Assembly (NCBI GenBank): GCA_903825645.1
Contig: CAIKBL010000051.1
Coordinates: 62,001 to 126,000 of the forward strand
Source: an uncultured Pseudomonadota bacterium
GTDB taxonomy: Bacteria; Pseudomonadota; Gammaproteobacteria; Ga0077536
Length of the DNA: 64,000 bases
Direction of reading: 5' to 3'
Part shown: one piece after another, positions 1 to 64,000 of the stretch
How positions within the stretch are numbered: position 1 is the first letter of the stretch
Layout of the letters: the number at the start of each line of letters is the position of its first letter
Notes under the pieces: model-generated
Databases searched by the model: none
Told to the model about the DNA's origin: nothing
Seen by the model: only the letters and a program-made list of their open reading frames with translations
Program-made: the position numbers and the translations under genes

Positions 1-411
1 AAAGCGTTCCGGATCGAGGGAATCCAGACTGATGTTGATGCGATTGACGCCGGCCGCGCGCAAGGGCCCCGCAAGCTTGGACAGTTGAGAGCCGTTGGTC
101 GTCAGCAGCAGCTCCCGCAGTCCCGGTAACGGGGCTATGCGGCGCATGAGCGCCACGACGTTTCGGCGTACGAGGGGCTCGCCGCCCGTGATTCGGATTT
201 TATCGACCCCTAGCGCCACGAAAGCGCGTGCGATCAGTTCGAACTCTTCCAACGTCAGGATTTCCGCGCGGGGGACGAACTGGGTATCCGGCTCCATGCA
301 GTAAACACACCGGAAGTCGCACCGATCGGTGACTGAAATGCGAACGTAATCAACGGTTCGACCAAAACGATCCGTGAGTTTCTCGCGGATTGATACGTCG
401 GGTTCGATCAT
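1..411 (-). CDS. moaA: GTP 3',8-cyclase MoaA (5' part, cut by window edge)
   Basis: Radical-SAM enzyme that performs the first step of molybdenum cofactor synthesis, converting GTP to 3',8-cyclo-7,8-dihydro-GTP. The 137 visible residues hold the N-terminal 4Fe-4S/SAM motif CDFRCVYC (Cys31, Cys35, Cys38) and the SAM-binding TGGEP at about residues 75-79. The reading continues off the left edge, so the C-terminal cluster is not seen. The ATG at 411 is preceded by AGGACG. A moaB gene lies 13.5 kb away, so the pathway genes are dispersed. Identification is firm from the motifs. Confidence 0.95.
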
Positions 412-466
412 AATGGTTGGCACGTCCTGAGGTGGGAGGCACGATTACTTAGTAATTCACTTGGTA

Positions 467-472
467 ATTATA
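467..472 (-). promoter_or_regulatory. Candidate -10 element for moaA
   Basis: On the minus strand the intergenic stretch reads TATAAT at 472-467, about 55 bases before the moaA start. The best -35 match (GTGACG, 18 bases further upstream) is poor and lies inside the end of the CYTH gene. Two TAATT-type repeats flank it. A plausible but unproven promoter. Confidence 0.35.
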
Positions 473-481
473 CACGTGCAC

Positions 482-967
482 TCACGCCCGCGTCACCGCC
501 GGCCAGCCTCGGAAGGGAAACTCGATCAGGCGCGAGTTGTAATACCGAGGATCGTCAGAGACTTCCTCGCCTAGCCAATCGGGGATCGCGAAGGTCTCTG
601 TAGGGCTCGAGAGTTCGATTTCTGCCACCACTAACCCCTCATTATCACCATGGAATACGTCGATTTCCCAAGTGTGAGGGCCGTTTGGCACGTAATAGCG
701 ATCCTTACTCAGACTACGCTGTGCGCAAAACAGCGCGAACATTTCAGTGGCCTCAGGGACCGGCACCGCGTACTCGAATTCGTGTCGGGAGACGCCCAAC
801 GTGGCGCTTTTAATATTCAGAAAGGCCGCATCGCCCGTGATCCGGATCCGAATCGAGCAGCGCTGATCCCCTGCCAGGTAGCCTTGCCGCATCGACTCTT
901 GCCGCCGCGCGAAGGCGCGCCAGTGGTCGTTTTTCAGCAGAAACTTCCGTTCTATTTCCATCGGCAT
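482..967 (-). CDS. CYTH-domain protein (triphosphate tunnel metalloenzyme)
   Basis: A single-domain 161-residue CYTH protein, the usual size for bacterial short triphosphate tunnel enzymes, which hydrolyse inorganic triphosphate or similar substrates using a divalent metal. The family signature EIERKFL sits at the N-terminus. Alternating basic and acidic strands follow (RIRI, NIKS, EFEYAV, WEIDVF, AEIEL), as expected for the eight-stranded tunnel. The frame extends another 72 codons upstream, but ATG 967 is preferred: it follows GGAGAG by 6 bases and places the ExExK motif at the start as in relatives. The true substrate is unknown. Confidence 0.85.
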   Translation of the reverse strand: MPMEIERKFLLKNDHWRAFARRQESMRQGYLAGDQRCSIRIRITGDAAFLNIKSATLGVSRHEFEYAVPVPEATEMFALFCAQRSLSKDRYYVPNGPHTWEIDVFHGDNEGLVVAEIELSSPTETFAIPDWLGEEVSDDPRYYNSRLIEFPFRGWPAVTRA

Positions 968-1016
968 CCAACACTCTCCTTCCGCTAGCGCTGGCGCAGT
1001 GTGCCACAATGTGCCA

Positions 1017-2258
1017 ATGACGCCAGCGCCTGCAGATGAGCCCCTGTCTCGCGACCATCGACGCGCGCTCATGAGCGTCGGATTGCTCGGTTTTGCCTCA
1101 GGTCTGCCGCTTGCGCTGACCGGTAGTACTTTACAGGCCTGGCTCACCACCGAGGGGGTGAGCCTGAAAACCATCGGCGCCATGTCGCTGGTCGGGTTAC
1201 CTTACCTCTACAAGTTTTTATGGGCCCCCTTGCTTGACCGTTTTCGGTTGCCGGGACTCGGTCGCCGCCGGGGATGGTTGCTGCTGACGCAAGGCGTGCT
1301 CGCTGTCCTTTTCTGGATACTGGCCGCGAGCGATCCGCACGCCCACTTGTCGGTCATCGTCGGGGTGGTGTTGTCGCTGGCATGGGTGTCCGCGACCCAG
1401 GATATTGTGGTGGATGCCTATCGCGCGGAGATCCTTCCACCAGAGGAGCGAGGCTACGGCGCAGGGTTGTCCGTGGCGGGTTATCGCTTGGCAATGGTCG
1501 TTTCGGGCGCGGGCGTGTTGTTGGCGGCAGATCGACTGGGGTTTGCGACTAGCTTCCACTTGCTAAGCGTGTTGATGACGATCCTTATGGGAATCACCTG
1601 GTGGACAGAAGAGCCGCCGCCGCCCGCCCCAAGCGAGGCGTCCCTGTGGACTGACGTTACGGCGTCGTGGCGCAGCCTCTACCTGACTCCGGGATTCAAG
1701 ACGCTGGCAGCCTTTGTCGTCCTGTATAAATTGGGTGACGCCTTCGCCGGAAGCCTGACGATGGCGTTTTTCTTGCGCGGACAGGGTTTTACACTCACTG
1801 AGATTGGTGTCGCCTACAAGGTGCTCGGCATGGTCGCGGCGATCACGGGCGGGATAGCAGGGGGACTCTGGATGCGCCGCCTTGGTTTATATGGCGCGCT
1901 TTGGCGTTTTGGCCTACTCCAGGCGATCACTAATCTCGGGTTTCTAGGACTCGCCCTATACGGCAAAAGCTTGACGGGCATGATGGTTGCGGTCGCATTA
2001 GAGAACCTCTCCGCAGGGATGGGTACGAGTGCACTTGTGGCGCTGTTGACTGGGTTGTGTGTCCGCCGTTATACCGCCACGCATTTTGCCATGTTGTCGG
2101 CGTTGACAAGCATGCCGCGCGTCCTCATCGGGCCATTGGCCGGCGAGATTGCGAATCTTGGCTGGCCCGTTTTTTTTAGCGCTGCGGTTGTGCTGTCGCT
2201 GCCTGGCCTTGTCCTGCTGCGAGTCTTACGGGTCCGGCTGATGACCATGGCGTCTTGA
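1017..2258 (+). CDS. ampG: Muropeptide permease AmpG (MFS)
   Basis: Inner-membrane major-facilitator transporter that brings anhydro-muropeptides from the periplasm into the cytoplasm for peptidoglycan recycling. The 413 residues resemble E. coli AmpG throughout. Conserved stretches include LGFASGLPLALTGSTLQAW, LYKFLWAPLLDR, a GRRRGWLL loop, an SATQDIVVDAYR segment and VLYKLGDAFAGSL, with about twelve hydrophobic segments. The frame opens at GTG 999, but ATG 1017 aligns better with the family start; neither has a strong Shine-Dalgarno sequence. It is divergent from the CYTH gene and ends 25 bases from the next stop. Confidence 0.93.
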   Translation: MTPAPADEPLSRDHRRALMSVGLLGFASGLPLALTGSTLQAWLTTEGVSLKTIGAMSLVGLPYLYKFLWAPLLDRFRLPGLGRRRGWLLLTQGVLAVLFWILAASDPHAHLSVIVGVVLSLAWVSATQDIVVDAYRAEILPPEERGYGAGLSVAGYRLAMVVSGAGVLLAADRLGFATSFHLLSVLMTILMGITWWTEEPPPPAPSEASLWTDVTASWRSLYLTPGFKTLAAFVVLYKLGDAFAGSLTMAFFLRGQGFTLTEIGVAYKVLGMVAAITGGIAGGLWMRRLGLYGALWRFGLLQAITNLGFLGLALYGKSLTGMMVAVALENLSAGMGTSALVALLTGLCVRRYTATHFAMLSALTSMPRVLIGPLAGEIANLGWPVFFSAAVVLSLPGLVLLRVLRVRLMTMAS

Positions 2259-2283
2259 TCAGCGGACCCGGACACCGCAGTCG

Positions 2284-4113
2284 TCAGTTCTCTCGGACAA
2301 TGCGAAACCCGACACTGTCACTCGCTGCGCTGGTTTGAAACTTCTCACGCGCCGCAGAGCGCAGGGCTTTCGGACCGTTAGAGAAGGCACCGCCGCGCAC
2401 GACGTGGTAGCGGCAATCGCCGCCACTGAAAACGCTGCCATCCGAGGGGGCGCCCTCATAGGTGTCGTGATAGCAGTCAGCCACCCATTCCTGCACGTTT
2501 CCGGCTGTGTCGTATAGGCCGTACGCGTTGTGCGCGAATTGGCCCACGCTGGCCGGTGCATGCGCGTCGATTGTGGAGCCACAGGCGACGCAGTGGGCGT
2601 GTCCTTCGCCGAGTTCCCGACCCCACCAGTAATCACTTTGGGTGCCTGCCCGTGCGGCGTATTCCCATTCCGCTTCAGTTGGCAGGCGGTAACGCTTGCC
2701 CGTGTGGGCGCTCAGCCACGCGGCATAGGCCACCGCGTCCTGCCAGTTCACGAAAAATACCGGATTGGTGGCGCCGCGTGCCGCACCGGTGTGTGGTTTG
2801 CCGCGCCCGTTTGCTGCGGCAAACGTGTTGTATTCCGCAATCGTGATCTCGTAGACGCCGATGCTGAATGTCCCCAGTTTCACCGCGTGCTGGGGTCGCT
2901 CACTGAACGCCGTGCCGTTATCCGGACTCCCCATCAGATAATGTCCGGCCGGGATCCGGACCATCAGGGGGCCGCCCACATCGCGGAAAGTCTGCCCAGT
3001 ACCGGTGGCGGACGGTGGGAGGGCGTCCACCGGCACCGTGGTAGGCGTGGTTAGCACCTCGGCGGTCGCTTGCGGCGCGCGCTGTGCGGTCAAAATAGCC
3101 GGGGCGGCGGCCGTCGGGACCTGAGCTCGGGTGATGGATGACGGGGAGGGTGGAATCATGGACGACCGTGGCCAGAGCCCATAGCCGGCAATCAAGAGCG
3201 CCGCAACGGCCAGCATCCCGAGTGGTGCCTTGCTGCGTTTGGGTACGGCCGATGCTTGCGATATCCGCGGTGACGGTGACTGGATCGGCGGTGAGGCCAA
3301 CCCGCGGGGCGTGTACTGCGGGCGCGCTGGAGGCGGCGGTGCGGGAGGCGCGTTTTTTTCGCCGATGAGAACGGCTACCACGGTAGCGTTGTCCTGGCGC
3401 GGCATTCCAGCACTCTGGATCGCTCTCAACATGGCCTCGACGGCGTCTTTCGCAGTCTTGCAGGTTTCCATGAATACCAACAAGTTGCCTTGACTTAACG
3501 TATCCAGACCGTCGCTGGCGATAATCAACCGATCGCCGGCCTGCAGCGTGATGGCTGTTGCCGGGCAGTCGATATCGTTGATTTCTTCACCGGTCAGCAC
3601 GCTCATGAGCATATTCCGGGATAACCCAGTGTCTGGCGCGACCGGTTTGCCTTGAGCCGCCATGCGCGTCACGTAACCGCCATAGCTATGGTCGACGTTC
3701 AGTTTCTTGAGCGCCTTGTCGAGCAGCAGGTAGAGGTGACTGTCGCCGACACTGGCCCAGTACAGGGAGGTATCCTCCATCAGGGCAGCAACGATCGTAG
3801 AACCCATGCCTTTAAGGGCGGTGGTCTCTCGCACGGTCTCACGGATAGATTCATTCGAAAGAACAACCGCCTCACGCAATACCGCTGCAAGATTCTCGCC
3901 GGGAAAATTGCTGATGAGGTGCTTGTTGAAGATTTGTACGGCCATGTTGCTGGCAACATTGCCGGCCGCGTGTCCCCCCATGCCGTCGGCGACCACGACC
4001 AGCGCGCCGGTCCGCGTGCCATCGAGATTGGACAGCCGGTTAATCAGGAAGGCGTCTTCCTGATAGTCTCGGGCGCCATCCACCTGCGACCCCGCGATAT
4101 CAAAGGTCAGCAT
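2284..4113 (-). CDS. PP2C-type protein phosphatase fused to an FGE-sulfatase-like domain
   Basis: A 609-residue fusion. Residues 1-250 form a PP2C Ser/Thr phosphatase with metal motifs DYQEDAF (17-22), ADGMGGHAAG (42-51), ASDGLD (199-204) and RQDNATVV. A proline-rich linker follows, then one membrane segment at about 298-314. After a second linker comes a formylglycine-generating-enzyme-like domain (about 380-609) with IPAGHYLMGS, YRLPTEAEWEYAARAG, GNVQEWVADCY and VVRGGAF. The paired catalytic cysteines of true FGE near the C-terminus are not apparent, so this domain is more likely a binding or sensing module, probably periplasmic. No partner kinase is adjacent. Confidence 0.88.
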   Translation of the reverse strand: MLTFDIAGSQVDGARDYQEDAFLINRLSNLDGTRTGALVVVADGMGGHAAGNVASNMAVQIFNKHLISNFPGENLAAVLREAVVLSNESIRETVRETTALKGMGSTIVAALMEDTSLYWASVGDSHLYLLLDKALKKLNVDHSYGGYVTRMAAQGKPVAPDTGLSRNMLMSVLTGEEINDIDCPATAITLQAGDRLIIASDGLDTLSQGNLLVFMETCKTAKDAVEAMLRAIQSAGMPRQDNATVVAVLIGEKNAPPAPPPPARPQYTPRGLASPPIQSPSPRISQASAVPKRSKAPLGMLAVAALLIAGYGLWPRSSMIPPSPSSITRAQVPTAAAPAILTAQRAPQATAEVLTTPTTVPVDALPPSATGTGQTFRDVGGPLMVRIPAGHYLMGSPDNGTAFSERPQHAVKLGTFSIGVYEITIAEYNTFAAANGRGKPHTGAARGATNPVFFVNWQDAVAYAAWLSAHTGKRYRLPTEAEWEYAARAGTQSDYWWGRELGEGHAHCVACGSTIDAHAPASVGQFAHNAYGLYDTAGNVQEWVADCYHDTYEGAPSDGSVFSGGDCRYHVVRGGAFSNGPKALRSAAREKFQTSAASDSVGFRIVREN

Positions 4114-4366
4114 GCGGATTAGCCGGTGTACACTGGTTTTTTTTCAGCACAAATTTTCAACCTGAACTATTCGAAAGGGTAGCCATCTGGACGCATGTCA
4201 CGCCTAGATTCGGCGCAGCCGGATGCACCAAAATAGACTGTGTTGCCAGTATAGCGCCACCTAGTCCGATATATTTAGCCCGGTTACCCATGAAAAGCTC
4301 GTTCTTCCCGTTCGTCGAATTTTGCCAGCGCTTGTTTGGTCCGGTTGCGCGTGCTCGAGCAGGCCG

Positions 4367-7300
4367 ATGAGTGTGGAATCATTCAGTCTTGGGCAGACGC
4401 CCCGCCAGTCCCTGCCGGTCGACGCGATGCTCGCGGACATTGCCAGCGCCATTCAACGCACCTCAGTGACGATTATCTGCGGCGCAACAGGCTCCGGCAA
4501 GTCGACCCGAATCCCCCAGTTATGCCTACAGGTCTTCGGCGAGATTCGAGTCGGGCACACGCAACCCAGACGGCTTGCGGCGCGGACGGTCGCCGCCCGG
4601 ATTGCGCAGGAATGCGGCGAGTGCGTGGGGGAGACTATTGGATTCCAAACTCGTTTTGACCAACAGGTATCCGCCTCGACCCGTCTAAAAGTCATGACGG
4701 ATGGAATTCTGTTGCAGGAAATCAGCCGAGATCCCTTACTTGCCCGCTACGGGTTGCTCATTATCGACGAGGTACACGAGCGCACACTGAATATTGATTT
4801 TTTGCTGGGCTATCTGCGTCGACTTCTGCCTCGCCGACCGGACCTGCGGGTGGTGCTGATGTCTGCGACGGTTGAAGCGGAGCGCTTTCAGGCATTTTTC
4901 GGCGATGCGCAGATTATCGAGATCCCAGGCGCGACTCACCCGGTCGAAATCCGTTATCGACCCGTCTCGCGCGAGCCAGACGCGAGTGGCGCGCTATACG
5001 AAGCGATCGTGGCGGCCATTCGGGAATTGGATGTGGAGGCAAGAGGGGATGTGCTCGTCTTCTTGCCTGGGGAGCGGGAAATCAACGAGGCCGCCGAGGT
5101 GATTGTGGGCGCACAATTACCGTCAACCGACGTGCTCCCCCTTTACGCCCGGCTCGCGAACAACGAGCAACAACGTGTTTTTGCCCCGCATGGGCGCCGG
5201 CACATTATTTTGTCCACGAATGTCGCGGAAACCTCCGTCACGGTGCCGGGGGTGCGGCACGTCATCGATAGCGGATTGGCACGCATCGGCACGTATAGCC
5301 CGCGGAGCAAACTTCAGCGACTCCCCATCAGCAGCATCTCTCAAGCCAGCGCGACGCAACGTCAGGGACGGTGCGGCCGGGAGCGGGCGGGGATCTGCGT
5401 GCGGCTTTATAGCGAAGAGCAAATGGCGCGCACACCGCGTTACACGCAACCTGAGTTGCTCCGCTCGAATCTCGCAGGCGTCATTCTGCGTCTGGCAGAT
5501 TTGCGCATTGGCAGTCTAGAGGCGTTCCCATTACTCGATCCGCCGAGTGGCAATGCGATAAATGATGGTTACCAGCTCTTACGTGAACTCGGGGCACTGG
5601 ATGCTGATCGCCAATTACTCAAACTCGGGCGACGCCTAGCTCGCCTGCCGGTGGACCCACGGCTGGCGCGAATGATCCTGGCCGGCGCGGAGCTCGGTTG
5701 TGTGAAGGAAATCCTGATCATCGTCAGCGCGCTTAGCGCAGGCGATCTTCGAGAACGACCGGTGGACGCGCGACAGGCAGCCGACACGGCGCATCAGCGT
5801 TTTCGGGACTATCGGTCTGATTTTCTGTGGTTTGTAAGCGCCTGGGAGGCGTTACAAACGGAAATGCTGCCGCTTAGCCGACGCCAACAGCAGGCGTTCT
5901 GCGCCACCCAGTTCTGGTCCTATCGGCGAGCACGGGAATGGATGGATATCCATCGGGAGTTGATGACGCGAACGCGCGCGATGGGACTGCGACCCAACGC
6001 CGAACCGGCCAGTTACAAGGTAATACACCAGGCGCTGCTCACGGGCCTCGCGACCCGGATCGCGCGATGGGAGATGAAATCGGACTATGTCGGGTGTCGG
6101 CAACAGCGCATGCGGTTGCATCCCTCATCGGCGCTGCGAGTCAAACCGCCGCACTGGATTATGGCTGCCGAGATAACCGAAACATCGATGACGTTCGCGC
6201 GCATGACCGCCAAGGTCGATCCCAAATGGATAGCGCAAGCCGCCGGATCACTCATAAAAAAAACCTACGCCCCTCCGCAGTGGGACGCCACTCGCGGGGA
6301 AGCCTACGTGCTCGAAGAGCAGGCACTTTATGGGTTGACTATCATCAGTGGACGACGGGTACCGCTCCAGCAGATAGGAGCGGCAGAGGCGCAGGCGTTC
6401 TTCATTCAAGAGGCGTTGGTCGCCGGCTCATTAGGTAAGCCGCTCCCTTTTCTTGCGCATAATCTCGCGCTGATCGAGCGCGTCCGATCGGCGGAAGAGC
6501 GCGCGCGGCGGCGAGATTTGCTCGCCGAAGACGCGGATTTAATCGCGTTCTACGTCCAACGCTTACCCCTCGAGATAGTGACCCGACGACAGCTAGTCGC
6601 GTGGTTGAGAAGCGATCCGCAGCAGGACGAAGCACTCAGAATGAGCGAAGCGATCGTGACGCGAGCAGGGATCGAACAGCTGGCTGACTATTTGTATCCC
6701 GACCAATTGGTCAGCAATGGGGTCCACTTCCCACTTAACTACCGGTACGCCCCGGGCGAGCCAGACGATGGCGTGACGGTGAATATCCCGATAGCGGCAC
6801 TCGTTGAGGTCAATGTCTATGATTTCGAGCGACTGGTGCCGGGATTGCTGGCGGAGAAGATTGCCGTCTTAATCAAACGGCTATCGAAAGATCAGCGGCG
6901 TTTTTTGTCGCCGCTTGCAGAGTTTTCTCAGGCCTTGACGGCGGCTATCGAACATCAACCCGGGCGTTTAGGCGAGGTGCTGTCAGCGGCGGCGCGCCGC
7001 ATGACCGGGGTAAGAGTCGACCCGCACGAATGGGACGACCGGGCGATGCCGCCCCATCTCCTGATGCGTATACGTTTATTGGACGCACGCGGCATGGAAG
7101 TCGGTGCAACGCGCGATCTCCGAGACTGGCTCACTGCGCGTCACACCGATATTGTCGAATCATTTGCGGCCCTGCCTTGGGACCTTAGCAACCTCAAAGG
7201 TCGAGATTGGCAGTTCGGGACGGTGCCGGCGGTGCTGATCCATGACGTAGGCGGCGTTGAGGTGCGGGGATATCCGGCACTGATCAGCGCTGATGATCAG

Positions 7301-8050
7301 GTCAGCTTAGCAGTATTCGCGGAGGACTCCGTGGCGCGGGAGAACCATCGAGCGGCGATTGTCCAGATGCTTTTCTGGCACTTTCCGCAGGAAATCAAGT
7401 TACTGCGTAAGGCCCAAGCCGCCGCCAGCGAACTGGAACTTCAGGCGTTTCGATTAGGGCTCGAAGGCGGACTGGGAGATGATCTCGTGTGCGCGGCTCT
7501 TGAAAGTTTTGTTGATCAACAGGCACTCCCGCGGGACGCGGCGGCGTTTGCCACGCTGACGTCGCTGATCGGCCGCGAATTAGGGGCGAGTTTTCAGGCC
7601 CAAACGGCGCTAGTGCGGCGCTTATTTTTTCCAGCACTTGAAATCATCGGACATCGCTTGCCCACGGTCTCAACTCGTTGGCCGGACGTGGCGGTCGACA
7701 TAAAAGCGCAGCTGCGGACGCTTTTTGCGCGGGGCTTTCTCTGGCGGTACAAGCAGGATTTACCGCATTACCCCCGCTATTTGAAAGCGATTCAGATCAG
7801 GATAGATCGGCTCCATGAGAGCCCAGGTAAGGATTTGCAGCGCAGCGCAGCGTTTTCCGCTGCGGTGTTACACTGTCGCGATCTAGTCCCGGCACTGTCC
7901 GTGGTAGAAGCCGCGCGCCTGCGGTTTTTACTGGCAGAATATCGGGTCTCTTTGTTCGCGCCGACGCTCCGGACCGCCGAGAAAATTTCTGCGCAACGTA
8001 TAGAAGAATTTATTGCCGATGCGCGGCGCCGCCTCGTGGCAGGAGGGTAG
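4367..8050 (+). CDS. hrpA: ATP-dependent RNA helicase HrpA
   Basis: DEAH-family 3'-5' RNA helicase, in E. coli implicated in mRNA processing and rescue of stalled ribosomes. The 1227-residue product has motif I GATGSGKS (39-46), motif II DEVH (134-137), SAT (166-168), and motif VI with QRQGRCGR. The HA2, OB-fold and long HrpA-specific C-terminal regions follow. Two differences from E. coli stand out: motif II is DEVH rather than DEAH, and roughly the first 70 residues of the E. coli protein are absent. The frame extends upstream to a TTG at 4322; ATG 4367 is the first ATG. The stop lies next to the ribosome-binding site of the following gene. Confidence 0.95.
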   Translation: MSVESFSLGQTPRQSLPVDAMLADIASAIQRTSVTIICGATGSGKSTRIPQLCLQVFGEIRVGHTQPRRLAARTVAARIAQECGECVGETIGFQTRFDQQVSASTRLKVMTDGILLQEISRDPLLARYGLLIIDEVHERTLNIDFLLGYLRRLLPRRPDLRVVLMSATVEAERFQAFFGDAQIIEIPGATHPVEIRYRPVSREPDASGALYEAIVAAIRELDVEARGDVLVFLPGEREINEAAEVIVGAQLPSTDVLPLYARLANNEQQRVFAPHGRRHIILSTNVAETSVTVPGVRHVIDSGLARIGTYSPRSKLQRLPISSISQASATQRQGRCGRERAGICVRLYSEEQMARTPRYTQPELLRSNLAGVILRLADLRIGSLEAFPLLDPPSGNAINDGYQLLRELGALDADRQLLKLGRRLARLPVDPRLARMILAGAELGCVKEILIIVSALSAGDLRERPVDARQAADTAHQRFRDYRSDFLWFVSAWEALQTEMLPLSRRQQQAFCATQFWSYRRAREWMDIHRELMTRTRAMGLRPNAEPASYKVIHQALLTGLATRIARWEMKSDYVGCRQQRMRLHPSSALRVKPPHWIMAAEITETSMTFARMTAKVDPKWIAQAAGSLIKKTYAPPQWDATRGEAYVLEEQALYGLTIISGRRVPLQQIGAAEAQAFFIQEALVAGSLGKPLPFLAHNLALIERVRSAEERARRRDLLAEDADLIAFYVQRLPLEIVTRRQLVAWLRSDPQQDEALRMSEAIVTRAGIEQLADYLYPDQLVSNGVHFPLNYRYAPGEPDDGVTVNIPIAALVEVNVYDFERLVPGLLAEKIAVLIKRLSKDQRRFLSPLAEFSQALTAAIEHQPGRLGEVLSAAARRMTGVRVDPHEWDDRAMPPHLLMRIRLLDARGMEVGATRDLRDWLTARHTDIVESFAALPWDLSNLKGRDWQFGTVPAVLIHDVGGVEVRGYPALISADDQVSLAVFAEDSVARENHRAAIVQMLFWHFPQEIKLLRKAQAAASELELQAFRLGLEGGLGDDLVCAALESFVDQQALPRDAAAFATLTSLIGRELGASFQAQTALVRRLFFPALEIIGHRLPTVSTRWPDVAVDIKAQLRTLFARGFLWRYKQDLPHYPRYLKAIQIRIDRLHESPGKDLQRSAAFSAAVLHCRDLVPALSVVEAARLRFLLAEYRVSLFAPTLRTAEKISAQRIEEFIADARRRLVAGG

Positions 8051-8058
8051 TCAAGAAC

Positions 8059-9219
8059 ATGTCCCCGATTTATTTTATTTTCGTGGTGTTTGCAGGCGCT
8101 GCGTTACTCGCAACCCTGGCGCTCTACGCGCGTCAGGCGATTATCGTAGCCTATATCCTGATTGGCGTGCTGCTCGGCCCGGCGTGTTTTGCGTTGGTGA
8201 AGGACGTGGTCTGGGTCCGGGACGTCTCGGACATTGGTATCATGTTTCTGCTCTATCTGCTCGGCTTGAACATGCTGCCGACGCAGTTGATGCGCATGTT
8301 ACGTGAGGCGACCGTGGTGACTTTCGTCAGCGCCGGCCTGTTTATGGTGCTCGGCACGGGGGTGGCACTTGGCTTTGGCTTCTCGACGCCAGAGGCCATA
8401 GTCATTGGGGCGGCGATGATGTTTTCAAGCACCATCATCGGCTTGAAGTTGTTACCCACGACGGCCTTGCATCATCAGCACGTGGGACAAGTCATGATCA
8501 GCGTGTTGCTGCTGCAGGACTTGTTAGCGATTCTGGTCTTGCTAGCGCTCCAGGCGAGTGCCGATGGCCAGGGTAGCGTCAGCGTCATCGCGCTCCGGTT
8601 ATTTGCGTTGCCCGCGCTCATCGGTTTTGCCTATGGCTTGGAACGTTGGGTTCTTGAGCGCCTTCTCACGCGCTTTGACCGTATTCACGAGTACATGTTT
8701 TTGCTGGCCATTGCCTGGTGTCTGTCACTGGCTGAGCTTGCCCACCGTCTTGGCTTGTCGCATGAGATCGGCGCCTTCATCGCGGGCGTGGCGCTCGCCA
8801 ATTGTCGCGCGGCGCCGTTCATCGCCGATAGCTTGCGTCCTTTGCGTGATTTTTTCTTGATCCTCTTTTTCTTTTCGGTCGGCGCCTCGCTCGAACTCTC
8901 TTTGCTCGGGGTAACGTTGATCCCGGCGCTGGCGTTGGCAGGCTTGATGCTGGTGGTTAAACCCTGGACTTTCCGTCGGTTGTTTGTGCGGGCGGGGGAA
9001 GCTGAAAAACTCGCGCGGGAAGCGGGTGTGCGACTTGGACAGATCAGTGAGTTTGGCTTGCTGGTGACGATGTTGGCGGCGGGCGTCGGAGTGATCGGGC
9101 AGCGTGCCTCGAACGTACTAGCCTTAGCGACGGTGATGACCTTCGTCGCCTCCAGCTACTTCATAGTGATGCGCTACCCGACGCCTATGGCCGTCCGTGA
9201 CTCGCTGAGGCAGGACTAA
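8059..9219 (+). CDS. Kef-type cation/proton antiporter, membrane domain only
   Basis: CPA2-family monovalent cation:proton antiporter of 386 residues with about eleven to twelve hydrophobic segments. Family signatures include ARQAIIVAYILIGVLLGP near the N-terminus, VLLLQDLLAILVLL, and SHEIGAFIAGVALAN in the transport core. Typical KefB/KefC proteins are about 600 residues and carry a C-terminal NAD-binding RCK domain. Here the protein ends right after the last membrane segment, so such regulation would need another subunit. AGGAGGG lies shortly before the ATG and overlaps the end of hrpA, suggesting cotranscription. Confidence 0.88.
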   Translation: MSPIYFIFVVFAGAALLATLALYARQAIIVAYILIGVLLGPACFALVKDVVWVRDVSDIGIMFLLYLLGLNMLPTQLMRMLREATVVTFVSAGLFMVLGTGVALGFGFSTPEAIVIGAAMMFSSTIIGLKLLPTTALHHQHVGQVMISVLLLQDLLAILVLLALQASADGQGSVSVIALRLFALPALIGFAYGLERWVLERLLTRFDRIHEYMFLLAIAWCLSLAELAHRLGLSHEIGAFIAGVALANCRAAPFIADSLRPLRDFFLILFFFSVGASLELSLLGVTLIPALALAGLMLVVKPWTFRRLFVRAGEAEKLAREAGVRLGQISEFGLLVTMLAAGVGVIGQRASNVLALATVMTFVASSYFIVMRYPTPMAVRDSLRQD

Positions 9220-9254
9220 TCGCGGCAACGGGCGCGTGCGGACAACACGACACC

Positions 9255-11216
9255 TCAGTCCTTGGGGCGCGTGGACGTGACGCGCACGCACAAATCGTTC
9301 AATTCCTGAGCTTCCAGGGGAGTAAGGCCGCGGGGGGAATAGCGACGGATATAGTAAAGCCTGAGCAAGCGCCGCAGGGGTACCGAGGGACGCGACGGCC
9401 AGTGCTGATCCATGAAATTTAGAACTGTCTCGCCCGGCTGCGGCCGAAGGCGCTGGTGCCGAAAAATATACGTATACAGGGGTTCCAGAAATTCGGCCGT
9501 CTGTTCTGATCCATCGGCGGCCTGCGCGTGCGGCGCGACGCGAAGTGGCCGCAAACGCCAGAGTAGCCAAGCCACGAGGAAGGGGAGGAGGAGCAGCAAC
9601 GCTTGCGGCGTGTTACCGAATTCTCCCTTCTCCAGCTGCCGCAGTTGCCAACGCGACCAGTTAAGGGTGTCCACCAGTTCTTGCCAGACCGGATCGCCAG
9701 CGGCTTCCGCCGCATGCCAACCCTCAGGGGTGGTGTCAATCACACGCCAACCACCGCCGACGTAGGCCTCAGCCCAGGCGTGCGCGTCTCGCCCGCGCGC
9801 GATAAAGGCGTGCTCCCTGTCGCTATATTCATCCACCAGATAGCCGACGACGTAACGAGCCGGGATACCCGCTTCTCGCAGCAACAGCGCCGTTGCCATG
9901 GCGAAATACTCGCAATGCCCAGCGCGTGTGCGGCGCAGAAAAACGGCGAGGGGCAGTCGGCCGGGATAAGAGGACGGTTGCACAAGACTGTAGCGGAAGT
10001 GCTGACTAAAAAAGCGCTCGACATGTTCAAGGGTGACTTCCGGCGTGGTCCCGGGTGTCCCCGCTTGAGTCGCTATCTCGTGCAACAGGGGGCGGTAGGC
10101 GGCAGGGATCTGTAAGTCGTCCTGATCGGGTGGTGCGGCCAGCGGCGCCCCGAGTCGGTAGGTTAGTTGATAACGGACAAAGCCAAGCGCCGTCTCAGCG
10201 AGCACAGACCCTAAGGGATGTTGCTGCAATTGCAGCACATCCGCTTGTGTGATGACGGCAGTCCCTGCGGGTAGCGCTAGCGTGCCGAGTTCGCGGGTGC
10301 GTTCGGCCACCAGGGTCATCTGCCGGCTAGGCTTCAGACTAGCGTTAATAATCCAGCCGGTGTTACCGGCGCCCATGTCCAACAGCTGGAGTGGCTGGGG
10401 TCGATTACGCCAAACGCCATTATCAAATAGTTGATAACGCGCCTCGGTGAGCCTGATCGGGAGTGGACTGCTCAAGCCGGCATCGATTCGGAGCCGGATT
10501 TTTCGCGAGAGTTTAAGGCGTCCAACGGTCCCGAGCGCGCTAGCGGTGCGGTCCGGATCGGTCACGCTCATATCAACGTCGCTGAACGCTGATTGGATTA
10601 AATCACTGATACCCTGTTGGACCCCGCCGATCCCGAGGTAAAAGGCGCCGGCGAGCATCGTGGCGGCGACGAGACAACCGAACCACTGAATAGGACTGAA
10701 ACGCGGGTTGCGATTAGAGAACAGGAAAATGCCGAGTATCGCCAAGATAAATGCCACGTAGGGGCGGGGTGGAGCGGCGAGGCTGGCACTCAACACACAC
10801 GTCGACGCGAGGATCGGACGGAGATCTACCGCGGCGAGTGACTGGCTGCGTTCCCGACGCAGGGCCATCAGGAATGCGCTGCGTGGGATGCGCTGTCCGA
10901 CGCCGAACGTCTGGGCAATCGTCAGCGGCAATAACACCCAAGGAAACTCCAGCAGAATGTGATAAATCCCCAGTAGCTTTGATGCGCTAAAGATGTAGAG
11001 GGCGAAGATGACAAAGCCCACACTTGATAAGTCGGCGAGCCGCTCGTAATGCGGTGGGGTGAGCGCCCAGCGATAAGGCAGGATAGCGCTGAGTTCGATA
11101 AGACCGGCGGCACAGCAGGCGCTTAGCCACTGTCCACTCCAGATGCCCCATGCCCCCATCGCGACCAGCAGGCATCCACGTGGAAAATGGAGGGTCGGCG
11201 CGGGCGCAGTTCCCAT
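9255..11216 (-). CDS. tgpA: Transglutaminase-like membrane protein TgpA
   Basis: Inner-membrane protein of 653 residues with the TgpA layout. An N-terminal DUF3488 region holds several membrane segments. A periplasmic transglutaminase-like domain follows, with catalytic Cys in RAGHCEYFAMATALLL and His/Asp in HAWAEAYVGGGWRVIDTTPE. Then come one more membrane segment and a DUF4129-type tail. In Pseudomonas, TgpA is essential, though its substrate is not well established. Its ATG directly follows the stop of the DUF58 gene (TGA then ATG), so the two are translationally coupled. It is the last gene of the hslR-moxR-DUF58-tgpA operon. Confidence 0.93.
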   Translation of the reverse strand: MGTAPAPTLHFPRGCLLVAMGAWGIWSGQWLSACCAAGLIELSAILPYRWALTPPHYERLADLSSVGFVIFALYIFSASKLLGIYHILLEFPWVLLPLTIAQTFGVGQRIPRSAFLMALRRERSQSLAAVDLRPILASTCVLSASLAAPPRPYVAFILAILGIFLFSNRNPRFSPIQWFGCLVAATMLAGAFYLGIGGVQQGISDLIQSAFSDVDMSVTDPDRTASALGTVGRLKLSRKIRLRIDAGLSSPLPIRLTEARYQLFDNGVWRNRPQPLQLLDMGAGNTGWIINASLKPSRQMTLVAERTRELGTLALPAGTAVITQADVLQLQQHPLGSVLAETALGFVRYQLTYRLGAPLAAPPDQDDLQIPAAYRPLLHEIATQAGTPGTTPEVTLEHVERFFSQHFRYSLVQPSSYPGRLPLAVFLRRTRAGHCEYFAMATALLLREAGIPARYVVGYLVDEYSDREHAFIARGRDAHAWAEAYVGGGWRVIDTTPEGWHAAEAAGDPVWQELVDTLNWSRWQLRQLEKGEFGNTPQALLLLLPFLVAWLLWRLRPLRVAPHAQAADGSEQTAEFLEPLYTYIFRHQRLRPQPGETVLNFMDQHWPSRPSVPLRRLLRLYYIRRYSPRGLTPLEAQELNDLCVRVTSTRPKD

Positions 11217-12563
11217 TCAGGCCCGGCGCCCGGTAAACCGGCACGCTGCCAGATCGTGCGCGATCTGCTGTCCACGAATGATGCAGCCGCGCGCAGGGAG
11301 ATCGTTTATTTCAAGGGCATCTTCCGTGACAACGATCGTATGAGCGGGTGCGCGATGAAAGCGGCTCAGCCGGTCGCTAAAAACACGTCGATTTGATGCC
11401 CAATTGGCGGTAATAAAAATCGCGCTCGATACTTGCGGCACTTCCAGGTGCGGGGTAGCGGCATCGAAATGGTCTGCGATCGTCGGCTTCGCAAGCGCGA
11501 GGGTGTCCAGCAGGAGGGCCACTGGCTGCGCGCCGATCCCGGCCTCGGGGGCTGTTGGCTGTGGGCCCAGCCACCGCAGCGCGAGACTATCCGGCACCGC
11601 GGTCGCGGCCGCCGCAAGTAGCGATGCAACTACTTCGATGAGCGCTTCAAACCGCTCGGGGGACGTGCAGGAGTCGACGATTAGCGTACACGCCAGTGGT
11701 GCCGGATCGAGTGCCTGGCGAACCACATGCACGCCTCGCTTTGCTGAGGCGCGCCAGTGAATTTGGCGGAAAGAATCTCCGGGACGATACTCGCGCAAGG
11801 CATGGAATTCCTGCGCGCCCGTCAGACTCGGCACGCCGCTCTGCGGCATCAAACGCGCCAAATTTGCGCACAACAGCGTCAGGCCGGGCACGGGATGTTG
11901 TCGCGGCAAGACCAACAGTTGCTGTACCGTGGCTATGGGATGGATCCCGTAGCACAAGCCGAGCGGATCGGCCCGAGCCAGTTCGATGCCAGAAAATTCG
12001 ATTAGCCCACGGCGCAGCGGCACGAAACGAATAATCGACTCGTGCGGCGCGGTGCGGGTGATGATGGGCGCGTACGCACTGGGGAGAAGCGCGCCTCGCA
12101 ACCATTGTGTGCGGCGTGACCAACGCCGAAATCCGGTCTGTCGGTCGAACCAGTTGTCGCGTTTGAGCGGGCTCGGATCGAGCCCTGACGCAGGATGTTG
12201 ATCGGCAAACTGTTCGCGCAAGCGGTCTCGGATAAGCACAGCGTGCTCAGCCGCATCACCGTTGTTTTCGAGCAGGATGCGGTACACGGTCTCTCGACCG
12301 ACTATCGCGCGTGCCGGGAGAGTTCGGCGTGCAGCCAGCGGTGGATGCCAACTCACACAAAAGACAAGGGCAATGACAAACAGCGCTGCCAGGCCGGCCA
12401 GTAAAAAGCTGGCCTGGCTTCGACTCGGATCGCTAGAGAAAATTGCCGCGCCCACCAATAATCCCGCAAATAGGTGTCCCAGTGGTGTCAAACGCGCTTC
12501 ATACCAGTGGCTGGTGCGCGCGATGCGTTGAAAAATGCGCTGGGTGCGGGCGGGGCGGCTCAC
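11217..12563 (-). CDS. DUF58 domain protein (MoxR-associated)
   Basis: A 448-residue protein with two N-terminal membrane segments (about 30-75) and a C-terminal DUF58 domain. That domain is marked by EYRPGDSFRQIHWRASAKRG and a vWA-like fold around TLIVDSCTS. DUF58 proteins are consistent partners of MoxR ATPases and transglutaminases, probably as an assembly or maturation factor at the membrane. The GTG start overlaps the moxR stop in the four-base GTGA, and the stop abuts tgpA, so all three are coupled. Confidence 0.9.
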   Translation of the reverse strand: MSRPARTQRIFQRIARTSHWYEARLTPLGHLFAGLLVGAAIFSSDPSRSQASFLLAGLAALFVIALVFCVSWHPPLAARRTLPARAIVGRETVYRILLENNGDAAEHAVLIRDRLREQFADQHPASGLDPSPLKRDNWFDRQTGFRRWSRRTQWLRGALLPSAYAPIITRTAPHESIIRFVPLRRGLIEFSGIELARADPLGLCYGIHPIATVQQLLVLPRQHPVPGLTLLCANLARLMPQSGVPSLTGAQEFHALREYRPGDSFRQIHWRASAKRGVHVVRQALDPAPLACTLIVDSCTSPERFEALIEVVASLLAAAATAVPDSLALRWLGPQPTAPEAGIGAQPVALLLDTLALAKPTIADHFDAATPHLEVPQVSSAIFITANWASNRRVFSDRLSRFHRAPAHTIVVTEDALEINDLPARGCIIRGQQIAHDLAACRFTGRRA

Positions 12564-13516
12564 CGCGGCACGGGCACCGAGGCGAGCAGTGCTTGGACGA
12601 TCGCCCTATCGTTGAGCCCCTCGTAGCGCCCGTTGGGTTTAAGAATGAGCCGATGGGCGAGCACTGGAACGGCCAGCGCCTGAAGATGTTCAGGGGTGAC
12701 GAACGGCGCGCCGTCGAACAGGGCGAGGGCGCGGGCACATTGCACCAAGGTGATCGAGGCGCGAGGGCTCGCACCGAGTGCCAAGGTGTCGAGTAACCGG
12801 GTTTCCGCAACCAGACGCACCGCATATTCGATGAGGTCTCTCGCGCAGGGGATTGCCGCCAGCGCCTGCGGCAGTAGGTCAAGCTCCGCAGGCGTGACAC
12901 AGGCCTTCAGGGCCTGCATGGCCATCGCCGGTTGCTGCATTACCAAGTCGACTTCGGCCGCGAGCGGGAGATATCCGAGAGAAAGTCGCAGCGAGAAGCG
13001 ATCGAGTTGAGCCTCCGGCAACGGGTAGGTTCCTTGCGACTCGACCGGGTTCTGGGTGGCGACAACAAAAAAATCAAAGGATAGCGGGTGCGTGGCGACG
13101 TCGAGGGTGACTTGCCGTTCAGCCATGGCTTCTAGCAAGGCAGATTGTGTACGCGGAGAGGCGCGATTGATTTCATCGGCGAGCAGAATTTCAGTAAAAA
13201 TCGGCCCTCGGTGCAATTCAAAATCGTTCAGGCGGGGATTGAAGATGGAAACGCCGAGGATATCTGCGGGCAGTAAATCAGGGGTACATTGAATGCGTGT
13301 GAACGTTTTGCCGAGGAGCGCCGCAAACGCTTTCGCCAAGGTCGTTTTTCCGGTCCCGGGATAATCTTCCAGCAAGACATGTCCGCCGGTGATGTAGGCC
13401 GCGAGCAAGTATCGGAGGGTCTCGGGTTTACCCAAGACAGCCGTCGCCAAGGCCGCCAGGATCCGTTCGCAAACTGCGCGGGCGGGCGTGATTGCCGGTG
13501 GGACGGCCTCATTCAT
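12560..13516 (-). CDS. MoxR-family AAA+ ATPase
   Basis: AAA+ ATPase of 318 residues in the MoxR group, chaperone-like enzymes that work with DUF58/vWA proteins. Walker A is DYPGTGKTTLAKAFA, Walker B is LLADEINRASPRTQSALLEA, and sensor 1 is VATQNPVE. The C-terminal lid domain is complete. The start ATG overlaps the end of hslR by 8 bases and the stop overlaps the DUF58 start, giving a compact minus-strand operon. The client of this ATPase cannot be told from the sequence. Confidence 0.95.
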   Translation of the reverse strand: MNEAVPPAITPARAVCERILAALATAVLGKPETLRYLLAAYITGGHVLLEDYPGTGKTTLAKAFAALLGKTFTRIQCTPDLLPADILGVSIFNPRLNDFELHRGPIFTEILLADEINRASPRTQSALLEAMAERQVTLDVATHPLSFDFFVVATQNPVESQGTYPLPEAQLDRFSLRLSLGYLPLAAEVDLVMQQPAMAMQALKACVTPAELDLLPQALAAIPCARDLIEYAVRLVAETRLLDTLALGASPRASITLVQCARALALFDGAPFVTPEHLQALAVPVLAHRLILKPNGRYEGLNDRAIVQALLASVPVPR

Positions 13517-13919
13517 CGGATCCGAAACTCCCGCTGCCTTCGGTATTGCGTTTCAGCAGGACTCTTTCTCGGCGTGCATGCTTATCGAGCTTGCCGGGCG
13601 TATAGGTCTCATGGACGGCGCTGAGTTTGAGTTGTTCTGCCAGCGCCTCGCGCGCCAACCGGCTTTCGTCGCTCTCGAAGTACAGGGCCTGAGCAAGCGG
13701 CGCCGAGAGGCGTTGGTTCGCCATTTGGAGCACCTCCACATGGTAGGCGTATGGTGGACGTCGGATGGACAGTTTGGAACCGGGCGTGAGCGGTTTCGCG
13801 GGTTTAGGGCGTTGACCGTTGACGGTGATATGCCCGGCTTTCACCGCTTCCTGGGCGAGACTGCGGGTTTTGTAAAACCGTGCACACCATAACCATTTAT
13901 CGAGTCTCTGGTCTTCCAT
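13509..13919 (-). CDS. hslR: Ribosome-associated heat shock protein Hsp15
   Basis: S4-domain RNA-binding protein of 136 residues. In E. coli Hsp15 binds 50S subunits carrying a stalled nascent chain with attached tRNA and helps recycle them. The S4 domain covers about residues 3-65 (RLDKWLWCARFYKTRSLAQEA, VNGQRPKPAKPL), followed by a basic tail with KLDKHARRER. It is the first gene of the minus-strand operon with moxR, DUF58 and tgpA. The ATG is 47 bases from the divergent moaB. Confidence 0.9.
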   Translation of the reverse strand: MEDQRLDKWLWCARFYKTRSLAQEAVKAGHITVNGQRPKPAKPLTPGSKLSIRRPPYAYHVEVLQMANQRLSAPLAQALYFESDESRLAREALAEQLKLSAVHETYTPGKLDKHARRERVLLKRNTEGSGSFGSDE

Positions 13920-13965
13920 TGTTATGCTACTACCCTAGTCTCACTTTACATGCTGGAGCGGATCG

Positions 13966-14487
13966 ATGATGACTGAACGCAGATTTGTCGCCTTACCCAT
14001 TGCCGTGCTTACCATATCCGATTCTCGCACCGAGCAGACAGACACGTCGGGACAAGCACTGGTCCAGCGCTTGGAGGCGGCGGGGCACCAACTCCAAGCA
14101 AAACAGATCGTGCGCGACGATATCTACCAGATACGAGCTATCGTGTCAGCCTGGATAGCCGATCCAGAAGTGAGTGTCATTCTGACCACCGGTGGCACAG
14201 GGGTGACGGGACGGGACGGGACGCCAGAGGCTATCGGCGTATTGCTCGACAAGACGCTTGACGGCTTCGGCGAAATGTTTCGTGTGCTTTCCTATGAGCA
14301 AATTCGCACGTCGACGCTCCAGTCCCGCGCCATGGCCGGTGTCGCCAATGCAACTTATGTCTTCTCCCTGCCGGGCTCGCCCAGCGCGTGCACCCTCGCG
14401 TGGGACGCGTTGATCGCACAACAACTCGATTATCGGACACGTCCTTGCAATCTCGTAGAATTGATGCCACGGCTACTCGAAAAGTAA
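13966..14487 (+). CDS. moaB: Molybdenum cofactor biosynthesis protein MoaB
   Basis: MogA/MoaB-fold protein of 173 residues, linked to adenylylation of molybdopterin. Conserved features are VLTISDSR near the N-terminus, a VILTTGGTGVTGRDGTPEA pterin-binding loop, the FGEMFR segment and LPGSPSAC. Two ATGs stand in tandem (13966 and 13969) behind GGAG; either is possible. It stands alone here, away from moaA at the left edge. Confidence 0.92.
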   Translation: MMTERRFVALPIAVLTISDSRTEQTDTSGQALVQRLEAAGHQLQAKQIVRDDIYQIRAIVSAWIADPEVSVILTTGGTGVTGRDGTPEAIGVLLDKTLDGFGEMFRVLSYEQIRTSTLQSRAMAGVANATYVFSLPGSPSACTLAWDALIAQQLDYRTRPCNLVELMPRLLEK

Positions 14488-14553
14488 GCTGGACGTTCAC
14501 CGGCGCCGGCTCCCCCCGGTTTAAATGTAGGATCCCGTGCGCACCGGGTTCGG

Positions 14554-14559
14554 TATAAT
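14554..14559 (+). promoter_or_regulatory. -10 box placed for a leaderless transcript
   Basis: A perfect TATAAT ends 6 bases before the DUF423 ATG at 14566, so transcription would be expected to begin at or next to the start codon. There is no Shine-Dalgarno sequence in between. No convincing -35 element is seen 16-18 bases upstream. Confidence 0.45.
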
Positions 14560-14565
14560 GCGCGC

Positions 14566-14952
14566 ATGTCACGCTGGAGCCTGATCATCGGTTGCATTTT
14601 CGCCGGCTGCGGGATCATCGCAGGTGCGGTGGGCACGCATGTATTGCGGGCACAACTTACCGTCGAATCCTATGCCGCCTATCAGACCGCGGTCGAATAC
14701 CTGTTGATGCACGGGGTGGGCTTGGTGGCGCTGGGCAGTGCGGCAAGCGTGCGTGGAGAAAGCCGGCTATTCAAATGGGGATTGGCGGGGATAGTCGTGG
14801 GCACCTTGCTGTTCTCGGGCGGGTTGCTGGGCTGGACTATCCGCGCGTGGGACTTGGCCTTACGATGCGCCCCAATGGGCGGCACACTACTTATCTTGTC
14901 GTGGTTTACGCTTGCGCTGGCAATCTTTCGCGCGCGTCTGCGCCGATTCTGA
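14566..14952 (+). CDS. DUF423 family small membrane protein
   Basis: A 128-residue protein with four predicted membrane segments, of the YgdD/DUF423 family, whose function is unknown. It shows the family's N-terminal GAVGTH motif (usual form GAFGAH), an AYQTAVEYLLMHGVGL segment and a small glycine-rich third helix. The start codon sits directly behind a TATAAT box, suggesting leaderless translation. The stop is 21 bases before the proposed start of the L,D-transpeptidase. Confidence 0.85.
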   Translation: MSRWSLIIGCIFAGCGIIAGAVGTHVLRAQLTVESYAAYQTAVEYLLMHGVGLVALGSAASVRGESRLFKWGLAGIVVGTLLFSGGLLGWTIRAWDLALRCAPMGGTLLILSWFTLALAIFRARLRRF

Positions 14953-14972
14953 ACAGGAATGGAAGTCATCAA

Positions 14973-15947
14973 TTGAAGTCAAACACGAAACGCGTGGCCC
15001 CGTTTATGGGGGCTGCACTGTCGTTAGGCATAGCGTTATCGTTGGCGAGCCCGAGCAGCGTTGCCCGGAGTTATGCGGTGGAAAGCGATGTCGTCGGCGA
15101 GATCGCGCTCGCCACGACTGTGGGGAAGGACACTATCCCGGATATTGCCCGCGCTTATAGCCAAGGATATCAGGAAATGCGGATGGCAAATCCACAGGTT
15201 GATCCCTGGTTAGCGGCGGAGGGCACCGAAATTGTGGTGCCAAGTCAGTATGTGCTACCCACTGCCCCACGGGACGGGATCATCGTTAACGTCCCGGAGA
15301 TGCGAATTTATTACTTCCCACGGACCAAAAAGGGCGCAAAACAAACCGTCGCGACCTATCCAATCAGCATCGGTCGTCAGGATTGGTCCACGCCACATGG
15401 GGCGACTACCGTGGTTTCCAAAGTAAAAGATCCTAGCTGGAGTCCGCCGGAATCCATCCGACGCGAGCATGCGGCGAATGGAGATTTTCTGCCGAAGGTG
15501 GTAGCACCGGGACCTGCCAATCCCCTCGGCGCTTATGCGCTCAGACTGGGCATCAAAGGCTATTTGATTCACGGCACCGATAAACCATACGGTATCGGCA
15601 TGCGTGTCACGCATGGTTGTATGCGGCTCTACCCGCAGGACATTGAAGAAGTTTTCCGTACCGTCCCGGTAGGTACGCCGGTTCGGTTGGTGAACGAGCC
15701 CTTTAAAGTGGGGATCGTCAACGAGCAGGTTTATCTTGAGGTCCATCCTCATCTTGGGGAGGATAACGCCAAATTTGCGAAGCCATTCAGCTTGGTCACC
15801 CAGCTGATTAGCAGTCGGGCCGGAAGGTACGACATCCGATTAGATTGGAAGGCGCTGCGCACAGCGGTCTATCGGGCGGATGGTGTGCCACATGCGGTGG
15901 GGACAGCGACTTCACATGGCGCACCGGGCGCCGCCGCTACGCTCTAA
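14973..15947 (+). CDS. L,D-transpeptidase (YkuD family) with LysM-like segment
   Basis: Periplasmic peptidoglycan-modifying enzyme of about 324 residues that would form 3-3 crosslinks or attach lipoproteins to peptidoglycan. It has an N-terminal hydrophobic signal, a LysM-like segment (DTIPDIARAYSQGYQEMRMA), and a YkuD domain ending in the catalytic motif IHGTDKPYGIGMRVTHGCMR with the nucleophile Cys. The frame is open far upstream through the DUF423 gene. TTG 14973 gives a normal basic signal peptide (KSNTKR before the hydrophobic core), while ATG 15006 would trim it. An Lpp-like lipoprotein lies convergently downstream and could be a substrate, which is inference. Confidence 0.88.
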   Translation: MKSNTKRVAPFMGAALSLGIALSLASPSSVARSYAVESDVVGEIALATTVGKDTIPDIARAYSQGYQEMRMANPQVDPWLAAEGTEIVVPSQYVLPTAPRDGIIVNVPEMRIYYFPRTKKGAKQTVATYPISIGRQDWSTPHGATTVVSKVKDPSWSPPESIRREHAANGDFLPKVVAPGPANPLGAYALRLGIKGYLIHGTDKPYGIGMRVTHGCMRLYPQDIEEVFRTVPVGTPVRLVNEPFKVGIVNEQVYLEVHPHLGEDNAKFAKPFSLVTQLISSRAGRYDIRLDWKALRTAVYRADGVPHAVGTATSHGAPGAAATL

Positions 15948-15984
15948 CCGCTCGCTCGCCGCGCGGTGGCTATTTGAGAAGCCC

Positions 15985-16014
15985 AAAAAAAACCCCGCAA
16001 AGCGGGGTTTTTTT
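15985..16014. terminator. Bidirectional rho-independent terminator
   Basis: Perfect stem AACCCCGC / GCGGGGTT around an AAA loop, with an A-run on the left and a T-run on the right. It works in both orientations and lies between the convergent L,D-transpeptidase and lipoprotein genes. Confidence 0.9.
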
Positions 16015-16036
16015 ATTCGCTAATGCGAAACAGGCT

Positions 16037-16333
16037 CTACTTGCGCATTGCCTTTTCGAACATGCTGTCAAGACGCGACTTCTGGTCGTTGCAGCAGGAC
16101 TGAGCAGCGCTGGCAGCGGCATTCGCGGCTTGCGCGGCGGCGGCGGCATCAGTCGCTTCTTTCATGGCCTTGTCGGCGCTAGAGCTGGCAGCGCCGGCTT
16201 TGGACAGCGCTTCACTCGCCTTCGCATCAACGGCGGCGAGCTGTTCCGGAGTAACGTTGGAGCAACCGGCCATTAGGCCGACCACGCCGGCAACGAGTGC
16301 GGCGCGCATAGCAAGGGAAAGTGATTTCTGCAT
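16037..16333 (-). CDS. Lpp/OprI-like alanine-rich outer-membrane lipoprotein
   Basis: A 98-residue lipoprotein precursor with a signal peptide ending in the lipobox GLMAGC. The mature part is alanine-rich and heptad-patterned, predicted to form a trimeric coiled coil like murein lipoprotein. It ends in KAMRK; a terminal lysine is what links Lpp to peptidoglycan in relatives. A CC pair (QSCCND) in the second half is unusual. ATG 16333 is chosen over the longer frame because AGGAGA sits 7 bases upstream and it gives a proper signal peptide. Its leader carries the inverted repeat ATTCCT/AGGAAT (16362-16377). Confidence 0.88.
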   Translation of the reverse strand: MQKSLSLAMRAALVAGVVGLMAGCSNVTPEQLAAVDAKASEALSKAGAASSSADKAMKEATDAAAAAQAANAAASAAQSCCNDQKSRLDSMFEKAMRK

Positions 16334-16409
16334 GGGATATCTCCTATCGACGTGAACTAACATTCCTAGTGAGGAATTCATTGAATTAACAACTAAATAA
16401 TGAACTATT

Positions 16410-17075
16410 TTAGGCATTATCGCAAATACTGAAAAGTTTTTTAAACCGAGGTGTGGCGTGCTTGCCACCTAGACGCCCATGAAGCCCCACAATCATTCGC
16501 GCCGTCGCCCCCCAGATGTGGTATTTCTCGTAGTCTATCGCAAAATATTCTTGCGGACTTCCGTTGAATAGCCGGCGCAGCCGCTGGTGGCGAGCGTCAT
16601 CCATCAGGTAATCGAGGGGAACATGAAAGACCTCCTCAACTTCGGCCCGGTCGATGCGGTAAGGATAATGGGGCGGGATGATCCCGAGCACCGGGACAAT
16701 ACTGAATCCCGTACCGGTGGTGCAGGTCTCTAAGGCACCGATGACAGCGACGTCCTGTTGCAGGATGCCGAGCTCCTCGAACGCTTCACGCATAGCGGTT
16801 GCGGCGACATCCGAATCAGCTTGGTCCGCTTTCCCACCGGGAAAACTTATTTGGCCAGGATGGTTTCTAAGCGATTGATTTCGAACAGTTAGGATGGCTT
16901 GCAGTTGATTGTTGCGGTACGTCAGTGGAAATAAAACAGCCGCCGGCCTGAGCGGGGTCCCGGTGCCATCTTTTGTCCCGGGCGCGCGGTGGTACACCAC
17001 CGGATGCGGACCGATCGGATCGACGACTTCCGCCAGCAAAGACACCAGCGCGGTATTTTTCGTCGGTGAGATCAC
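16410..17075 (-). CDS. NUDIX hydrolase, CoA pyrophosphatase type (NudL-like)
   Basis: A 221-residue NUDIX enzyme that probably cleaves coenzyme A and its derivatives to phosphopantetheine and 3',5'-ADP. Visible features are HPGQISFPGGK, typical of the CoA subgroup, the NUDIX core AATAMREAFEELGI with metal-binding glutamates, and the downstream GFSIVPVLGII and VEEVFHVPL motifs. The start is GTG 17075, with GGAGAGG 5 bases upstream. Confidence 0.9.
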   Translation of the reverse strand: MISPTKNTALVSLLAEVVDPIGPHPVVYHRAPGTKDGTGTPLRPAAVLFPLTYRNNQLQAILTVRNQSLRNHPGQISFPGGKADQADSDVAATAMREAFEELGILQQDVAVIGALETCTTGTGFSIVPVLGIIPPHYPYRIDRAEVEEVFHVPLDYLMDDARHQRLRRLFNGSPQEYFAIDYEKYHIWGATARMIVGLHGRLGGKHATPRFKKLFSICDNA

Positions 17076-17259
17076 GTTGGCCTCTCCGGGCGAATGGGTG
17101 GGCCTGATGACAGGAATAGGGAAGCAAGGCGGGATCCACGCAGGAACCGCTGGGCACCCCGCAAGCGTCTATCGCGGACAGGTGTCCAGCGACGCTGAAT
17201 CGGCCATGTCATAGCATTAAAGGCACCGCCGCGCGCAAGAACGGTTTGCCTCGCGCCTG

Positions 17260-17862
17260 TCATGGACGGGCGGGCCGGCCACTCAACGGGTGCAGGGGTA
17301 GGTGCCTGCGCTTGAATTGCGTTTTCAGGAATTCCATCTGATCGGCCAAGATCCTGCGGTTAGAGAGGACCAGAAATTCTGCCCAATTCGGCACGTACGG
17401 GACGGCAAGCAGTGGCATACGAGCTTGCTCCGGCCTGCGGCCACCCTTGCGAGTATTGCATCCGCGACAGGCGCAGACGACGTTCGACCACGCGTCGTCC
17501 CCCCCCTGCGAGAGTGGAATGACATGATCCCGAGTCAGTTGCCCGTCGGCAAATTGCTCCCCGCAATACATGCACAGGTTCGCATCGCGATGAAACAGGT
17601 CGGGATTGGAAAGCGGTGGGAAGGTCCGGGTCGAATGGGCATGCCGTCCCGAGCGTTTGACGGCGATAATGCTGTGGATCACCAGCTGGGAACGTCGCCC
17701 GGTGGTGTGCGCATAGCCTCCCGACACCACGAATTCATGTTCGCCTGCGGTCCACGCGATCATGCCGCGGGTGTAGAGACAAGCCGCGTCTTCCCACGGG
17801 ATCCAGCGAACGGGCTTACCAGTGATGTCTAGGCGCAGAATGAGCGGTGCAATCTTCATCAT
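17260..17862 (-). CDS. HNH endonuclease family protein
   Basis: A 200-residue protein with an HNH nuclease domain in its centre: zinc cysteines in CMYCGEQF, the catalytic core LTRDHVIPLSQGG, then NVVCACRGCNTRKGGR with a second Cys pair. Stand-alone HNH proteins of this type are widespread in Proteobacteria and their role is not settled. There is no restriction partner, phage gene or intron nearby. The frame opens at a TTG, but the paired ATGs at 17862 and 17859 are more likely starts. Confidence 0.88.
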   Translation of the reverse strand: MMKIAPLILRLDITGKPVRWIPWEDAACLYTRGMIAWTAGEHEFVVSGGYAHTTGRRSQLVIHSIIAVKRSGRHAHSTRTFPPLSNPDLFHRDANLCMYCGEQFADGQLTRDHVIPLSQGGDDAWSNVVCACRGCNTRKGGRRPEQARMPLLAVPYVPNWAEFLVLSNRRILADQMEFLKTQFKRRHLPLHPLSGRPARP

Positions 17863-18023
17863 CAGGTTGATCACCAAACAAAAGTCTTGTCGCCAAAGCG
17901 GGCCAACAGTCTGCTGCTAGCTGACGAGCTGCGGCCCCTTGTCACCGATTGTTCTCCGAATCGGGCGCAGCAATCAAGTAAACTCCCCCTCGCACCCGAT
18001 ACGGGGATCCGGACGCTTAAGCG

Positions 18024-18812
18024 ATGACACGCACGATCGACGACTTATTGGCGCTCATGCAACGTCTGCGCGATCCCGAAACAGGTTGTCCTTGGGATCG
18101 GGCGCAGACGCTGAGTAGTCTCGTGAAACATACACTCGAGGAGGCTTATGAAGTCGCGGATGCGGTAGCGCGTGAGGATCAGCCGGCATTGGCGCTGGAG
18201 CTCGGGGATCTCTTGTTTCAGGTCGTTTTCTATGGGCAGATAGCACGCGAAAACGGCGATTTCGACTTTCACACGATCGTCACGGCGCTGCATGAAAAAT
18301 TGGTCCGCCGCCATCCACATCTTTTCGGTACAACCGAGACCGGGACGACCGAGGAGTTAACAGGCGCGTGGGAAGCGGCGAAAGCGGCGGAACGCGCTGC
18401 CCTAAAGCCAGCGGCGAGCGAATTGGATGATGTTCCGTTGGCACTTCCAGCCCTTTCTCGGGCGGCCAAATTGCAAAAACGGGCAGCTCGGGTTGGTTTC
18501 GACTGGCCTTCAGCGGCCCCAGTGTTCGACAAAGTCCTGGAAGAGCTTGAAGAGCTGAGAGTGGCGGTGGCCCAGCCTGAATCGAGGCAGGCACAGCAGG
18601 ACGAGCTCGGCGATCTTATTTTTACGGCCGTCAATCTCGGCCGTCATTTAGGACTCGATGCGGAGGAGGCCGTACGCGCCGCGAACGCCAAATTCGAGCG
18701 GAGGTTCCATTTCATTGAAGCGCACCTGCGCCGGACGGGTCGGCAGCCAACGGACGCGGATCTGGCGGAGCTCGATACGCTGTGGGCGGCAGCGAAGCGC
18801 ACCGGCCTATAG
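18024..18812 (+). CDS. mazG: Nucleoside triphosphate pyrophosphohydrolase MazG
   Basis: House-cleaning enzyme of 262 residues that hydrolyses (d)NTPs to monophosphates and pyrophosphate. It has the two tandem MazG domains of the E. coli type. The first has GCPWDRAQTLSSL, TLEEAYEVADAV and ELGDLLFQVVFY with EExxE/ExxD metal sites. The second ends with DELGDLIFTAVNLGRHL. The C-terminal KFERRFHFIE is also typical. The stop codon is embedded in an 18-base palindrome. It is convergent with ispA. Confidence 0.96.
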   Translation: MTRTIDDLLALMQRLRDPETGCPWDRAQTLSSLVKHTLEEAYEVADAVAREDQPALALELGDLLFQVVFYGQIARENGDFDFHTIVTALHEKLVRRHPHLFGTTETGTTEELTGAWEAAKAAERAALKPAASELDDVPLALPALSRAAKLQKRAARVGFDWPSAAPVFDKVLEELEELRVAVAQPESRQAQQDELGDLIFTAVNLGRHLGLDAEEAVRAANAKFERRFHFIEAHLRRTGRQPTDADLAELDTLWAAAKRTGL

Positions 18813-18818
18813 GCCGGT
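18801..18818. terminator. Perfect 18-base palindrome over the mazG stop
   Basis: ACCGGCCTATAGGCCGGT reads the same on both strands and includes the mazG TAG. It could form a G+C-rich hairpin between the convergent mazG and ispA genes. No T-run follows, so terminator function is tentative. Confidence 0.4.
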
Positions 18819-18834
18819 ATCAGCTTGAGGCTAA

Positions 18835-19725
18835 CTAGCGGTCGCGTTTGACGATGTATTCGGCGAGTTGCCGGAGCGGATCGGCACTAGGTCCGAAACA
18901 ATCGAGGGCGTCGATGGCTTCGCGACAAAGCCGGGTCGCGGTAGCCTTAGCCTCAGCCATGCCCAGAATGTTGGGATAGGTCGGTTTGTCTCTATCCTGG
19001 TCTGAGCCTTGGGGCTTCCCGATGGTTTCAGTGGTGCCCTCCACATCGAGGATGTCATCCTGAACTTGAAAGGCGAGGCCGATGTTGCGAGCGTAGCGAT
19101 CAAGCCGCTCGGCCTGTTCAACATCCCGCTGTTCACTGGCCAGAAAGCCCAGACGGACGCTCGCCCGGATAAGCGCACCGGTTTTGTACAGGTGCATCGT
19201 TTCCAGCGCGGCGAGCGACAACCGCTGGCCGACGGCGGCCAGATCGATTGCTTGACCACCCGCCATGCCGCGCGAGCCGCTTGCCTCAGCCAGCTCACGG
19301 AACATGACAAGTCGACATTCGGCCCCGACTTTCAGGCTTTCGTCGCGGGCAAGGACTTCAAAGGCGAGCGCCTGCAGCGCGTCTCCGGCGAGGATAGCGG
19401 TCGCTTCATCGAACGCCCTGTGACAGGTGGGTCGGCCGCGGCGGAGATCATCGTCATCCATGGCTGGCAGGTCATCGTGGACTAACGAGTAGGCATGAAT
19501 GAGTTCGACCGCGACTGCGCTTGAGTCCAGCTGACTCAACGGCGTGCCGAATATCTCGCCGGTCGCATAGACCAACACAGGTCGGATCCGTTTACCCGGA
19601 CCCAGGACCGCATAACGCATCGCTTCGTGCAGCGAACTCGGCGCGACATTAGTGGCAGGCAACCAATGCTCGAGGGCAGTTTCTATCTGGCGCTGAAAGC
19701 GCTGCAAAGCAGTATCTAAGGGCAT
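18835..19725 (-). CDS. ispA: Farnesyl diphosphate synthase IspA
   Basis: Trans-isoprenyl diphosphate synthase of 296 residues that condenses DMAPP/GPP with IPP to farnesyl diphosphate. The first aspartate-rich motif lies within DDLPAMDDDD (84-93), followed by LRRGRPTCH. The second is QVQDDILDVEG. GPGKRIRP near residue 45 binds IPP. The ATG is 3 bases beyond the stop of xseB, the usual xseB-ispA order. The dxs gene that often follows is absent, and mazG is convergent instead. Confidence 0.95.
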   Translation of the reverse strand: MPLDTALQRFQRQIETALEHWLPATNVAPSSLHEAMRYAVLGPGKRIRPVLVYATGEIFGTPLSQLDSSAVAVELIHAYSLVHDDLPAMDDDDLRRGRPTCHRAFDEATAILAGDALQALAFEVLARDESLKVGAECRLVMFRELAEASGSRGMAGGQAIDLAAVGQRLSLAALETMHLYKTGALIRASVRLGFLASEQRDVEQAERLDRYARNIGLAFQVQDDILDVEGTTETIGKPQGSDQDRDKPTYPNILGMAEAKATATRLCREAIDALDCFGPSADPLRQLAEYIVKRDR

Positions 19726-19728
19726 AGG

Positions 19729-19989
19729 TCAATCTTCGTCCTCATTGTCGTCAGGGTTCTGCGGCGCCTCAAAATCGGTCAGGACCTCGCCCTGTGGCGT
19801 TTGGGTCAGGATTTGGACTTTCTGCTCCGCGCTCTGGAGCGCTTGCTGGCAAGCCCGGATTAACCCGATCCCCTGCTCGAACTGCAACAGAGACTCCTCG
19901 AGCGTTAAATCGCCTTGTTCCATCCGCGCGACTAGGCGTTCGAGGTCGACCAGATTTGTTTCAAAGTTGAGGGTTTGCTTACGTTTCAA
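19729..19989 (-). CDS. xseB: Exodeoxyribonuclease VII small subunit
   Basis: Small subunit of exonuclease VII, which degrades single-stranded DNA from both ends together with XseA (not in the window). The core NFETNLVDLERLVARMEQGD and SLLQFEQGIGLIRACQQAL are diagnostic. The frame is open to 20145, but relatives are about 80 residues. A TTG at 19989 gives 86 residues starting with KRKQTLNFE and is the best start I can see. An acidic tail (PDDNEDED) closes the protein. Coupled to ispA. Confidence 0.88.
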   Translation of the reverse strand: MKRKQTLNFETNLVDLERLVARMEQGDLTLEESLLQFEQGIGLIRACQQALQSAEQKVQILTQTPQGEVLTDFEAPQNPDDNEDED

Positions 19990-20085
19990 TGCCGGTTTCC
20001 GAATCGGGGTCCGGCACTCTAACGAGGGCGGCGGCGGGTGGTCAACGCATGCGTGCTTCTGGTTGATTATGGGCCGCCCACGGCC

Positions 20086-20115
20086 TAGACTGCCCCGGTT
20101 TAGACTGAGTCTAAA
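20086..20115 (+). promoter_or_regulatory. 7-1-7 palindromic operator upstream of the rubrerythrin operon
   Basis: TTTAGACTGAGTCTAAA (20099-20115) is a perfect inverted repeat around one central G. An extra direct copy of TAGACTG lies at 20086-20092, 15 bases from its repeat. The 7-1-7 layout (TTAGACT-N-AGTCTAA) is that of Fur-family operators such as PerR boxes. It lies about 60 bases before the rubrerythrin ATG, and the AT-rich TAAATAAT that adjoins it could be a -10. Regulator identity is inference. Confidence 0.6.
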
Positions 20116-20172
20116 TAATCGACGCGCGCTCCTGGTGCGCCGCAATTTTAACGTTGTTCTGGAGGGGCTAAG

Positions 20173-20595
20173 ATGAGTTCACTTAAAGGCACTAAGACAC
20201 AAGACAACCTGAAGGCCGCTTTCGCGGGCGAGTCACAGGCAAACCGTCGTTACCTGTACTTCGCACAGAAGGCCGACGTGGAAGGCTACAACGACATCTC
20301 CGCCGTATTCCGTTCGACTGCCGAGGGCGAAACGGGCCACGCCCATGGCCACTTGGAGTACCTGGAGCAGGTGGGTGATCCGGCCACGGGGCAACCGATT
20401 GGCACCACGGACCTGAATCTCAAGGCGGCGATTGCCGGTGAAACCCACGAGTACACCGATATGTATCCGGGCATGGCGAAAACCGCACGCCAGGAAGGCT
20501 TTGATGAAATCGCGGATTGGTTCGAAACGCTCGCGAAAGCGGAGCGCTCCCACGCCAACCGTTTCCAGAAAGCATTGGATTCCATGAACGGTTGA
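20173..20595 (+). CDS. Rubrerythrin, ferritin-like domain only
   Basis: Di-iron peroxidase-type protein of 140 residues that would reduce hydrogen peroxide in the cytoplasm. All ligands of the rubrerythrin di-iron site are present at matching spacing: Glu20, Glu53, His56, Glu90, Glu93, Glu124 and His127. The C-terminal rubredoxin domain of classical rubrerythrin is missing, so electrons must come from a separate protein. The downstream Fe-S protein is an obvious candidate. GGAGGGG precedes the ATG by 5-6 bases. A palindromic operator lies upstream and a strong hairpin follows. Confidence 0.95.
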
Positions 20596-20611
20596 TACCG
20601 TGATTTGAGGA

Positions 20612-20643
20612 GACGCGCGCCCGGTCTGAACGGGGCGCGCGTC
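20612..20643 (+). terminator. Stable intercistronic hairpin after rubrerythrin
   Basis: Perfect 11-base stem GACGCGCGCCC / GGGCGCGCGTC with a 10-base loop, 17 bases after the rubrerythrin stop and before the Fe-S gene. There is no T-run, so it may attenuate transcription or protect the upstream mRNA, allowing more rubrerythrin than downstream products. Confidence 0.5.
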
Positions 20644-20688
20644 CCGCCTAGGTCGGTTTTGGTCAACACACGCAGATGAGGAGGAGTG

Positions 20689-22032
20689 GTGTCAAACGTG
20701 AATGAGGGAAGACGGGAAGGCAGTCTGGAGGCACCTACGCGTCATCCGTTGGACTGGAAGGGCGCCGATTTCTACGCAGAAGGACCTTTGTTCAAAGAGC
20801 TCGAACGCGTCTATGACATCTGCCATGGTTGTCGCCGCTGCGTCAGTCTCTGTAACGCCTTTCCGACGCTGTTCGATCTCGTTGATGAATCACCCACGAT
20901 GGAAGTGGACGGCATCCAGAAGCAGGACTACTGGAAGGTCGTCGACCAGTGCTATCTGTGTGACTTGTGTTACATGACGAAATGTCCTTACGTGCCGCCC
21001 CACGAGTGGAACGTCGATTTCCCACACTTGATGTTGCGGGCAAAGGCCGTGAAATTCGAACAAGGAGAGATCCCGCTCCGCGACAAAATACTGACCGCAA
21101 CTGATGTGGTGGGACGCATTGGCTCAATCCCGGTCGTCGCACAGACCATCAATGCGGCCAATCAACTTAAGCCAGTCCGCCAGTTGCTGGAGAAGACCTT
21201 GGGCGTCCATGCCGAGGCGCCGCTCCCCCGTTTCGAAAGCAACACGGCCCGCAAGCGTCTGGCTAAAAAGCCAGCGCGCACGGTAAGCGCGGTAGCCACG
21301 CCCGAAACCACCGGCAAAGTGGCAATTTTTGTAACGTGCTATGGCGATAAAAATGCGCCCCAAGTCGTCGATGATCTCTATGAAGTGCTGTGCCACAACG
21401 GCCTCGAGGTTCAAATAGCGACGGCCGCTCAATGTTGTGGCATGCCCAAACTGGAACTGGGTGATTTACATGCTGTCGAACGCCTAAAGGACGCCAACAT
21501 GGCGCAGCTCGCTGCGCTAGTCGCGACAGGATTCGACATTGTGGCGCCTATCCCAAGTTGCGTGCTCATGTTCAAGCAAGAACTTCCCCTAATGTTTCCG
21601 GAAGATCCACAGGTACTGAAGGTCAAGCGTGCGTTTTTCGATCCTTTCGAATACTTGATGCTGCGACACAAGCACGGTCTTCTGGTCTGTGATTTCAAGC
21701 AGGGCCTCGGCAAAATCGCCCTACACGTGCCGTGTCACCAGCGGGTTCAGAATATCGGTCTCAAGACCAAAGAAGTGTTGGAATTAGTCAGTGGCACGGA
21801 AGTGACGCCGATCGAGCGCTGCTCTGGTCATGACGGAACCTATGCGATCAAAGTCGAGAATTATGCGTTTGCCAAGAAAATCTGCCGACCGGTGGTCAAG
21901 CGAATCGAGGACGGCTCATTTGATCATTATCTGAGTGACTGCCCGATGGCCGGCGAACTCATTGAACAAGGCGTCGAGCGTCCGGCCGCAGGCTCCGCCT
22001 TTGCACTCCTCCGACAAGCTTACGGAATTTAA
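20689..22032 (+). CDS. GlpC/HdrD-like Fe-S protein with CCG domains
   Basis: A 447-residue iron-sulfur oxidoreductase related to the GlpC subunit of anaerobic glycerol-3-phosphate dehydrogenase and to heterodisulfide reductase HdrD. It has two ferredoxin-type 4Fe-4S motifs ([11 protein letters not shown] and [13 protein letters not shown]) and a C-terminal CCG-type region ([16 protein letters not shown]). No glpA/glpB lies nearby. In many proteobacteria this gene is found between rubrerythrin and DUF3501, as here, so it probably feeds electrons to rubrerythrin. Tandem GTG codons (20686, 20689, 20698) behind GAGGAGG leave the exact start uncertain. Confidence 0.88.
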
Positions 22033-22036
22033 TGCT

Positions 22037-22630
22037 ATGTCCAACCCCAGAACCTTGAAGCGCCAAGATTTGATGTCATTGGAGCGGTACCACGCTGAGC
22101 GACCCGCTTTCCGGACGCGGGTGCTGGCCCACAAGTCTACCCGCCAGGTCGCACTCGGAGAGCACGTCACGCTACTCTTCGAAGACGCCTTGACCATTCA
22201 GTACCAGGTCCAAGAGATGTTGCGTGTTGAACGCATTTTTGAGGCGGAAGGGATCGCCGAGGAACTCGCAACCTACACCCCGATGATCCCAGATGGGGAC
22301 AATTGGAAAGCGACGATGATGATCGAGTACGAGGATGCCGAGGCGCGCCGTATTGCCCTCGAACAGCTCGAGGGTATTGAGCGCGCTGTGTGGGTGCGCA
22401 TTGGCCACGGCCCGGCAATTATGGCAATCGCGGATGAAGATCTCGATCGCAGTCGGCCCGGGAAGACTGCTGCCGTCCATTTTCTGCGCTTTCCTTTGAC
22501 GCCTGACCAGATAACCGATCTGAAGGGCGGTGCCCCTCTCTCGCTGGGTGTCGAGCACCCGCATTATCGGTTTACCGTCGACGAACTGGCCGCCGCGACG
22601 CGTCAATCGTTGCTCAACGATCTCGCTTGA
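22037..22630 (+). CDS. DUF3501 family protein
   Basis: A 197-residue soluble protein of the DUF3501 family, with no known biochemical function. Family features seen are LMSLERYHAERPAFR at the N-terminus, GEHVTLLFEDALTIQYQVQEM, and the FLRFPLTPDQI segment. The ATG is 4 bases after the stop of the Fe-S gene, so the two are coupled. The fixed association with rubrerythrin and a CCG Fe-S protein suggests a part in peroxide or redox protection. Confidence 0.88.
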   Translation: MSNPRTLKRQDLMSLERYHAERPAFRTRVLAHKSTRQVALGEHVTLLFEDALTIQYQVQEMLRVERIFEAEGIAEELATYTPMIPDGDNWKATMMIEYEDAEARRIALEQLEGIERAVWVRIGHGPAIMAIADEDLDRSRPGKTAAVHFLRFPLTPDQITDLKGGAPLSLGVEHPHYRFTVDELAAATRQSLLNDLA

Positions 22631-22712
22631 CGCGTTTTACACATTCGACAAACATCCGTGCCGGCGACGTCCGGCGCGACGTGCTCCTCTGCGGTGACAT
22701 CGGTGGTACCCA

Positions 22713-24605
22713 TTGAATTCCAGATATGACGCGGCTGATATTGAGGTTTTAACGGGACTCGAGCCGGTCCGCAAACGTCCGGGCATGTATACCGATACCT
22801 CTCGACCCAATCATCTCGTGCAGGAAGTCGTCGATAACAGTGTGGATGAGGCCCTTGCCGGCCATTGCGGCCGAATAGATGTCGTGCTCCACGAAGATGG
22901 TTTCATCGAAGTCAGTGATGACGGACGGGGCATGCCCGTCGACATCCATCCGGGCGAAAAAATTTCTGGGGTAGAGGTCATTCTGACCCGTCTGCACGCG
23001 GGCGGAAAATTCTCAGGAAAAAACTATAAATTTTCCGGCGGATTGCACGGGGTCGGCGTGTCCGTGGTCAACGCCCTGTCCCAGCAGTTAGAGGTTCGTG
23101 TGAAGCGTGCGGGAGTGGAGTACGCGATGCACTTTGCCGGCGGTGAACGGCGCGGCGAACTCACGGAAATCGGCAAGGTCGGTCGCCAGAACACCGGAAC
23201 CGCCATTCGTTTCCTACCGGATCCTCACTATTTCGACACGCTCAAAATAGCCGTACCCCGTCTCAAACATCTCCTGCGCGCAAAGGCTGTGTTGTGCGCC
23301 GGACTGCAGGTCAATTTTTTTGATGCTGCGGGCAATGATCGGGTCTCCTGGTGTTACGAAGACGGACTACGGGGCTATCTGGCAGCGGCCTTGCCTGACG
23401 CCGAGTTGGTGCCGCCGGAGGCCATCACTGGCACGCTCGAAGGCGCTGATGAAGCCGTCACGTGGGCATTGCACTGGCGCGCTGACGATGGCGAACTCGT
23501 CATGGAGAGCTATGTCAATTTGGTGCCAACCCCGCAGGGCGGGACCCATGTGAACGGGCTCCGCCAGGGCTTGCTCGACGCCGTCAGAGAATTCTGCGAG
23601 TTCCGAAATCTTATGCCGCGCGGCGTTAAACTCAGTGCGGATGATGTATTCGACCGCTGTGCGTACATCCTGTCGGTTAAACTCATCGAGCCTCAGTTCT
23701 CCGGACAGACCAAAGAACGACTGTCCTCGCAGTCCTGCGCGGCATTGGTTGGCGGCGCGGTACGGGATGTCACTACGCTCTGGTTGCATCAGCACGTCGA
23801 AGCCGGCGAGCGCATCGCGGAAATCGCGATTTCACGGGCACAGACCAGACTGAAGGCGGCTAAAACGGTGGTCCGCAAGAAAGTGGCGGGTAACGGGCCT
23901 GCACTGCCGGGCAAGCTCGCGGATTGCCTCTCCAACGATCTCGACGAATCGGAGTTATTCCTGGTCGAGGGGGACTCGGCCGGAGGCTCCGCGAAGCAGG
24001 CGCGAAGCAAGGATTTTCAGGCCATTCTGCCGCTGCGCGGCAAGATTCTGAACACTTGGGAGGTCGAGTCAACGCAGGTGTTGGCGTCACAGGAAGTGCA
24101 TGATATCGCCGTAGCACTGGGCGTTGATCCAGGCACCGATGAGTTAAGCGGATTACGCTACGGGAAGATTTGTATCCTCGCTGATGCCGATTCGGATGGC
24201 GCCCATATCGCCACACTGCTATGTGCGCTCTTTCAACGTCATTTTAGAGCGCTGGTCGCGGCGGGACACGTGTTCGTGGCGATGCCTCCGCTGTACCGAA
24301 TTGATGCGGGCAAGGCCGTTTTCTATGCGCAGGATGAGGCAGAGAAGGGGCGCATCCTCGCGCAGATTGAATCCGAAAAAATCCGCGGAAAAGTCAACAT
24401 CCAGCGATTCAAGGGCTTAGGCGAGATGAACCCGCCGCAATTGCGGGAAACCACGATGGCGCCGGAGTCGCGCCGCTTGGTACAACTGACGGTTGACATC
24501 GATAGCGCCCCGGATGCGTTATTGGATATGTTACTAGCGAAAAAGCGTTCCGGTGATCGCCGCGATTGGCTAGAACGCAAAGGCAACCTGGCTACGGTCG
24601 ACTAA
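22713..24605 (+). CDS. parE: DNA topoisomerase IV subunit B
   Basis: ATPase subunit of the enzyme that decatenates daughter chromosomes. The 630 residues align with E. coli ParE end to end: the GHKL ATP site (VDNSVDEALAGH, DDGRGMP, GGLHGVGVSVVNAL), the transducer (QTKERLSS), and the TOPRIM region (LVEGDSAGGSAKQAR, ILADADSDGAHIATLL). The length matches the family. The start must be TTG 22713, since no ATG or GTG in frame fits. No clear Shine-Dalgarno sequence is seen. parC follows after 57 bases. Confidence 0.97.
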   Translation: MNSRYDAADIEVLTGLEPVRKRPGMYTDTSRPNHLVQEVVDNSVDEALAGHCGRIDVVLHEDGFIEVSDDGRGMPVDIHPGEKISGVEVILTRLHAGGKFSGKNYKFSGGLHGVGVSVVNALSQQLEVRVKRAGVEYAMHFAGGERRGELTEIGKVGRQNTGTAIRFLPDPHYFDTLKIAVPRLKHLLRAKAVLCAGLQVNFFDAAGNDRVSWCYEDGLRGYLAAALPDAELVPPEAITGTLEGADEAVTWALHWRADDGELVMESYVNLVPTPQGGTHVNGLRQGLLDAVREFCEFRNLMPRGVKLSADDVFDRCAYILSVKLIEPQFSGQTKERLSSQSCAALVGGAVRDVTTLWLHQHVEAGERIAEIAISRAQTRLKAAKTVVRKKVAGNGPALPGKLADCLSNDLDESELFLVEGDSAGGSAKQARSKDFQAILPLRGKILNTWEVESTQVLASQEVHDIAVALGVDPGTDELSGLRYGKICILADADSDGAHIATLLCALFQRHFRALVAAGHVFVAMPPLYRIDAGKAVFYAQDEAEKGRILAQIESEKIRGKVNIQRFKGLGEMNPPQLRETTMAPESRRLVQLTVDIDSAPDALLDMLLAKKRSGDRRDWLERKGNLATVD

Positions 24606-24662
24606 ACGCCGCATCTTGGCGCTTTATTATTCAATGTTCTAAGCACTCTCGGACGCAGCAAT

Positions 24663-26900
24663 ATGGGTGAAAAAGCCACCATCGAACGTCGATCTCTGCG
24701 TGACTTCACCGAACAGTCCTATCTGGATTATTCGATGTACGTCATCCTTGATCGTGCGCTACCGCACATCGGAGACGGGTTGAAACCTGTGCAGCGGCGG
24801 ATCATCTATGCGATGTCCGAATTGGGTCTAAACGCGACAGCCAAGTATAAAAAATCGGCCCGTACCGTGGGTGATGTGATCGGAAAATTCCATCCACACG
24901 GAGATTCTGCTTGTTACGAAGCCATGGTTCTGATGGCGCAACCTTTCAGTTATCGCTACCCGTTGATTGACGGGCAGGGTAACTGGGGCTCACCCGATGA
25001 CCCTAAATCGTTTGCGGCGATGCGCTATACCGAAGCCAAGCTAACGCCTTATGCGGAGACGCTATTGAGTGAGCTCGAACAAGGCACCTCGGATTGGGTA
25101 CCCAATTTCGATGGCACCATGGACGAGCCGCGATTGCTGCCGGCGAGGGTGCCCAACGTGCTCCTAAACGGCACGACGGGCATTGCGGTGGGTATGGCAA
25201 CGGATATTCCGCCGCATAATCTGCGAGAAATTGTCCAAGCCTGTGTGCGTCTGCTTGACGATCCGAGCACGACGGTGGCTCAACTGTGTGAGTTGGTCCA
25301 CGGCCCGGATTTTCCTTCCGGCGGCGAAATCATCAGTGCGCCGACCGATCTGCTGCAGCTTTATACGACAGGCACAGGCGGCGTGCGCATGCGCGCGTGT
25401 TATGAGATAGAAAACGGCAACGTGGTTATTACCGCACTGCCTTATCAGACCTCTGGCGCCAAGATCATTGAGCAGATCGCCGAGCAGATGCAGGCAAAAA
25501 AACTGCCCATGCTGGATGACGTGCGCGACGAATCGGACCATGAGACCGCTATCCGCATCGTCCTTCTGCCCCGCTCCAATCGGGTAGAGCTCGAGCCGCT
25601 GATGCAACATTTGTTTGCCACGACAGATCTCGAACGCAGTTTTCGCGTCAACATCAACGTCATCGGACTGAATGGTCTGCCCGGAGTAAAGAATCTCAAG
25701 AGCCTCCTGCTGGAATGGTTGACTTACCGCACGGAGACCGTGCGCCGGCGTCTGCAATTCCGGCTCGACAAGTTGAACAGCCGCCTGCATGTCCTGGCCG
25801 GTTATCTGATTGCCTATCTCAATCTTGATGAAGTGATCCGGATCATCCGCTACGAAGAAGATCCGAAAACGGCACTCATGCGTCGCTTTGAATTAAGCGA
25901 GATCCAAGCCAATGCGATACTGGATCTGCGTTTGCGGAATTTGGCGCGGTTAGAAGAGCAGCGGATCAGAAGCGAACAAAAAGAGCTCGATGCCGAACGC
26001 AAACGGGTCGAGCTGATCCTGGGTTCAGAGCGGCGCCTGAAGACATTGGTGAAAGATGAGCTTATCGCCGATGCAGAGGAATTTGGGGATGTCCGGCGCT
26101 CTGTCCTGATACAGCGCGCCGCAGCGCAGGCGTTATCCGAAACCGAACTGATTCCGGCCGAACCGATTACGGTCGTGTTATCGGAGAAAGGCTGGGTACG
26201 GGCCGCGAAGGGACACGATATAAATCCCGCGGAACTGGGTTTTCGCAGTGGAGATCAATATCTGACGTCGGCGCGTGGTCGTAGCAATCAGCTCGCTATC
26301 TTTTTGGGAGCTGATGGGCGTAGTTATTCACTACCCGCCCATGTTCTCCCCTCGGCTCGCGGCATGGGCGAGCCGCTGGCCGGACGTTTGTCACCGCCAG
26401 ACGGCATCCCTTTCGTGGGCGTCATCCTGGGATCTGCGGAGCAACAGGTACTCGTGAGTTCCGATGCCGGCTACGGCTTTCTGGCCACGCTGGAGGCGCT
26501 TAACGTCCGCAACAAGGCCGGTAAGTCATTGCTGAGTGTGACGGGGGGAACACTGGCCATGCCCCCGGTGCTGGTGAGCGATTTGCCCAGCGACGAAGTG
26601 GCCTGCGTGACCACGGAGGGACATTTGTTGGTCTTCAAATTAACGGAACTGCCCGTTCTGCCGCGCGGGAAGGGACTGAAGATGATCAGCATCCCCGTGG
26701 CAAAATCCAAGGCGCCTGCAGAAATACTGCGTGGGATCGTCATTCTGCCCGCTGGGAAGAGTCTGAAGTTGGTCGCGGGCAATCGGTTCGTGACCCTCAA
26801 GCCGAAGGATTTGGAAGCTTATCGTGGGGAGCGTGCGAAACGCGGGAGTAAGTTGCCGCGCGGACTGCAGCGCGTGGATGGGCTGGAAGCTGTCGATTAG
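24663..26900 (+). CDS. parC: DNA topoisomerase IV subunit A
   Basis: DNA-cleaving subunit of topoisomerase IV, 745 residues. The active-site tyrosine is Tyr122 in [10 protein letters not shown]. The quinolone-resistance region [20 protein letters not shown] keeps the wild-type Ser82 and Glu86 (E. coli Ser80 and Glu84), so no classic resistance substitution is present. The C-terminal beta-propeller carries the GRSNQ box region. It is in an operon with parE, and a hairpin follows at 26911. Confidence 0.97.
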
Positions 26901-26910
26901 CGAAAAGATA

Positions 26911-26933
26911 CGGGCCGACCCGGGGTCGGCCCG
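26911..26933 (+). terminator. Hairpin after parC
   Basis: Perfect 10-base stem CGGGCCGACC / GGTCGGCCCG with a three-base loop, 10 bases after the parC stop. No T-run follows, so termination efficiency is uncertain. The remaining 250 bases to the dinB stop hold a second weak dyad near 26970 but no gene I can support. Confidence 0.55.
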
Positions 26934-27183
26934 CCAAGCCTGAACGGACGATAAAGGAGGGGGATGATCGCCGTCAGACAAGCTGGCGGCTGACGAGCGA
27001 GGATCTTTAACGGCAGATCAGCGGTCATTGCCCTAAATCTTTACGTCATCTGAATTTACTTGGCTCCCAAGCGCGAGCGAGTTCGATCTTCCGATGCGCC
27101 CCTGACCACTGACACTGAACGAGGTGTCGCCAACGTGGCACTCGTCGCTTCACCGGTGAGAAACCCGTCAATCAATGTCGCCG

Positions 27184-28242
27184 CTAAAACAGTTGCGCTT
27201 GCGGATGATCTCCCAACAGGCCGACAAAATTGGTAAGGCCAACTCCGGCCAAGCGATAGCGTGTGCTGGGTGCTAATTCGACACGGATCAGCAATAACAT
27301 GGCCTGCTCTGCGAGATCTTCGGCAGACCGTAAGGGGAGGAGGGGGGTGGCACTGCGCGTGAGGCCCTGGAACTCGGCGGTCTTTAGTTTGAGGACTACC
27401 GTCCGACCCATTTGACCAGCTTTTTGCACCCCAAGCCATGCCTTCTGAGCACATTCATGAACGATCGGCCCCAACGCGCTCAACGGCAGATCCGACTCCA
27501 ATGTCTGTTCAACCGACACTTGCTGTAAAGGGCGATTGGGCTCCACCGGCTGGTTATCTTCGCCGCGGGCGAGGCGTGCCAGGCGCGCGCCCAATCGACC
27601 GAAGCGCGCGACCAGCGCCGTATCGTCGAGTTTGCGCAGATCACGTACCCTCGCGATCCCAAGGAGATGGAGCTGATGTTCCGTCGCGCGTCCCACCCCG
27701 GGCAGACGCCCCACCGGCAATGGCGCTAGGAAATCCATCACCTCATGCGGCTGGATGACGAAAAGGCCGTCCGGTTTGCGCCAATCAGACGCGATCTTGG
27801 CAAGAAATTTATTCGGCGCAACGCCGGCAGAGGCGGTCAGATGGGTTTGCGCTAGAATTTCGCGCCGGATGGCTTGCGCCACCCGCGTCGCCGTGGGAAG
27901 GGCGTGCTTGTTGTCAGTAACGTCCAGATAGGCCTCGTCAAGTGACAACGGCTCAACGAGATCGGTGTGGTTGCGGAATATCCGTCGAATCTGCTGCGAG
28001 ATCTCACGATAACGACTAAAATCGGGTGCCACGAACACTCCTTCCGGGCAAAGTCGCTCGGCATGGAGGGCGGACATGGCGGAGCGCACGCCGAAACGGC
28101 GCGCTTCGTAGGACGCGGCACAGACCACCGAGCGGGGTCCCTGCCAGGCGACGATAACGGGTTTGCCCCGCTGCTTCGGATCATCGCGTTGAACCACGGA
28201 GGCGTAAAAGGCATCCATGTCGACGTGAATTATTTTGCGCAT
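27184..28242 (-). CDS. dinB: DNA polymerase IV DinB
   Basis: Y-family translesion polymerase of 352 residues, the usual length. Catalytic residues are Asp8 (HVDMDAFYASV), Asp102 and Glu103 (SLDEAYLDVT). The steric-gate region, the helix-hairpin-helix LPGVGRATEHQL and the little-finger domain are all present. It would extend mismatched or damaged primer ends. No LexA-type box was recognised upstream. Confidence 0.96.
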   Translation of the reverse strand: MRKIIHVDMDAFYASVVQRDDPKQRGKPVIVAWQGPRSVVCAASYEARRFGVRSAMSALHAERLCPEGVFVAPDFSRYREISQQIRRIFRNHTDLVEPLSLDEAYLDVTDNKHALPTATRVAQAIRREILAQTHLTASAGVAPNKFLAKIASDWRKPDGLFVIQPHEVMDFLAPLPVGRLPGVGRATEHQLHLLGIARVRDLRKLDDTALVARFGRLGARLARLARGEDNQPVEPNRPLQQVSVEQTLESDLPLSALGPIVHECAQKAWLGVQKAGQMGRTVVLKLKTAEFQGLTRSATPLLPLRSAEDLAEQAMLLLIRVELAPSTRYRLAGVGLTNFVGLLGDHPQAQLF

Positions 28243-28417
28243 GCTGCGAGCACTTCCCTTGAGCCGCTGGTGTTCAGGCCGGATGTCGGACGGCGGCGCG
28301 AACCGCGCGGTTAATCGGCATCAACCGAGAACCCGCGAAGGCGCTTGCCTGCGCAGGCGACGCTAAAGCGTTATATTGCATGATTGCGACGTCGCTTGGC
28401 ACAGGAGAAACACTACC

Positions 28418-29425
28418 ATGATTCGGTGCAGCATCACGGGCAGTCTGCCCAAACCCGCGTGGCTCGCGGAGCCCGGGAAACTCTGGCCAGAGTGGCGCGC
28501 GGAGGCGGCGAGTCTGGTCGACGCGAAGCGCGATGCGACCTTGCTTTGGTTGAAACTACAGGAAGATGCCGGTCTCGACATCGTGACGGACGGCGAACAA
28601 TCCCGACAACACTTTGTGCATGGATTCTTAGCACAGGTGGAGGGCATCGATTTCGTGAACAAAGTGCGGATGGGGATCAGAAACAACCGCTATGACGCGA
28701 TGGTGCCTCAAGTTTATGCGCCCCCTCGGCTCGTGGGACGCGTGCATGCGGCCGAAGCGCAGCTGTGCCGAGCGCATACCCGAAAAACACTCAAATTCAC
28801 GTTACCAGGCCCCATGACCTTGGTAGATACGGTGGCCGATCGTTATTTCGGAGATCGGGTGGCACTGGCCATGGCGTTTGCCGATCTGCTGAATGTTGAA
28901 GCCCGCGCGCTCGTGGCAGACGGCGTCGATGTGATCCAATTCGATGAGCCGGCGTTCAATGTCTACCTCGATGAAGCGGCCGATTGGGGGGTGGCGGCGC
29001 TCCATAGGGCGCAAGAGGGATTAGCCTGTACGACTTGTGTTCACATCTGTTACGGCTATGGAATACAGGCCAACAACGATTGGAAAAAAACGCTTGGGGA
29101 CGAATGGCGGCAGTACGAAAAACTGTTTCCCATGCTAGCCAAGAGTAGGCTCGATCAGATCTCCCTCGAGTGCGCCGGATCGCGCGTTCCCGCTTCTTTA
29201 TTAGGATTGCTGGCGGGCAAGGACGTACTGGTCGGCGTCATAGACGTTGCCAATGAGCGGGTGGAAACGCCGGAAGAGATCGTCGCCACTCTGGCGCTGG
29301 CACAAGAATTTGTCGCGCGCGATAAGCTTATCGCCTGCACAAATTGTGGGATGGCGCCCATGTCAGACGCGCTCGCCCGCGCCAAGCTCGAAGCCCTAGG
29401 CCGCGGCGTCGCGCTCGCCGGTTGA
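28418..29425 (+). CDS. Core MetE-like methionine synthase (C-terminal domain only)
   Basis: A 335-residue TIM-barrel protein corresponding to the catalytic C-terminal half of cobalamin-independent methionine synthase. Zinc ligands are all present: His209 and Cys211 in VHICYGYG, Glu251 in SLECAG, and Cys310 in CTNCGM. The substrate motifs TDGEQSR and FDEPAF are kept. The N-terminal half of MetE that helps bind methyl-folate polyglutamate is absent. Short forms such as core-MetE and the Mes families use other methyl donors, and which group this belongs to cannot be settled here. No DUF1852 (MesX) partner is adjacent. AGGAGAAA precedes the ATG. Confidence 0.85.
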   Translation: MIRCSITGSLPKPAWLAEPGKLWPEWRAEAASLVDAKRDATLLWLKLQEDAGLDIVTDGEQSRQHFVHGFLAQVEGIDFVNKVRMGIRNNRYDAMVPQVYAPPRLVGRVHAAEAQLCRAHTRKTLKFTLPGPMTLVDTVADRYFGDRVALAMAFADLLNVEARALVADGVDVIQFDEPAFNVYLDEAADWGVAALHRAQEGLACTTCVHICYGYGIQANNDWKKTLGDEWRQYEKLFPMLAKSRLDQISLECAGSRVPASLLGLLAGKDVLVGVIDVANERVETPEEIVATLALAQEFVARDKLIACTNCGMAPMSDALARAKLEALGRGVALAG

Positions 29426-29558
29426 TGTGGCTGCGCGCGGCGGCCGACCGACAGCGGCGTCCGGTATGATGCTTCGGAAGGTATGGCGACGGGCGGACTG
29501 TCAAGGATCCCGAGAACTATCAGATGGACACCATCGCTGCGAACAGCCGAGGCTTTAG

Positions 29559-30983
29559 ATGTCAATCCAGTTATCGAACAGACCGACGCGCCTTGAAGAA
29601 TTGCCGGGCCCCAAGGGGCTGCCTTTTATCGGGAATTACGCCCAGATAAATTTCCAGACGTTCCATTTGCAGCTGGAACGTTGGGCTGCGGAATATGGCG
29701 ATTTTTACCGGGTGCAGCTCGCCGGCAGTCAATTCGTGGTGATCAGCGACGTCGAAGCCGCGAGCGTTGTTCTGCGCGAGCGTCCGCAGGCGTTCGGACG
29801 CCGCTTGGCCTTGCAAGACATTTTCGATGAGCTCGGTTTCAACGGCGTGTTCTCTGCCGAGGACGAGAATTGGCGTCGACAACGTCGGATCGTGGTCACC
29901 GCGCTCAATTCGGCCCATCTCCATGAGTTCTACGCGGCCATGCTGGAGACTACGCATCGCCTTCGACGACGCTGGGAGAAGGCGGCACTGGCCGGTGTGG
30001 CAGTCGACTTATGTGCCGAATTAATGCGTTATACGGTCGATATCACCACACAATTGGCGTTTGGGATTGACTTCAATACGCTGGAAACTGACGGACCGAT
30101 CATCCAGCACCACTTGGATCAGGTTTTCCCGATGCTCAATCGACGCCTGACCTCACCGTTTCCGTATTGGCGATATTTTCGGTTCGGGCGTGATCGCGCG
30201 CTGGATGATGCTGTGAAAGCGGTACGGGCGCAGATCACGGACATCATCACCTCCTGCCGGGCCCGTCTTGCGGATTCCCCTGCGGCGCTGAGTGCCCCGC
30301 GCAACTTTCTAGAAGCCATGATGGCGGCGCAAGCCTCGGAAAACCTGGCATTCACCGATGACGACATCATCGCGAATGCCTTTACGCTTTTACTGGCCGG
30401 TGAAGATACCACGGCAAATACGCTCGCTTGGGCAATTAAATTTTTCACTGACTATCCGGCAATGTTCACGCAGGTGCGCGCCGAGGTGGACGCGGTACTG
30501 GGGCAGGCGAGTGCGCCGGAGAGTCGCGATCAAGCCATGCGTTTGCCGCTGGTCGAAGCCTTCGCCAACGAGACTATGCGACTCAAACCGGTCGCGCCAC
30601 TCTTGATTTTCGACGCCAAAATTCCAATTGAGGTCGGTGGGCTCATGCTGACACCAGGGACCGGGGTCATCCTGCTCTCCAGAGGAATGGCCATCGCAAG
30701 CGATAATTTCGCACAGCCCGAGCAGTTCATGCCGGCACGTTGGCTAGACAAAACAGATCCGGCGCAACGCGTCCATAATGCCAAGGCTTTTGTGCCCTTC
30801 GGTGGCGGGCCCCGTTTTTGTCCAGGCCGTAACTTGGCGTTGCTCGAAATCAAGGTGGTACTCGCCATGTTGTGTCGCAATTTCGACGTTGAGATGGCGA
30901 ATGAGGGCAAAGCAGTGGAGGAGGTTCTAGCCTTCACCATGGTTCCGTCAAATCTGTGGGTTAGATTCAAAAAGAGATGCTGA
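29559..30983 (+). CDS. Cytochrome P450 (474 residues)
   Basis: Haem-thiolate monooxygenase with the I-helix oxygen-activation motif AGEDTTANT, the K-helix ExxR in ANETMRLKP, and the haem-binding loop FGGGPRFCPGRNLA with the axial Cys. Length and the PGPKGLPFIGN N-terminus without a membrane anchor resemble soluble bacterial P450s of the CYP4/CYP102-like type that oxidise fatty acids or similar hydrophobic molecules. It is quite different from the two tandem P450s at 35.6-38.3 kb. No ferredoxin or reductase gene is in the window, so redox partners are elsewhere. The Shine-Dalgarno signal is weak. Confidence 0.93.
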   Translation: MSIQLSNRPTRLEELPGPKGLPFIGNYAQINFQTFHLQLERWAAEYGDFYRVQLAGSQFVVISDVEAASVVLRERPQAFGRRLALQDIFDELGFNGVFSAEDENWRRQRRIVVTALNSAHLHEFYAAMLETTHRLRRRWEKAALAGVAVDLCAELMRYTVDITTQLAFGIDFNTLETDGPIIQHHLDQVFPMLNRRLTSPFPYWRYFRFGRDRALDDAVKAVRAQITDIITSCRARLADSPAALSAPRNFLEAMMAAQASENLAFTDDDIIANAFTLLLAGEDTTANTLAWAIKFFTDYPAMFTQVRAEVDAVLGQASAPESRDQAMRLPLVEAFANETMRLKPVAPLLIFDAKIPIEVGGLMLTPGTGVILLSRGMAIASDNFAQPEQFMPARWLDKTDPAQRVHNAKAFVPFGGGPRFCPGRNLALLEIKVVLAMLCRNFDVEMANEGKAVEEVLAFTMVPSNLWVRFKKRC

Positions 30984-31157
30984 AAGTCGGCTTTGAGGGG
31001 GCCCTGATCCCGTAATCGAGCGATTTTGATGTGTCAGGAGGGGAACACTGAGGACTTGCTGGTAGCGGTTCGCGGCGGAGCGCGATAATCTGGCAGGTAT
31101 GCATGCAGGCGAGTACCACGCCGGATCCAAGATTTACTGAAAGGCGGGAGAGGTTGA

Positions 31158-31751
31158 ATGCGGAACGCGTTGCACGAGCAGTTATTGAAGGCCGGCTTAG
31201 TAGACGAGAAGCGTCTCGAAGAAGCCGAGCGGGAAAAACGTCGCGATCGGCACGCGCCGCAGACCGATTCTCGGCAAGGGAAAAAAAACGGACGCGGACC
31301 GCAACAGGGGCGACCCGAACAAGCGCGTCAGGCGCCCAAACAGGCAGCGGCAGCCCCCCGCCGACCAGCACCCGCTCAGCCGACCAAAGCCGCCCTTGAC
31401 GCGGCGCGTCATGCGACGCAGCTAGCCCGGCGGGAATTAGATCGTGAAATCATCCATATCATCAAGGCCAACCGCCGCACGCATAATGATGGCGAGGAAG
31501 TCTACAACTTCATTGATGGCAAAAAGGTCGCACGGATTTACGTGAGCGCCGAGATGCACGGTCAGTTATCTAAAGGCGAATTATCCATCGTACGGTTGCG
31601 CTCACGCTATGCGGTGGTGTCGGCCGAGACCGCAGCGGCGATTGTCCAAAAAGCCCCCGATTATTTGGTGGTGGCCAATCAAAGCGAAGCGGGTGAAGTG
31701 CTCGATCCCGCCTATGCCGAACATCCCATCCCGGACGATCTGCGCTGGTAG
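31158..31751 (+). CDS. DUF2058 family protein
   Basis: A 197-residue highly charged protein of the DUF2058 (YaiL) family, found mainly in gammaproteobacteria and described only as nucleoprotein- or polynucleotide-associated. It starts with the hallmark LHEQLLKAGLVDEKR. A basic, low-complexity Lys/Arg/Gln/Ala/Pro region follows (about 25-75), then a folded C-terminal half with YNFIDGKKVARIYVS. GGGAGAGG lies before the ATG. Confidence 0.9.
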   Translation: MRNALHEQLLKAGLVDEKRLEEAEREKRRDRHAPQTDSRQGKKNGRGPQQGRPEQARQAPKQAAAAPRRPAPAQPTKAALDAARHATQLARRELDREIIHIIKANRRTHNDGEEVYNFIDGKKVARIYVSAEMHGQLSKGELSIVRLRSRYAVVSAETAAAIVQKAPDYLVVANQSEAGEVLDPAYAEHPIPDDLRW

Positions 31752-31808
31752 GCCGTTGAACGTAGGCGCGCGAAGCGTGCCGACGTCAGTAGTACACGCT
31801 CACTCAGC

Positions 31809-33479
31809 TCAGACTTGTCCCGAATTCGTCGCGATAAAGGCCTCCGCCAGCTGACGGAGGATCCCGGCCGGCTCCGCGATGGCGCGTGCCACGATTTCGT
31901 CGGCGCGTTGCTGGAGATCGGCGACCGCATAAATCCGGAGCTCATCCGCATTACCTGACGGACGCACGTGGGCCACGTCACCGTTGTCGAAACTGATTCG
32001 AACCCCATCAGTGGTGTCCATCGCAATGGCCGCTCCGAAGCCCGCCGCGCGCGAGAAAAATTGTGCGAGGGCAGCTAACGAAGCGTCAGGACTTGTCAGG
32101 GCGTCGATGATTTGCTGGCTTGCGGCCTGTGGAAATTGCCGGAGCAGCCCAGCGCTGCTGTAGCGATGTGGTAGCGCGTCAAACACAGCCGAGAGGGATT
32201 GCCCCGTCTCCTTCATGCGGGCAAGCAAGCACAGAATAGGCAAAAAGGCGTCACGGGTTGGCAGGGCGGATAAAGTCCGGCCACCGCGCGTAATGGCCGA
32301 TCCGGTGAGGAAGCCACCGTTGGCCTCCCAGCCGCAGACCCGCGACCGTCCTCGCTGTACAGCTTGCTGCATGCCAGCGATAACGTACGGAGAGCCGATA
32401 CGGGTTTTAGGCTCGAGGACTGCCGCGAGCGTGCCGCGATCAATGGCATCGTTGCAACTGATCGGTACTACCGCCGCGTCGACGTCCAAATAATCGGCCA
32501 CAATCATCCCGACCAAGTCCCCGCCAAAGAAACGCGCTTTCGGTTCGGTGCCTGTCGCGTAATCGAGACCGACAATGAGAGGTCTGTCGGTATCGCCGTC
32601 GCTCGAAATCAGGGCATCGAATCGACCGTGTACACGACACGCTTCACGGGCGTAGTTCTCCATCGTCGCAAGCGTGCTTTCGTCGATGGCCTCGGTGTCA
32701 ATCGGAATAAAGGTTTCAGAGCGTCCGACTGGTAACACCTCCGCACCCAATTGAATCAACATTTCCGGGAGTAAATCACGACCGACGGCGGAATGTTGAT
32801 AAACCAGAATGCGTAGACCGCGCAGAGCTTGCGTTCCAAAGAAGTCCCGATAGCGCTGGAGATAGCCAGCCCGGCCGTCGGCCACCGGCGCAAGGAGAGT
32901 GCGATGACCTTCCTTCAGGTTACCCGCAGGGGTGAAACGGGCATCCGCGCAGGGCGCACTCAGCAGCTGCGTACGCCACCGGGCGGCTCGTTCGTTCACG
33001 GGGGCCTCGTCTGCCTTGAGCAGCTCACCGCGGGCACCGTTTGTTTTGTAGCCGTTCCGGTCGAAGGGGATATGGCTCCCCGTAATCATCATGCTGCCGC
33101 AGCCAGCGGCCAGCGCCCAAGCCGTCAGCGCGGGTGTCGGGATCTCACCCAAATTGACGGGCCGCAATCCTGCTTCTCGGATGGCGCACTCGATGGCTTG
33201 TGCGAGCTCCCCGCGCCCGCCGTGCTCGGCCACGAAACGGGTAGAGCTCGGTCGCAAATCGTGCGCAAAATAAAAGTCATGACTGGGTCTGATACCCCCG
33301 CGCGCTAACGGCAAGTCAAGCAGATAATCCAGCTCCGCGCGCGCATTCAGATAGATTTCGAGCTGGGTTAGATCTGAAACTTTGCCGCGACGACCGCTGG
33401 TCCCGAAATTGAGCGGCTGCGGCACATAGGTCAGGGCGCGGCCGAGACTGCCAGGCGGCCAGTTCTGTAGGTAGGTCAA
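31809..33479 (-). CDS. Phosphohexomutase (phosphomannomutase/phosphoglucomutase family)
   Basis: Alpha-D-phosphohexomutase of 556 residues, moving phosphate between C1 and C6 of a hexose phosphate. Seen are an N-terminal FGTSGRRGKV substrate loop, the phosphoserine loop MITGSHIPFDRNGYK (usually TASHNP, here GSHIP), and the metal-binding DGDTDRP. The loop residues differ from standard PMM/PGM, so specificity is uncertain. The start is TTG 33479, overlapping the globin stop as TTGA with GGAG 7 bases upstream, so it is coupled to the globin gene. Confidence 0.85.
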   Translation of the reverse strand: MTYLQNWPPGSLGRALTYVPQPLNFGTSGRRGKVSDLTQLEIYLNARAELDYLLDLPLARGGIRPSHDFYFAHDLRPSSTRFVAEHGGRGELAQAIECAIREAGLRPVNLGEIPTPALTAWALAAGCGSMMITGSHIPFDRNGYKTNGARGELLKADEAPVNERAARWRTQLLSAPCADARFTPAGNLKEGHRTLLAPVADGRAGYLQRYRDFFGTQALRGLRILVYQHSAVGRDLLPEMLIQLGAEVLPVGRSETFIPIDTEAIDESTLATMENYAREACRVHGRFDALISSDGDTDRPLIVGLDYATGTEPKARFFGGDLVGMIVADYLDVDAAVVPISCNDAIDRGTLAAVLEPKTRIGSPYVIAGMQQAVQRGRSRVCGWEANGGFLTGSAITRGGRTLSALPTRDAFLPILCLLARMKETGQSLSAVFDALPHRYSSAGLLRQFPQAASQQIIDALTSPDASLAALAQFFSRAAGFGAAIAMDTTDGVRISFDNGDVAHVRPSGNADELRIYAVADLQQRADEIVARAIAEPAGILRQLAEAFIATNSGQV

Positions 33480-33958
33480 GAGAGTGCTCCGTGTTCATCC
33501 GCGCGGGTGCCGTCCGTGGGGGCTTGTTGCCGATTCACCATCCACGCGGAAAAGCCTTCCAGGAAACGCCGGAACCCAGCCAGATGTACCACCGGGAAAT
33601 CGAACTCACTGACGGCGCGATCGAGCACGCGTTCAAAGCAGGCGAGCCACTCTCGCCGCCGGTCATCCGTGATCGCGAAGGGCAGATGTCGGGCGCGCAT
33701 CATCGGGTTTCCGTAGCGCTCCTGGTAGCGTGGAGGTCCACCCAGTAGCCCGACAAAAAACGCCGCTGATTTTCGGGAGGCACTGACCATATCCACCGGA
33801 AACAATGCTCGCAACGGTGTGGACGCATGATCGAGCTCGAGGTAAAAGGCTTCTAACATCCGATAGATGTTCTCTTCCCCCATCACCGCAAAAATTTCCC
33901 GGCTCGGTCCGGGGATCTCTCCTGGCCTAATAGGAGGCACAAATAATGCGTCGCTCAT
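33476..33958 (-). CDS. Truncated haemoglobin, group II-like
   Basis: A 160-residue 2-over-2 globin. Key residues are Tyr39 (B10, EAFYLEL), the GGPPRYQERYG loop, the probable proximal His91 in MRARHLPF, and Trp104 (G8), characteristic of group II. Roles proposed for the family include oxygen delivery and nitric oxide or peroxide chemistry. It overlaps the hydroxypyruvate isomerase stop by 4 bases and the phosphohexomutase start by 4, so it sits inside a three-gene coupled operon of otherwise sugar-metabolic genes. Confidence 0.9.
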   Translation of the reverse strand: MSDALFVPPIRPGEIPGPSREIFAVMGEENIYRMLEAFYLELDHASTPLRALFPVDMVSASRKSAAFFVGLLGGPPRYQERYGNPMMRARHLPFAITDDRRREWLACFERVLDRAVSEFDFPVVHLAGFRRFLEGFSAWMVNRQQAPTDGTRADEHGALS

Positions 33959-34737
33959 CGTCCGGGTCCTTGGGGATAGGCATCGAGCCAGCCGAGGCCC
34001 GCGGACGTCTCGCGACGCGGTTTATATTCACAACCCACCCAGCCAAGGTAGCCCGTCGCGTCAAGGGTGGCTAGGACGTGCTGGAAATTAATCTCGCCGT
34101 GATCGGGCTCTCCGCGATCAGGTGGCTGTGCAATCTGTACATGACCTGCCACCGCGGCAAATTCATCCACAGCGCCCGTCAGATCGCCCTCCATTATCTG
34201 ACGATGGTAAAGATCGAGCTGGAGTTTGATATTCGCTTCTGCGACCAACGTCATCACGGCGAGCGCCTCGGTGGTTCGATTAATGAGATAACCGGGGATA
34301 TCCCGTGTATTGATCGGCTCCACCAACACGGTGATCTTTTCGAGGGCGGCAAGTATCGTCGCATTTTTTAGATTGCGGACGAAAACTTCGCGGGTCGCCC
34401 CTTGATGAATCAAACCGGCCATAACGTGAATCCGGGGACAGTGCAGCGCACGCGCGTAGATCAGCGCCTGCGCGAAGCTTTGCTCGAACGCCCGTTCCCG
34501 CCCCGGGAGCGCGGCAATGCCGCGTTCTCCTGCCTTCGCAAAATCGCCAGGCGGCGCGTTGAACAAGACGACCTGAAGGTGGTGAGCGTTCACCTCCTTG
34601 ACGATGTCTTCGACCGAGTAGGCATACGGGAATTGGAATTCCACGGCGCTGAAACCCGCCGCCGCCGCGGCCCCAAAGCGCTCAAGGAAGGGCACCTCCG
34701 TGAACATTAGCGATAGGTTGGCGGCAAAGCGGGGCAT
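33955..34737 (-). CDS. hyi: Hydroxypyruvate isomerase family protein
   Basis: TIM-barrel isomerase of 260 residues that interconverts hydroxypyruvate and tartronate semialdehyde. It matches Hyi closely: ANLSLMFTEVPFLERF at the N-terminus, FNAPPGDFAKAGERGIAALP, LVEPINTRDIPGYLI with the catalytic Glu, QLDLYHRQIMEGDL, and a C-terminal GCEYKPR. Glyoxylate carboligase and tartronate semialdehyde reductase are not adjacent, so the gene may act in a different route here. First gene of the operon with the globin and phosphohexomutase. Confidence 0.88.
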   Translation of the reverse strand: MPRFAANLSLMFTEVPFLERFGAAAAAGFSAVEFQFPYAYSVEDIVKEVNAHHLQVVLFNAPPGDFAKAGERGIAALPGRERAFEQSFAQALIYARALHCPRIHVMAGLIHQGATREVFVRNLKNATILAALEKITVLVEPINTRDIPGYLINRTTEALAVMTLVAEANIKLQLDLYHRQIMEGDLTGAVDEFAAVAGHVQIAQPPDRGEPDHGEINFQHVLATLDATGYLGWVGCEYKPRRETSAGLGWLDAYPQGPGR

Positions 34738-34774
34738 CGGTGTTCCGGGGTCTCGGCAGGCGTTTGAGCCTGCT

Positions 34775-35437
34775 TCAGGCGGCGTCGGTCGTTGATGACT
34801 GCGCTATCTGGCGTAGCGCTTGTGCAAAAACCGCCGGCGATTGGCCGCCCTCAATCAGATATTGATCATTAATGATGACCGCCGGAACGGCATGGATGCC
34901 TGCGCTGGTGTAGCGCTGCTCTTGGGCACGGACTTCTGCCACAAAGCGATCGGAGGCGAGCAGATCGGCAGCCTCAGCGGCATCGAGACCGACTTCGGCT
35001 GCGACCCTGCACAGCACCGCCGCTTCACTGGGTGCTTCGCCGTCCGTGAAATAGGCCCGAAAAAGCGCATGCTTTAACGCCTGTTGGCACCCTGTAGATT
35101 CGGCCCAGTGTAATAACCGGTGCGCGTCGAACGTGTTGTAGATGCGATTGCGCTTTTCCATGAGAAAGACGAAACCCAGTTCAGCCCCTCGCGTTCGGAT
35201 GGCCTCGCGGGTGTCCGCGAATTCGTCAGCCGTACGACCATATTTCTGCAGCAGATGTTCATCGAGATCTTGACCTTCCGGGGGCATCTGCGGATTGAGT
35301 TCAAACGGCTGAAAATGAATCTCTGCGGTAATGTCCGCCGCGACCTCGTCAAGCGCCTTTTCTAATGATTTGAGCCCGATGACGCACCAGGGGCAGGAGA
35401 TGTCGGAAACAAAATCAATCTTGACTGCGGTTTTCAT
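34775..35437 (-). CDS. DsbA-family oxidoreductase (FrnE-like)
   Basis: A cytoplasmic thioredoxin-fold protein of 220 residues in the DsbA/FrnE group. The active site is SCPWC (Cys15, Cys18) after DFVSDI. An alpha-helical insertion follows, and the cis-proline loop is AVPAVIIND. There is no signal peptide, unlike periplasmic DsbA. FrnE-like proteins have been tied to disulfide exchange and oxidative stress. ATG 35437 is preferred to the longer frame because AGGAA precedes it at good spacing and it matches the family start. Confidence 0.9.
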   Translation of the reverse strand: MKTAVKIDFVSDISCPWCVIGLKSLEKALDEVAADITAEIHFQPFELNPQMPPEGQDLDEHLLQKYGRTADEFADTREAIRTRGAELGFVFLMEKRNRIYNTFDAHRLLHWAESTGCQQALKHALFRAYFTDGEAPSEAAVLCRVAAEVGLDAAEAADLLASDRFVAEVRAQEQRYTSAGIHAVPAVIINDQYLIEGGQSPAVFAQALRQIAQSSTTDAA

Positions 35438-35651
35438 TAGGAATTCCTCGAAACAAACGATGGCGCCGAATGTCCGGCGGGCGATATCTACCACATCCGG
35501 GAAAGGGCGTCATGTGAAGCAAATGGTGCGGCGCGGTAATTATAGACAAAAACGATGGCACAAACGTCCAACCTGTAAGCCGGTTTCAAATTGGGCGAGA
35601 CTCGTGTATTTAAACGAACCGTTACTTCGTTTTAGTACCGAGGATGTCCCA

Positions 35652-36938
35652 ATGCCGTTAGATCTTGACAAAATTGACCTTCACTCGCCACACCGCTATG
35701 CGACCCAGGGCTTCCCGTGGGCAGAGTGGGCGCAGCTTCGGGATGAAGCCCCGGTGTTTTGGTACGAGCGCGACGACATTGAACCTTTCTGGGTGATCAC
35801 TCGTCACGCTGACGTGATGACGATTTCTGAAGATTCGAAGACCTTCATTAATGGCGGACCGCGATTGCGGTTGGCCCTCAAGGGAGAGGCCGAGCTACTG
35901 CGGGGTGGCGTCGATTCCTTTGGACTTTCTCGCGGATGGAATCCTCAAGAGCCGCCGGACTTCACTTTTATGGATGATCCGCGCCACCGGCATACCCGCA
36001 AGCTTTCGAGCTGGGCGTTTACCCAAGGCTGTATGCGCGAGGTCGGCGCCCATTTTGATGCGCTGGCGGAAACCTTTACAGAAGAGTTTCTCACGGCGTT
36101 AAAAGAATCAGATACCTGCGATTTCGTGCACGAACTTGCCGCTAAACTCCCGCTCGCCGCGACGGGGGAGATCCTCGGTTTGCCGCCGGAAGATTGGAAG
36201 CAATTGCTGGTCTGGTCAAACGCGATCATCGGCGAAGTCGAGCCTGAGCATATCCGGTCCGGCGAGACCGTTACGCAGGCCGCCGAACGGAACATGAGCG
36301 ATATGCGCAGTTACCTGGAAGCACTGATTCAGGAACATCGCGCCCCGGGCGGCGGTCCATCCCCGTTCGTCAACCGTCTGGTGAACGGCAGAGTCAATGG
36401 TGAGCTCCTGAACGAGCAGCAGCTGAACAGCTATCTTTTTCTGTTGATCGGGGCCGGCAACGATACGACCCGCAATGCGACGACCGGCGGTTTGGTCGCC
36501 CTACTCGAACATCCTGATCAGCGCGATTTGCTTTGCGGCAATGCGGCTCTCATTCCGGGCGCGGTCGATGAAATCCTGCGCTGGACATCACCCGTGATCA
36601 GTTTTCTGCGGACCGTGACGGAGGATACGGTGATCAATGACCAGTCGCTCAAGGCCGGGGATACGGTGTGCATGTTCTATCCATCGGCGAACCGCGATGA
36701 TCGGGTCTTTTCAGATCCTTACCGGTTTGACATCACGCGTGACCCCAACCCGCACATTACGTTTGGCTTTGGCGCGCACTTCTGCCTGGGGGCAAATCTC
36801 GCTAAAGCAGAGTTACGGTCGGTATTGAAAGCCTTGAGAGGGGTGCTACCGAGATTAGAACTGACCGGAGAGTCACGCCGGATTGCCAACACGCACGTCT
36901 CGGGGTTTTCGATGCTCGGCGTCCGTGCCGTCGCCTGA
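35652..36938 (+). CDS. Cytochrome P450, tandem copy 1 (CYP125/124-like)
   Basis: Soluble P450 of 428 residues with all core motifs: I-helix GAGNDTTRNATTGG, K-helix DEILRWTSP, and haem loop FGFGAHFCLGANLAK. The FMDDPRHRHTRKL segment and overall pattern resemble actinobacterial and proteobacterial P450s acting on sterols, terpenoids or branched lipids. The frame is open upstream to 35331, but ATG 35652 follows GAGGA and gives the family N-terminus. It is 140 bases before a shortened paralogue. Substrate and redox partner are unknown. Confidence 0.93.
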   Translation: MPLDLDKIDLHSPHRYATQGFPWAEWAQLRDEAPVFWYERDDIEPFWVITRHADVMTISEDSKTFINGGPRLRLALKGEAELLRGGVDSFGLSRGWNPQEPPDFTFMDDPRHRHTRKLSSWAFTQGCMREVGAHFDALAETFTEEFLTALKESDTCDFVHELAAKLPLAATGEILGLPPEDWKQLLVWSNAIIGEVEPEHIRSGETVTQAAERNMSDMRSYLEALIQEHRAPGGGPSPFVNRLVNGRVNGELLNEQQLNSYLFLLIGAGNDTTRNATTGGLVALLEHPDQRDLLCGNAALIPGAVDEILRWTSPVISFLRTVTEDTVINDQSLKAGDTVCMFYPSANRDDRVFSDPYRFDITRDPNPHITFGFGAHFCLGANLAKAELRSVLKALRGVLPRLELTGESRRIANTHVSGFSMLGVRAVA

Positions 36939-37078
36939 CCACACACTCAGGATGATGAGGCGTTGGTAGTGCATGATTTAGCGCGTTCTCTACGGCGTTT
37001 CGATGGTGCCGAAGCCGCGCACTGGCATGTCGTTCGGCAAGCCTGCGCTGTGTCTGGACCCTCACGGAGGTTATGACG

Positions 37079-38260
37079 ATGCGTTTCGAATTGGCTGAAA
37101 TCGATCTGCATCGGCCAGATCGCTGCGCTACCCAAGACTTTCCGTGGCGAGAATGGGCGCAGCTGCGCGAAGAGGCTCCCGTCTTCTGGTATGAACGTGA
37201 TGACGTGGAGCCGTTCTGGGCAATAACGCGCCACGCTGACGTCCTCAAAGTCTCCGAGAATTCGAGACTTTTCATCAATGGCGGACCGCGTTTGCGACTG
37301 ACTTTGCGGGGCAGTCCGGAGACTCTGCGGGGCGGGGTGGGCGCATTCGGTAACTCGAGAGGCTGGGATTCGGCAGAGCCACCTGATTTTGTGTTCATGG
37401 ACGATCCGCGTCACCGCCATACCCGGCGGCTTTCCAGCGGAGCCCTTACCCAAGGCTGTATGCGCGCGGTCAGCGAGCATTTCGATGCGCTTGCGGAGGC
37501 CTTCACCGCGGAATTTGTCGCCACACTGCAAAGCACCGCAAGTTGTGACTTTGTGCGTGAGTTGGCGGCCAAGTTGCCGCTGGCAGCGACAGGCGAAATA
37601 TTGGGATTACCGCCCGAAGACTGGAAACAATTACTGGTTTGGTCGAACGCCGTGACGGGCGGCGGGCCATCCCCCTTCATCAACCGCTTGGTGAATGGTC
37701 AAGTGAATGGCGCGGCTTTGAACGATCAGCAGCTGAATGGCTATCTATTTCTGCTGATCAGCGCGGGGAACGATACCACGCGGTATGCGACCGCGGGTGG
37801 CGTGGCGGCACTCCTCGAAAACCCAGCACAGCGCGATCTATTGTGCGCCAATCCGTCACTCATCCCCCGCGCAGTCGATGAGATGTTGCGCTGGACCTCG
37901 CCGGTTATCAGTTTTCTGCGCACCGCCACGGCAGATGTGTCGCTCAACGGACAGGCGATCAAAGCCGGCGACACGCTCTGTCTCTTCTATCCTTCGGCTA
38001 ATCGTGACGAGCGCGTTTTCGCAGATGCTGATCGCTTCGATATCACCCGCGATCCGAATCCGCATATCACCTTTGGCTTCGGCGCACACTTTTGTCTCGG
38101 CGCAAATCTCGCCAAAGCGGAGCTGAAATCGATTCTCAAGGCATTACTGGGGATTTTGCCGCAACTCGAACTGACGGGTGAGTCACATCGGCTCGGCAAC
38201 ACCCATGTTTCCGGTTTTTCGCTACTTGGTGTGCGACGCGCGGGTCAGGGGGGCACCTGA
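37079..38260 (+). CDS. Cytochrome P450, tandem copy 2 with internal deletion
   Basis: Paralogue of the preceding P450, 393 residues. I-helix SAGNDTTRYATAGG, K-helix DEMLRWTSP and haem loop FGFGAHFCLGANLAK are intact. After residue 191 (LVWSNA) copy 1 has about 41 residues (its 192-232, the segment expected to hold the F-G loop, helix G and start of helix H), whereas copy 2 has two, then both resume at GGGPSPF. The reading frame is kept. This segment forms the lid over the substrate pocket in P450s, so activity may be altered or lost. ATG 37079 lies 8 bases after GGAGG; the ATG at 37073 is too close. Confidence 0.9.
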   Translation: MRFELAEIDLHRPDRCATQDFPWREWAQLREEAPVFWYERDDVEPFWAITRHADVLKVSENSRLFINGGPRLRLTLRGSPETLRGGVGAFGNSRGWDSAEPPDFVFMDDPRHRHTRRLSSGALTQGCMRAVSEHFDALAEAFTAEFVATLQSTASCDFVRELAAKLPLAATGEILGLPPEDWKQLLVWSNAVTGGGPSPFINRLVNGQVNGAALNDQQLNGYLFLLISAGNDTTRYATAGGVAALLENPAQRDLLCANPSLIPRAVDEMLRWTSPVISFLRTATADVSLNGQAIKAGDTLCLFYPSANRDERVFADADRFDITRDPNPHITFGFGAHFCLGANLAKAELKSILKALLGILPQLELTGESHRLGNTHVSGFSLLGVRRAGQGGT

Positions 38261-38287
38261 CGTGGCCCGGTCGCTCAGCAGGCTATC

Positions 38288-39214
38288 TCAGCGGTCGCTG
38301 CCCTCCGGCCAACCCCACCGGGTACGGACCGTTCGCGCTAGGGAATATTCTACGGACGTCTTCTCCCACGGCGCCTGAAAGGCCATGTGAACGGCCGCGA
38401 GGCGCATCCCGTCAGGATGGGGCGTGCTGCCGTATTTGAGATCGCCGAGTACTGGATAACCGGCATCCGCGAAGTGACGCCGAATCTGATGATGGCGGCC
38501 GCTTAGCATGGTGATCTCGACCTGGGTCATTCCTGCCGCCGCATTCACCCCCACCACGGTGTACGCCGTGGCAGCAGCTTTGCCGTCCAGCGGCGTGTCG
38601 AAGCTACCCTGGGCGCCGATAGCGCCTACTATCCCTTGGACTTCGATGAAGTAGCGTTTGTGCACGGACCGTGCTTGAAACAGCGCCGAAAGTCCGGCCG
38701 CGGCCTGTGCCGTGTGCGCAATGAGAATGAGGCCGGAGGCTTCCAAATCGAGCCGATGCACCAACCAAACCGGGCGCGTCGGGCTGAAATGATGCTCGAC
38801 CTGACGAAGTAACGTCGCATGATCCCCATACCGCGAGCCCTCGACGAGGAGCCCTGCGGGCTTGTCCCAGACACTGTAGCGCTTCGCATCCGCCACCAGG
38901 CGCGGGGGCGGCGGGACATAGGCGAGGATCACGCTGTCGTAATAGAGCGAGAGGCGATCGCCGGTGCACAGTGCACCGGTCGCGCGACGCAAACGCTGCG
39001 GTCGACGTCCCGCCCGGCTGAGCCAGACCGCGCCCTTCTGCATAGCGTCTTTGACCCGCAACTTCGACAGTCCGCTCGCTTGCGCGAGGAGATCGGGTGC
39101 AAACGCGCTCGCCGGATCGCTGACGGTGACCTCCGTCAAAAACTGTTCGCGCACCGCGCTGGTACTCAACTTACGCCGCAGGACCCGATGCCGGGTGGGC
39201 TTTCTTCCTAGCAT
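38288..39214 (-). CDS. RluA-family pseudouridine synthase
   Basis: RNA pseudouridine synthase of about 308 residues. The catalytic Asp is in the HRLDLEASGLILIA motif. Also present are WDKPAGLLVEGSRYGD upstream and LSGRHHQIRRHFADAGYPVLGD downstream. An N-terminal region precedes the catalytic domain. It differs from the canonical RluA/C/D subfamilies, so the target uridine is not assigned. ATG 39214 is preceded by an in-frame GTG, and no Shine-Dalgarno sequence is evident. It overlaps the upstream hypothetical gene by about 44 bases, indicating coupling. Confidence 0.88.
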   Translation of the reverse strand: MLGRKPTRHRVLRRKLSTSAVREQFLTEVTVSDPASAFAPDLLAQASGLSKLRVKDAMQKGAVWLSRAGRRPQRLRRATGALCTGDRLSLYYDSVILAYVPPPPRLVADAKRYSVWDKPAGLLVEGSRYGDHATLLRQVEHHFSPTRPVWLVHRLDLEASGLILIAHTAQAAAGLSALFQARSVHKRYFIEVQGIVGAIGAQGSFDTPLDGKAAATAYTVVGVNAAAGMTQVEITMLSGRHHQIRRHFADAGYPVLGDLKYGSTPHPDGMRLAAVHMAFQAPWEKTSVEYSLARTVRTRWGWPEGSDR

Positions 39215-39575
39215 CACTGCCGCGCCAGCGTTGAACGAGCGACCCGATGGTTTCGGGGGTGATCTGCAAATTATTCAGGAGATGGCGCTGCAACCGTCTC
39301 AACTCGTGGGCGTCTAGATCTTCGAAAAGTCCATCCGCGTAATAGGTGATAGACCAGACATCTTCCTGCGGCAGCTCTTGCCAGAGATACCATCGCCCAG
39401 ATTCTGGGTGTCCTCCGTTACTCGAGGAGCGTGCCTTGCTTAGCTGCGGAAACTGGGACACGGTCGCAATCCCCGCCTGCAGGAGCTGTGTCCGCTTCCC
39501 CGTGTAGGTGGTAGACCATACGACGCCGTCGCGGGCGGGCGCCAGGGTAACTGCAAAACGCGCTTGAATCTTCAT
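39171..39575 (-). CDS. Hypothetical protein (134 residues)
   Basis: I do not recognise the family. The product has an even mix of residues, no signal peptide and no membrane segment. It reads like a folded soluble protein (for example WYLWQELPQEDVWSITYYAD then helical HELRRLQRHLLNNLQ). The end overlaps the pseudouridine synthase start, which supports real expression. ATG 39575 is chosen over the longer frame to 39632; no good Shine-Dalgarno sequence is seen for either. Confidence 0.55.
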   Translation of the reverse strand: MKIQARFAVTLAPARDGVVWSTTYTGKRTQLLQAGIATVSQFPQLSKARSSSNGGHPESGRWYLWQELPQEDVWSITYYADGLFEDLDAHELRRLQRHLLNNLQITPETIGSLVQRWRGSDARKKAHPASGPAA

Positions 39576-39884
39576 GTCAGAGGTTATCGGTCGAATCAAA
39601 GAAACAGTGCAATCGATTCTATAGAGGGTCATGCGCAGGTGCCAAGCGGTGCGGTACGGTGGGCATGGACGAGTGGCCCGAACGACAGCCGATCGGCAAA
39701 CCCGGAGAATCTCATCTCGAGAGAAGACTAGCGGACACAGTAATTGATGACGAGCGTGTCATCGCAGGACGTTTGTGATAGGCGGCGACGGAATTTTACG
39801 TGGGCACGGACGCCTTCACGCAAGGGGTCGGGACCCCGCGTTGCCGCAGGATCCCGACGTCTCTTGGCGTCAACTAAGCGGAGT
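39576..39884. other. Intergenic region downstream of the porin
   Basis: About 310 bases with no gene I can support. A 10-base stem with one wobble pair (GTCGGGACCC / GGATCCCGAC, 39827-39858) lies close to the porin stop and could be its terminator on the minus strand, though there is no T-run. Confidence 0.5.
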
Positions 39885-41456
39885 CTACCACTTCAAGATC
39901 ATGTCCAACTGGACGATTTGGTAGTTGTTAATGGTTTGTGTACTAATCGAATCTGAATTGGTGCCACCAGTCCCCGCGTTCTTGTCGAAGCGTGAGGCCA
40001 GACCATACTTCAGCACGGTCACGATGCCGTCCACCGGGGCATAAGAGCCTGCCATGTAGACACCTTGCGTGTTGGTGCGCTCAAAGAAGTCGGAATCGAT
40101 CAAGTTCGGATCAAGTGATGCCAGCCCAATACGCTGATAGTAGTTCCGGAATTCCCAATTCCCTGCCTTCGCGGAAGGCGTGTGCATAATGCCCAATGCC
40201 GGGGTGTTTTCGCTGGCAATTGCCCATCCGAAGGTGAAGGCATCGGCACCGCCATCCGCCTTGTGGTTGTTGGGAAACAGGTTGTAAGCAAGCACTTGTT
40301 TGTGATTGACCGTCTTGTAGACTGGGCTGAGGCTATCCAAGGCCATACGCTGGCTGGCCTCTGTGTTGTGTGCAAAGTCGCCAAACACTGCACCCTTGAA
40401 GTTGGCGATCGGGAACGTGACCAGTACCGGAACTTCGATAATCGAAAGATTATTGATGTAGCTGTCCGTCGCGACACTGCCAGTCCCGGTAAAGAAGTGA
40501 TTCGTCGTGCCGAGGACGCCACCGGCAGCCAAGCCATCACCCTCCGCTTTGGAATAGGTGTAGCCCGTCAAGCCAGCTTTCAACTCAACCGTGTCGGTCA
40601 GCTTCTGAATGATCCCCGCCTGCGTGGCGAATAGGAAAGTCGAGCCCGTGCTGTAGTTAGCCAGACTGCTTGCGGAGGACGGCGGGCTGTCGGAGCTATA
40701 AATCCACTGCCCGGCGTTCGCGAACAGCTTCGTGCTAGCACCGATCGGATACACGTACTGCTCTGAAAGCCCCTCGACGTTGATATCCGCGTCCCAGACC
40801 ATCGCCGAAGTGAAGAGCGGATTGGCCATGCGGCCCGCCGTCAGCTTCATCCCGTCGACGGGTTTGTAGGTCAAATAAGCTTGTCCGACGTTCAAAGACG
40901 TGGAGCTCTTATCGCCCAGCGTGTTGTTAGGGGTGGAATTGTAGTAGTTCTTTTGTCCCATGGTCAGCCACGGCGAGCGACCGTAGGTGCCGGTTTCAAG
41001 TCGAAATCCATAATCCCATTGCGGGCTAATAGCACCCTTCACACCGGCGCGAATCGCATAACGGTAGCGATCACGTTCGGTATCGTAAGGAGTACCCAGC
41101 TGTGACTGTGCATCGCGGTATTCGTAGCGGATACGCAGATCGCCAAAGAACTCGGCGCTCTTGATGGCATCGCCCACCGTTACCTGAAGCTTGCTGCCAG
41201 ATTTGCTGCCCGAGGCGGCCTTCTCGGCCACTTCTGCTTTCTTGGCGACGACCGCGACGGCCTCGGTGTTGTGCTCTTCGTCAGCCTTGGTCGCTACGGT
41301 CAGTGCCTGAAAGGCCTCGTCGTCGATGGTGCCTTTGGCATGCAGCACCGATAACAACTGAAGCATGGCATCGCTATTGGCAAACGCGGGGCCAGTGCCT
41401 AGCGCGAGGGCGACACCCAAGGCCAGGACTTGACGCTTAGGAATGTAATGTTTCAC
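39885..41456 (-). CDS. Outer-membrane putative porin
   Basis: A 523-residue outer-membrane beta-barrel precursor. It has a signal peptide (VLALGVALALGTGPAFA), a short helical N-terminal region (about 28-85), and a barrel of alternating strands from FFGDLRIRYEYRD to the C-terminal QLDMILKW, an aromatic end as in barrel proteins. It is related to the porin at 46486, sharing for example WDADINVEG versus WDEDINFDG and the GRMANPLF / GRMLNPFF segments. The start is GTG 41456 with AGGAG 6 bases upstream. A Pho-box-like promoter is seen about 385 bases upstream, suggesting phosphate-starvation control. Confidence 0.88.
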   Translation of the reverse strand: MKHYIPKRQVLALGVALALGTGPAFANSDAMLQLLSVLHAKGTIDDEAFQALTVATKADEEHNTEAVAVVAKKAEVAEKAASGSKSGSKLQVTVGDAIKSAEFFGDLRIRYEYRDAQSQLGTPYDTERDRYRYAIRAGVKGAISPQWDYGFRLETGTYGRSPWLTMGQKNYYNSTPNNTLGDKSSTSLNVGQAYLTYKPVDGMKLTAGRMANPLFTSAMVWDADINVEGLSEQYVYPIGASTKLFANAGQWIYSSDSPPSSASSLANYSTGSTFLFATQAGIIQKLTDTVELKAGLTGYTYSKAEGDGLAAGGVLGTTNHFFTGTGSVATDSYINNLSIIEVPVLVTFPIANFKGAVFGDFAHNTEASQRMALDSLSPVYKTVNHKQVLAYNLFPNNHKADGGADAFTFGWAIASENTPALGIMHTPSAKAGNWEFRNYYQRIGLASLDPNLIDSDFFERTNTQGVYMAGSYAPVDGIVTVLKYGLASRFDKNAGTGGTNSDSISTQTINNYQIVQLDMILKW

Positions 41457-42131
41457 TCACTTCTCCTTCGATAGGGTTCTAAACAACTTAGGAATCGGAC
41501 CAGTTGGGACAGTGCCTTTCGGGGGCGCCAAGCTGCTTGGGCGCTCGCTGTGGCTTGTCCTTACGGCGGTTTATGCCGCCGTCGCATTTTTGCCACATTC
41601 GCGAACGAGAAAATCGTAAATTTCGCGCGTATGAAAAATCATTTATTTCGAATACCACCAGTTCGTTATATTCGTGCTGATGTAAGGAAAGTTCAGTCTT
41701 TTGTCGCTGAGGCGCTTGTGCTTGTTAGCAACACCGGACCGTTACACTCACCGAGAGCGAAAACAGGAACCGATGCGCTCGACGTCGCCCCCGAGAAGGC
41801 CCAGAAACTTGCCTTGTACGAGGAGCTTTATATAAAAAAAATATGACAAATAAATGACAGTTAACTTCAAATCCTAACTGAATCCAACAGTTTGGTTCTT
41901 TAGGGCGGGTAGAAACGACGCGTTTTGGCCAAACCTCGTCACGTGAACTTAACAATCAAGTGGGGCAGACTCGCAGCTAGCGTCGGCAAGAACGGGTAAG
42001 CCTCGATGCTAACGGCATGTTGCATATTCACAACTTCATACAAAAATGGCCACCGTGCTTTTTCGATATTCGGGTTGGTCAGGAGTAGAATTCGGGCTTG
42101 GCGCCTGGTGTACAGGTGGGGAGATGCAGAT
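41457..42131. other. Divergent intergenic region, porin leader and acyl-CoA dehydrogenase upstream region
   Basis: 675 bases without a supported gene. On the minus strand it would hold a porin leader of about 360 bases if the Pho-box promoter is used. That leader includes an ACGGCGG/CCGCCGT hairpin near 41560-41583 and an interrupted GCGCCAAG/CTTGGGCGC dyad near 41535. A 98-codon open frame at 41550-41846 has no recognisable features. No clear promoter for the plus-strand dehydrogenase was found. Confidence 0.6.
41827..41860 (-). promoter_or_regulatory. Pho-box-like promoter facing the porin gene
   Basis: On the minus strand CTGTCATTTATTTGTCAT (41860-41843) consists of two TGTCAT repeats exactly 11 bases apart, the layout of the PhoB box (CTGTCAT-N4-CTGTCAT). 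A TATAAA -10 (41832-41827) starts 11 bases after the second TGTCA, as in PhoB-dependent promoters where the box replaces the -35. Predicted start of transcription is near 41820. Confidence 0.65.
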
Positions 42132-43925
42132 ATGCCGATTTACAAGGCCCCAGTGCAAGACACATTGTTCGTGCTGCAGGACGTTTTACGTACTCAAGAC
42201 TATGGAAACTTGCCGGGATTCGGCGAGGCCACCCCAGATCTCATCAAGGCCATTCTCACCGAGGGGGCGAAGTTTGCAGAGGAGGTGCTGCAACCGCTCA
42301 ATCTTTCGGGCGACAACCGAGGTTGTAAACGGGATCCGAATGGACGAGTAACCACTCCCGAGGGCTTTCAGCAAGCCTATGAACAGTTCGTGGCGGCAGG
42401 TTGGGGCAGTCTTTCCGTCGAGCAGGTGTTCGGCGGTCAGGGACTTCCTCACTTCTTGTCGAACGCCCTGCAGGAGTACCTCATCTCCGCCAATATGGCA
42501 TTCATGATGTACCCCGGACTCACGCTGGGTGCGATTGCTGCCATTTGCGCGGTCGGGGCGGAGGAGCAGAAAGCCCGTTACGTGCCGAAAATGGCGGCGG
42601 GCGTCTGGACTGGGACTATGAATCTGACCGAGCCACACTGCGGGACGGATCTCGGCTTGATTAAAACCCGGGCAGCGGTGCAAGCAGATGGCACGTACCG
42701 ACTGACGGGCACGAAGATATTCATTTCGGCAGGCGAGCACGATCTCAGCAAAAACATCATCCACCTGGTGCTCGCGAAGATGACGGACTCGCCGGACAAC
42801 ATCAAAGGCATCTCGTTATTCATCGTGCCTAAATTTTTGGTGACGCCGGATGGTGCTCTTGGTGAACGCAATCTCGTTAGCTGCGGCTCCATTGAAGAGA
42901 AGATGGGGATCCATGGCAACGCGACCTGCGTCATGAACTATGACGGGGCCACCGGCTACCTATTAGGCGAAAAGGACAAAGGGCTGCGGGCAATGTTTGT
43001 CATGATGAACGCGGCACGCCTGGGCGTAGCGCTTCAGGGTTTGTCCCAGTCTGAGGTGGCTTACCAGAATGCGGCGACTTACGCGCGTGAGCGGCGCCAA
43101 GGACGCGCGCTGCGCGGTCCCCAATGCCCCCAAGACAGCGCCGATCCGATTCTGGTTCATCCGGACGTCAGGCGCATGCTCATGACGGCACGGGCGTTTA
43201 ATGAGGGCGCGCGTGGACTGGCGCTTTGGGGCGCCTTGCAGGTGGATTTAGCCAATGTCGCGTCGACCCCTGCCGCCCGTCAAGACGCGGAAGATCTCAT
43301 CGGGCTACTGACGCCGGTGTTCAAGGCGTATTTTACGGATCAAGGATTCGCCAATGCGGTTAACGCCCAGCAATGTTTGGGCGGTCACGGCTATATCCGG
43401 GAATGGGGGATGGAACAGTTCGTGCGCGACGCCCGCATCGCCATGATTTACGAGGGCACCAACGGCATCCAAGCGCTCGATCTGGTCGGCCGTAAACTCG
43501 CCGCAAACGGGGGCCGCGCGCTGCGTCTGTTCACCGGTCAAGTGAGTACACTGGTCCAGCACACGCTCACGGAGCCGTCCGTCGCGGAGTTCGCTGCCGC
43601 GGTTGAACACGGGCTTGGCGATCTGCAAGCGGCGACGCAGTGGTTGATTCGGAACGCATTGATGAAACCGGAAAACGCGGGCGCAGCCTCGACTCCCTAT
43701 CTCTATCTTCTGGCGCTCGTCAGCATGGGCTACATGTGGTTGCAGATGGCACGTGCCGCAGCAGTTGGTTTGACGGAGCACCCAGATGAACACGCGTTTT
43801 ATGCGGCCAAGCTCGATACGGCGCGTTACTTTTTTTGTCATTTAATGCCGGAGACCTCGTTACACAAGATTCGCGTCGAAGTAGGTGCAGAGCCTCTGAT
43901 GGCCCTGCCTGCTGAGGCATTCTAA
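42132..43925 (+). CDS. Acyl-CoA dehydrogenase (DmdC-like long form)
   Basis: FAD-dependent acyl-CoA dehydrogenase of 597 residues, the long form typical of DmdC/3-methylmercaptopropionyl-CoA and related short/medium acyl substrates. Features are MNLTEPHCGTDLGLIKTRA (FAD/substrate loop), KIFISAGEHDL, EEKMGIHGNATCVMNYDG, QCLGGHGYIREWGMEQ, and the IYEGTNGIQALDLVGRKL signature with the catalytic Glu. The C-terminal extension beyond 480 is family-specific. ATG 42132 follows GGGGAGA. An LLM oxidoreductase gene follows after 71 bases and is probably cotranscribed. True acyl substrate unknown. Confidence 0.92.
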   Translation: MPIYKAPVQDTLFVLQDVLRTQDYGNLPGFGEATPDLIKAILTEGAKFAEEVLQPLNLSGDNRGCKRDPNGRVTTPEGFQQAYEQFVAAGWGSLSVEQVFGGQGLPHFLSNALQEYLISANMAFMMYPGLTLGAIAAICAVGAEEQKARYVPKMAAGVWTGTMNLTEPHCGTDLGLIKTRAAVQADGTYRLTGTKIFISAGEHDLSKNIIHLVLAKMTDSPDNIKGISLFIVPKFLVTPDGALGERNLVSCGSIEEKMGIHGNATCVMNYDGATGYLLGEKDKGLRAMFVMMNAARLGVALQGLSQSEVAYQNAATYARERRQGRALRGPQCPQDSADPILVHPDVRRMLMTARAFNEGARGLALWGALQVDLANVASTPAARQDAEDLIGLLTPVFKAYFTDQGFANAVNAQQCLGGHGYIREWGMEQFVRDARIAMIYEGTNGIQALDLVGRKLAANGGRALRLFTGQVSTLVQHTLTEPSVAEFAAAVEHGLGDLQAATQWLIRNALMKPENAGAASTPYLYLLALVSMGYMWLQMARAAAVGLTEHPDEHAFYAAKLDTARYFFCHLMPETSLHKIRVEVGAEPLMALPAEAF

Positions 43926-43996
43926 CCACGCGTGACGAGGCGTTTGAGACGATTCAAAATGCACGGGCTGCCTATAGCCAACCCAGGAAAATACTG

Positions 43997-45016
43997 ATGA
44001 AAATTGATTGTTTGATGCCCGCCGCCATGCCTGCCGAGGTCGCTGAGCGGAGTAAAGCGCTGGAAACCCTCGGCTTTGATGGAGTGTGGACGTTCGAGGC
44101 GACGAATGATGCGTTTTTTCCGTTAGCCTATGCGGCGGCGAATACGACTCGGCTGGAACTCGGGACCAATATCGCGGTTGCCTTCGCGCGAACGCCTTTC
44201 GCAATGGCCCAGATAGCATGGGATCTGCAGCGCTATTCAAATGGACGTTTCCATCTCGGGCTCGGCACACAGGTCCGTGCCCATGTCGAACGGCGGTTCT
44301 CCGCGGCATTTGAACATCCGGCGGCCCGCGTCACCGACTATATCCGTTGTGTGCGGGCGATTTGGGATACCTTCCAGAATCAGACCCGCCCCAATTACCA
44401 GGGGCCTTTTTATCAGTTCAAACTGATCAATCCCTTTTTCGATCCCGGCCCGATCACCCAGCCCAATATTCCAATATATCTCGCCGGCGTGAATCCGCGC
44501 ATGTGTCGGGCGGCGGGAGAAGTCGCCGATGGCTTCCACGTCCATCCAATGCACACGGCGGGCTATTTACGGGATGTGGTGCGTCCAGCGCTCGACGAGG
44601 GCGCGCGTACCCGTAATCTGCGGGTCAGCGACATGAGCCTATATTCCCCGGTTTTCGTGATCACCGGAGAAACACCGGCAGAGATGGATGCGATGGCTAA
44701 AGCAGTACGCAAGCAGATCGCTTTCTATGGCTCGACCCCGAGTTATGCCGCCGTGCTCGAATATCTCGGGTACCACGAACTCGGCAAGAAACTAGGCGCA
44801 CTGATGCGAGAAGGGCGTATGGACGACATGGCCGCGGCGGTACCCGACGCACTTATTGAGCATGTCGCGATCATCGGGCAACCTCATGAAATAGGCGCGA
44901 TGCTGCGGAGTCGATACGCGGGACTCCTCGACCGTGTCTCGTTGTACATGACGATGGGCGGCGAGGGGAATTTTACGCGTTGGCCAGAATTGATTAAAGC
45001 GATCCATACGCCCTGA
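43997..45016 (+). CDS. LLM-class F420-dependent oxidoreductase (TIGR03617-like)
   Basis: Luciferase-like monooxygenase-fold protein of 339 residues, matching the TIGR03617 subgroup predicted to use F420. Visible features are FDGVWTFEATNDAFFPLAYA, LELGTNIAVAFARTPF, GRFHLGLGTQVRAHVERRF, and PIYLAGVNPRMCRAAGEVADGFHVHPMHT split over the flavin-binding face. Whether this organism makes F420 is not shown here; FMN use is possible. It follows the acyl-CoA dehydrogenase and ends before a hairpin. Confidence 0.88.
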   Translation: MKIDCLMPAAMPAEVAERSKALETLGFDGVWTFEATNDAFFPLAYAAANTTRLELGTNIAVAFARTPFAMAQIAWDLQRYSNGRFHLGLGTQVRAHVERRFSAAFEHPAARVTDYIRCVRAIWDTFQNQTRPNYQGPFYQFKLINPFFDPGPITQPNIPIYLAGVNPRMCRAAGEVADGFHVHPMHTAGYLRDVVRPALDEGARTRNLRVSDMSLYSPVFVITGETPAEMDAMAKAVRKQIAFYGSTPSYAAVLEYLGYHELGKKLGALMREGRMDDMAAAVPDALIEHVAIIGQPHEIGAMLRSRYAGLLDRVSLYMTMGGEGNFTRWPELIKAIHTP

Positions 45017-45025
45017 GGTTGTCGC

Positions 45026-45055
45026 CACCGAGGGTGTTTGCAAGCGCCCTCGGTG
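45026..45055 (+). terminator. Hairpin after the LLM oxidoreductase
   Basis: Nine-base perfect stem CACCGAGGG / CCCTCGGTG with a 12-base loop, starting 9 bases after the stop. It lies between convergent genes. There is no T-run, so it may serve as a weak or factor-dependent terminator. Confidence 0.5.
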
Positions 45056-45102
45056 TGTCGCGCGCCGGGATCTGTCCTTTGGACGACACGCCCCACTCAG
45101 GC

Positions 45103-45708
45103 TCAGCTGGCAGTGCGTTCCGTCGCTTTGGACGATCCTTCGCTCGTGGTCTTAGAAACCGCGCGCGTGCGGGCACGGTAGGGCCCTTGTTTGCGCCCAG
45201 ACAAGTACTTCACTTCGAGATAATTATACAAGGTCACCAACGCGTCTTCGGCGGGGACGGGCTTGCCGGTGAGCTCTTGTAATCGTAGCGCGAGATACCG
45301 CTCTGGAAAAGCCGACATCGAGAGTAGTTCGAGATCGTCGGCGTCGATGCGGGTCGTACGCGTTGCTGCGTCAATATTGATGATTTGATCAAGTCGCCGC
45401 GCATTCAGATTGAAATGGCCGATGAGTTGTGCCCCATGGGTCGCAAAAATCCGGAGGAGATCGGTTCGTTCCAGCGAGCTGTCGCAGAGCAGTTCAATCT
45501 CCGTAAGGGCAATCTTGACGAGGAAGCGAAAGACGTCCGACTCCCGGGCTTTTAGACGCCGGCCAATGGCTCGGATGCGTCCAAAATCCGACGTACTGAT
45601 GCGCAACGAGATGCTGCGCTTGCTGTTGTCATTGATGAGCTCGGTACCCAATTTTTTCAACGCAAGCGGTTTCGCTCGTGATTTTCCAGAAGTAGAGGTC
45701 TCAGGCAT
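45103..45708 (-). CDS. Hypothetical protein, possible ribbon-helix-helix DNA-binding
   Basis: A 201-residue basic protein that I do not recognise as a named family. Residues about 31-75 (SKRSISLRISTSDFGRIRAI then a helical RRLKARESDVFRFLVKIAL) fit a beta-strand followed by two helices, as in ribbon-helix-helix regulators. The middle is helical, and the C-terminus (from about 170) is basic and Ser/Thr-rich. It lies downstream of the TonB/porin operon on the same strand. A perfect palindrome sits 5 bases upstream of the start, which suggests autoregulation. Function is inference. Confidence 0.6.
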   Translation of the reverse strand: MPETSTSGKSRAKPLALKKLGTELINDNSKRSISLRISTSDFGRIRAIGRRLKARESDVFRFLVKIALTEIELLCDSSLERTDLLRIFATHGAQLIGHFNLNARRLDQIINIDAATRTTRIDADDLELLSMSAFPERYLALRLQELTGKPVPAEDALVTLYNYLEVKYLSGRKQGPYRARTRAVSKTTSEGSSKATERTAS

Positions 45709-45712
45709 GGTG

Positions 45713-45724
45713 TACCACGTGGTA
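45713..45724. promoter_or_regulatory. Palindrome TACCACGTGGTA at the start of the possible RHH gene
   Basis: A perfect 12-base palindrome immediately upstream of ATG 45708, covering the region where a ribosome-binding site would be. Binding there would block expression. No second copy was spotted in the other intergenic regions of the window. Confidence 0.5.
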
Positions 45725-45798
45725 TGAATAAGTTATGCCGTCGATGGTAAGTCGGAATAATGACGTGATCTTTACCAAATGATGACAAGGAATGCTGA

Positions 45799-46476
45799 CT
45801 ATTTCTTGGTCGCATCAATCGCGTTTTTTTCCAACTGTTGGTAGGCCTTGTCTTCGAGTGTCTGAATCTGGTTCTCGACTGAAACACTATTGAGGCCGGT
45901 CAAGGGCTCTCGCTGACGGAGCGCGTCCCAAACGGATTTTTGTTTATATCTCTGGAGCAGATTCTGGTTCAGCTGGTAAAGGGCGAGGTTCTTTTTTTCG
46001 GCATCCTGCAGCTCACGCGTAGTGACGGTCAGTTTTTCCTCCTGTCTTAACCGGAGCGCTCCAACCGTTTCAAGCTGGTGTAGAGTATCTTTATATTTAT
46101 CGACAACTTCGTGCAATTTTGCCGTCGTTTTTTCAAGACGATCGTGCGCCTTTTCGAGATTCGCCGAGATCTCCGCAAGTTGCTTGCCCGCGATCCCGAG
46201 AGCCGCCTCGGCTTTGGTGAGCGTCGCCTTCTGTACCGTCAGGTTATGGGTGGCATTTTCAATGGCCTTCGTCTTCTCGGTCAATTCGCCCTGGGCTTTG
46301 GCTAGATCAACTTCTGCTTTGGTTTTTTGCAGCGCAATTTGCTTCAGAAGACCCTGCGCTTTCATCAGGGCCTGTTGTGTCTGCTCCGGATTTTCAGCCA
46401 CTGCGCGGTCGATCGCCAAGGCATTCACTAAAATGATACTCAGGAGTAGCCGGACCAGCACGGAAATTTCAACCAT
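45799..46476 (-). CDS. Periplasmic coiled-coil protein of the TonB/porin operon
   Basis: A 225-residue protein with a signal peptide (VLVRLLLSIILVNALAIDRAVA) and then an almost unbroken heptad-patterned coiled coil from about 30 to 170 (for example LAKAQGELTEKTKAIENA, LEKTTAKLHEVVDKYKDTL). A short helical tail follows. No catalytic motif is seen. Its start is 10 bases after the porin stop, so it is coupled to it. It could bridge the outer-membrane porin and the TonB complex across the periplasm, which is inference from position and shape. Family not recognised. Confidence 0.75.
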   Translation of the reverse strand: MVEISVLVRLLLSIILVNALAIDRAVAENPEQTQQALMKAQGLLKQIALQKTKAEVDLAKAQGELTEKTKAIENATHNLTVQKATLTKAEAALGIAGKQLAEISANLEKAHDRLEKTTAKLHEVVDKYKDTLHQLETVGALRLRQEEKLTVTTRELQDAEKKNLALYQLNQNLLQRYKQKSVWDALRQREPLTGLNSVSVENQIQTLEDKAYQQLEKNAIDATKK

Positions 46477-46485
46477 AGAGGCAAC

Positions 46486-48207
46486 TCAGAATTTTGCGTT
46501 GATGTCGAACTGCAACACATCGATGGCGAGCGGCGGTCCATCTATTGTCGTAGAGGAAGACCAATAGGTACGCAGCCAAACATTCTTGGACAAGCCATAC
46601 TTGGCGACCAATCGATAACCCTTGGCATCTGTGCCACCGCGATGGAAATCATCATCCGTAAAAGCATCCAGGACAGCATCCCGCTGGAGGTAACGGTATG
46701 CGGCCGATACCTGCCAGTCGCCAAATTTACTGATCAAGGGCCAACCCACAGTCACATCGAATTGCCATCCGATCGTGCGGTTTGCGAATTGTGAAGCCGA
46801 GTTTTTTTGTGGTTGGTAAACGATGTTTGAATTCGCTAAGCGTTGTACGATTTGATTTTTGTCGAACCCGAAATTCTTGACGATATCCGTCGTCAGCACG
46901 ACGTGATAAGGCGCCAGATCGGCGAGATCCAGCGATCCAGTCAGATCCATCAGTTTGTAGTCGGAGGCCAATGCAAAAAGCTGATTAGCACCGGTGGTCG
47001 GGTTAGAAGTATCCGCTATATTGAAGAGTAGGTTTCCCTTCTGTAGGTACAGCGGCGCGGTGCTGTCATTCACGCCATTGCCGTTGATTGGGTTCTGCTT
47101 GCCTGCAATGTGGATGTAATCGTAGAAGGCGCCGCCTAGTTTCAATTTGCTTTGACTTTCAAATTCCCAGGTTGTCGTGGCTTGCGCGGCGGCCAGCCAT
47201 TTCTGCATGCCCGTAAACTGGACCTGCTGTAACGGGAACAAGCCAGCAGTCGTCGCGATCTGGCGATCTCTGCCAGCGCTATCGTCCAGACCATCACCCA
47301 CCAGGGAATAGCGATAGGTGGCGGCAACCCCGTCAAAATTGATGTCCTCATCCCAAACGAGATTGGTCGTAAAAAATGGATTTAACATGCGCCCAAAGCT
47401 CAACGTAAACCACGGCCGTCCCCCATTATCGCTTGGCGCATCGTACCGAAGGGATGCCAAGTCGATTTGAATCGGGAAGCGTTGCAGGGAGCTGCCCAAT
47501 GTCTGATTGAGCGAAACCGGCGTGGTCTCATCACCGGTCGCGACCCTGAAATCAACTGTCCAGTCGTCCGCGATCCGGGCTGTTAAGCCAATCCGCGCAC
47601 GTTCTTTCCACAAGTTTTGATCTTTTGAGGTATTCAGAAAAGCCTTGTTTCCGGCGGCAGACGCACCCCCGGCCGCATTCACCGCGAGGATATTCAGATA
47701 CGAATTGTTGGCGCTCAGCCAGGTCGGATTACCCTGACCGTAGAAAGTGGTGTCATTTCTAAAACGAAGATCGCCGTGGAATTCAACACTGTTTACCCAA
47801 GAGGGCAAGGCGTCAGGGGTACCCCAGCGCTCTTGTTTCGCCTTGGTCAGCACGTCATTCAGCACGTCCTCACGGAGTTCCGAGCGTACCTGCTCCCTGA
47901 TTTCCTGTTTCACGAATTCGGGCACATAGGGCACCCTTACTATTTTCTGGTTATCCGGCGGCGAGGCGGGGATCGGGCTCGCCGTCGCGCCAGTCGCGAC
48001 AGCGTCCTGCTCCGCTTTTTTCACCAGCGCCTTAGCGGCAGCCTCATTCAACACGCCTTGCTTCACCAGCGCATCCACCAGGCTTAGGACGGTCGCTTTA
48101 AGCGTCAGCAGATCTTGCTTTTCGTCCGCGCGAGCGGCAGTCGAGGATATGACGCCGCCGACCAGGGCGGCAACGCATGCGCCGGTTAGTATCGATGAAT
48201 ACTTCAC
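46486..48207 (-). CDS. Large putative porin in the TonB/ExbBD operon
   Basis: Outer-membrane beta-barrel precursor of 573 residues. It has a signal peptide ending near ARADE, a helical N-terminal part (LVDALVKQGVLNEAAAKALV, then a charged helix to about 130), and a barrel from EFHGDLRFRNDTTFY to the final FDINAKF with C-terminal Phe. It is related to the porin at 39885 and resembles the Pfam putative-porin family rather than TonB-dependent receptors: no plug domain or clear TonB box is present. Yet it lies 32 bases after tonB in the same operon, an unusual pairing. Confidence 0.87.
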   Translation of the reverse strand: MKYSSILTGACVAALVGGVISSTAARADEKQDLLTLKATVLSLVDALVKQGVLNEAAAKALVKKAEQDAVATGATASPIPASPPDNQKIVRVPYVPEFVKQEIREQVRSELREDVLNDVLTKAKQERWGTPDALPSWVNSVEFHGDLRFRNDTTFYGQGNPTWLSANNSYLNILAVNAAGGASAAGNKAFLNTSKDQNLWKERARIGLTARIADDWTVDFRVATGDETTPVSLNQTLGSSLQRFPIQIDLASLRYDAPSDNGGRPWFTLSFGRMLNPFFTTNLVWDEDINFDGVAATYRYSLVGDGLDDSAGRDRQIATTAGLFPLQQVQFTGMQKWLAAAQATTTWEFESQSKLKLGGAFYDYIHIAGKQNPINGNGVNDSTAPLYLQKGNLLFNIADTSNPTTGANQLFALASDYKLMDLTGSLDLADLAPYHVVLTTDIVKNFGFDKNQIVQRLANSNIVYQPQKNSASQFANRTIGWQFDVTVGWPLISKFGDWQVSAAYRYLQRDAVLDAFTDDDFHRGGTDAKGYRLVAKYGLSKNVWLRTYWSSSTTIDGPPLAIDVLQFDINAKF

Positions 48208-48239
48208 ACTTAATTTCCGTTCAGCTAGGACTAACAGGT

Positions 48240-48893
48240 TTATCGGGACGCCACTCTGAGCTTCAGGGGTTGAGGCATGTCTTTGGGACGCGCCTCAGTC
48301 ATGTGCAGGGCCGCGAGTGCTCGCGCCAGCGCGGCATCGATCTTCGGGTTGCCCGCCGAACCGACCAATTCGAATTTTTCGACGCTGCCGTCTTCCTTGA
48401 TCCAAATTTTGGCCACCACGGCATACTTAGCACCGCGGGCCGCGTCATCGTTAGCCAGACGGTCCTGCAGATCACGTTGGAACAGCCCGGCGTACCATCG
48501 ATTCCGATCTCCGCCCCCGATAATGCCGCGCCCGCCCTTATGGGCAGCCAGCCCAAATCCATCCGATCCGGCAACGCCCTCCGCATCAAGCCCCAAATCT
48601 TCAGAGGGCGGGGTGTCATCCGCCGCGGCCTTGTCGGGGACCGGATCTGCCTTTTGTTCGGGAACACTCACTTCTTCCTTGGGCGGTGGCTCTTCCACCT
48701 TAGGCGGTGGTGGCGGAGGGGGAGGGGGCTGCACCAACGAAATTTCCTGCACTTTCGGCGGCGGTGGGAGTCCACCGGCGCCGAGCCCATGCAGCAGGCG
48801 ATAACCGAGAAAACCCAACGTCAACATAAACAACACCGCCGCGATGACCGGCCCATGGCGACGTCCGAACGATTCTTTTTTTACCATCCGCAT
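48240..48893 (-). CDS. tonB: TonB-family energy transducer
   Basis: A 217-residue TonB-like protein with one N-terminal membrane anchor (about 15-35), a proline-rich rigid linker including a run of nine prolines followed by Lys-Val-Glu-Glu repeats, and a C-terminal TonB-type domain (about 140-217) with VVAKIWIKEDGSVEKFELVG and the NPKIDAALARALAAL helix. A glycine-rich segment (HKGGRGIIGGGDRN) precedes it. It would transmit the proton-motive force from the ExbB/ExbD pair encoded just upstream to an outer-membrane partner, most simply the porin encoded next. Confidence 0.92.
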   Translation of the reverse strand: MRMVKKESFGRRHGPVIAAVLFMLTLGFLGYRLLHGLGAGGLPPPPKVQEISLVQPPPPPPPPPKVEEPPPKEEVSVPEQKADPVPDKAAADDTPPSEDLGLDAEGVAGSDGFGLAAHKGGRGIIGGGDRNRWYAGLFQRDLQDRLANDDAARGAKYAVVAKIWIKEDGSVEKFELVGSAGNPKIDAALARALAALHMTEARPKDMPQPLKLRVASR

Positions 48894-48924
48894 GGGTAGC
48901 TCACCGCAGGGTGTAACGTCGTGG

Positions 48925-49335
48925 CTACTTGACTATTTTTTGCGTGACGAGACCAATGTGGGTAATGCCAACTTTCCCCACGAGATCGAGGACGTCCATG
49001 ACCAACTGATATTGAACGGTGGCATCGCCCTTGATAACGACCGGTAGATCGGGATTCGCGCCGTATAGCGACGTGAGCCTGGACTCGAGCTCTTGAATAC
49101 TCACCGGGTAGGTGTCGAGGTAGATGTTTCCTTCCGCGGTTATCGTTACGGCTTTCGTTTTAGGCTCACCGAGCGAGGGCGTCTTGCTGGCCTGAGGTAA
49201 ATTGACCTTTATTCCCTGCACAGACGCTGTGGTCATGATGATGAAGATCAGCAGCAATACAAAGGTCAGGTCGACCATCGGGGTGATGTTGATATCGTCG
49301 TACGGCTCGCTGTCGTCTTTAATCTCAGCAGACAT
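48925..49335 (-). CDS. exbD: Biopolymer transport protein ExbD
   Basis: A 136-residue proton-channel subunit. After a short cytoplasmic start comes the single membrane helix with the essential Asp (DINITPMVDLTFVLLLIFII), then a periplasmic domain with the usual VTITAEGNIYLD and PVVIKGDATVQYQLVMDVLD strands. Its AGGAAT ribosome-binding site overlaps the ExbB stop. Forms the channel with the ExbB-like protein. Confidence 0.95.
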   Translation of the reverse strand: MSAEIKDDSEPYDDINITPMVDLTFVLLLIFIIMTTASVQGIKVNLPQASKTPSLGEPKTKAVTITAEGNIYLDTYPVSIQELESRLTSLYGANPDLPVVIKGDATVQYQLVMDVLDLVGKVGITHIGLVTQKIVK

Positions 49336-49344
49336 ATCAGATTC

Positions 49345-51126
49345 CTAGGCGCCGTGTGCTTCGTTGAGTCTCGCCAAGAATTCATCCGCGAAGACCCGCA
49401 TGTCCGCGATACCTTCCTTGGCACGTGATCCTAAATAGTTGTAGCCAAACAAGGCCGGAATCGCGACACCCAGTCCTGCTACGGTAGCGAGCAGCGCCGC
49501 TGCCATGCCCGGCGCGATGGCTGAGATATTCACATCGCCGGTGGATGCGATCGTCGCAAACGTGACCATCACCCCCACCACGGTTCCTAACAGACCGATG
49601 AAGGGTCCGCCGGAAATGGCGATGGTCAGCAGGACCAGCAGACTGTTGATTTTCTGGCTCTCGCGAACCATCGTCGCGTCGAGCGAGGCACGGATAGAAT
49701 TGATGGATTTGGCATCGAGCCCTATGCCAGAGTGCGTTGCCGCTGCATCCAGCCTGCGCCGGACTTCGTCCAGACCCTGGCGGTAAACCCGGAAAAGCGG
49801 TGAGTCGCCAAAAGATGCCTCGCCTTCGACGAGCGCGTCAAGTTGGGTCGCGGTGACCTGGGTGTGATACGCATCGAGGAATCGCGCTGAGGCGCGACGG
49901 TTTCGGCCCAGCGCCGAGGCCTTTATAAACATCACGAGGAAAGCAGCCGCCGCCATCACGAGGCAGACGCCGATAACAGTCTGCTCCACGATCGCTTCCT
50001 TGTTACCGAAGACAAATTGCACGATGGTGCCAAAGCGACTGGCGGACTTCGTTTCGCCTTCGGTCCCAGCGTTATCCTGATTTTCGTCGGCCGAATAATG
50101 CATCACCAACTCGTTCTTCTCGCCTTCAATACCCGCTTCGGCCAGGAAGAAGTCAGGCGTTTTCGCGCCGGTGTAAAAACGTAACTCATCGAGCTGCATC
50201 GCAAGCAGACCCTCGCCGCCAACACCGCCACCAACGTTTATGGCCCCTCCCATTTCGGAGACGTTTACGGGCACTTTGCCTGCCGACTTTCCGTTAACGA
50301 AAAGTTCAAGCTGACCGCTGACGATTGAAACCGCCAGATGTGTCCATTGCCCTGCGGTGATGGGAGTTGGCGCGGTGACATCCATGGCCCCAACGCGTGC
50401 GACGACGTGGCCGCCCGACACGATGAGGCTAAACCGTTGGTCCCGGTCGCTCCGGTCCAAGAGGTATCCCACCGCCGTGGGGATGGCGTCGAATTTCACC
50501 CACAGCGAGGCTGCCCACCCCTTACCCATTAGTCGCAGGCTCGACGCATCCTGGACCTGGAAGGAGGAGGCGGTACCGCTCATACTCGCCCCGCTACCAA
50601 TGAGCGAAGCCGGATTCGAAATGGTGTGCCCGAGCGTCGGAACGGCATAGGCCGTACTGTCGACGACGGCCCCGGCAAGATCGGCGAAATGAAAATTTGC
50701 CGCCGTATCGACGTCAAACGTGTTGGCGATGTCATCCGCTTTTGTCGCCTTCTGGTTACCGAAATAAAGGTACAGCTTATTCTCTTTCGACTGGGGCAAA
50801 AGATTTGGCACCTTGACCCACACAAAGGCTATCTGCGAAGCCACGTCGAAGCGCTCTACGTGGTATTTCAACGGCGTCTTGTCGTCTCCGGCGATGATTC
50901 TGAAATCAGCCCCGCCTTCTTTTACATTCAAGAATTGCGGGAAATTTCCCGAATGCAGCCGTAACAGCACCGGCAAGTTGGCGACAGGTGTCGTCACATT
51001 GAGCCCGGCCACCGTCGTATCAACCGTGATCACCTTTCGCGATGACCAATCCGGGTTCCACCAAGCGAAGGCACTAGGCACGTGCAGGCTCAAAGCAAAA
51101 ATTGCGGCAATAACGAGACGTGCCAT
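49345..51126 (-). CDS. exbB: ExbB/TolQ-type channel protein with N-terminal DUF2341 and LamG-like domains
   Basis: A 593-residue fusion. It starts with a signal peptide (RLVIAAIFALSLHVPSAFA), then a DUF2341 domain opening with WWNPDWSSRKVITVD (about 22-130), and a concanavalin/LamG-like domain (about 140-350, with SLWVKFD and WTHLAVSIVSGQLELFVNG). A membrane helix follows near 395-420, then a MotA/TolQ/ExbB channel domain (about 425-590) with ISGGPFIGLLGTVVGVM and PGMAAALLATVAGLGVAIPA. Ordinary ExbB is about 240 residues. The added part faces the periplasm and probably binds glycan or protein. ATG 51126 gives the signal peptide; the frame extends to 51261. First gene of the operon. Confidence 0.9.
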   Translation of the reverse strand: MARLVIAAIFALSLHVPSAFAWWNPDWSSRKVITVDTTVAGLNVTTPVANLPVLLRLHSGNFPQFLNVKEGGADFRIIAGDDKTPLKYHVERFDVASQIAFVWVKVPNLLPQSKENKLYLYFGNQKATKADDIANTFDVDTAANFHFADLAGAVVDSTAYAVPTLGHTISNPASLIGSGASMSGTASSFQVQDASSLRLMGKGWAASLWVKFDAIPTAVGYLLDRSDRDQRFSLIVSGGHVVARVGAMDVTAPTPITAGQWTHLAVSIVSGQLELFVNGKSAGKVPVNVSEMGGAINVGGGVGGEGLLAMQLDELRFYTGAKTPDFFLAEAGIEGEKNELVMHYSADENQDNAGTEGETKSASRFGTIVQFVFGNKEAIVEQTVIGVCLVMAAAAFLVMFIKASALGRNRRASARFLDAYHTQVTATQLDALVEGEASFGDSPLFRVYRQGLDEVRRRLDAAATHSGIGLDAKSINSIRASLDATMVRESQKINSLLVLLTIAISGGPFIGLLGTVVGVMVTFATIASTGDVNISAIAPGMAAALLATVAGLGVAIPALFGYNYLGSRAKEGIADMRVFADEFLARLNEAHGA

Positions 51127-51575
51127 TGAGGTTTTATTCCGTATTTTTGATATTCCTAGGGCGCGAATTATCGAGACATAATTATTACAGGGGCGTGAAG
51201 ACGACTTCGAAATCGCCCCGACTCGATCAACCAAGACCATGAAAATAATGGAGAAATACATCGCTTTTCGATTCTGTTTGGCGACGCCACCCCAAAAACT
51301 AGTGTAGGCGGGAATAAGATTTTTAAAAAATTACAATATCGCCTTACTGTCTGGTTTTACTTAATTTATTTTTTTTATTGCGATCTCCAGGCAATGCCAA
51401 CATGGAATCTCTTCGAACGCTCCTCTACTGAATACGCACCCTGTGTGCTCACTAGCTGCGTGCTACTTCGACGATCGGTGCCTACTCGGATTTTTTTTTA
51501 GCTTCCCGCCGTGCCGCAAAATGACGTAGATTCGCGTCGCTTCTCGCGCCTTAACATCATCCTTGAATTTACAGC
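51127..51575. other. AT-rich divergent promoter region
   Basis: 449 bases between the ExbB operon (minus) and the TPR gene (plus), clearly richer in A+T than the genes beside it, with long T- and A-runs around 51320-51380. A hairpin with GGGGCG/CGCCCC arms and an inner GAAG/CTTC stem (51190-51219) lies in the presumed ExbB leader. No reliable -35/-10 pair could be fixed. Confidence 0.5.
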
Positions 51576-53156
51576 ATGATCCCGGAACAAATTTATCGTC
51601 AGGCACTGCGCTATCTGGAGGACGGGCACGTGTCTGATGCGCGCCGACTTGCAGCAAAGCTGGCTGCGCGTCATCCAAAACATGATGGGGTGCTTGATCT
51701 TAGAGCGCGAATTGCCGCGAGCCGTGGCGATTATGCGGAGGCTGGAAAACTGTGGCAGTCCCTGCTATTGCGCTCGCCTGGGGACATCGGAATCCTCAGT
51801 AACATCGGCGCCGCCATGCAGCGGGAGAACCGCTTGAGAGAAGCCGAAACTTACTTCGTTCGGGCACTCTCTCTCGCCCCGGAAGAGGCCGGAATTTACT
51901 ACAATTTAGGGGTTATATGCCAACACGCGGGCCGGGATGCGGAAGCTGAATCCAGATTTCGGCAGGCACTGGCATTAGCGCCCGGACTGATTTCCGCACT
52001 AAATAATCTCGGCGCGTTACATGAAAGACGGGGAGACGTAGAAGGCGCAGAAGCGTTTTATCGACAGGCCGTAATTTTGGCGCCCGACGTTCTCCAATCG
52101 GAGCATAACTTGGCGCTAATTTTGGAAAAACGCGGTCAACTCGGAGAGGCAGAAGCCTTATATCGAAAAGTACTGGCCCGACAACCTGACTTTCTTCCGT
52201 CCCAACTTAATCTGGGCATGCTGCTTTTATTGCAAGGCCGATTTGCGGAAGGCTGGCCGTTGTATGAGGCGCGGTTGATCGATCAGCAGGTTTCATCTGC
52301 TAGAAATAAAAACGCGCGACGTTGGTCGGGCGTTGCCTTCGCCCAACAACATCTCGTGATTTCCTGCGAGCAAGGCGCCGGGGACAGCCTCATGTTCGTG
52401 CGCTTTCTTTCGAGAGTCGTTTCGCTCGGCGGATCGCTAAGTCTCGTATGTCCACCACCCCTCATGCAACTATTCGGTGAACTGCCCGGCGTGCGCGTGG
52501 TTGCAGAAGACGAACCGATCGCGCAACACGTCGATTATAGTCTCTCCCTCATGAGCCTTGCGAACGTGTTTAAGGTTGACGTGGATGCTATCCCGGCTAC
52601 TTGTCCATACCTGCACGTACCTAGCAAATCTCGGCGCAAAGCGCAGCCGATTATTGAGGCGCTTGAGCGTGACAAACGGCCAAAAATCGGGATCGCCTGG
52701 GCTGGCAATCCGGCCCAAGAAAATGATCGGTACCGGTCGATGCCATTTGAGAGGATTGGGCCACTATTGGCCAACGATGAAGTGTGCTGGGTAATTTTGC
52801 AACGTGACAGTCGCCCTGAAGGTTTCGATCTCCTGGCTAGAAACGCCGGCTGGCTTGATTGTTTTTCGGCAGAATTTTTGAATGTAAACGCCGACTACGG
52901 AGACACGGCAGCCGTCATACAGGCGCTTGATCTGGTGATCACCGTGGACACCTCAATCGCACATCTGGCGGGTGCGTTAGGGAAGAACACCTGGACAATG
53001 CTGTGGTCGGTGCCGGACTGGCGATGGCTTTTAGGACGTGATGATTCTCCGTGGTACCCGTCGATGAGGCTCTACCGGCAAACGTGCCTCGATGACTGGA
53101 ACCGCGTGGTATCTACTATCTCAGACGATTTGCGGGCGTGGTCCCTCGCCAGATAA
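51576..53156 (+). CDS. TPR protein with C-terminal glycosyltransferase-like domain
   Basis: A 526-residue cytoplasmic protein. Residues about 1-235 are tandem TPR units (LGVICQHAGRDAEAESRFRQ, LGALHERRGDVEGAEAFYRQ and others), a protein-docking superhelix. The C-terminal half (about 245-526) resembles the heptosyltransferase/GT-B type domain seen after TPRs in many proteobacterial proteins: ISCEQGAGDSLMFVRFLSRV, KIGIAWAGNPAQENDRYRSM, and ITVDTSIAHLAGALGKNTW, the nucleotide-sugar site. It may glycosylate a surface protein encoded nearby; acceptor and sugar are unknown. Weak Shine-Dalgarno signal. Confidence 0.85.
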   Translation: MIPEQIYRQALRYLEDGHVSDARRLAAKLAARHPKHDGVLDLRARIAASRGDYAEAGKLWQSLLLRSPGDIGILSNIGAAMQRENRLREAETYFVRALSLAPEEAGIYYNLGVICQHAGRDAEAESRFRQALALAPGLISALNNLGALHERRGDVEGAEAFYRQAVILAPDVLQSEHNLALILEKRGQLGEAEALYRKVLARQPDFLPSQLNLGMLLLLQGRFAEGWPLYEARLIDQQVSSARNKNARRWSGVAFAQQHLVISCEQGAGDSLMFVRFLSRVVSLGGSLSLVCPPPLMQLFGELPGVRVVAEDEPIAQHVDYSLSLMSLANVFKVDVDAIPATCPYLHVPSKSRRKAQPIIEALERDKRPKIGIAWAGNPAQENDRYRSMPFERIGPLLANDEVCWVILQRDSRPEGFDLLARNAGWLDCFSAEFLNVNADYGDTAAVIQALDLVITVDTSIAHLAGALGKNTWTMLWSVPDWRWLLGRDDSPWYPSMRLYRQTCLDDWNRVVSTISDDLRAWSLAR

Positions 53157-53898
53157 CTTGCGCTATCTTGCGGCAGTCGAGGTGCCCTGATCATCTGGAC
53201 GTTTATTCTAAAATCTCGTCGGTGGTTTTGAAAAAAAACGGATCTTCGATGCTGGCGTGATGCGCGTGCAATGGTCGGCGAAAATTCCGGCTGTCCTGGG
53301 CCAGCCAAACTCGCCTACCCAACGCTGTTTTTAAATGTCAAAAGACTCGGGCTTTTATTTCGCGTTATTTTGGGTTGGCCGAAAGGCGTTTCAGCTTATT
53401 TTTTTATGCTCACGGGCGTCTCTCCCGATACAAATATGTGTTTCTATCTCCAATAGAAAACAAGCGTTTTTGTTTCAAAAAAAAATTAGTAGAGTCGCGC
53501 CACTAAAAATGCATATACACAAAATTTTAGATATTTGTGACACGTAATAACTTAAATTACTTTTACGAATAACTTCATCTGCCTGTCTTTTTATCTTGAG
53601 AGAATCTGGTCGATTTTTTTACGGCATTGGGACTTCGATGTTTGACACAAAACCCTCACGAAACCTTAATGCCCCTGAAATTAATAAGCATGAAGATTGT
53701 CCGGCGCATCAAGCGGAGCCGTTTTAAGGATTTAGCTTTCTTGGTTATGCCGAGTACCAACGAGATCTCGCGTACATAGATGTCCTATATATAGCGTAAT
53801 CGCTGTGGTGACTGGCACGTAGGAAAGGGGTTCTGGTGGGGGCTTGGGCTTGATGGCGGGTTCTGAATTCTTCTTGCAGTTATCTAAAGAGGCAGAGA
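53157..53898. other. Long AT-rich intergenic region upstream of the CTERM protein
   Basis: 742 bases with no convincing gene. Composition is markedly more A+T-rich than the flanks, especially 53400-53650. A TTGACA at 53642-53647 and a TATATA-rich run at 53788-53795 are possible promoter parts but do not pair at standard spacing. Short open frames here have no Shine-Dalgarno signal or recognisable content. The length suggests a complex regulatory region or a long leader for the secreted-protein genes. Confidence 0.5.
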
Positions 53899-54720
53899 AT
53901 GAAAAATTGGATGAAACTCAATTTGTTAAGCAGTGCCATCGCACTGGCGCTGGCGAGCCAAGTGCAAGCCGCGGCAATTAGCCAGACAACGCAGACGGGT
54001 AACGGTAGTTCGCTTATTTTCACGCTTTTTGACACCACCAGCCCCACCGCGGGCGGCTATTCGTATGTCCTCGATCTGGGGACGCTAATGGGGAACGTCA
54101 CGGCCGGCACGGCGCCGACCACTTATACCCTGACTGGTTTGACTAGCAGCACGTTCACAGCGCCAGGCGGCACGGCGTTCACGTGGGACGTGGGTGCGGC
54201 AACCACTTCCAATTCTACCTACCAAGGATTCAAAGTGCTCACCACATTTGACGCCACCGCTACCCTGGGCCCGACAAGCCCGACTAATACCGGCGTAAAG
54301 AACATGGCGAATGGCCTGACTTCATTTGTAACCAATATCAATGCAGTGTTCACAACGAGCGGCCCTGGAATCATGAATGGCACCGGGCAGACGGCATCAG
54401 GCGGGTACCTTGCATACGACGCTAACGGCGACGCCGGCGCGTCGCGAGGGAGTAATTGGGGGAGCACTTTCGCGAATAGCAACGACGGCGGTACCTATGC
54501 GGATGGCGCGACACTATCGTTGTGGTTGATGAATAACACCGGAACCACGGGTTCTGCCAAACCGACACTGACGAATGAAGGCACTTTGACCCTTCACCTT
54601 AACGGCGCGAATGCGGCCACCTTGACCTTTGCGCCGACCGCGGTACCGGTACCCGCTGCCATTTGGCTGATGGGATCGGCACTCGTCGGGGTGGTGGGCG
54701 TCCGTCGGCGAAATGCGTAA
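53899..54720 (+). CDS. Secreted protein with VPxPA-CTERM sorting signal
   Basis: A 273-residue exported protein with a signal peptide (MKLNLLSSAIALALASQVQA), a Thr/Gly/Ser-rich beta-type middle with no recognised domain, and a C-terminal tripartite sorting signal. That signal is VPVPAAIWLMGSALVGVVG followed by the basic RRR, matching the VPLPA-CTERM group of PEP-CTERM proteins processed by exosortases. No exosortase is in the window. A PstS-like secreted protein follows after 42 bases. Likely attached to or released at the cell surface. Confidence 0.85.
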   Translation: MKNWMKLNLLSSAIALALASQVQAAAISQTTQTGNGSSLIFTLFDTTSPTAGGYSYVLDLGTLMGNVTAGTAPTTYTLTGLTSSTFTAPGGTAFTWDVGAATTSNSTYQGFKVLTTFDATATLGPTSPTNTGVKNMANGLTSFVTNINAVFTTSGPGIMNGTGQTASGGYLAYDANGDAGASRGSNWGSTFANSNDGGTYADGATLSLWLMNNTGTTGSAKPTLTNEGTLTLHLNGANAATLTFAPTAVPVPAAIWLMGSALVGVVGVRRRNA

Positions 54721-54762
54721 AAAAAATTGGGCTATCAATTCATAAATTCCCAGGAGATTACA

Positions 54763-56379
54763 ATGAATTCACTTAGATTTACGAAGATCGCCTCTGCCGT
54801 CGCACTTGCTTGCGCGACAGGAAGTGCGCTGGCGACAGCTCTTACAACGGCAATTGATGCCAGTACCTACAATGAAGCAAGCGCCAATCAAATTACGCTC
54901 AAAATCGCGGGATCTAGCGCGATGGACCCGGGCGTCGAGCGCTTGTTCCAAGTTCAGTTTGCCTCGGGTGGCGAGCTGTGCGCACCGGGCACGTTGAGCG
55001 AATATCGTTCGAGCGATAGCAACTATCGGCTGTTCATGTGCACGGTATCCACACACCAGGCGTCTGGCATTGCCGGCAAGACGTTGGCTGTTCTAAAGAC
55101 CTCGTCTGGCGGATCAGGTAAGGGCGTAGGATCCTTGATCCGATCCACAGAGAAAGCGACTATTTGGGCGACGAGCACTGCCACAAACATCACCACCACG
55201 GTGGCAGGTTGTGCGGTCACCAGCACGCCCCCCAGCTCGACGAATTTCGCCAGTTACAACCTCCACGATAGCTGTACGGCCAGCACGGAGTCGATTAACG
55301 CTGATGTCGGACTTTCGGACGAAGAGCCACAGGTTTTCCAGACAATTTTTGCCAGCGGCAAGCTCAGTAACTCTGAGTTGGCGGCTATTCCCGGAGCGGC
55401 TTTCGGGCTGACCGTTTTTGGGGTGCCGGTGACGCTCGGTATCTATGAACGTCTGCAGGCGATGCAGTTCCCGACCAGTAACGTATGCAATCCGCAGAAT
55501 GCGAGTTATTCCACGAATCAGGCTACGGACGCGTGCATGCCGAATTTGAAGCGTTCCACGATTGCGGGCCTTTATTCGGGACAGATTGATTTTAGCAACC
55601 TGGTCGCCGACGGCACGGGCCAGGTGGCAAAAGGGACTTCGCTTGATCAAGTGACCATTGCGGCTAATTCGTCAAACGGGAATACAGTGGCCGCACGTAG
55701 TGCGCTGTCGACGCCGACCATGAAGTTGGAGAGTCGCACTTCCACTTCAGGGACGCTGGCGTTATTCGAAACCTATTTCTTGGGTGAGCGCTGCAGCACC
55801 GGCGGGGTGACGATCAAGAAAGCACCGGACACCTCTGTTACCGAGAACTCGAACAGCACTAACGTCGCGCTAGCGTTGGATACTGATGACAAAGCGACGA
55901 CGGAAGTCGGCGCGATGGGTATTCTGACGACCGAAATCACCCCTGGAAGCCAGAATTGGCGTTTTGTCAAAGTCGACGGTGCGGCGCCGACGCTTATCAA
56001 TGTCAACAACGGAAGCTATCAGTTCTTCGCCGAAGGGACGATGCAATATCGAACAGCGACGGTAGGCGGACTGTCGACGCTCGCGACCGCGAACGCGAAT
56101 GGAAAAACGGTCGCTTTGGCGATGCAAAGTTTGTATGGAAATCCGAACGTGCAGAACGATCTGAACGTGGCCTTCCGACAAACTTTTGGCGATGCGGGCT
56201 TGATGTCACCCACCTCCTCTGGCAACACCTTGCCGACTCCACCTTTTGTGACAGATGGGGTTGGCGGCACGGGCGATCTTCGTACTTTTCCAGTCGCGAC
56301 AGTGACGCGTGGTGCGGCCGGCGCGCCCGTGACGTGCTCTGCACCTTCGGCAGTGGGCTCGGTCTCGGGTTCGCTCTAA
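54763..56379 (+). CDS. Secreted PstS-like (periplasmic binding protein-like) protein
   Basis: A 538-residue exported protein with a signal peptide (MNSLRFTKIASAVALACATG up to ALAT). The start of the mature part, QITLKIAGSSAMDPGVERLF, resembles the ligand loop region of PstS-type phosphate-binding proteins (TGASF/GSSA pattern), and GSGKGVGSLIRSTEK continues this. The protein is far longer than PstS (about 320), with many Ser/Thr/Asn residues and few cysteines. No pstCAB genes are nearby, so a surface or scavenging role is more likely than ABC transport. AGGAG precedes the ATG. Two terminators follow. Confidence 0.75.
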   Translation: MNSLRFTKIASAVALACATGSALATALTTAIDASTYNEASANQITLKIAGSSAMDPGVERLFQVQFASGGELCAPGTLSEYRSSDSNYRLFMCTVSTHQASGIAGKTLAVLKTSSGGSGKGVGSLIRSTEKATIWATSTATNITTTVAGCAVTSTPPSSTNFASYNLHDSCTASTESINADVGLSDEEPQVFQTIFASGKLSNSELAAIPGAAFGLTVFGVPVTLGIYERLQAMQFPTSNVCNPQNASYSTNQATDACMPNLKRSTIAGLYSGQIDFSNLVADGTGQVAKGTSLDQVTIAANSSNGNTVAARSALSTPTMKLESRTSTSGTLALFETYFLGERCSTGGVTIKKAPDTSVTENSNSTNVALALDTDDKATTEVGAMGILTTEITPGSQNWRFVKVDGAAPTLINVNNGSYQFFAEGTMQYRTATVGGLSTLATANANGKTVALAMQSLYGNPNVQNDLNVAFRQTFGDAGLMSPTSSGNTLPTPPFVTDGVGGTGDLRTFPVATVTRGAAGAPVTCSAPSAVGSVSGSL

Positions 56380-56385
56380 GGCGGT

Positions 56386-56419
56386 TTATTGGGCGCCCCC
56401 AATGGGCGCCCAATAATTT
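56386..56419 (+). terminator. Strong terminator after the PstS-like gene
   Basis: Perfect 13-base stem TTATTGGGCGCCC / GGGCGCCCAATAA with a 5-base loop, 6 bases after the stop, followed by TTTG. Works for the VPxPA-CTERM/PstS-like transcription unit. Confidence 0.85.
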
Positions 56420-56453
56420 GTTATCGGAAAATTGAACTAACTTGGTGTCATCC

Positions 56454-56484
56454 AAAGGCCCCGTGGCGAGCGGGGCTTTTGCGT
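56454..56484 (+). terminator. Second rho-independent terminator
   Basis: Stem AAAGGCCCCG / CGGGGCTTTT with a 7-base loop and T-run, about 35 bases beyond the first. Together they would isolate the giant exoprotein gene. The remaining 250 bases up to its start are AT-rich and presumably carry its promoter, which I could not fix. Confidence 0.8.
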
Positions 56485-56733
56485 TTCTTATCGTGTTGGT
56501 CGGACGCGAGACCAAAGCGCTTAGAAACATTCGTCGGCTTGCAGGCGAAATGACATTGATTTTTTCGCTAATCGACTTTGGCGGAGGGGAAAAAACGACT
56601 TTCCTTTCTCGCCACGCGAGCAGATCGCGAAGAGATCGAATGAATTTTCGCCGACGGATCTGCCGCCCTGCGCGATAAAAGCGATGCTTGCACACAAACA
56701 CTCGACATAAATTAACCGGCTTTTAAAATACCA

Positions 56734-59700
56734 ATGAACCTTGATTTTGCAGCGGCTGTTTATTTTGTTTTGCGTTGGTCAAAGATCCCGGCCCGCCAAA
56801 TTCTGCGCTTCGAACTGGGATTGGGGCTGATTCCGGTAGCGGTGTCTGCTGCGGTGCAGGGGCCTTTGCCTGTGCCGAGTTCAAATTTCGTGACCGCCGG
56901 TAGCGCGAAATCACCCGTCGTTGTCGGCAACACGATGAATGTCACGCAAAGCTCGCCAAATGCATCGCTAGATTGGCAGAGCTTTAATATCAACCACGGT
57001 TACACTGTAAATTTTATGCAGCCGTCCTCGGCAGCAGTGGCCATCAATGAAATCCACCAAGCTAACCCGGTGCTCATTCAAGGGGCGCTAAACGCAAATG
57101 GGCAGATTTATCTGATCAATCAGAATGGCATCGTGTTCGGTGCTGGCGCTCAGGTCGATACGCACGCCCTACTAGCCTCGACGCTGGACATTACCGCGAC
57201 CGCGCTGCAAAAAGGGATAGTGAACGCTTTCAATCAAGGCGGCGCTATACAGCCGGCCTTCACGGCGGTGCTCGACGGTCAGGGACACCCGATCAACGGC
57301 GACGTCACGGTTGCGGCAGGGGCGTCGCTACAGACGTCGGGAACCGGTGGCCAGATCTTACTGTTCGGGCCCAACGTGACCAATCTAGGCACGATCAATG
57401 CGCCTGGCGGTACGGCGGCGCTCGCAGCCGGGAGCAAAATCTATATTCAGACGCCGACGACTGGCACAGGCCTGGTCGTTGAAGTGGGCAACGGTGGCAC
57501 CGTGACAAACGGGAGCGCGGCGAATGCGCAGATCACAAATCCGAGTGCGTTGCTTGGCCAGATCGTAGCTGATGGCGGAACGGCGTCACTCGTGGGGCTT
57601 GCGGTCAATCAAATGGGTCGAGTCACCGCAAGCACGGCGGTCAGGCAAAACGGGACGATACGTCTTTTGGCCCGCGAATCGACGCCGAGCGGTTCAGTGG
57701 TGTCGCCCAGCCGTGGCGGTGTCGTAACGATCGGACAGAACAGTGTCACGGCAGCAGATCCCGATATGAACGATACGTCGACGACGCTCGACGCGAATCC
57801 GCAACCCGCAGGTGTCGTTGACGTCCGGGGTGCGCAGATCGTGCTCAAAAAAGACGGTCTGGTCGATTCGCGTAGCGGCAACGTCAAACTCATCGCGGCC
57901 GGTGATGGTAGTGACGTGCCTGTTAAGGGGGATGGCTCGCGCGTGCTTTTGGAGAGCGGGGCAAAAATCGATACCTCCGGGGAGCGGGTTGCCTTACCGG
58001 CGGGACGAAATGCGCTGACGGTAAAGCTAGAGACCGCCGCGCTGGAAAATTTACCGGTTCAGCGCCAGGGGCCACTGTTAGGACAGACGATCACGGTTGA
58101 TGTCCGTCAACACGGCACAAATGCGGATGGGACCACGTGGGTCGGGACGCCACTGGCCGATTTGAACTCCGCGCTGGGCAACATTGGTCGCACAGTCGGA
58201 GAGCGCAGCACCCACGGCGGCACAGTTTCGCTAGACGGCGATAGCGTTATCCTGGCACCAGGCGCGGTGTTGAATGTCGGCGGCGGAAGTACGCAATACG
58301 CGAATGGGCCCGTGCAGACGACTATGCTCTTCAACAACGGGAAAATTACGGACATCGCAAGCGCCAATCCGAACGTTGCCTACAGCATCTACGGCACCGA
58401 ACGGGTGATGCACCCGAAGTGGGGCGGATTGGATACCTATTCGGTTTTCTATTCCGGGAATGACATCTTGGGTGGTAGCGGGGCTGGCTACACCAGCGGA
58501 GCCGATGCCGGCACGATTAATGTACAAGGGTATGGTCTGATCCTAGACGGCACCCTTTTTGGCGGCACCCTACCGGGGACACTGCAGCGTCTGCCCGCGA
58601 GTCTCCGGCTCGCCCCGGGTGCCGTGAGGCCTTACGATCAGTTACCTCTCGCCGGGGCGCTGTTGATTGGCGCGAGCATCGCGGAGCAACTCAACGCCGC
58701 GGTGCCGGACTTCGTGACCGGCTCGGTCACGATCGCACCGGTGACGGAACTCACGGCGCCAGGTTTGGCAAATTTTGACCCGCTTTTCGATGTGTTTCCC
58801 GCATCGATCACGAGCACCTACATCAACCCAGGGTGGTTTGGTAATGGAAAGCTCGGTCAACTGGCCATTTATAGCGACGGGGCGGTTAGTTTGCCCACGG
58901 GCACCACGCTCGATTTAGGTCCTGGCGGGACGCTAGTGGTAAAGGCGGGCGACATCGCCCTCGCGGGGAACCTCGTGGCGCAGGGGGGGGCGGTTACCCT
59001 CAGCGCGCGCAACACGGCAGATCAGGTCCGCACCGGAAGCTTGACACTGTCACCTACGGCGTTAATCGATGTTAGTGGCCAATGGGTCAACGATTTCGTC
59101 GCCGCACGAACGACGCCGGGTGCGGGCAGTCCGCCCCTTGTCCTCAACGGGGGCAATATCAGCCTGACAGCACACGAAGCGTTGCCGGGTCAAGGGGGAC
59201 TCAATCTGTTCGCCGGCAGCGTTCTTCGGGTAGATGCGGGCGCGGAGCTTTCTCTTAACGGCAAAATCAGCAGCGGTGCGGGCGGTAGTATTGGTCTCAG
59301 TGCGACACCCGTTGCGGGCACGCAGAATGTGTCGTCAATTTTTGACGCGACCCTGTCCGCTTACGGGCTGTCATCGGGTGGCAGCCTCTCGGTGACGGCA
59401 CCGGCAATCTGCTTCAGCGCGCTCAGTTGTGCCACGGCGCCTATCGCGCCGATTGTTTTTCAGCCGGCCTTTCTGCACACCGGGGGATTCTCGGCGTACA
59501 GTTTTACCGCAGTCGGTGGTGCGCTCACGGTCGAGAGCGGAACAACCCTTTTCCCAGAACAAGATAACTTAGTCCTTTCGCCGCTCGCGCAGAGTACGAC
59601 TGGCTTAGAGCTTAGTCAGGTGAGCCACCTCGCACGCCTCGCGGATTTCGCCCGTCAACCGGTCAATTTATCGCTCCGCGACCGGATAAACGGCAACCTC

Positions 59701-62700
59701 GCGGGCGTTGTCACGGATGCCAGTCTTCGCGCTGGCAGTTTTCTCAACGTGGAAAGGGGCACAAAGATAATCGGCGATCCAGGCGCGACGCTCAGTTTTG
59801 CATCGGATACGCGCGCCTACCTCAATGGCGCTGTAACGACGCCCGGTGGCAATATCAACGTGTCGATAACCAGCGGTATCGGGATCAATATTGGGGATTT
59901 TTTGGCCAGTCAGACGCTATGGCTTGGTCCGCAGGCGACGCTGGATACTCACGGCGTCTATATTGCCCAACCGATTGAGACGAATTTGCGGACGGGCGTC
60001 GTCTGGGGCGGTGGGAACGTCAATCTCAGTGCTTTGAGCGGTTATCTCGTGGCAGAGCCCGGTGCTCTCATCGATGTCCGTGGGACCCGGGCCGTCCTTG
60101 ATATTTCGCCCTACGGAGTCGGCACGAGTTTGGGTTCGGTACCGACCCTAGTCGCCTCGAATTCCGGTTCAATTGTATTGGATGCTGCAGAAGGTATTTT
60201 CTTCGGTGGCACGATTAACGCAGGGCCCACCATGCCGAGTTCAGGTGCGGGCGCGCTCTCAGTCCAGCTGAACGCGCAAACCTCGAACTATCTCGCCTAC
60301 GAGCAGAGCGGTCTCACTGGGGTGGCGCTTCCAGTCGCGCCAAGAACCCTGCACATTATGGACGCCAATCCGTTCCAGAATTCGAGTGCCGGCGCGCTGC
60401 GTCTCCAAGCAGATCCACAAACGACTTATGCGCTTTCGCCCGGCGGCGACGTCCCAACCACGTTGAACGGGCAGGGTTTCTTGGGTACCTCGCTGCTAGC
60501 GGGCGCTAGTCTGGGCGACCTCAAGCTTTCTGCGCGCAACCTGGATTTAGGCTCCGTAGTTCCTGGCCAAGTCCTCTTCAATGGCAATGTATCACTCGCC
60601 ACGTCGCGGTCGATTACGGTGAATAGCGCGAGCCTGGCATCCGACGGTGGCCATGTCCAGTTGAGCGCCCCGCACGTCGTGCTGGGCAATCAGGATGGTA
60701 ATTTGGACGGAACTGAACCGGGCGGTGCCTCCCAAGCGGTTTCGTTACCGCAAAGGGGCACAGGTCTGCTTACCATCGTGGCGGATACAATCGATCTGGT
60801 CGGCAAAGCCGTCCTGAACGGCTTCAGCTCCACCCATTTCTCGGCATCTGAAGATATCAGGGTCAGTGGCGTTCAGTCAGACCCGACTAGCCCGGTCCTG
60901 ACGGGGAGTCTGACCACGACGGGCGATCTCGCCTTCGCCGCCCGCGAACTGTACCCGACAACGCTCAGCCAGTTCTCGCTGAACGTCGTCCAGAATTCAC
61001 TCGGGGTCATCTCCCTCGACAGTACGGCAGCCCCGGAGCCCATACTTTCCGTGGGCGGCGCGCTCACGCTCCAGGCCCCGACCATCCTTCAGCGGGGGAC
61101 TTTGAAAGCGCCGCTGGGCAGTTTGACGCTCGCCGCGAGCAACCAACTGGCACTGAGCGCCGGCAGTCTGACTTCAACCTCGCTCGATGGAAGCACGGTC
61201 CCCTTTGGACGCGTCGAACTCGGCAAGGACTGGGTCTATATGCTCCCAGGCTCGGCAGGCGAGCTGGTGTTCACCAATAAAACGCGGACATTGCCTAGCC
61301 AGCATATTCTGCTCTCCGGGCCCGCCGTTACACTCGCCGCCGGAAGTGTCGTGGATGAGTCTGGCGGTGGCGATCTGCTTTCCTACGAATTCCAACCTGG
61401 CCTGAGCGGCACGAAGGATGTCCTCGCCGCGGGCGGACTCGCCAACACGTTCGCCATTGTGCCGACCCTGCATAGTGCCTATGCGCCGATTGATCCGCAG
61501 GAAATGTCTGCCGGACCAGACGCGCTCGGCTCAAGTCTGCGACTGGAGACGGGCGTCGCGGGGATTTCTGCGGGGTTGTACGCGTTACTACCTGCACGTT
61601 ACGCCTTGTTGCCCGGCGCCGTATTGGTGACGTCGGTGGCGGGATTTTCGGACCTTGGCGCCGGGCAACAGATCCCCGCGCTGGGCGGCGGCACGATCGT
61701 GGCGGGACGCCTTTCCTCGGCCAACGGATCGGAATACGCCAGCGTCTCTAGTGGGTTCCTTATCCGTACGGCGACCGACATTGCGAAGCTTGGGCAATAC
61801 GATCTACATACGGCTAATGCCTTTGGCGGCCTTGCGGGCCAGGCGCTCCCGCGTGATGGCGGCGTTCTGCAGATACAGGCCGGCTCAAGCCTTGCCCTCG
61901 GGGGGATCTTGAATGCCGCACCGGGGTCCGGCGGCGTGGGCGCCGAAGTGCAGATCACCGGGACTAGCCTTGCGGTCGTCGATGGCACGCCGTCCTCGGC
62001 CATCTCTCCCGGCGCACTGCTGATCGATGCGCGCGGTTTGGATAGGCTGGGTGCGGCAAGTATTCTCCTCGGTGGCTCACGCGCGAACGAGGGGGGAATC
62101 GATAACGTCACCGTCACCGCGCAGCGGGTGGAACTCGACGCGGGGGTTGCCGTGTTCGCCCCGGAGGTGATTCTTGCAGCCACCGACACGGTCCAGATTG
62201 ACGCAGGGGCAACCCTCTCGGGGACTGGTGCGGTGTACGGGAATCCACTAGGACTACGGGTGAGTGGGGATGGTGCATTCGTGCGTGTCGCGTCTGCACC
62301 CGCCGTTTCGTTCGCGCGTACTCAAGTCGCGGGACTGACCGGCAGCCTCAACATGGCGCCCGGCAGCCTCCTGAGTGCGACCGGTTCGATGTTGCTCGAT
62401 TCCACCCTGGATACTCACTTAGATGGAGCGCTTTCAGCGCACGGCGGCGCGGTTGCGCTGAGTGCGTCGCAAATCAGTCTGGGCGCGGTGACGGGAAGTC
62501 CCGCCGGCCTTACGCTCAATGACGCCCAACTTACCGCCTTGAACGCGGGATCCCTGAGTCTCACCAGCCGTAGCGCGTTAGATATCTATGGGCCAACTAT
62601 CCTGAACCTGCAGTCACTCGCGCTGGATGCCGTCGCGCTGCGGGGCTTCGGCAACCTCGGCGATACGGCACGAATAGATGCGCAAACCTTAACGCTGTCC

Positions 62701-64000
62701 GACAGCACCTCAGGTAGCGCGCTGCAGGACGGCAGTGGCGCGGGCGCGTTGGCAATCGAAGTTAATCGGCTCAACTTCGGGCGTCAGCTGGTTGCGCTCA
62801 GTGGCTTCGCGGAAACGACGCTCACGGTCCATGACGAGATCGTCGGCACCCGCGACACGGGCGGCATGTTGTCCCGGGGGCCACTGAAGGTTTTCGCGCC
62901 ACGGATGACGACCACCGATGGCGCGAGCTTCTCGCTGAACAGTGATGCGGCGTTGCAGATTTTCTCTTTGGCACCGAACCCCATCGCGGGCATTACCGCG
63001 TCAGGGCTGGCAGGGAAGATCACGCTGTCCGGCGCGAGCTTGCTGTTTGATAGCACCTTAGAGGTCCCCTCCGGGGAGGTTAGTCTCCGCGCGACCTGTG
63101 GGGGACTCAATGCAGTGGTCTGCGGGACGACGGCCGGCGATTTAGTGTTGGGCAGTCACGCACTGATTAACGTCGGGGGGCAATCAGCACAGTTCTACGA
63201 CACAAGCGCCGCAGCGCCGGGTGGAACGGTCTCATTGGCCGCCGCATCAGGCGATGTGATGATCACCTCGGGTGCCAACCTGAACCTAGCCGCAGCCGCG
63301 CCCGGCGGTTCGGCCGGCTCGCTGACGGTCGCCGCATCGAATGGCCAGTTTCAACTCGCCGGGACGGTCAATGACGGCGCTACCACGGCGTCCAACTCAG
63401 GACGGTTCTCGCTGGATGTGTCTACCCTACCGAATTTTTCAGGGCTCAACGCCGCGCTCAACGCAGCCGGTTTCCTAGCTGAACGAGATTTTCACGTGCG
63501 AGGCGGCAATTTGATCGTTTCAGCAGGAGATGCGGTGAAGGCGACCATCCTGAATCTGACCGCAGACAACGGCGCGATCGGTATTGCAGGAAAGCTGGAC
63601 GCCAGTGGGCAGCAGCAGGGTGGCTCAATTCGATTGAACGCACTGAATACGATCGAAGTCCTTCCGGGGGGCGTGCTCGATGCCTCTGCGCGGGGAACGC
63701 GTGGTACGGGTGGCAACATCAATCTGAGCAGCATCACCGGGGGGATCCTGCTGGATAGCGGATCGGCTACCGATGTCTCCGGGACACTGTCAGGGGGCGT
63801 CATCCATGCTCGCGTCAGCGCGCTCGAGGCGCTCACGCTCACCAACGCCGACCCGACGACCTATCAGGTCGCATTGAACGGAATTGCTGGCGCCAGTAGC
63901 GTAGTTCTCGAGGCCTATCAAACGGCGGCTGATCTGATCTCAGGACTCAACTTTGCTCAGAATTGGATGGCGAATAATGCCAGCAGTGTCGGCGCTGGTT
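56734..64000 (+). CDS. Filamentous-haemagglutinin-type exoprotein (TpsA), 5' part, open at window end
   Basis: One reading frame runs from ATG 56734 to the window end without a stop (at least 2422 codons). The N-terminus carries a two-partner-secretion haemagglutination domain at about residues 60-300: MNVTQSSPNASLDWQSFNIN, VNFMQPSSAAVAINEI, and NGQIYLINQNGIVFGAGAQV are its hallmarks. The rest is Gly/Ala/Thr/Leu-rich with repeated short beta motifs, as in a long right-handed beta-helix. The signal region is atypical, with a basic stretch (RWSKIPARQILRF) before the hydrophobic core. No TpsB/FhaC transporter is in the window; it may lie beyond the end. There is no clear Shine-Dalgarno sequence. 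Likely an adhesin or surface fibre. Confidence 0.9.
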   Translation, partial: MNLDFAAAVYFVLRWSKIPARQILRFELGLGLIPVAVSAAVQGPLPVPSSNFVTAGSAKSPVVVGNTMNVTQSSPNASLDWQSFNINHGYTVNFMQPSSAAVAINEIHQANPVLIQGALNANGQIYLINQNGIVFGAGAQVDTHALLASTLDITATALQKGIVNAFNQGGAIQPAFTAVLDGQGHPINGDVTVAAGASLQTSGTGGQILLFGPNVTNLGTINAPGGTAALAAGSKIYIQTPTTGTGLVVEVGNGGTVTNGSAANAQITNPSALLGQIVADGGTASLVGLAVNQMGRVTASTAVRQNGTIRLLARESTPSGSVVSPSRGGVVTIGQNSVTAADPDMNDTSTTLDANPQPAGVVDVRGAQIVLKKDGLVDSRSGNVKLIAAGDGSDVPVKGDGSRVLLESGAKIDTSGERVALPAGRNALTVKLETAALENLPVQRQGPLLGQTITVDVRQHGTNADGTTWVGTPLADLNSALGNIGRTVGERSTHGGTVSLDGDSVILAPGAVLNVGGGSTQYANGPVQTTMLFNNGKITDIASANPNVAYSIYGTERVMHPKWGGLDTYSVFYSGNDILGGSGAGYTSGADAGTINVQGYGLILDGTLFGGTLPGTLQRLPASLRLAPGAVRPYDQLPLAGALLIGASIAEQLNAAVPDFVTGSVTIAPVTELTAPGLANFDPLFDVFPASITSTYINPGWFGNGKLGQLAIYSDGAVSLPTGTTLDLGPGGTLVVKAGDIALAGNLVAQGGAVTLSARNTADQVRTGSLTLSPTALIDVSGQWVNDFVAARTTPGAGSPPLVLNGGNISLTAHEALPGQGGLNLFAGSVLRVDAGAELSLNGKISSGAGGSIGLSATPVAGTQNVSSIFDATLSAYGLSSGGSLSVTAPAICFSALSCATAPIAPIVFQPAFLHTGGFSAYSFTAVGGALTVESGTTLFPEQDNLVLSPLAQSTTGLELSQVSHLARLADFARQPVNLSLRDRINGNLAGVVTDASLRAGSFLNVERGTKIIGDPGATLSFASDTRAYLNGAVTTPGGNINVSITSGIGINIGDFLASQTLWLGPQATLDTHGVYIAQPIETNLRTGVVWGGGNVNLSALSGYLVAEPGALIDVRGTRAVLDISPYGVGTSLGSVPTLVASNSGSIVLDAAEGIFFGGTINAGPTMPSSGAGALSVQLNAQTSNYLAYEQSGLTGVALPVAPRTLHIMDANPFQNSSAGALRLQADPQTTYALSPGGDVPTTLNGQGFLGTSLLAGASLGDLKLSARNLDLGSVVPGQVLFNGNVSLATSRSITVNSASLASDGGHVQLSAPHVVLGNQDGNLDGTEPGGASQAVSLPQRGTGLLTIVADTIDLVGKAVLNGFSSTHFSASEDIRVSGVQSDPTSPVLTGSLTTTGDLAFAARELYPTTLSQFSLNVVQNSLGVISLDSTAAPEPILSVGGALTLQAPTILQRGTLKAPLGSLTLAASNQLALSAGSLTSTSLDGSTVPFGRVELGKDWVYMLPGSAGELVFTNKTRTLPSQHILLSGPAVTLAAGSVVDESGGGDLLSYEFQPGLSGTKDVLAAGGLANTFAIVPTLHSAYAPIDPQEMSAGPDALGSSLRLETGVAGISAGLYALLPARYALLPGAVLVTSVAGFSDLGAGQQIPALGGGTIVAGRLSSANGSEYASVSSGFLIRTATDIAKLGQYDLHTANAFGGLAGQALPRDGGVLQIQAGSSLALGGILNAAPGSGGVGAEVQITGTSLAVVDGTPSSAISPGALLIDARGLDRLGAASILLGGSRANEGGIDNVTVTAQRVELDAGVAVFAPEVILAATDTVQIDAGATLSGTGAVYGNPLGLRVSGDGAFVRVASAPAVSFARTQVAGLTGSLNMAPGSLLSATGSMLLDSTLDTHLDGALSAHGGAVALSASQISLGAVTGSPAGLTLNDAQLTALNAGSLSLTSRSALDIYGPTILNLQSLALDAVALRGFGNLGDTARIDAQTLTLSDSTSGSALQDGSGAGALAIEVNRLNFGRQLVALSGFAETTLTVHDEIVGTRDTGGMLSRGPLKVFAPRMTTTDGASFSLNSDAALQIFSLAPNPIAGITASGLAGKITLSGASLLFDSTLEVPSGEVSLRATCGGLNAVVCGTTAGDLVLGSHALINVGGQSAQFYDTSAAAPGGTVSLAAASGDVMITSGANLNLAAAAPGGSAGSLTVAASNGQFQLAGTVNDGATTASNSGRFSLDVSTLPNFSGLNAALNAAGFLAERDFHVRGGNLIVSAGDAVKATILNLTADNGAIGIAGKLDASGQQQGGSIRLNALNTIEVLPGGVLDASARGTRGTGGNINLSSITGGILLDSGSATDVSGTLSGGVIHARVSALEALTLTNADPTTYQVALNGIAGASSVVLEAYQTAADLISGLNFAQNWMANNASSVGAG

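Follow-up and report, generated by a model that had tools for sequence, protein, structure and literature searches.

Copy 2 of a tandem P450 pair in the window (the whole 64-kb stretch of DNA that was analysed) lacks 39 in-frame residues, which correspond to the F-G loop and helix G of its neighbour, copy 1. Copy 2 is probably a freshly disabled duplicate and less likely a new open-pocket enzyme. The account as a whole, in which a duplicate diverged and of late lost its lid and, probably, its activity, carries moderate confidence. If copy 2 is inactive, the pair neatly captures a P450 duplicate in the course of dying from a single in-frame deletion of the lid. Gene callers would log such a loss as an ordinary P450. 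An active copy 2 would mean that a P450 can fold and catalyse without helix G and the F-G loop, and it would offer a naturally occurring scaffold whose haem pocket is exposed. The two genes lie head to tail, both on the + strand, with the following features.

35652..36938, +: copy 1, intact P450 of 428 aa (Pfam p450 2.2e-25; full P450 fold in the model)
36186..36227, +: copy 1 helix F, residues 179-192 (DSSP on the model)
36231..36347, +: copy 1 residues 194-232, covering the F-G loop and helix G and absent from copy 2
36762..36791, +: copy 1 haem-binding motif FGFGAHFCLG (sequence; invariant columns)
36939..37072, +: spacer of 134 nt between the copies, in which no terminator-like site was found
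37066..37070, +: Shine-Dalgarno-like GGAGG, 8 nt upstream of ATG 37079 (sequence reading)
37079..38260, +: copy 2, P450 without the 39 residues, 393 aa (395 aa from ATG 37073; Pfam p450 5.6e-22)
37613..37651, +: copy 2 helix F, residues 179-191, retained (DSSP on the model)
37652..37672, +: deletion junction GTG ACG / GGC GGC GGG CCA TCC, a G+C-rich short direct repeat
37763..37780, +: copy 2 helix I oxygen-activation motif AGNDTT, retained (sequence)
37880..37891, +: copy 2 ExxR (E268-R271), retained (invariant columns)
38072..38101, +: copy 2 haem-binding motif FGFGAHFCLG, retained (invariant columns)

The missing segment and its conservation

The copies were identical at 295 of 389 aligned residues (75.8%) and at 817 of 1167 aligned nucleotides (70.0%), with 80, 45, and 225 differences at the three codon positions of the 389 codons. 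The sole internal gap in the alignment was the 39 codons absent from copy 2, between LVWSNAVT and GGGPSP. The earlier note had placed an in-frame loss of 39 residues right after LVWSNA, and this gap bears out the loss. ATG 37079 is the likelier start of copy 2 than ATG 37073 because of the GGAGG upstream and the N-termini of relatives.

P450s are recognised by the haem-ligand motif FxxGxxxCxG, by ExxR, and by AGxDTT in helix I. All three were present in copy 2, the NRD meander was also retained, and G333, G335, C339, G341, E268, R271, G230, and T233 are invariant columns. The statement in the earlier note that the haem and oxygen-activation motifs are intact therefore holds for AGNDTT, E268-R271, NRD, and FGFGAHFCLG. 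Copy 2 scored 78.6 bits against the Pfam p450 model (cut-off 22.8), and its frame was open over 393-395 codons, free of the stops and frameshifts of a pseudogene. Its distal lid (helices F and G) was incomplete, with 39 codons absent and helix G missing from the model.

Both copies were modelled with AlphaFold2, as the earlier note had proposed. The model of copy 1 had a complete CYP125-like fold (mean pLDDT 91.8, pTM 0.92), with helix F at residues 179-192, helix G at 207-230, and helix H at 238-245. Since the absent residues are 194-232, helix F is retained and the entire F-G loop and helix G are gone; the earlier note had placed the loss at the F-G loop and helix G. The model of copy 2 had a mean pLDDT of 83.7, with most of the core above 90 and the junction residues 191-199 below 50. 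Block means over residues 171-230 of copy 2 were 72, 60, 39, 64, 73, and 75, against 88-94 over residues 171-240 of copy 1. The B-C loop of copy 2 was also poorly modelled, with block means of 68, 49, and 55 over residues 71-100.

CYP125 (steroid C26-monooxygenase) was the best sequence and fold match for both copies, and CYP125MRCA (8vxg/8vxi) was the best solved relative (1.2e-88 for copy 1 and 1.5e-78 for copy 2). Copy 1 had 39% identity to CYP125MRCA in Foldseek and 42% in VIA (Z 49.6, rmsd 2.4, 391 aligned), and 30-34% identity to M. tuberculosis CYP125. By the rule of P450 nomenclature, membership of a family requires more than about 40% identity. At 39-42% identity to CYP125MRCA, copy 1 sits on this borderline and is at most a putative member of the CYP125 family. 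The best VIA row for copy 2 was M. tuberculosis CYP125 2x5w (Z 46.4, rmsd 2.2, 368 aligned), a high Z that tells only of a P450-like core in the model; copy 2 differs from CYP125 in that the F-G loop and helix G are absent. The second-best sequence and fold matches were CYP108 (P450terp), CYP124, and CYP142, which are full-length proteins with 30-32% identity to copy 1 in Foldseek rows.

Both copies fall inside an uncharacterised, mostly gammaproteobacterial P450 group (58-79% identity), and all 27 aligned members of this group retain the lid, whereas copy 2 does not. In this comparison of orthologues, also proposed earlier, none of the 27 (26 full-length, 1 partial; about 58-79% identity to copy 1) had a gap anywhere in copy 1 residues 194-232. 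G194, G204, E205, R213, R219, and Y221 were identical in all 26 full rows. Residues 194-232 were somewhat less conserved than the remainder, with a mean majority share of 0.68 against 0.77 and 10 of 39 columns against 172 of 389 at a majority share of at least 0.9. In a wider set of P450s, taken from 39 of 80 relative loci, all 39 had 45-55 residues between the anchors that flank the lid; copy 2 would have 15 (54 minus 39). Recent lid loss is favoured because all 27 relatives and the 39 wider P450s keep the segment. A literature search that covered titles and the openings of abstracts found no P450 without helix G, though one may still exist in print.

The lid counts and the tree left out L035 (G025, which ends at residue 206), matches at 38% identity or less, G032:C101 and G024:C258 (no locus), and contig duplicates of genes already taken from whole genomes. 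The partial L034 was used in the lid count and the codon models and was excluded from the tree. Among the relatives, L050 and L063 (also L081 and L096) are P450s in records whose titles read Klebsiella pneumoniae or Bifidobacterium breve MAG. These titles look wrong because the L050 and L063 genes are also those of G008 and G016, which belong to the family of the window.

Origin of the pair and of the deletion

The copies were sisters in the tree (ultrafast bootstrap 93, SH-aLRT 87), and their similarity is therefore not due to chance. Two other groupings that exclude copy 2 were weakly rejected: copy 1 plus L017 (p-AU 0.030), and copy 1 plus both L017 and L018 (p-AU 0.045). The grouping of copy 2 with L017 survived the topology test (p-AU 0.141). 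In-situ duplication of the P450 gene is favoured, short of proof.

The loci of two genomes of the same genus were compared with the window. The P450 of G001 was 77-79% identical and that of G003 was 75% identical, with the same upstream genes as here, encoding a phosphoglucomutase, a xylose-isomerase-like protein, and a DsbA-like protein. In G001, the P450 itself is split across two contigs, and the gene after it is, by eye, a convergent alpha/beta hydrolase, with no second P450. In G003, a stretch of about 110 bases behind the P450 resembles the end of the same hydrolase, and the contig then stops. Since G001 and G003 have one copy beside the shared upstream genes, the pair is most likely a lineage-specific tandem duplication. 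In the window, the block at 31809-35494 (- strand), divergently upstream of copy 1, holds phosphoglucomutase, bacterial globin, xylose-isomerase-like, and DsbA-like genes. Parts of it were matched in G001 and G003, and the globin had no separate match there.

The junction in copy 2 reads GTG ACG GGC GGC GGG; the corresponding borders in copy 1 are ATC GGC GAA on the left and CCG GGC GGC GGT on the right. Slippage between short GGCG-type direct repeats would account for the loss of 117 bp.

The preferred course of events begins with a CYP125/CYP124/CYP108-like soluble bacterial P450 that, as the tree and synteny suggest, was tandemly duplicated in this lineage, with copy 2 as the downstream member. 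Copy 2 diverged under purifying selection, and it would then have lost the 117 bp by slippage between the G+C-rich repeats at the junction, which would take out the F-G loop and helix G. Helix F would be joined to helix H through a few glycines and prolines over a gap normally spanned by helix G. The likeliest outcome is a protein that may fold around haem yet lacks a closable substrate pocket and would then be inactive or strongly uncoupled. The open frame of copy 2 would reflect the recency of the loss and not the usefulness of the lidless form.

Selection on copy 2 and the alternative readings

A codon model of 11 genes gave lnL -9081.6 with one omega and -9078.6 with the omega of copy 2 free (0.034 against 0.075). 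With the copy 2 branch fixed at omega = 1, lnL was -9126.5, a rejection by about 45-48 log units. Strong purifying selection thus acted on copy 2 through most of its history. The whole-branch omega covers the copy 2 branch and says nothing specific on the time after the deletion. It was rejected as a decisive test of the present function of copy 2, because synonymous sites are near saturation and the branch spans time before and after the deletion. NG86 dS between the copies was not computable, 225 of 389 codons differed at the third position, and the branch lengths are approximate.

A neutral-tail model of 12 genes used three site classes and let the final segment of the copy 2 branch evolve neutrally; only this branch was re-fitted, on a grid. 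The change in lnL was +0.28 at 0.01, -0.93 at 0.06, and -3.53 at 0.10 substitutions per codon, which places the best fit near 0.01 and the tail below about 0.075 neutral substitutions per codon. By these codon-model fits, constraint acted along most of the copy 2 branch, and a period without it, if any, was short. The intact relative L032 took a larger neutral tail (+3.23 at 0.06, against +0.28 at 0.01 for copy 2), so a neutral tail is no signature of loss.

Of the 117 columns that do not vary among the 26 full relatives, copy 2 kept 112 and broke 5, and copy 1 broke 2. The protein branch of copy 2 was longer than that of copy 1 (0.30 against 0.14), and counts of unique residues were uneven at p = 0.16, 0.02, or 0.20, depending on the outgroup. 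The rate increase of copy 2 over copy 1 is modest.

The earlier note had argued that copy 2 "has not simply decayed" and had called for its dN/dS. The dN/dS estimate rejected neutral evolution on the branch and did not separate the period after the deletion. The argument is thus upheld for nearly the whole branch, where purifying selection acted; recent lid loss in a working duplicate gives identical data. A young loss fits because copy 2 carries only one visible lesion and the best-fit neutral tail is short. Against decay, copy 2 has no second lesion, an intact ribosome-binding site, and a deletion that preserves the frame (a chance of 1 in 3); it also keeps the 112 of 117 invariant columns, and its unique changes cluster in the B-C region, which could be a sign that it adapted to the missing lid.

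The B-C loop faces the F-G lid in P450s. Of the residues unique to copy 2 in a comparison with copy 1, L017, and L018, 11 of 24 were in copy 1 positions 63-125 (the B-C loop and the start of helix C), against a pooled 5 of 56 for the other three rows (p = 0.0004, a post hoc value, as the region was drawn only after the unique changes had been listed). With the borders 61-110 taken from the model, the counts were 8 of 24 and 6 of 56 (p = 0.024). In a codon model with equal time for the copies, a separate and higher copy 2 rate in 63-125 gained 3.66 log units (2 x delta lnL = 7.3). The excess over copy 1 alone was non-significant for three borders (p = 0.17, 0.32, and 0.73). This clustering is a lead only, and it would fit an adaptive response to the missing lid, relaxed constraint once the lid was gone, or earlier divergence in substrate.

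Three readings offered in the earlier note are possible at most: that the pocket is open, that the substrate range differs, or that copy 2 is a non-catalytic partner of copy 1. One alternative is a working P450 that lost its lid some time ago and whose open, solvent-exposed distal pocket would take bulky or tethered substrates or act in a peroxygenase-like way, with the B-C region compensating. This reading is unlikely, although copy 2 retains every catalytic motif, omega = 1 is rejected, the neutral tail is little or none, and the unique changes gather in 63-125, where an extra rate improves the codon model. The lidless state is common to no relative, and the junction of copy 2 is unresolved by AlphaFold2. 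The B-C region was picked post hoc, and the same pattern would arise if substrate specificity diverged before the deletion. It is more doubtful still that selection kept copy 2 without helix G, with a re-shaped B-C region, as an open-pocket P450 distinct from its sister. Overall, a working P450 without a lid ranks between improbable and unlikely.

The gap would also arise from an error of assembly or sequencing, or from a deletion that only some members of the population carry. In favour of this, the assembly is a draft of 90 contigs, the junction consists of G+C-rich, repetitive sequence, and a close member of the family sits 1.4 kb from it. However, copies with 70% nucleotide identity are too dissimilar to collapse easily, the deleted length is a whole number of codons, and synonymous differences of copy 2's own reach the junction from both sides, which makes such an origin improbable. 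P450-derived glycosyltransferase activators (TIGR04515) are P450-like proteins that are not enzymes. That copy 2 is likewise a non-catalytic haem or partner protein (a regulator, an electron sink, or a partner of copy 1) would suit two neighbours on one strand, separated by 134 nt in which no terminator-like site was found, but it is very improbable: unlike what is expected of such activators, copy 2 retains the haem cysteine, as well as the oxygen-activation motif, its score against TIGR04515 is 112.9 bits, far under the curated cut-off of 343, and no such pair was seen among the loci of relatives. A freshly disabled duplicate is the reading that we prefer to all of these.

Other features of the window

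No sigma-70-like promoter was found in 35300-38500 by the promoter scan, and scans of the 64-kb window found no Rfam families or tRNAs. A third, unrelated P450 lies at 29559-30983 (+ strand; 474 aa, Pfam p450 279 bits). Among solved structures, chains of plant LUT5 and of the human CYP3A4 type come nearest to it, and it was absent from the matches of copy 1 within its own genome. The gene at 49345-51261 (- strand) encodes a 638-aa protein with DUF2341, laminin-G-like, and MotA/ExbB proton-channel domains. At 56734-63999 (+ strand), a giant glycine- and serine-rich, repetitive frame is open for more than 2422 aa and continues past the end of the window; by eye, it resembles a secreted protein of the filamentous-haemagglutinin type.

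What the first reader, a model, noticed from the sequence alone, without database searches (positions are those of the whole stretch)
45103..51126. TonB-ExbBD operon dedicated to a plug-less porin, with a giant ExbB
Six collinear genes: ExbB-like with periplasmic DUF2341/LamG-like domains, ExbD, TonB, a putative porin, a periplasmic coiled-coil protein and a possible RHH protein. Tight spacing implies one unit. TonB systems normally serve plugged receptors. Here the only outer-membrane partner is a barrel without a visible plug or TonB box, and the channel protein itself reaches into the periplasm. This could be an energised gate for a porin or an outer-membrane remodelling or export machine.
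Basis: partly seen in the sequence, partly recalled or inferred. Interest (0 to 1): 0.78.

Follow-up and report, generated by a model that had tools for sequence, protein, structure and literature searches.

The report
Phosphate-regulated Ton-porin module of two-partner secretion
These genes encode a proton-powered (TonB) motor, a plug-less outer-membrane pore and a long periplasmic rod that almost always occur in genomes with one kind of giant secreted surface protein and appear to be switched on by phosphate starvation; a Pseudomonas aeruginosa counterpart is known but its function is not.

Summary
In detail: ExbB (DUF2341 + LamG + MotA/ExbB), ExbD, TonB, a full-length Porin_5 barrel and a coiled-coil protein form a tight operon (gaps 9-32 bp). 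The RHH-like gene follows after 90 bp, probably with its own promoter. The core is conserved: ExbB precedes the porin in 55/55 relatives with enough contig, TonB in 67/68. A giant DUF3739 two-partner-secretion exoprotein (TpsA) starts at 56734 and its TpsB lies just past the window; they are the only ones in the genome. In two genome samples, full-length Porin_5 and DUF3739 TpsA co-occur in 12 of 13 and 14 of 14 carriers. The gene order is that published for P. aeruginosa pdtB-exbB2-exbD2-tonB4-PA0696-PA0697, whose promoter PhoB controls; Pho boxes recur upstream of the relatives' exbB, and the window's is the second-best match in 64 kb. The modelled porin is a plug-less 16-strand barrel with a near-invariant periplasmic RVxYVP segment, a candidate TonB contact. 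Best reading: a phosphate-starvation TPS with its own Ton motor acting on a porin. Whether it helps TpsA display or imports what TpsA binds is open.

The parts
49345..51126 (-). ExbB-type proton channel with signal peptide and about 370-residue N-terminal periplasmic region (DUF2341 + LamG-like) ahead of the first TM helix
   Evidence: Pfam MotA_ExbB 7e-27, Laminin_G_3 4e-15, DUF2341 4e-15; matches TolQ/ExbB structures at residues 372-588
48925..49335 (-). ExbD
   Evidence: Pfam ExbD 9e-31; Asp in the TM segment (PMVDLTFVLLLIF) read from sequence
48240..48893 (-). TonB with proline-rich periplasmic stretch and TonB_2 C-terminal domain
   Evidence: Pfam TonB_2 1e-6
46486..48207 (-). Porin_5 porin: N-terminal periplasmic helices, near-invariant (V/I)RVxYVP(E/D) segment (residues 90-97), helix 97-126, then 16-strand plug-less barrel
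   Evidence: Pfam Porin_5 5e-158; AlphaFold2 pLDDT 81; motif conservation in 63 sequences; Foldseek hits are porins
45799..46476 (-). Exported coiled-coil protein (in the position of PA0697): modelled as one continuous helix, residues 30-179, plus conserved C-terminal region (EP...VE.EN)
   Evidence: alignment A3; AlphaFold2 pLDDT 88.6; directly follows the porin in 68/76 relatives
45103..45708 (-). RHH-like putative DNA-binding protein; accessory, not core
   Evidence: no Pfam hit; 6/65 relatives at this place; heads exopolysaccharide genes in relatives
51173..51190 (-). Predicted Pho box CTGTAATAATTATGTCTC, 47-64 bp upstream of the exbB ATG
   Evidence: second-best match in the whole window to a matrix built only from relatives; conserved position in relatives
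45771..45788 (-). Predicted Pho box TTGTCATCATTTGGTAAA upstream of the RHH-like gene
   Evidence: third-best match in the window
56734..64000 (+). TpsA exoprotein (filamentous haemagglutinin family), 3422 aa, runs past the window; carries the only DUF3739 domain in the genome
   Evidence: TPS domain 1e-19; DUF3739 3e-40 at contig C51:128493-128825; TpsB follows at L158:11992-13644
54727..56379 (+). PstS/PBP-like secreted protein directly upstream of tpsA; homologues sit next to tpsA in four other loci
   Evidence: cluster 18; weak PstS-family match; homologue L074 matches PBP_like_2 2e-6

Best explanation
The locus is a phosphate-starvation two-partner secretion (TPS) system with its own Ton motor. 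Shown by sequence: exbB-exbD-tonB-porin-coiled coil is a conserved unit, and full-length Porin_5 and DUF3739 TpsA occur in nearly the same genomes. Predicted: PhoB switches the operon on. Inferred: ExbB-ExbD uses the proton-motive force to move TonB; TonB contacts the porin, most likely at the periplasmic RVxYVP strand before the barrel, which is where a TonB box sits in a classical receptor; the coiled-coil rod and the DUF2341/LamG domain of ExbB hold the inner- and outer-membrane parts together. The porin then works with the TpsA fibre exported by TpsB. Two outputs fit: (1) Hxu-like scavenging, in which TpsA captures a phosphorus-containing ligand and the energised porin lets it in (about 0.4); (2) energised display, release or anchoring of TpsA through its conserved C-terminal tail (about 0.35). 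The confidence below is for the shared core: a PhoB-regulated, TPS-coupled Ton module whose outer-membrane partner is the porin.
For: Collinear ExbB 55/55, ExbD 66/67, TonB 67/68, CC 68/76 among loci with enough contig. Class sample of 185 genomes: DUF3739 in 12, all within the 13 with full-length Porin_5 (p 6e-18). Phylum sample of 398: Porin_5 full-length 14, DUF3739 14, identical sets (p 4e-26); DUF2341 in 13 of those 14 and in no other. TpsA upstream of exbB in many relatives, FHA-TpsB-ExbB-ExbD-TonB-Porin-CC in the closest. Pho boxes upstream of exbB: 14 of 61 loci at 11/14 or better against 0.34 expected, mostly at a shared distance from the start. The P. aeruginosa operon with the same order is PhoB-dependent (PMC4971064). 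RVxYVP nearly invariant in 63 porins and not found in the barrel-only paralogues.
Against: No physical contact between TonB and the porin was tested; only single chains could be modelled. TPS export is held to need no energy source (PMC5422565). P. aeruginosa mutants in tpsA, tpsB, the tonB homologue or PA0696 stayed fully virulent in zebrafish (PMC2729926), so no phenotype anchors the function. The co-occurrence p values ignore shared ancestry. The Pho-box matrix was built from sites chosen for fit. An orphan Porin_5 in Methylomagnum lacks adjacent exbB-exbD-tonB. One relative has the Ton trio 28 kb from the porin. DUF2341-ExbB trios also occur without a porin.
Confidence: 0.65

Rival explanations
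1. Secretion helper: the Ton motor and porin mainly serve export, anchoring or release of the DUF3739 TpsA, making this an energised type Vb secretion system; uptake is not involved.
For: Strict pairing with TpsA; single modules accompany two or three TpsA genes in G552, G375 and G457; conserved TpsA C-terminal tail (I/V)xV(E/D)(V/I)LGFG after a flexible linker, 49 of 55 by pattern; isomerase and YbjN genes in the same operon in G305 and plasmid loci.
Against: Other TPS systems export without Ton (PMC5422565); the porin is a separate barrel, not part of TpsB.
Confidence: 0.35
2. Hxu-like uptake: TpsA captures a phosphorus-containing ligand at the surface and the TonB-energised porin imports it.
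For: Pho boxes; PstS-like neighbour of tpsA; HxuCBA is a TPS plus TonB-dependent transporter used under iron limitation (PMC5422565).
Against: No ligand known; a porin could pass phosphate without energy; one module can accompany several TpsA genes.
Confidence: 0.4
3. The Ton trio serves an ordinary plugged receptor elsewhere in the genome and the porin is a passive neighbour.
For: Two Plug-domain receptors exist in the genome.
Against: Both are on other contigs; seven other MotA/ExbB-family proteins are available; conserved pairing with the porin across classes.
Confidence: 0.06
4. Structural role: the complex is an envelope-spanning brace or remodelling machine during phosphate starvation, with no transport.
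For: A 150-residue modelled helix in the coiled-coil protein and the large periplasmic ExbB domain; exopolysaccharide genes nearby in relatives.
Against: Needs no channel and does not explain the strict pairing with TpsA.
Confidence: 0.1

Closest known systems
Pseudomonas aeruginosa PUMA3/VreI regulon: pdtA, phdA-pdtB-exbB2-exbD2-tonB4-PA0696-PA0697-PA0698-PA0699
   Same: Same order ExbB-ExbD-TonB-porin-PA0697 position, next to TPS genes; PA0696 is listed as a putative outer-membrane porin; PhoB control (PMC2729926, PMC4971064, PMC7035377).
   Different: In the window tpsA-tpsB are a separate plus-strand unit; no YbjN, isomerase or phdA gene in the operon; no VreAIR-type sigma system noticed nearby. 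PAO1 sequence itself could not be compared.
HxuCBA haemopexin-haem system of Haemophilus influenzae
   Same: TPS exoprotein plus TpsB plus a TonB-driven outer-membrane step, induced by nutrient limitation (PMC5422565).
   Different: HxuC is a TonB-dependent transporter of the classical kind; here the barrel is a 16-strand porin and the Ton complex is encoded with it.
Classical TonB-ExbB-ExbD complexes
   Same: ExbB/ExbD/TonB domains present and collinear.
   Different: ExbB carries DUF2341 + LamG in the periplasm; no plugged receptor in the unit.

Membership tests
Ton energy complex | ExbB proton channel, ExbD and TonB encoded together | tested here: met
   domains; gaps 9 and 31 bp
Porin_5 (PF16930) | full-length profile match | tested here: met
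   E 5e-158, profile 2-535 of 535
TonB-dependent transporter | plug domain inside a 22-strand barrel | tested here: not met
   16-strand barrel without plug; porins as structural neighbours
TonB-dependent transporter | TonB box contacted by TonB | tested here: inconclusive
   near-invariant RVxYVP segment in the right place; contact not testable
Two-partner secretion | TpsA with TPS domain and TpsB with POTRA_2 | tested here: met
   TpsB just outside the window
Pdt/PUMA3-type module | gene order ExbB-ExbD-TonB-porin-PA0697-type next to TPS genes | tested here: met
   against the order in PMC2729926 and PMC4971064; in the window itself the TPS genes are about 5.6 kb away on the other strand
Pdt/PUMA3-type module | PhoB control | tested here: inconclusive
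   Pho box predicted and conserved; no expression data
Pdt/PUMA3-type module | sequence homology to PA0693-PA0697 of PAO1 | not testable with these tools
   no named P. aeruginosa record was reachable; bridged by G305 and Klebsiella plasmid loci
Pdt/PUMA3-type module | VreAIR cell-surface signalling genes | not tested
   none noticed near the operon; genome not searched for them

The most novel reading that the evidence does not exclude
A plug-less porin is a true TonB client, energised through a periplasmic RVxYVP strand, and this makes a whole class of DUF3739 two-partner secretion systems proton-powered.
Probability: 0.4. Interest if true: 0.82.

Novelty: new member of a known kind. Interest (0 to 1): 0.55.

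Why it matters
TonB is known to drive plugged receptors, and two-partner secretion is thought to run without an energy source. A conserved module that ties a Ton motor, a plug-less porin and one class of giant exoprotein together, apparently under phosphate control, would extend both rules and help explain an uncharacterised operon of P. aeruginosa. It gives concrete residues to test: the porin RVxYVP segment and the TpsA C-terminal tail.

Tried and rejected
Viral contigs: no relatives of the porin. Literature on DUF2341 with ExbB and TonB, on Porin_5 and on DUF3739: nothing on such an operon apart from the P. aeruginosa papers and a remark that DUF2341 occurs on ion-channel A subunits. Solved structures by sequence: only TolQ/ExbB and weak lectin-like matches for ExbB, none convincing for the porin. 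The RHH-like gene as a core part: rejected. A simple consensus scan for Pho boxes in the window was at chance level in number of matches; the signal appeared only when relatives' upstream regions were compared. Terminator and promoter scans were uninformative.

Full report
Observation. Six minus-strand genes at 45103-51126 are real. ExbB has a signal peptide, DUF2341, a LamG-like domain and the MotA/ExbB channel. ExbD, TonB_2, a full-length Porin_5 (5e-158) and an exported coiled-coil protein follow with gaps of 9, 31, 32 and 9 bp; the RHH-like gene comes after 90 bp.

Conservation. A scan of genome contigs with the porin alignment gave 509 relatives, 80 kept, mostly Gammaproteobacteria with many Methylococcaceae and some Betaproteobacteria. 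In loci with enough contig, ExbB is upstream in 55/55, ExbD in 66/67, TonB in 67/68, and the coiled coil is next in 68/76; in most of the others an ankyrin-repeat protein lies between. These 80 were chosen by similarity to our porin, so the independent test is the genome samples below.

The missing partner. Upstream of exbB in many relatives is a giant filamentous-haemagglutinin TpsA with DUF3739; the same-genus genome reads FHA-TpsB-102 aa-ExbB-ExbD-TonB-Porin-CC-RHH. In the window's genome the only DUF3739 TpsA starts at window 56734 and runs past its end, followed by the only POTRA_2 TpsB. In 185 genomes of the class, DUF3739 occurs in 12, all among the 13 with full-length Porin_5. In 398 genomes of the phylum the two sets are identical, 14 and 14, and DUF2341 occurs in 13 of them and nowhere else; the fourteenth has its porin near a contig end and no TpsB detected, so a gap in its assembly is likely. 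Chance values are 6e-18 and 4e-26 if genomes are taken as independent, which they are not; the carriers span many families.

Known counterpart. The published P. aeruginosa operon phdA-pdtB-exbB2-exbD2-tonB4-PA0696-PA0701 with pdtA nearby has the same order, PA0696 being a putative porin and PA0698/PA0699 a YbjN protein and an isomerase (PMC2729926, PMC4971064, PMC7035377). The 2009 paper already noted that TPS, ExbBD and PA0696 homologues travel together. 

Regulation. PhoB binds and drives the P. aeruginosa promoters (PMC4971064). Upstream of exbB in 61 loci, Pho-box scores of 11/14 or more occur in 14 against 0.34 expected, 10 or more in 28 against 3.7, mostly at a shared distance from the start. 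A matrix from relatives only, run over the window, ranks first 41843 (upstream of a second porin), second 51173 (upstream of exbB) and third 45771 (upstream of the RHH-like gene) among all positions on both strands. This is prediction, not a measurement.

Structure. The porin model (pLDDT 81) has 16 barrel strands, no plug, N-terminal helices, a low-confidence linker with the RVxYVP segment, and a helix before the barrel; neighbours are porins such as OmpM1, MOMP and DcaP. R91, Y94 and P96 are conserved in 62, 63 and 62 of 63. A relaxed pattern finds the segment in 77 of 80 relatives but in no barrel-only paralogue; the one pattern match among the paralogue loci is in an unrelated-looking ORF of L030. 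More distant members vary: VRVQYVP or VRVPYIP in some, and a few were not matched by the pattern. The coiled-coil protein is modelled as one 150-residue helix plus a conserved C-terminal part. TpsA ends, after DUF3739 and a flexible stretch, in a conserved (I/V)xV(E/D)(V/I)LGFG tail, 49 of 55 by pattern, also seen before a further extension in other groups.

Interpretation. The evidence supports a phosphate-starvation TPS with a dedicated Ton motor whose outer-membrane partner is the porin. Step by step: the operon and its pairing with TpsA are shown; PhoB control is predicted; TonB-porin contact, the role of the rod and the output are inferred. For output, uptake (0.4) and help with TpsA display or release (0.35) remain open. 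Some genomes carry several TpsA genes with one module, and some carry extra DUF2341-ExbB-ExbD-TonB trios without the porin, next to type II secretion or V-type ATPase genes, so the trio is reused.

Verdict. A real, conserved and interesting unit, belonging to a known but functionally uncharacterised system rather than a new one.

Noticed in passing
window 39885-41456 (-), box 41843-41860 (-): A second Porin_5-like gene (barrel-only match, 6e-26) without the RVxYVP segment; the best Pho-box match in the window (1 mismatch to consensus) lies about 390 bp upstream on the same strand.
   Followed up: partly
window 53899-54720 (+): Secreted protein ending in a VPxPAAxWL...RRR sorting tail (weak PEP-CTERM / VPLPA-CTERM), directly upstream of the PstS-like gene and tpsA.
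   Followed up: partly
L065 2357-11895; L067 1503-12143; L068: DUF2341-ExbB-ExbD-TonB trios without a porin, next to type II secretion genes (GspC, GspD, GspE) and a disulfide isomerase in one genome and next to V-type ATPase subunit genes in two.
   Followed up: partly
L064, L083, L091, L092, L152: XrtA/PEP-CTERM-type exopolysaccharide export genes (Wza-like, DUF2490, chain-length determinant, kinase) lie near or after the module; the RHH-like gene often heads them.
   Followed up: partly
L074 14998-16737: Orphan Porin_5 on a Methylomagnum plasmid beside FHA, TpsB, PBP-like protein, Cax and PhoU genes but without adjacent ExbB-ExbD-TonB.
   Followed up: no
L136, L140, L147, L151: A roughly 270-aa ankyrin-repeat protein is inserted between porin and coiled-coil genes in Thiobacillus/Gallionella-type loci.
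   Followed up: no
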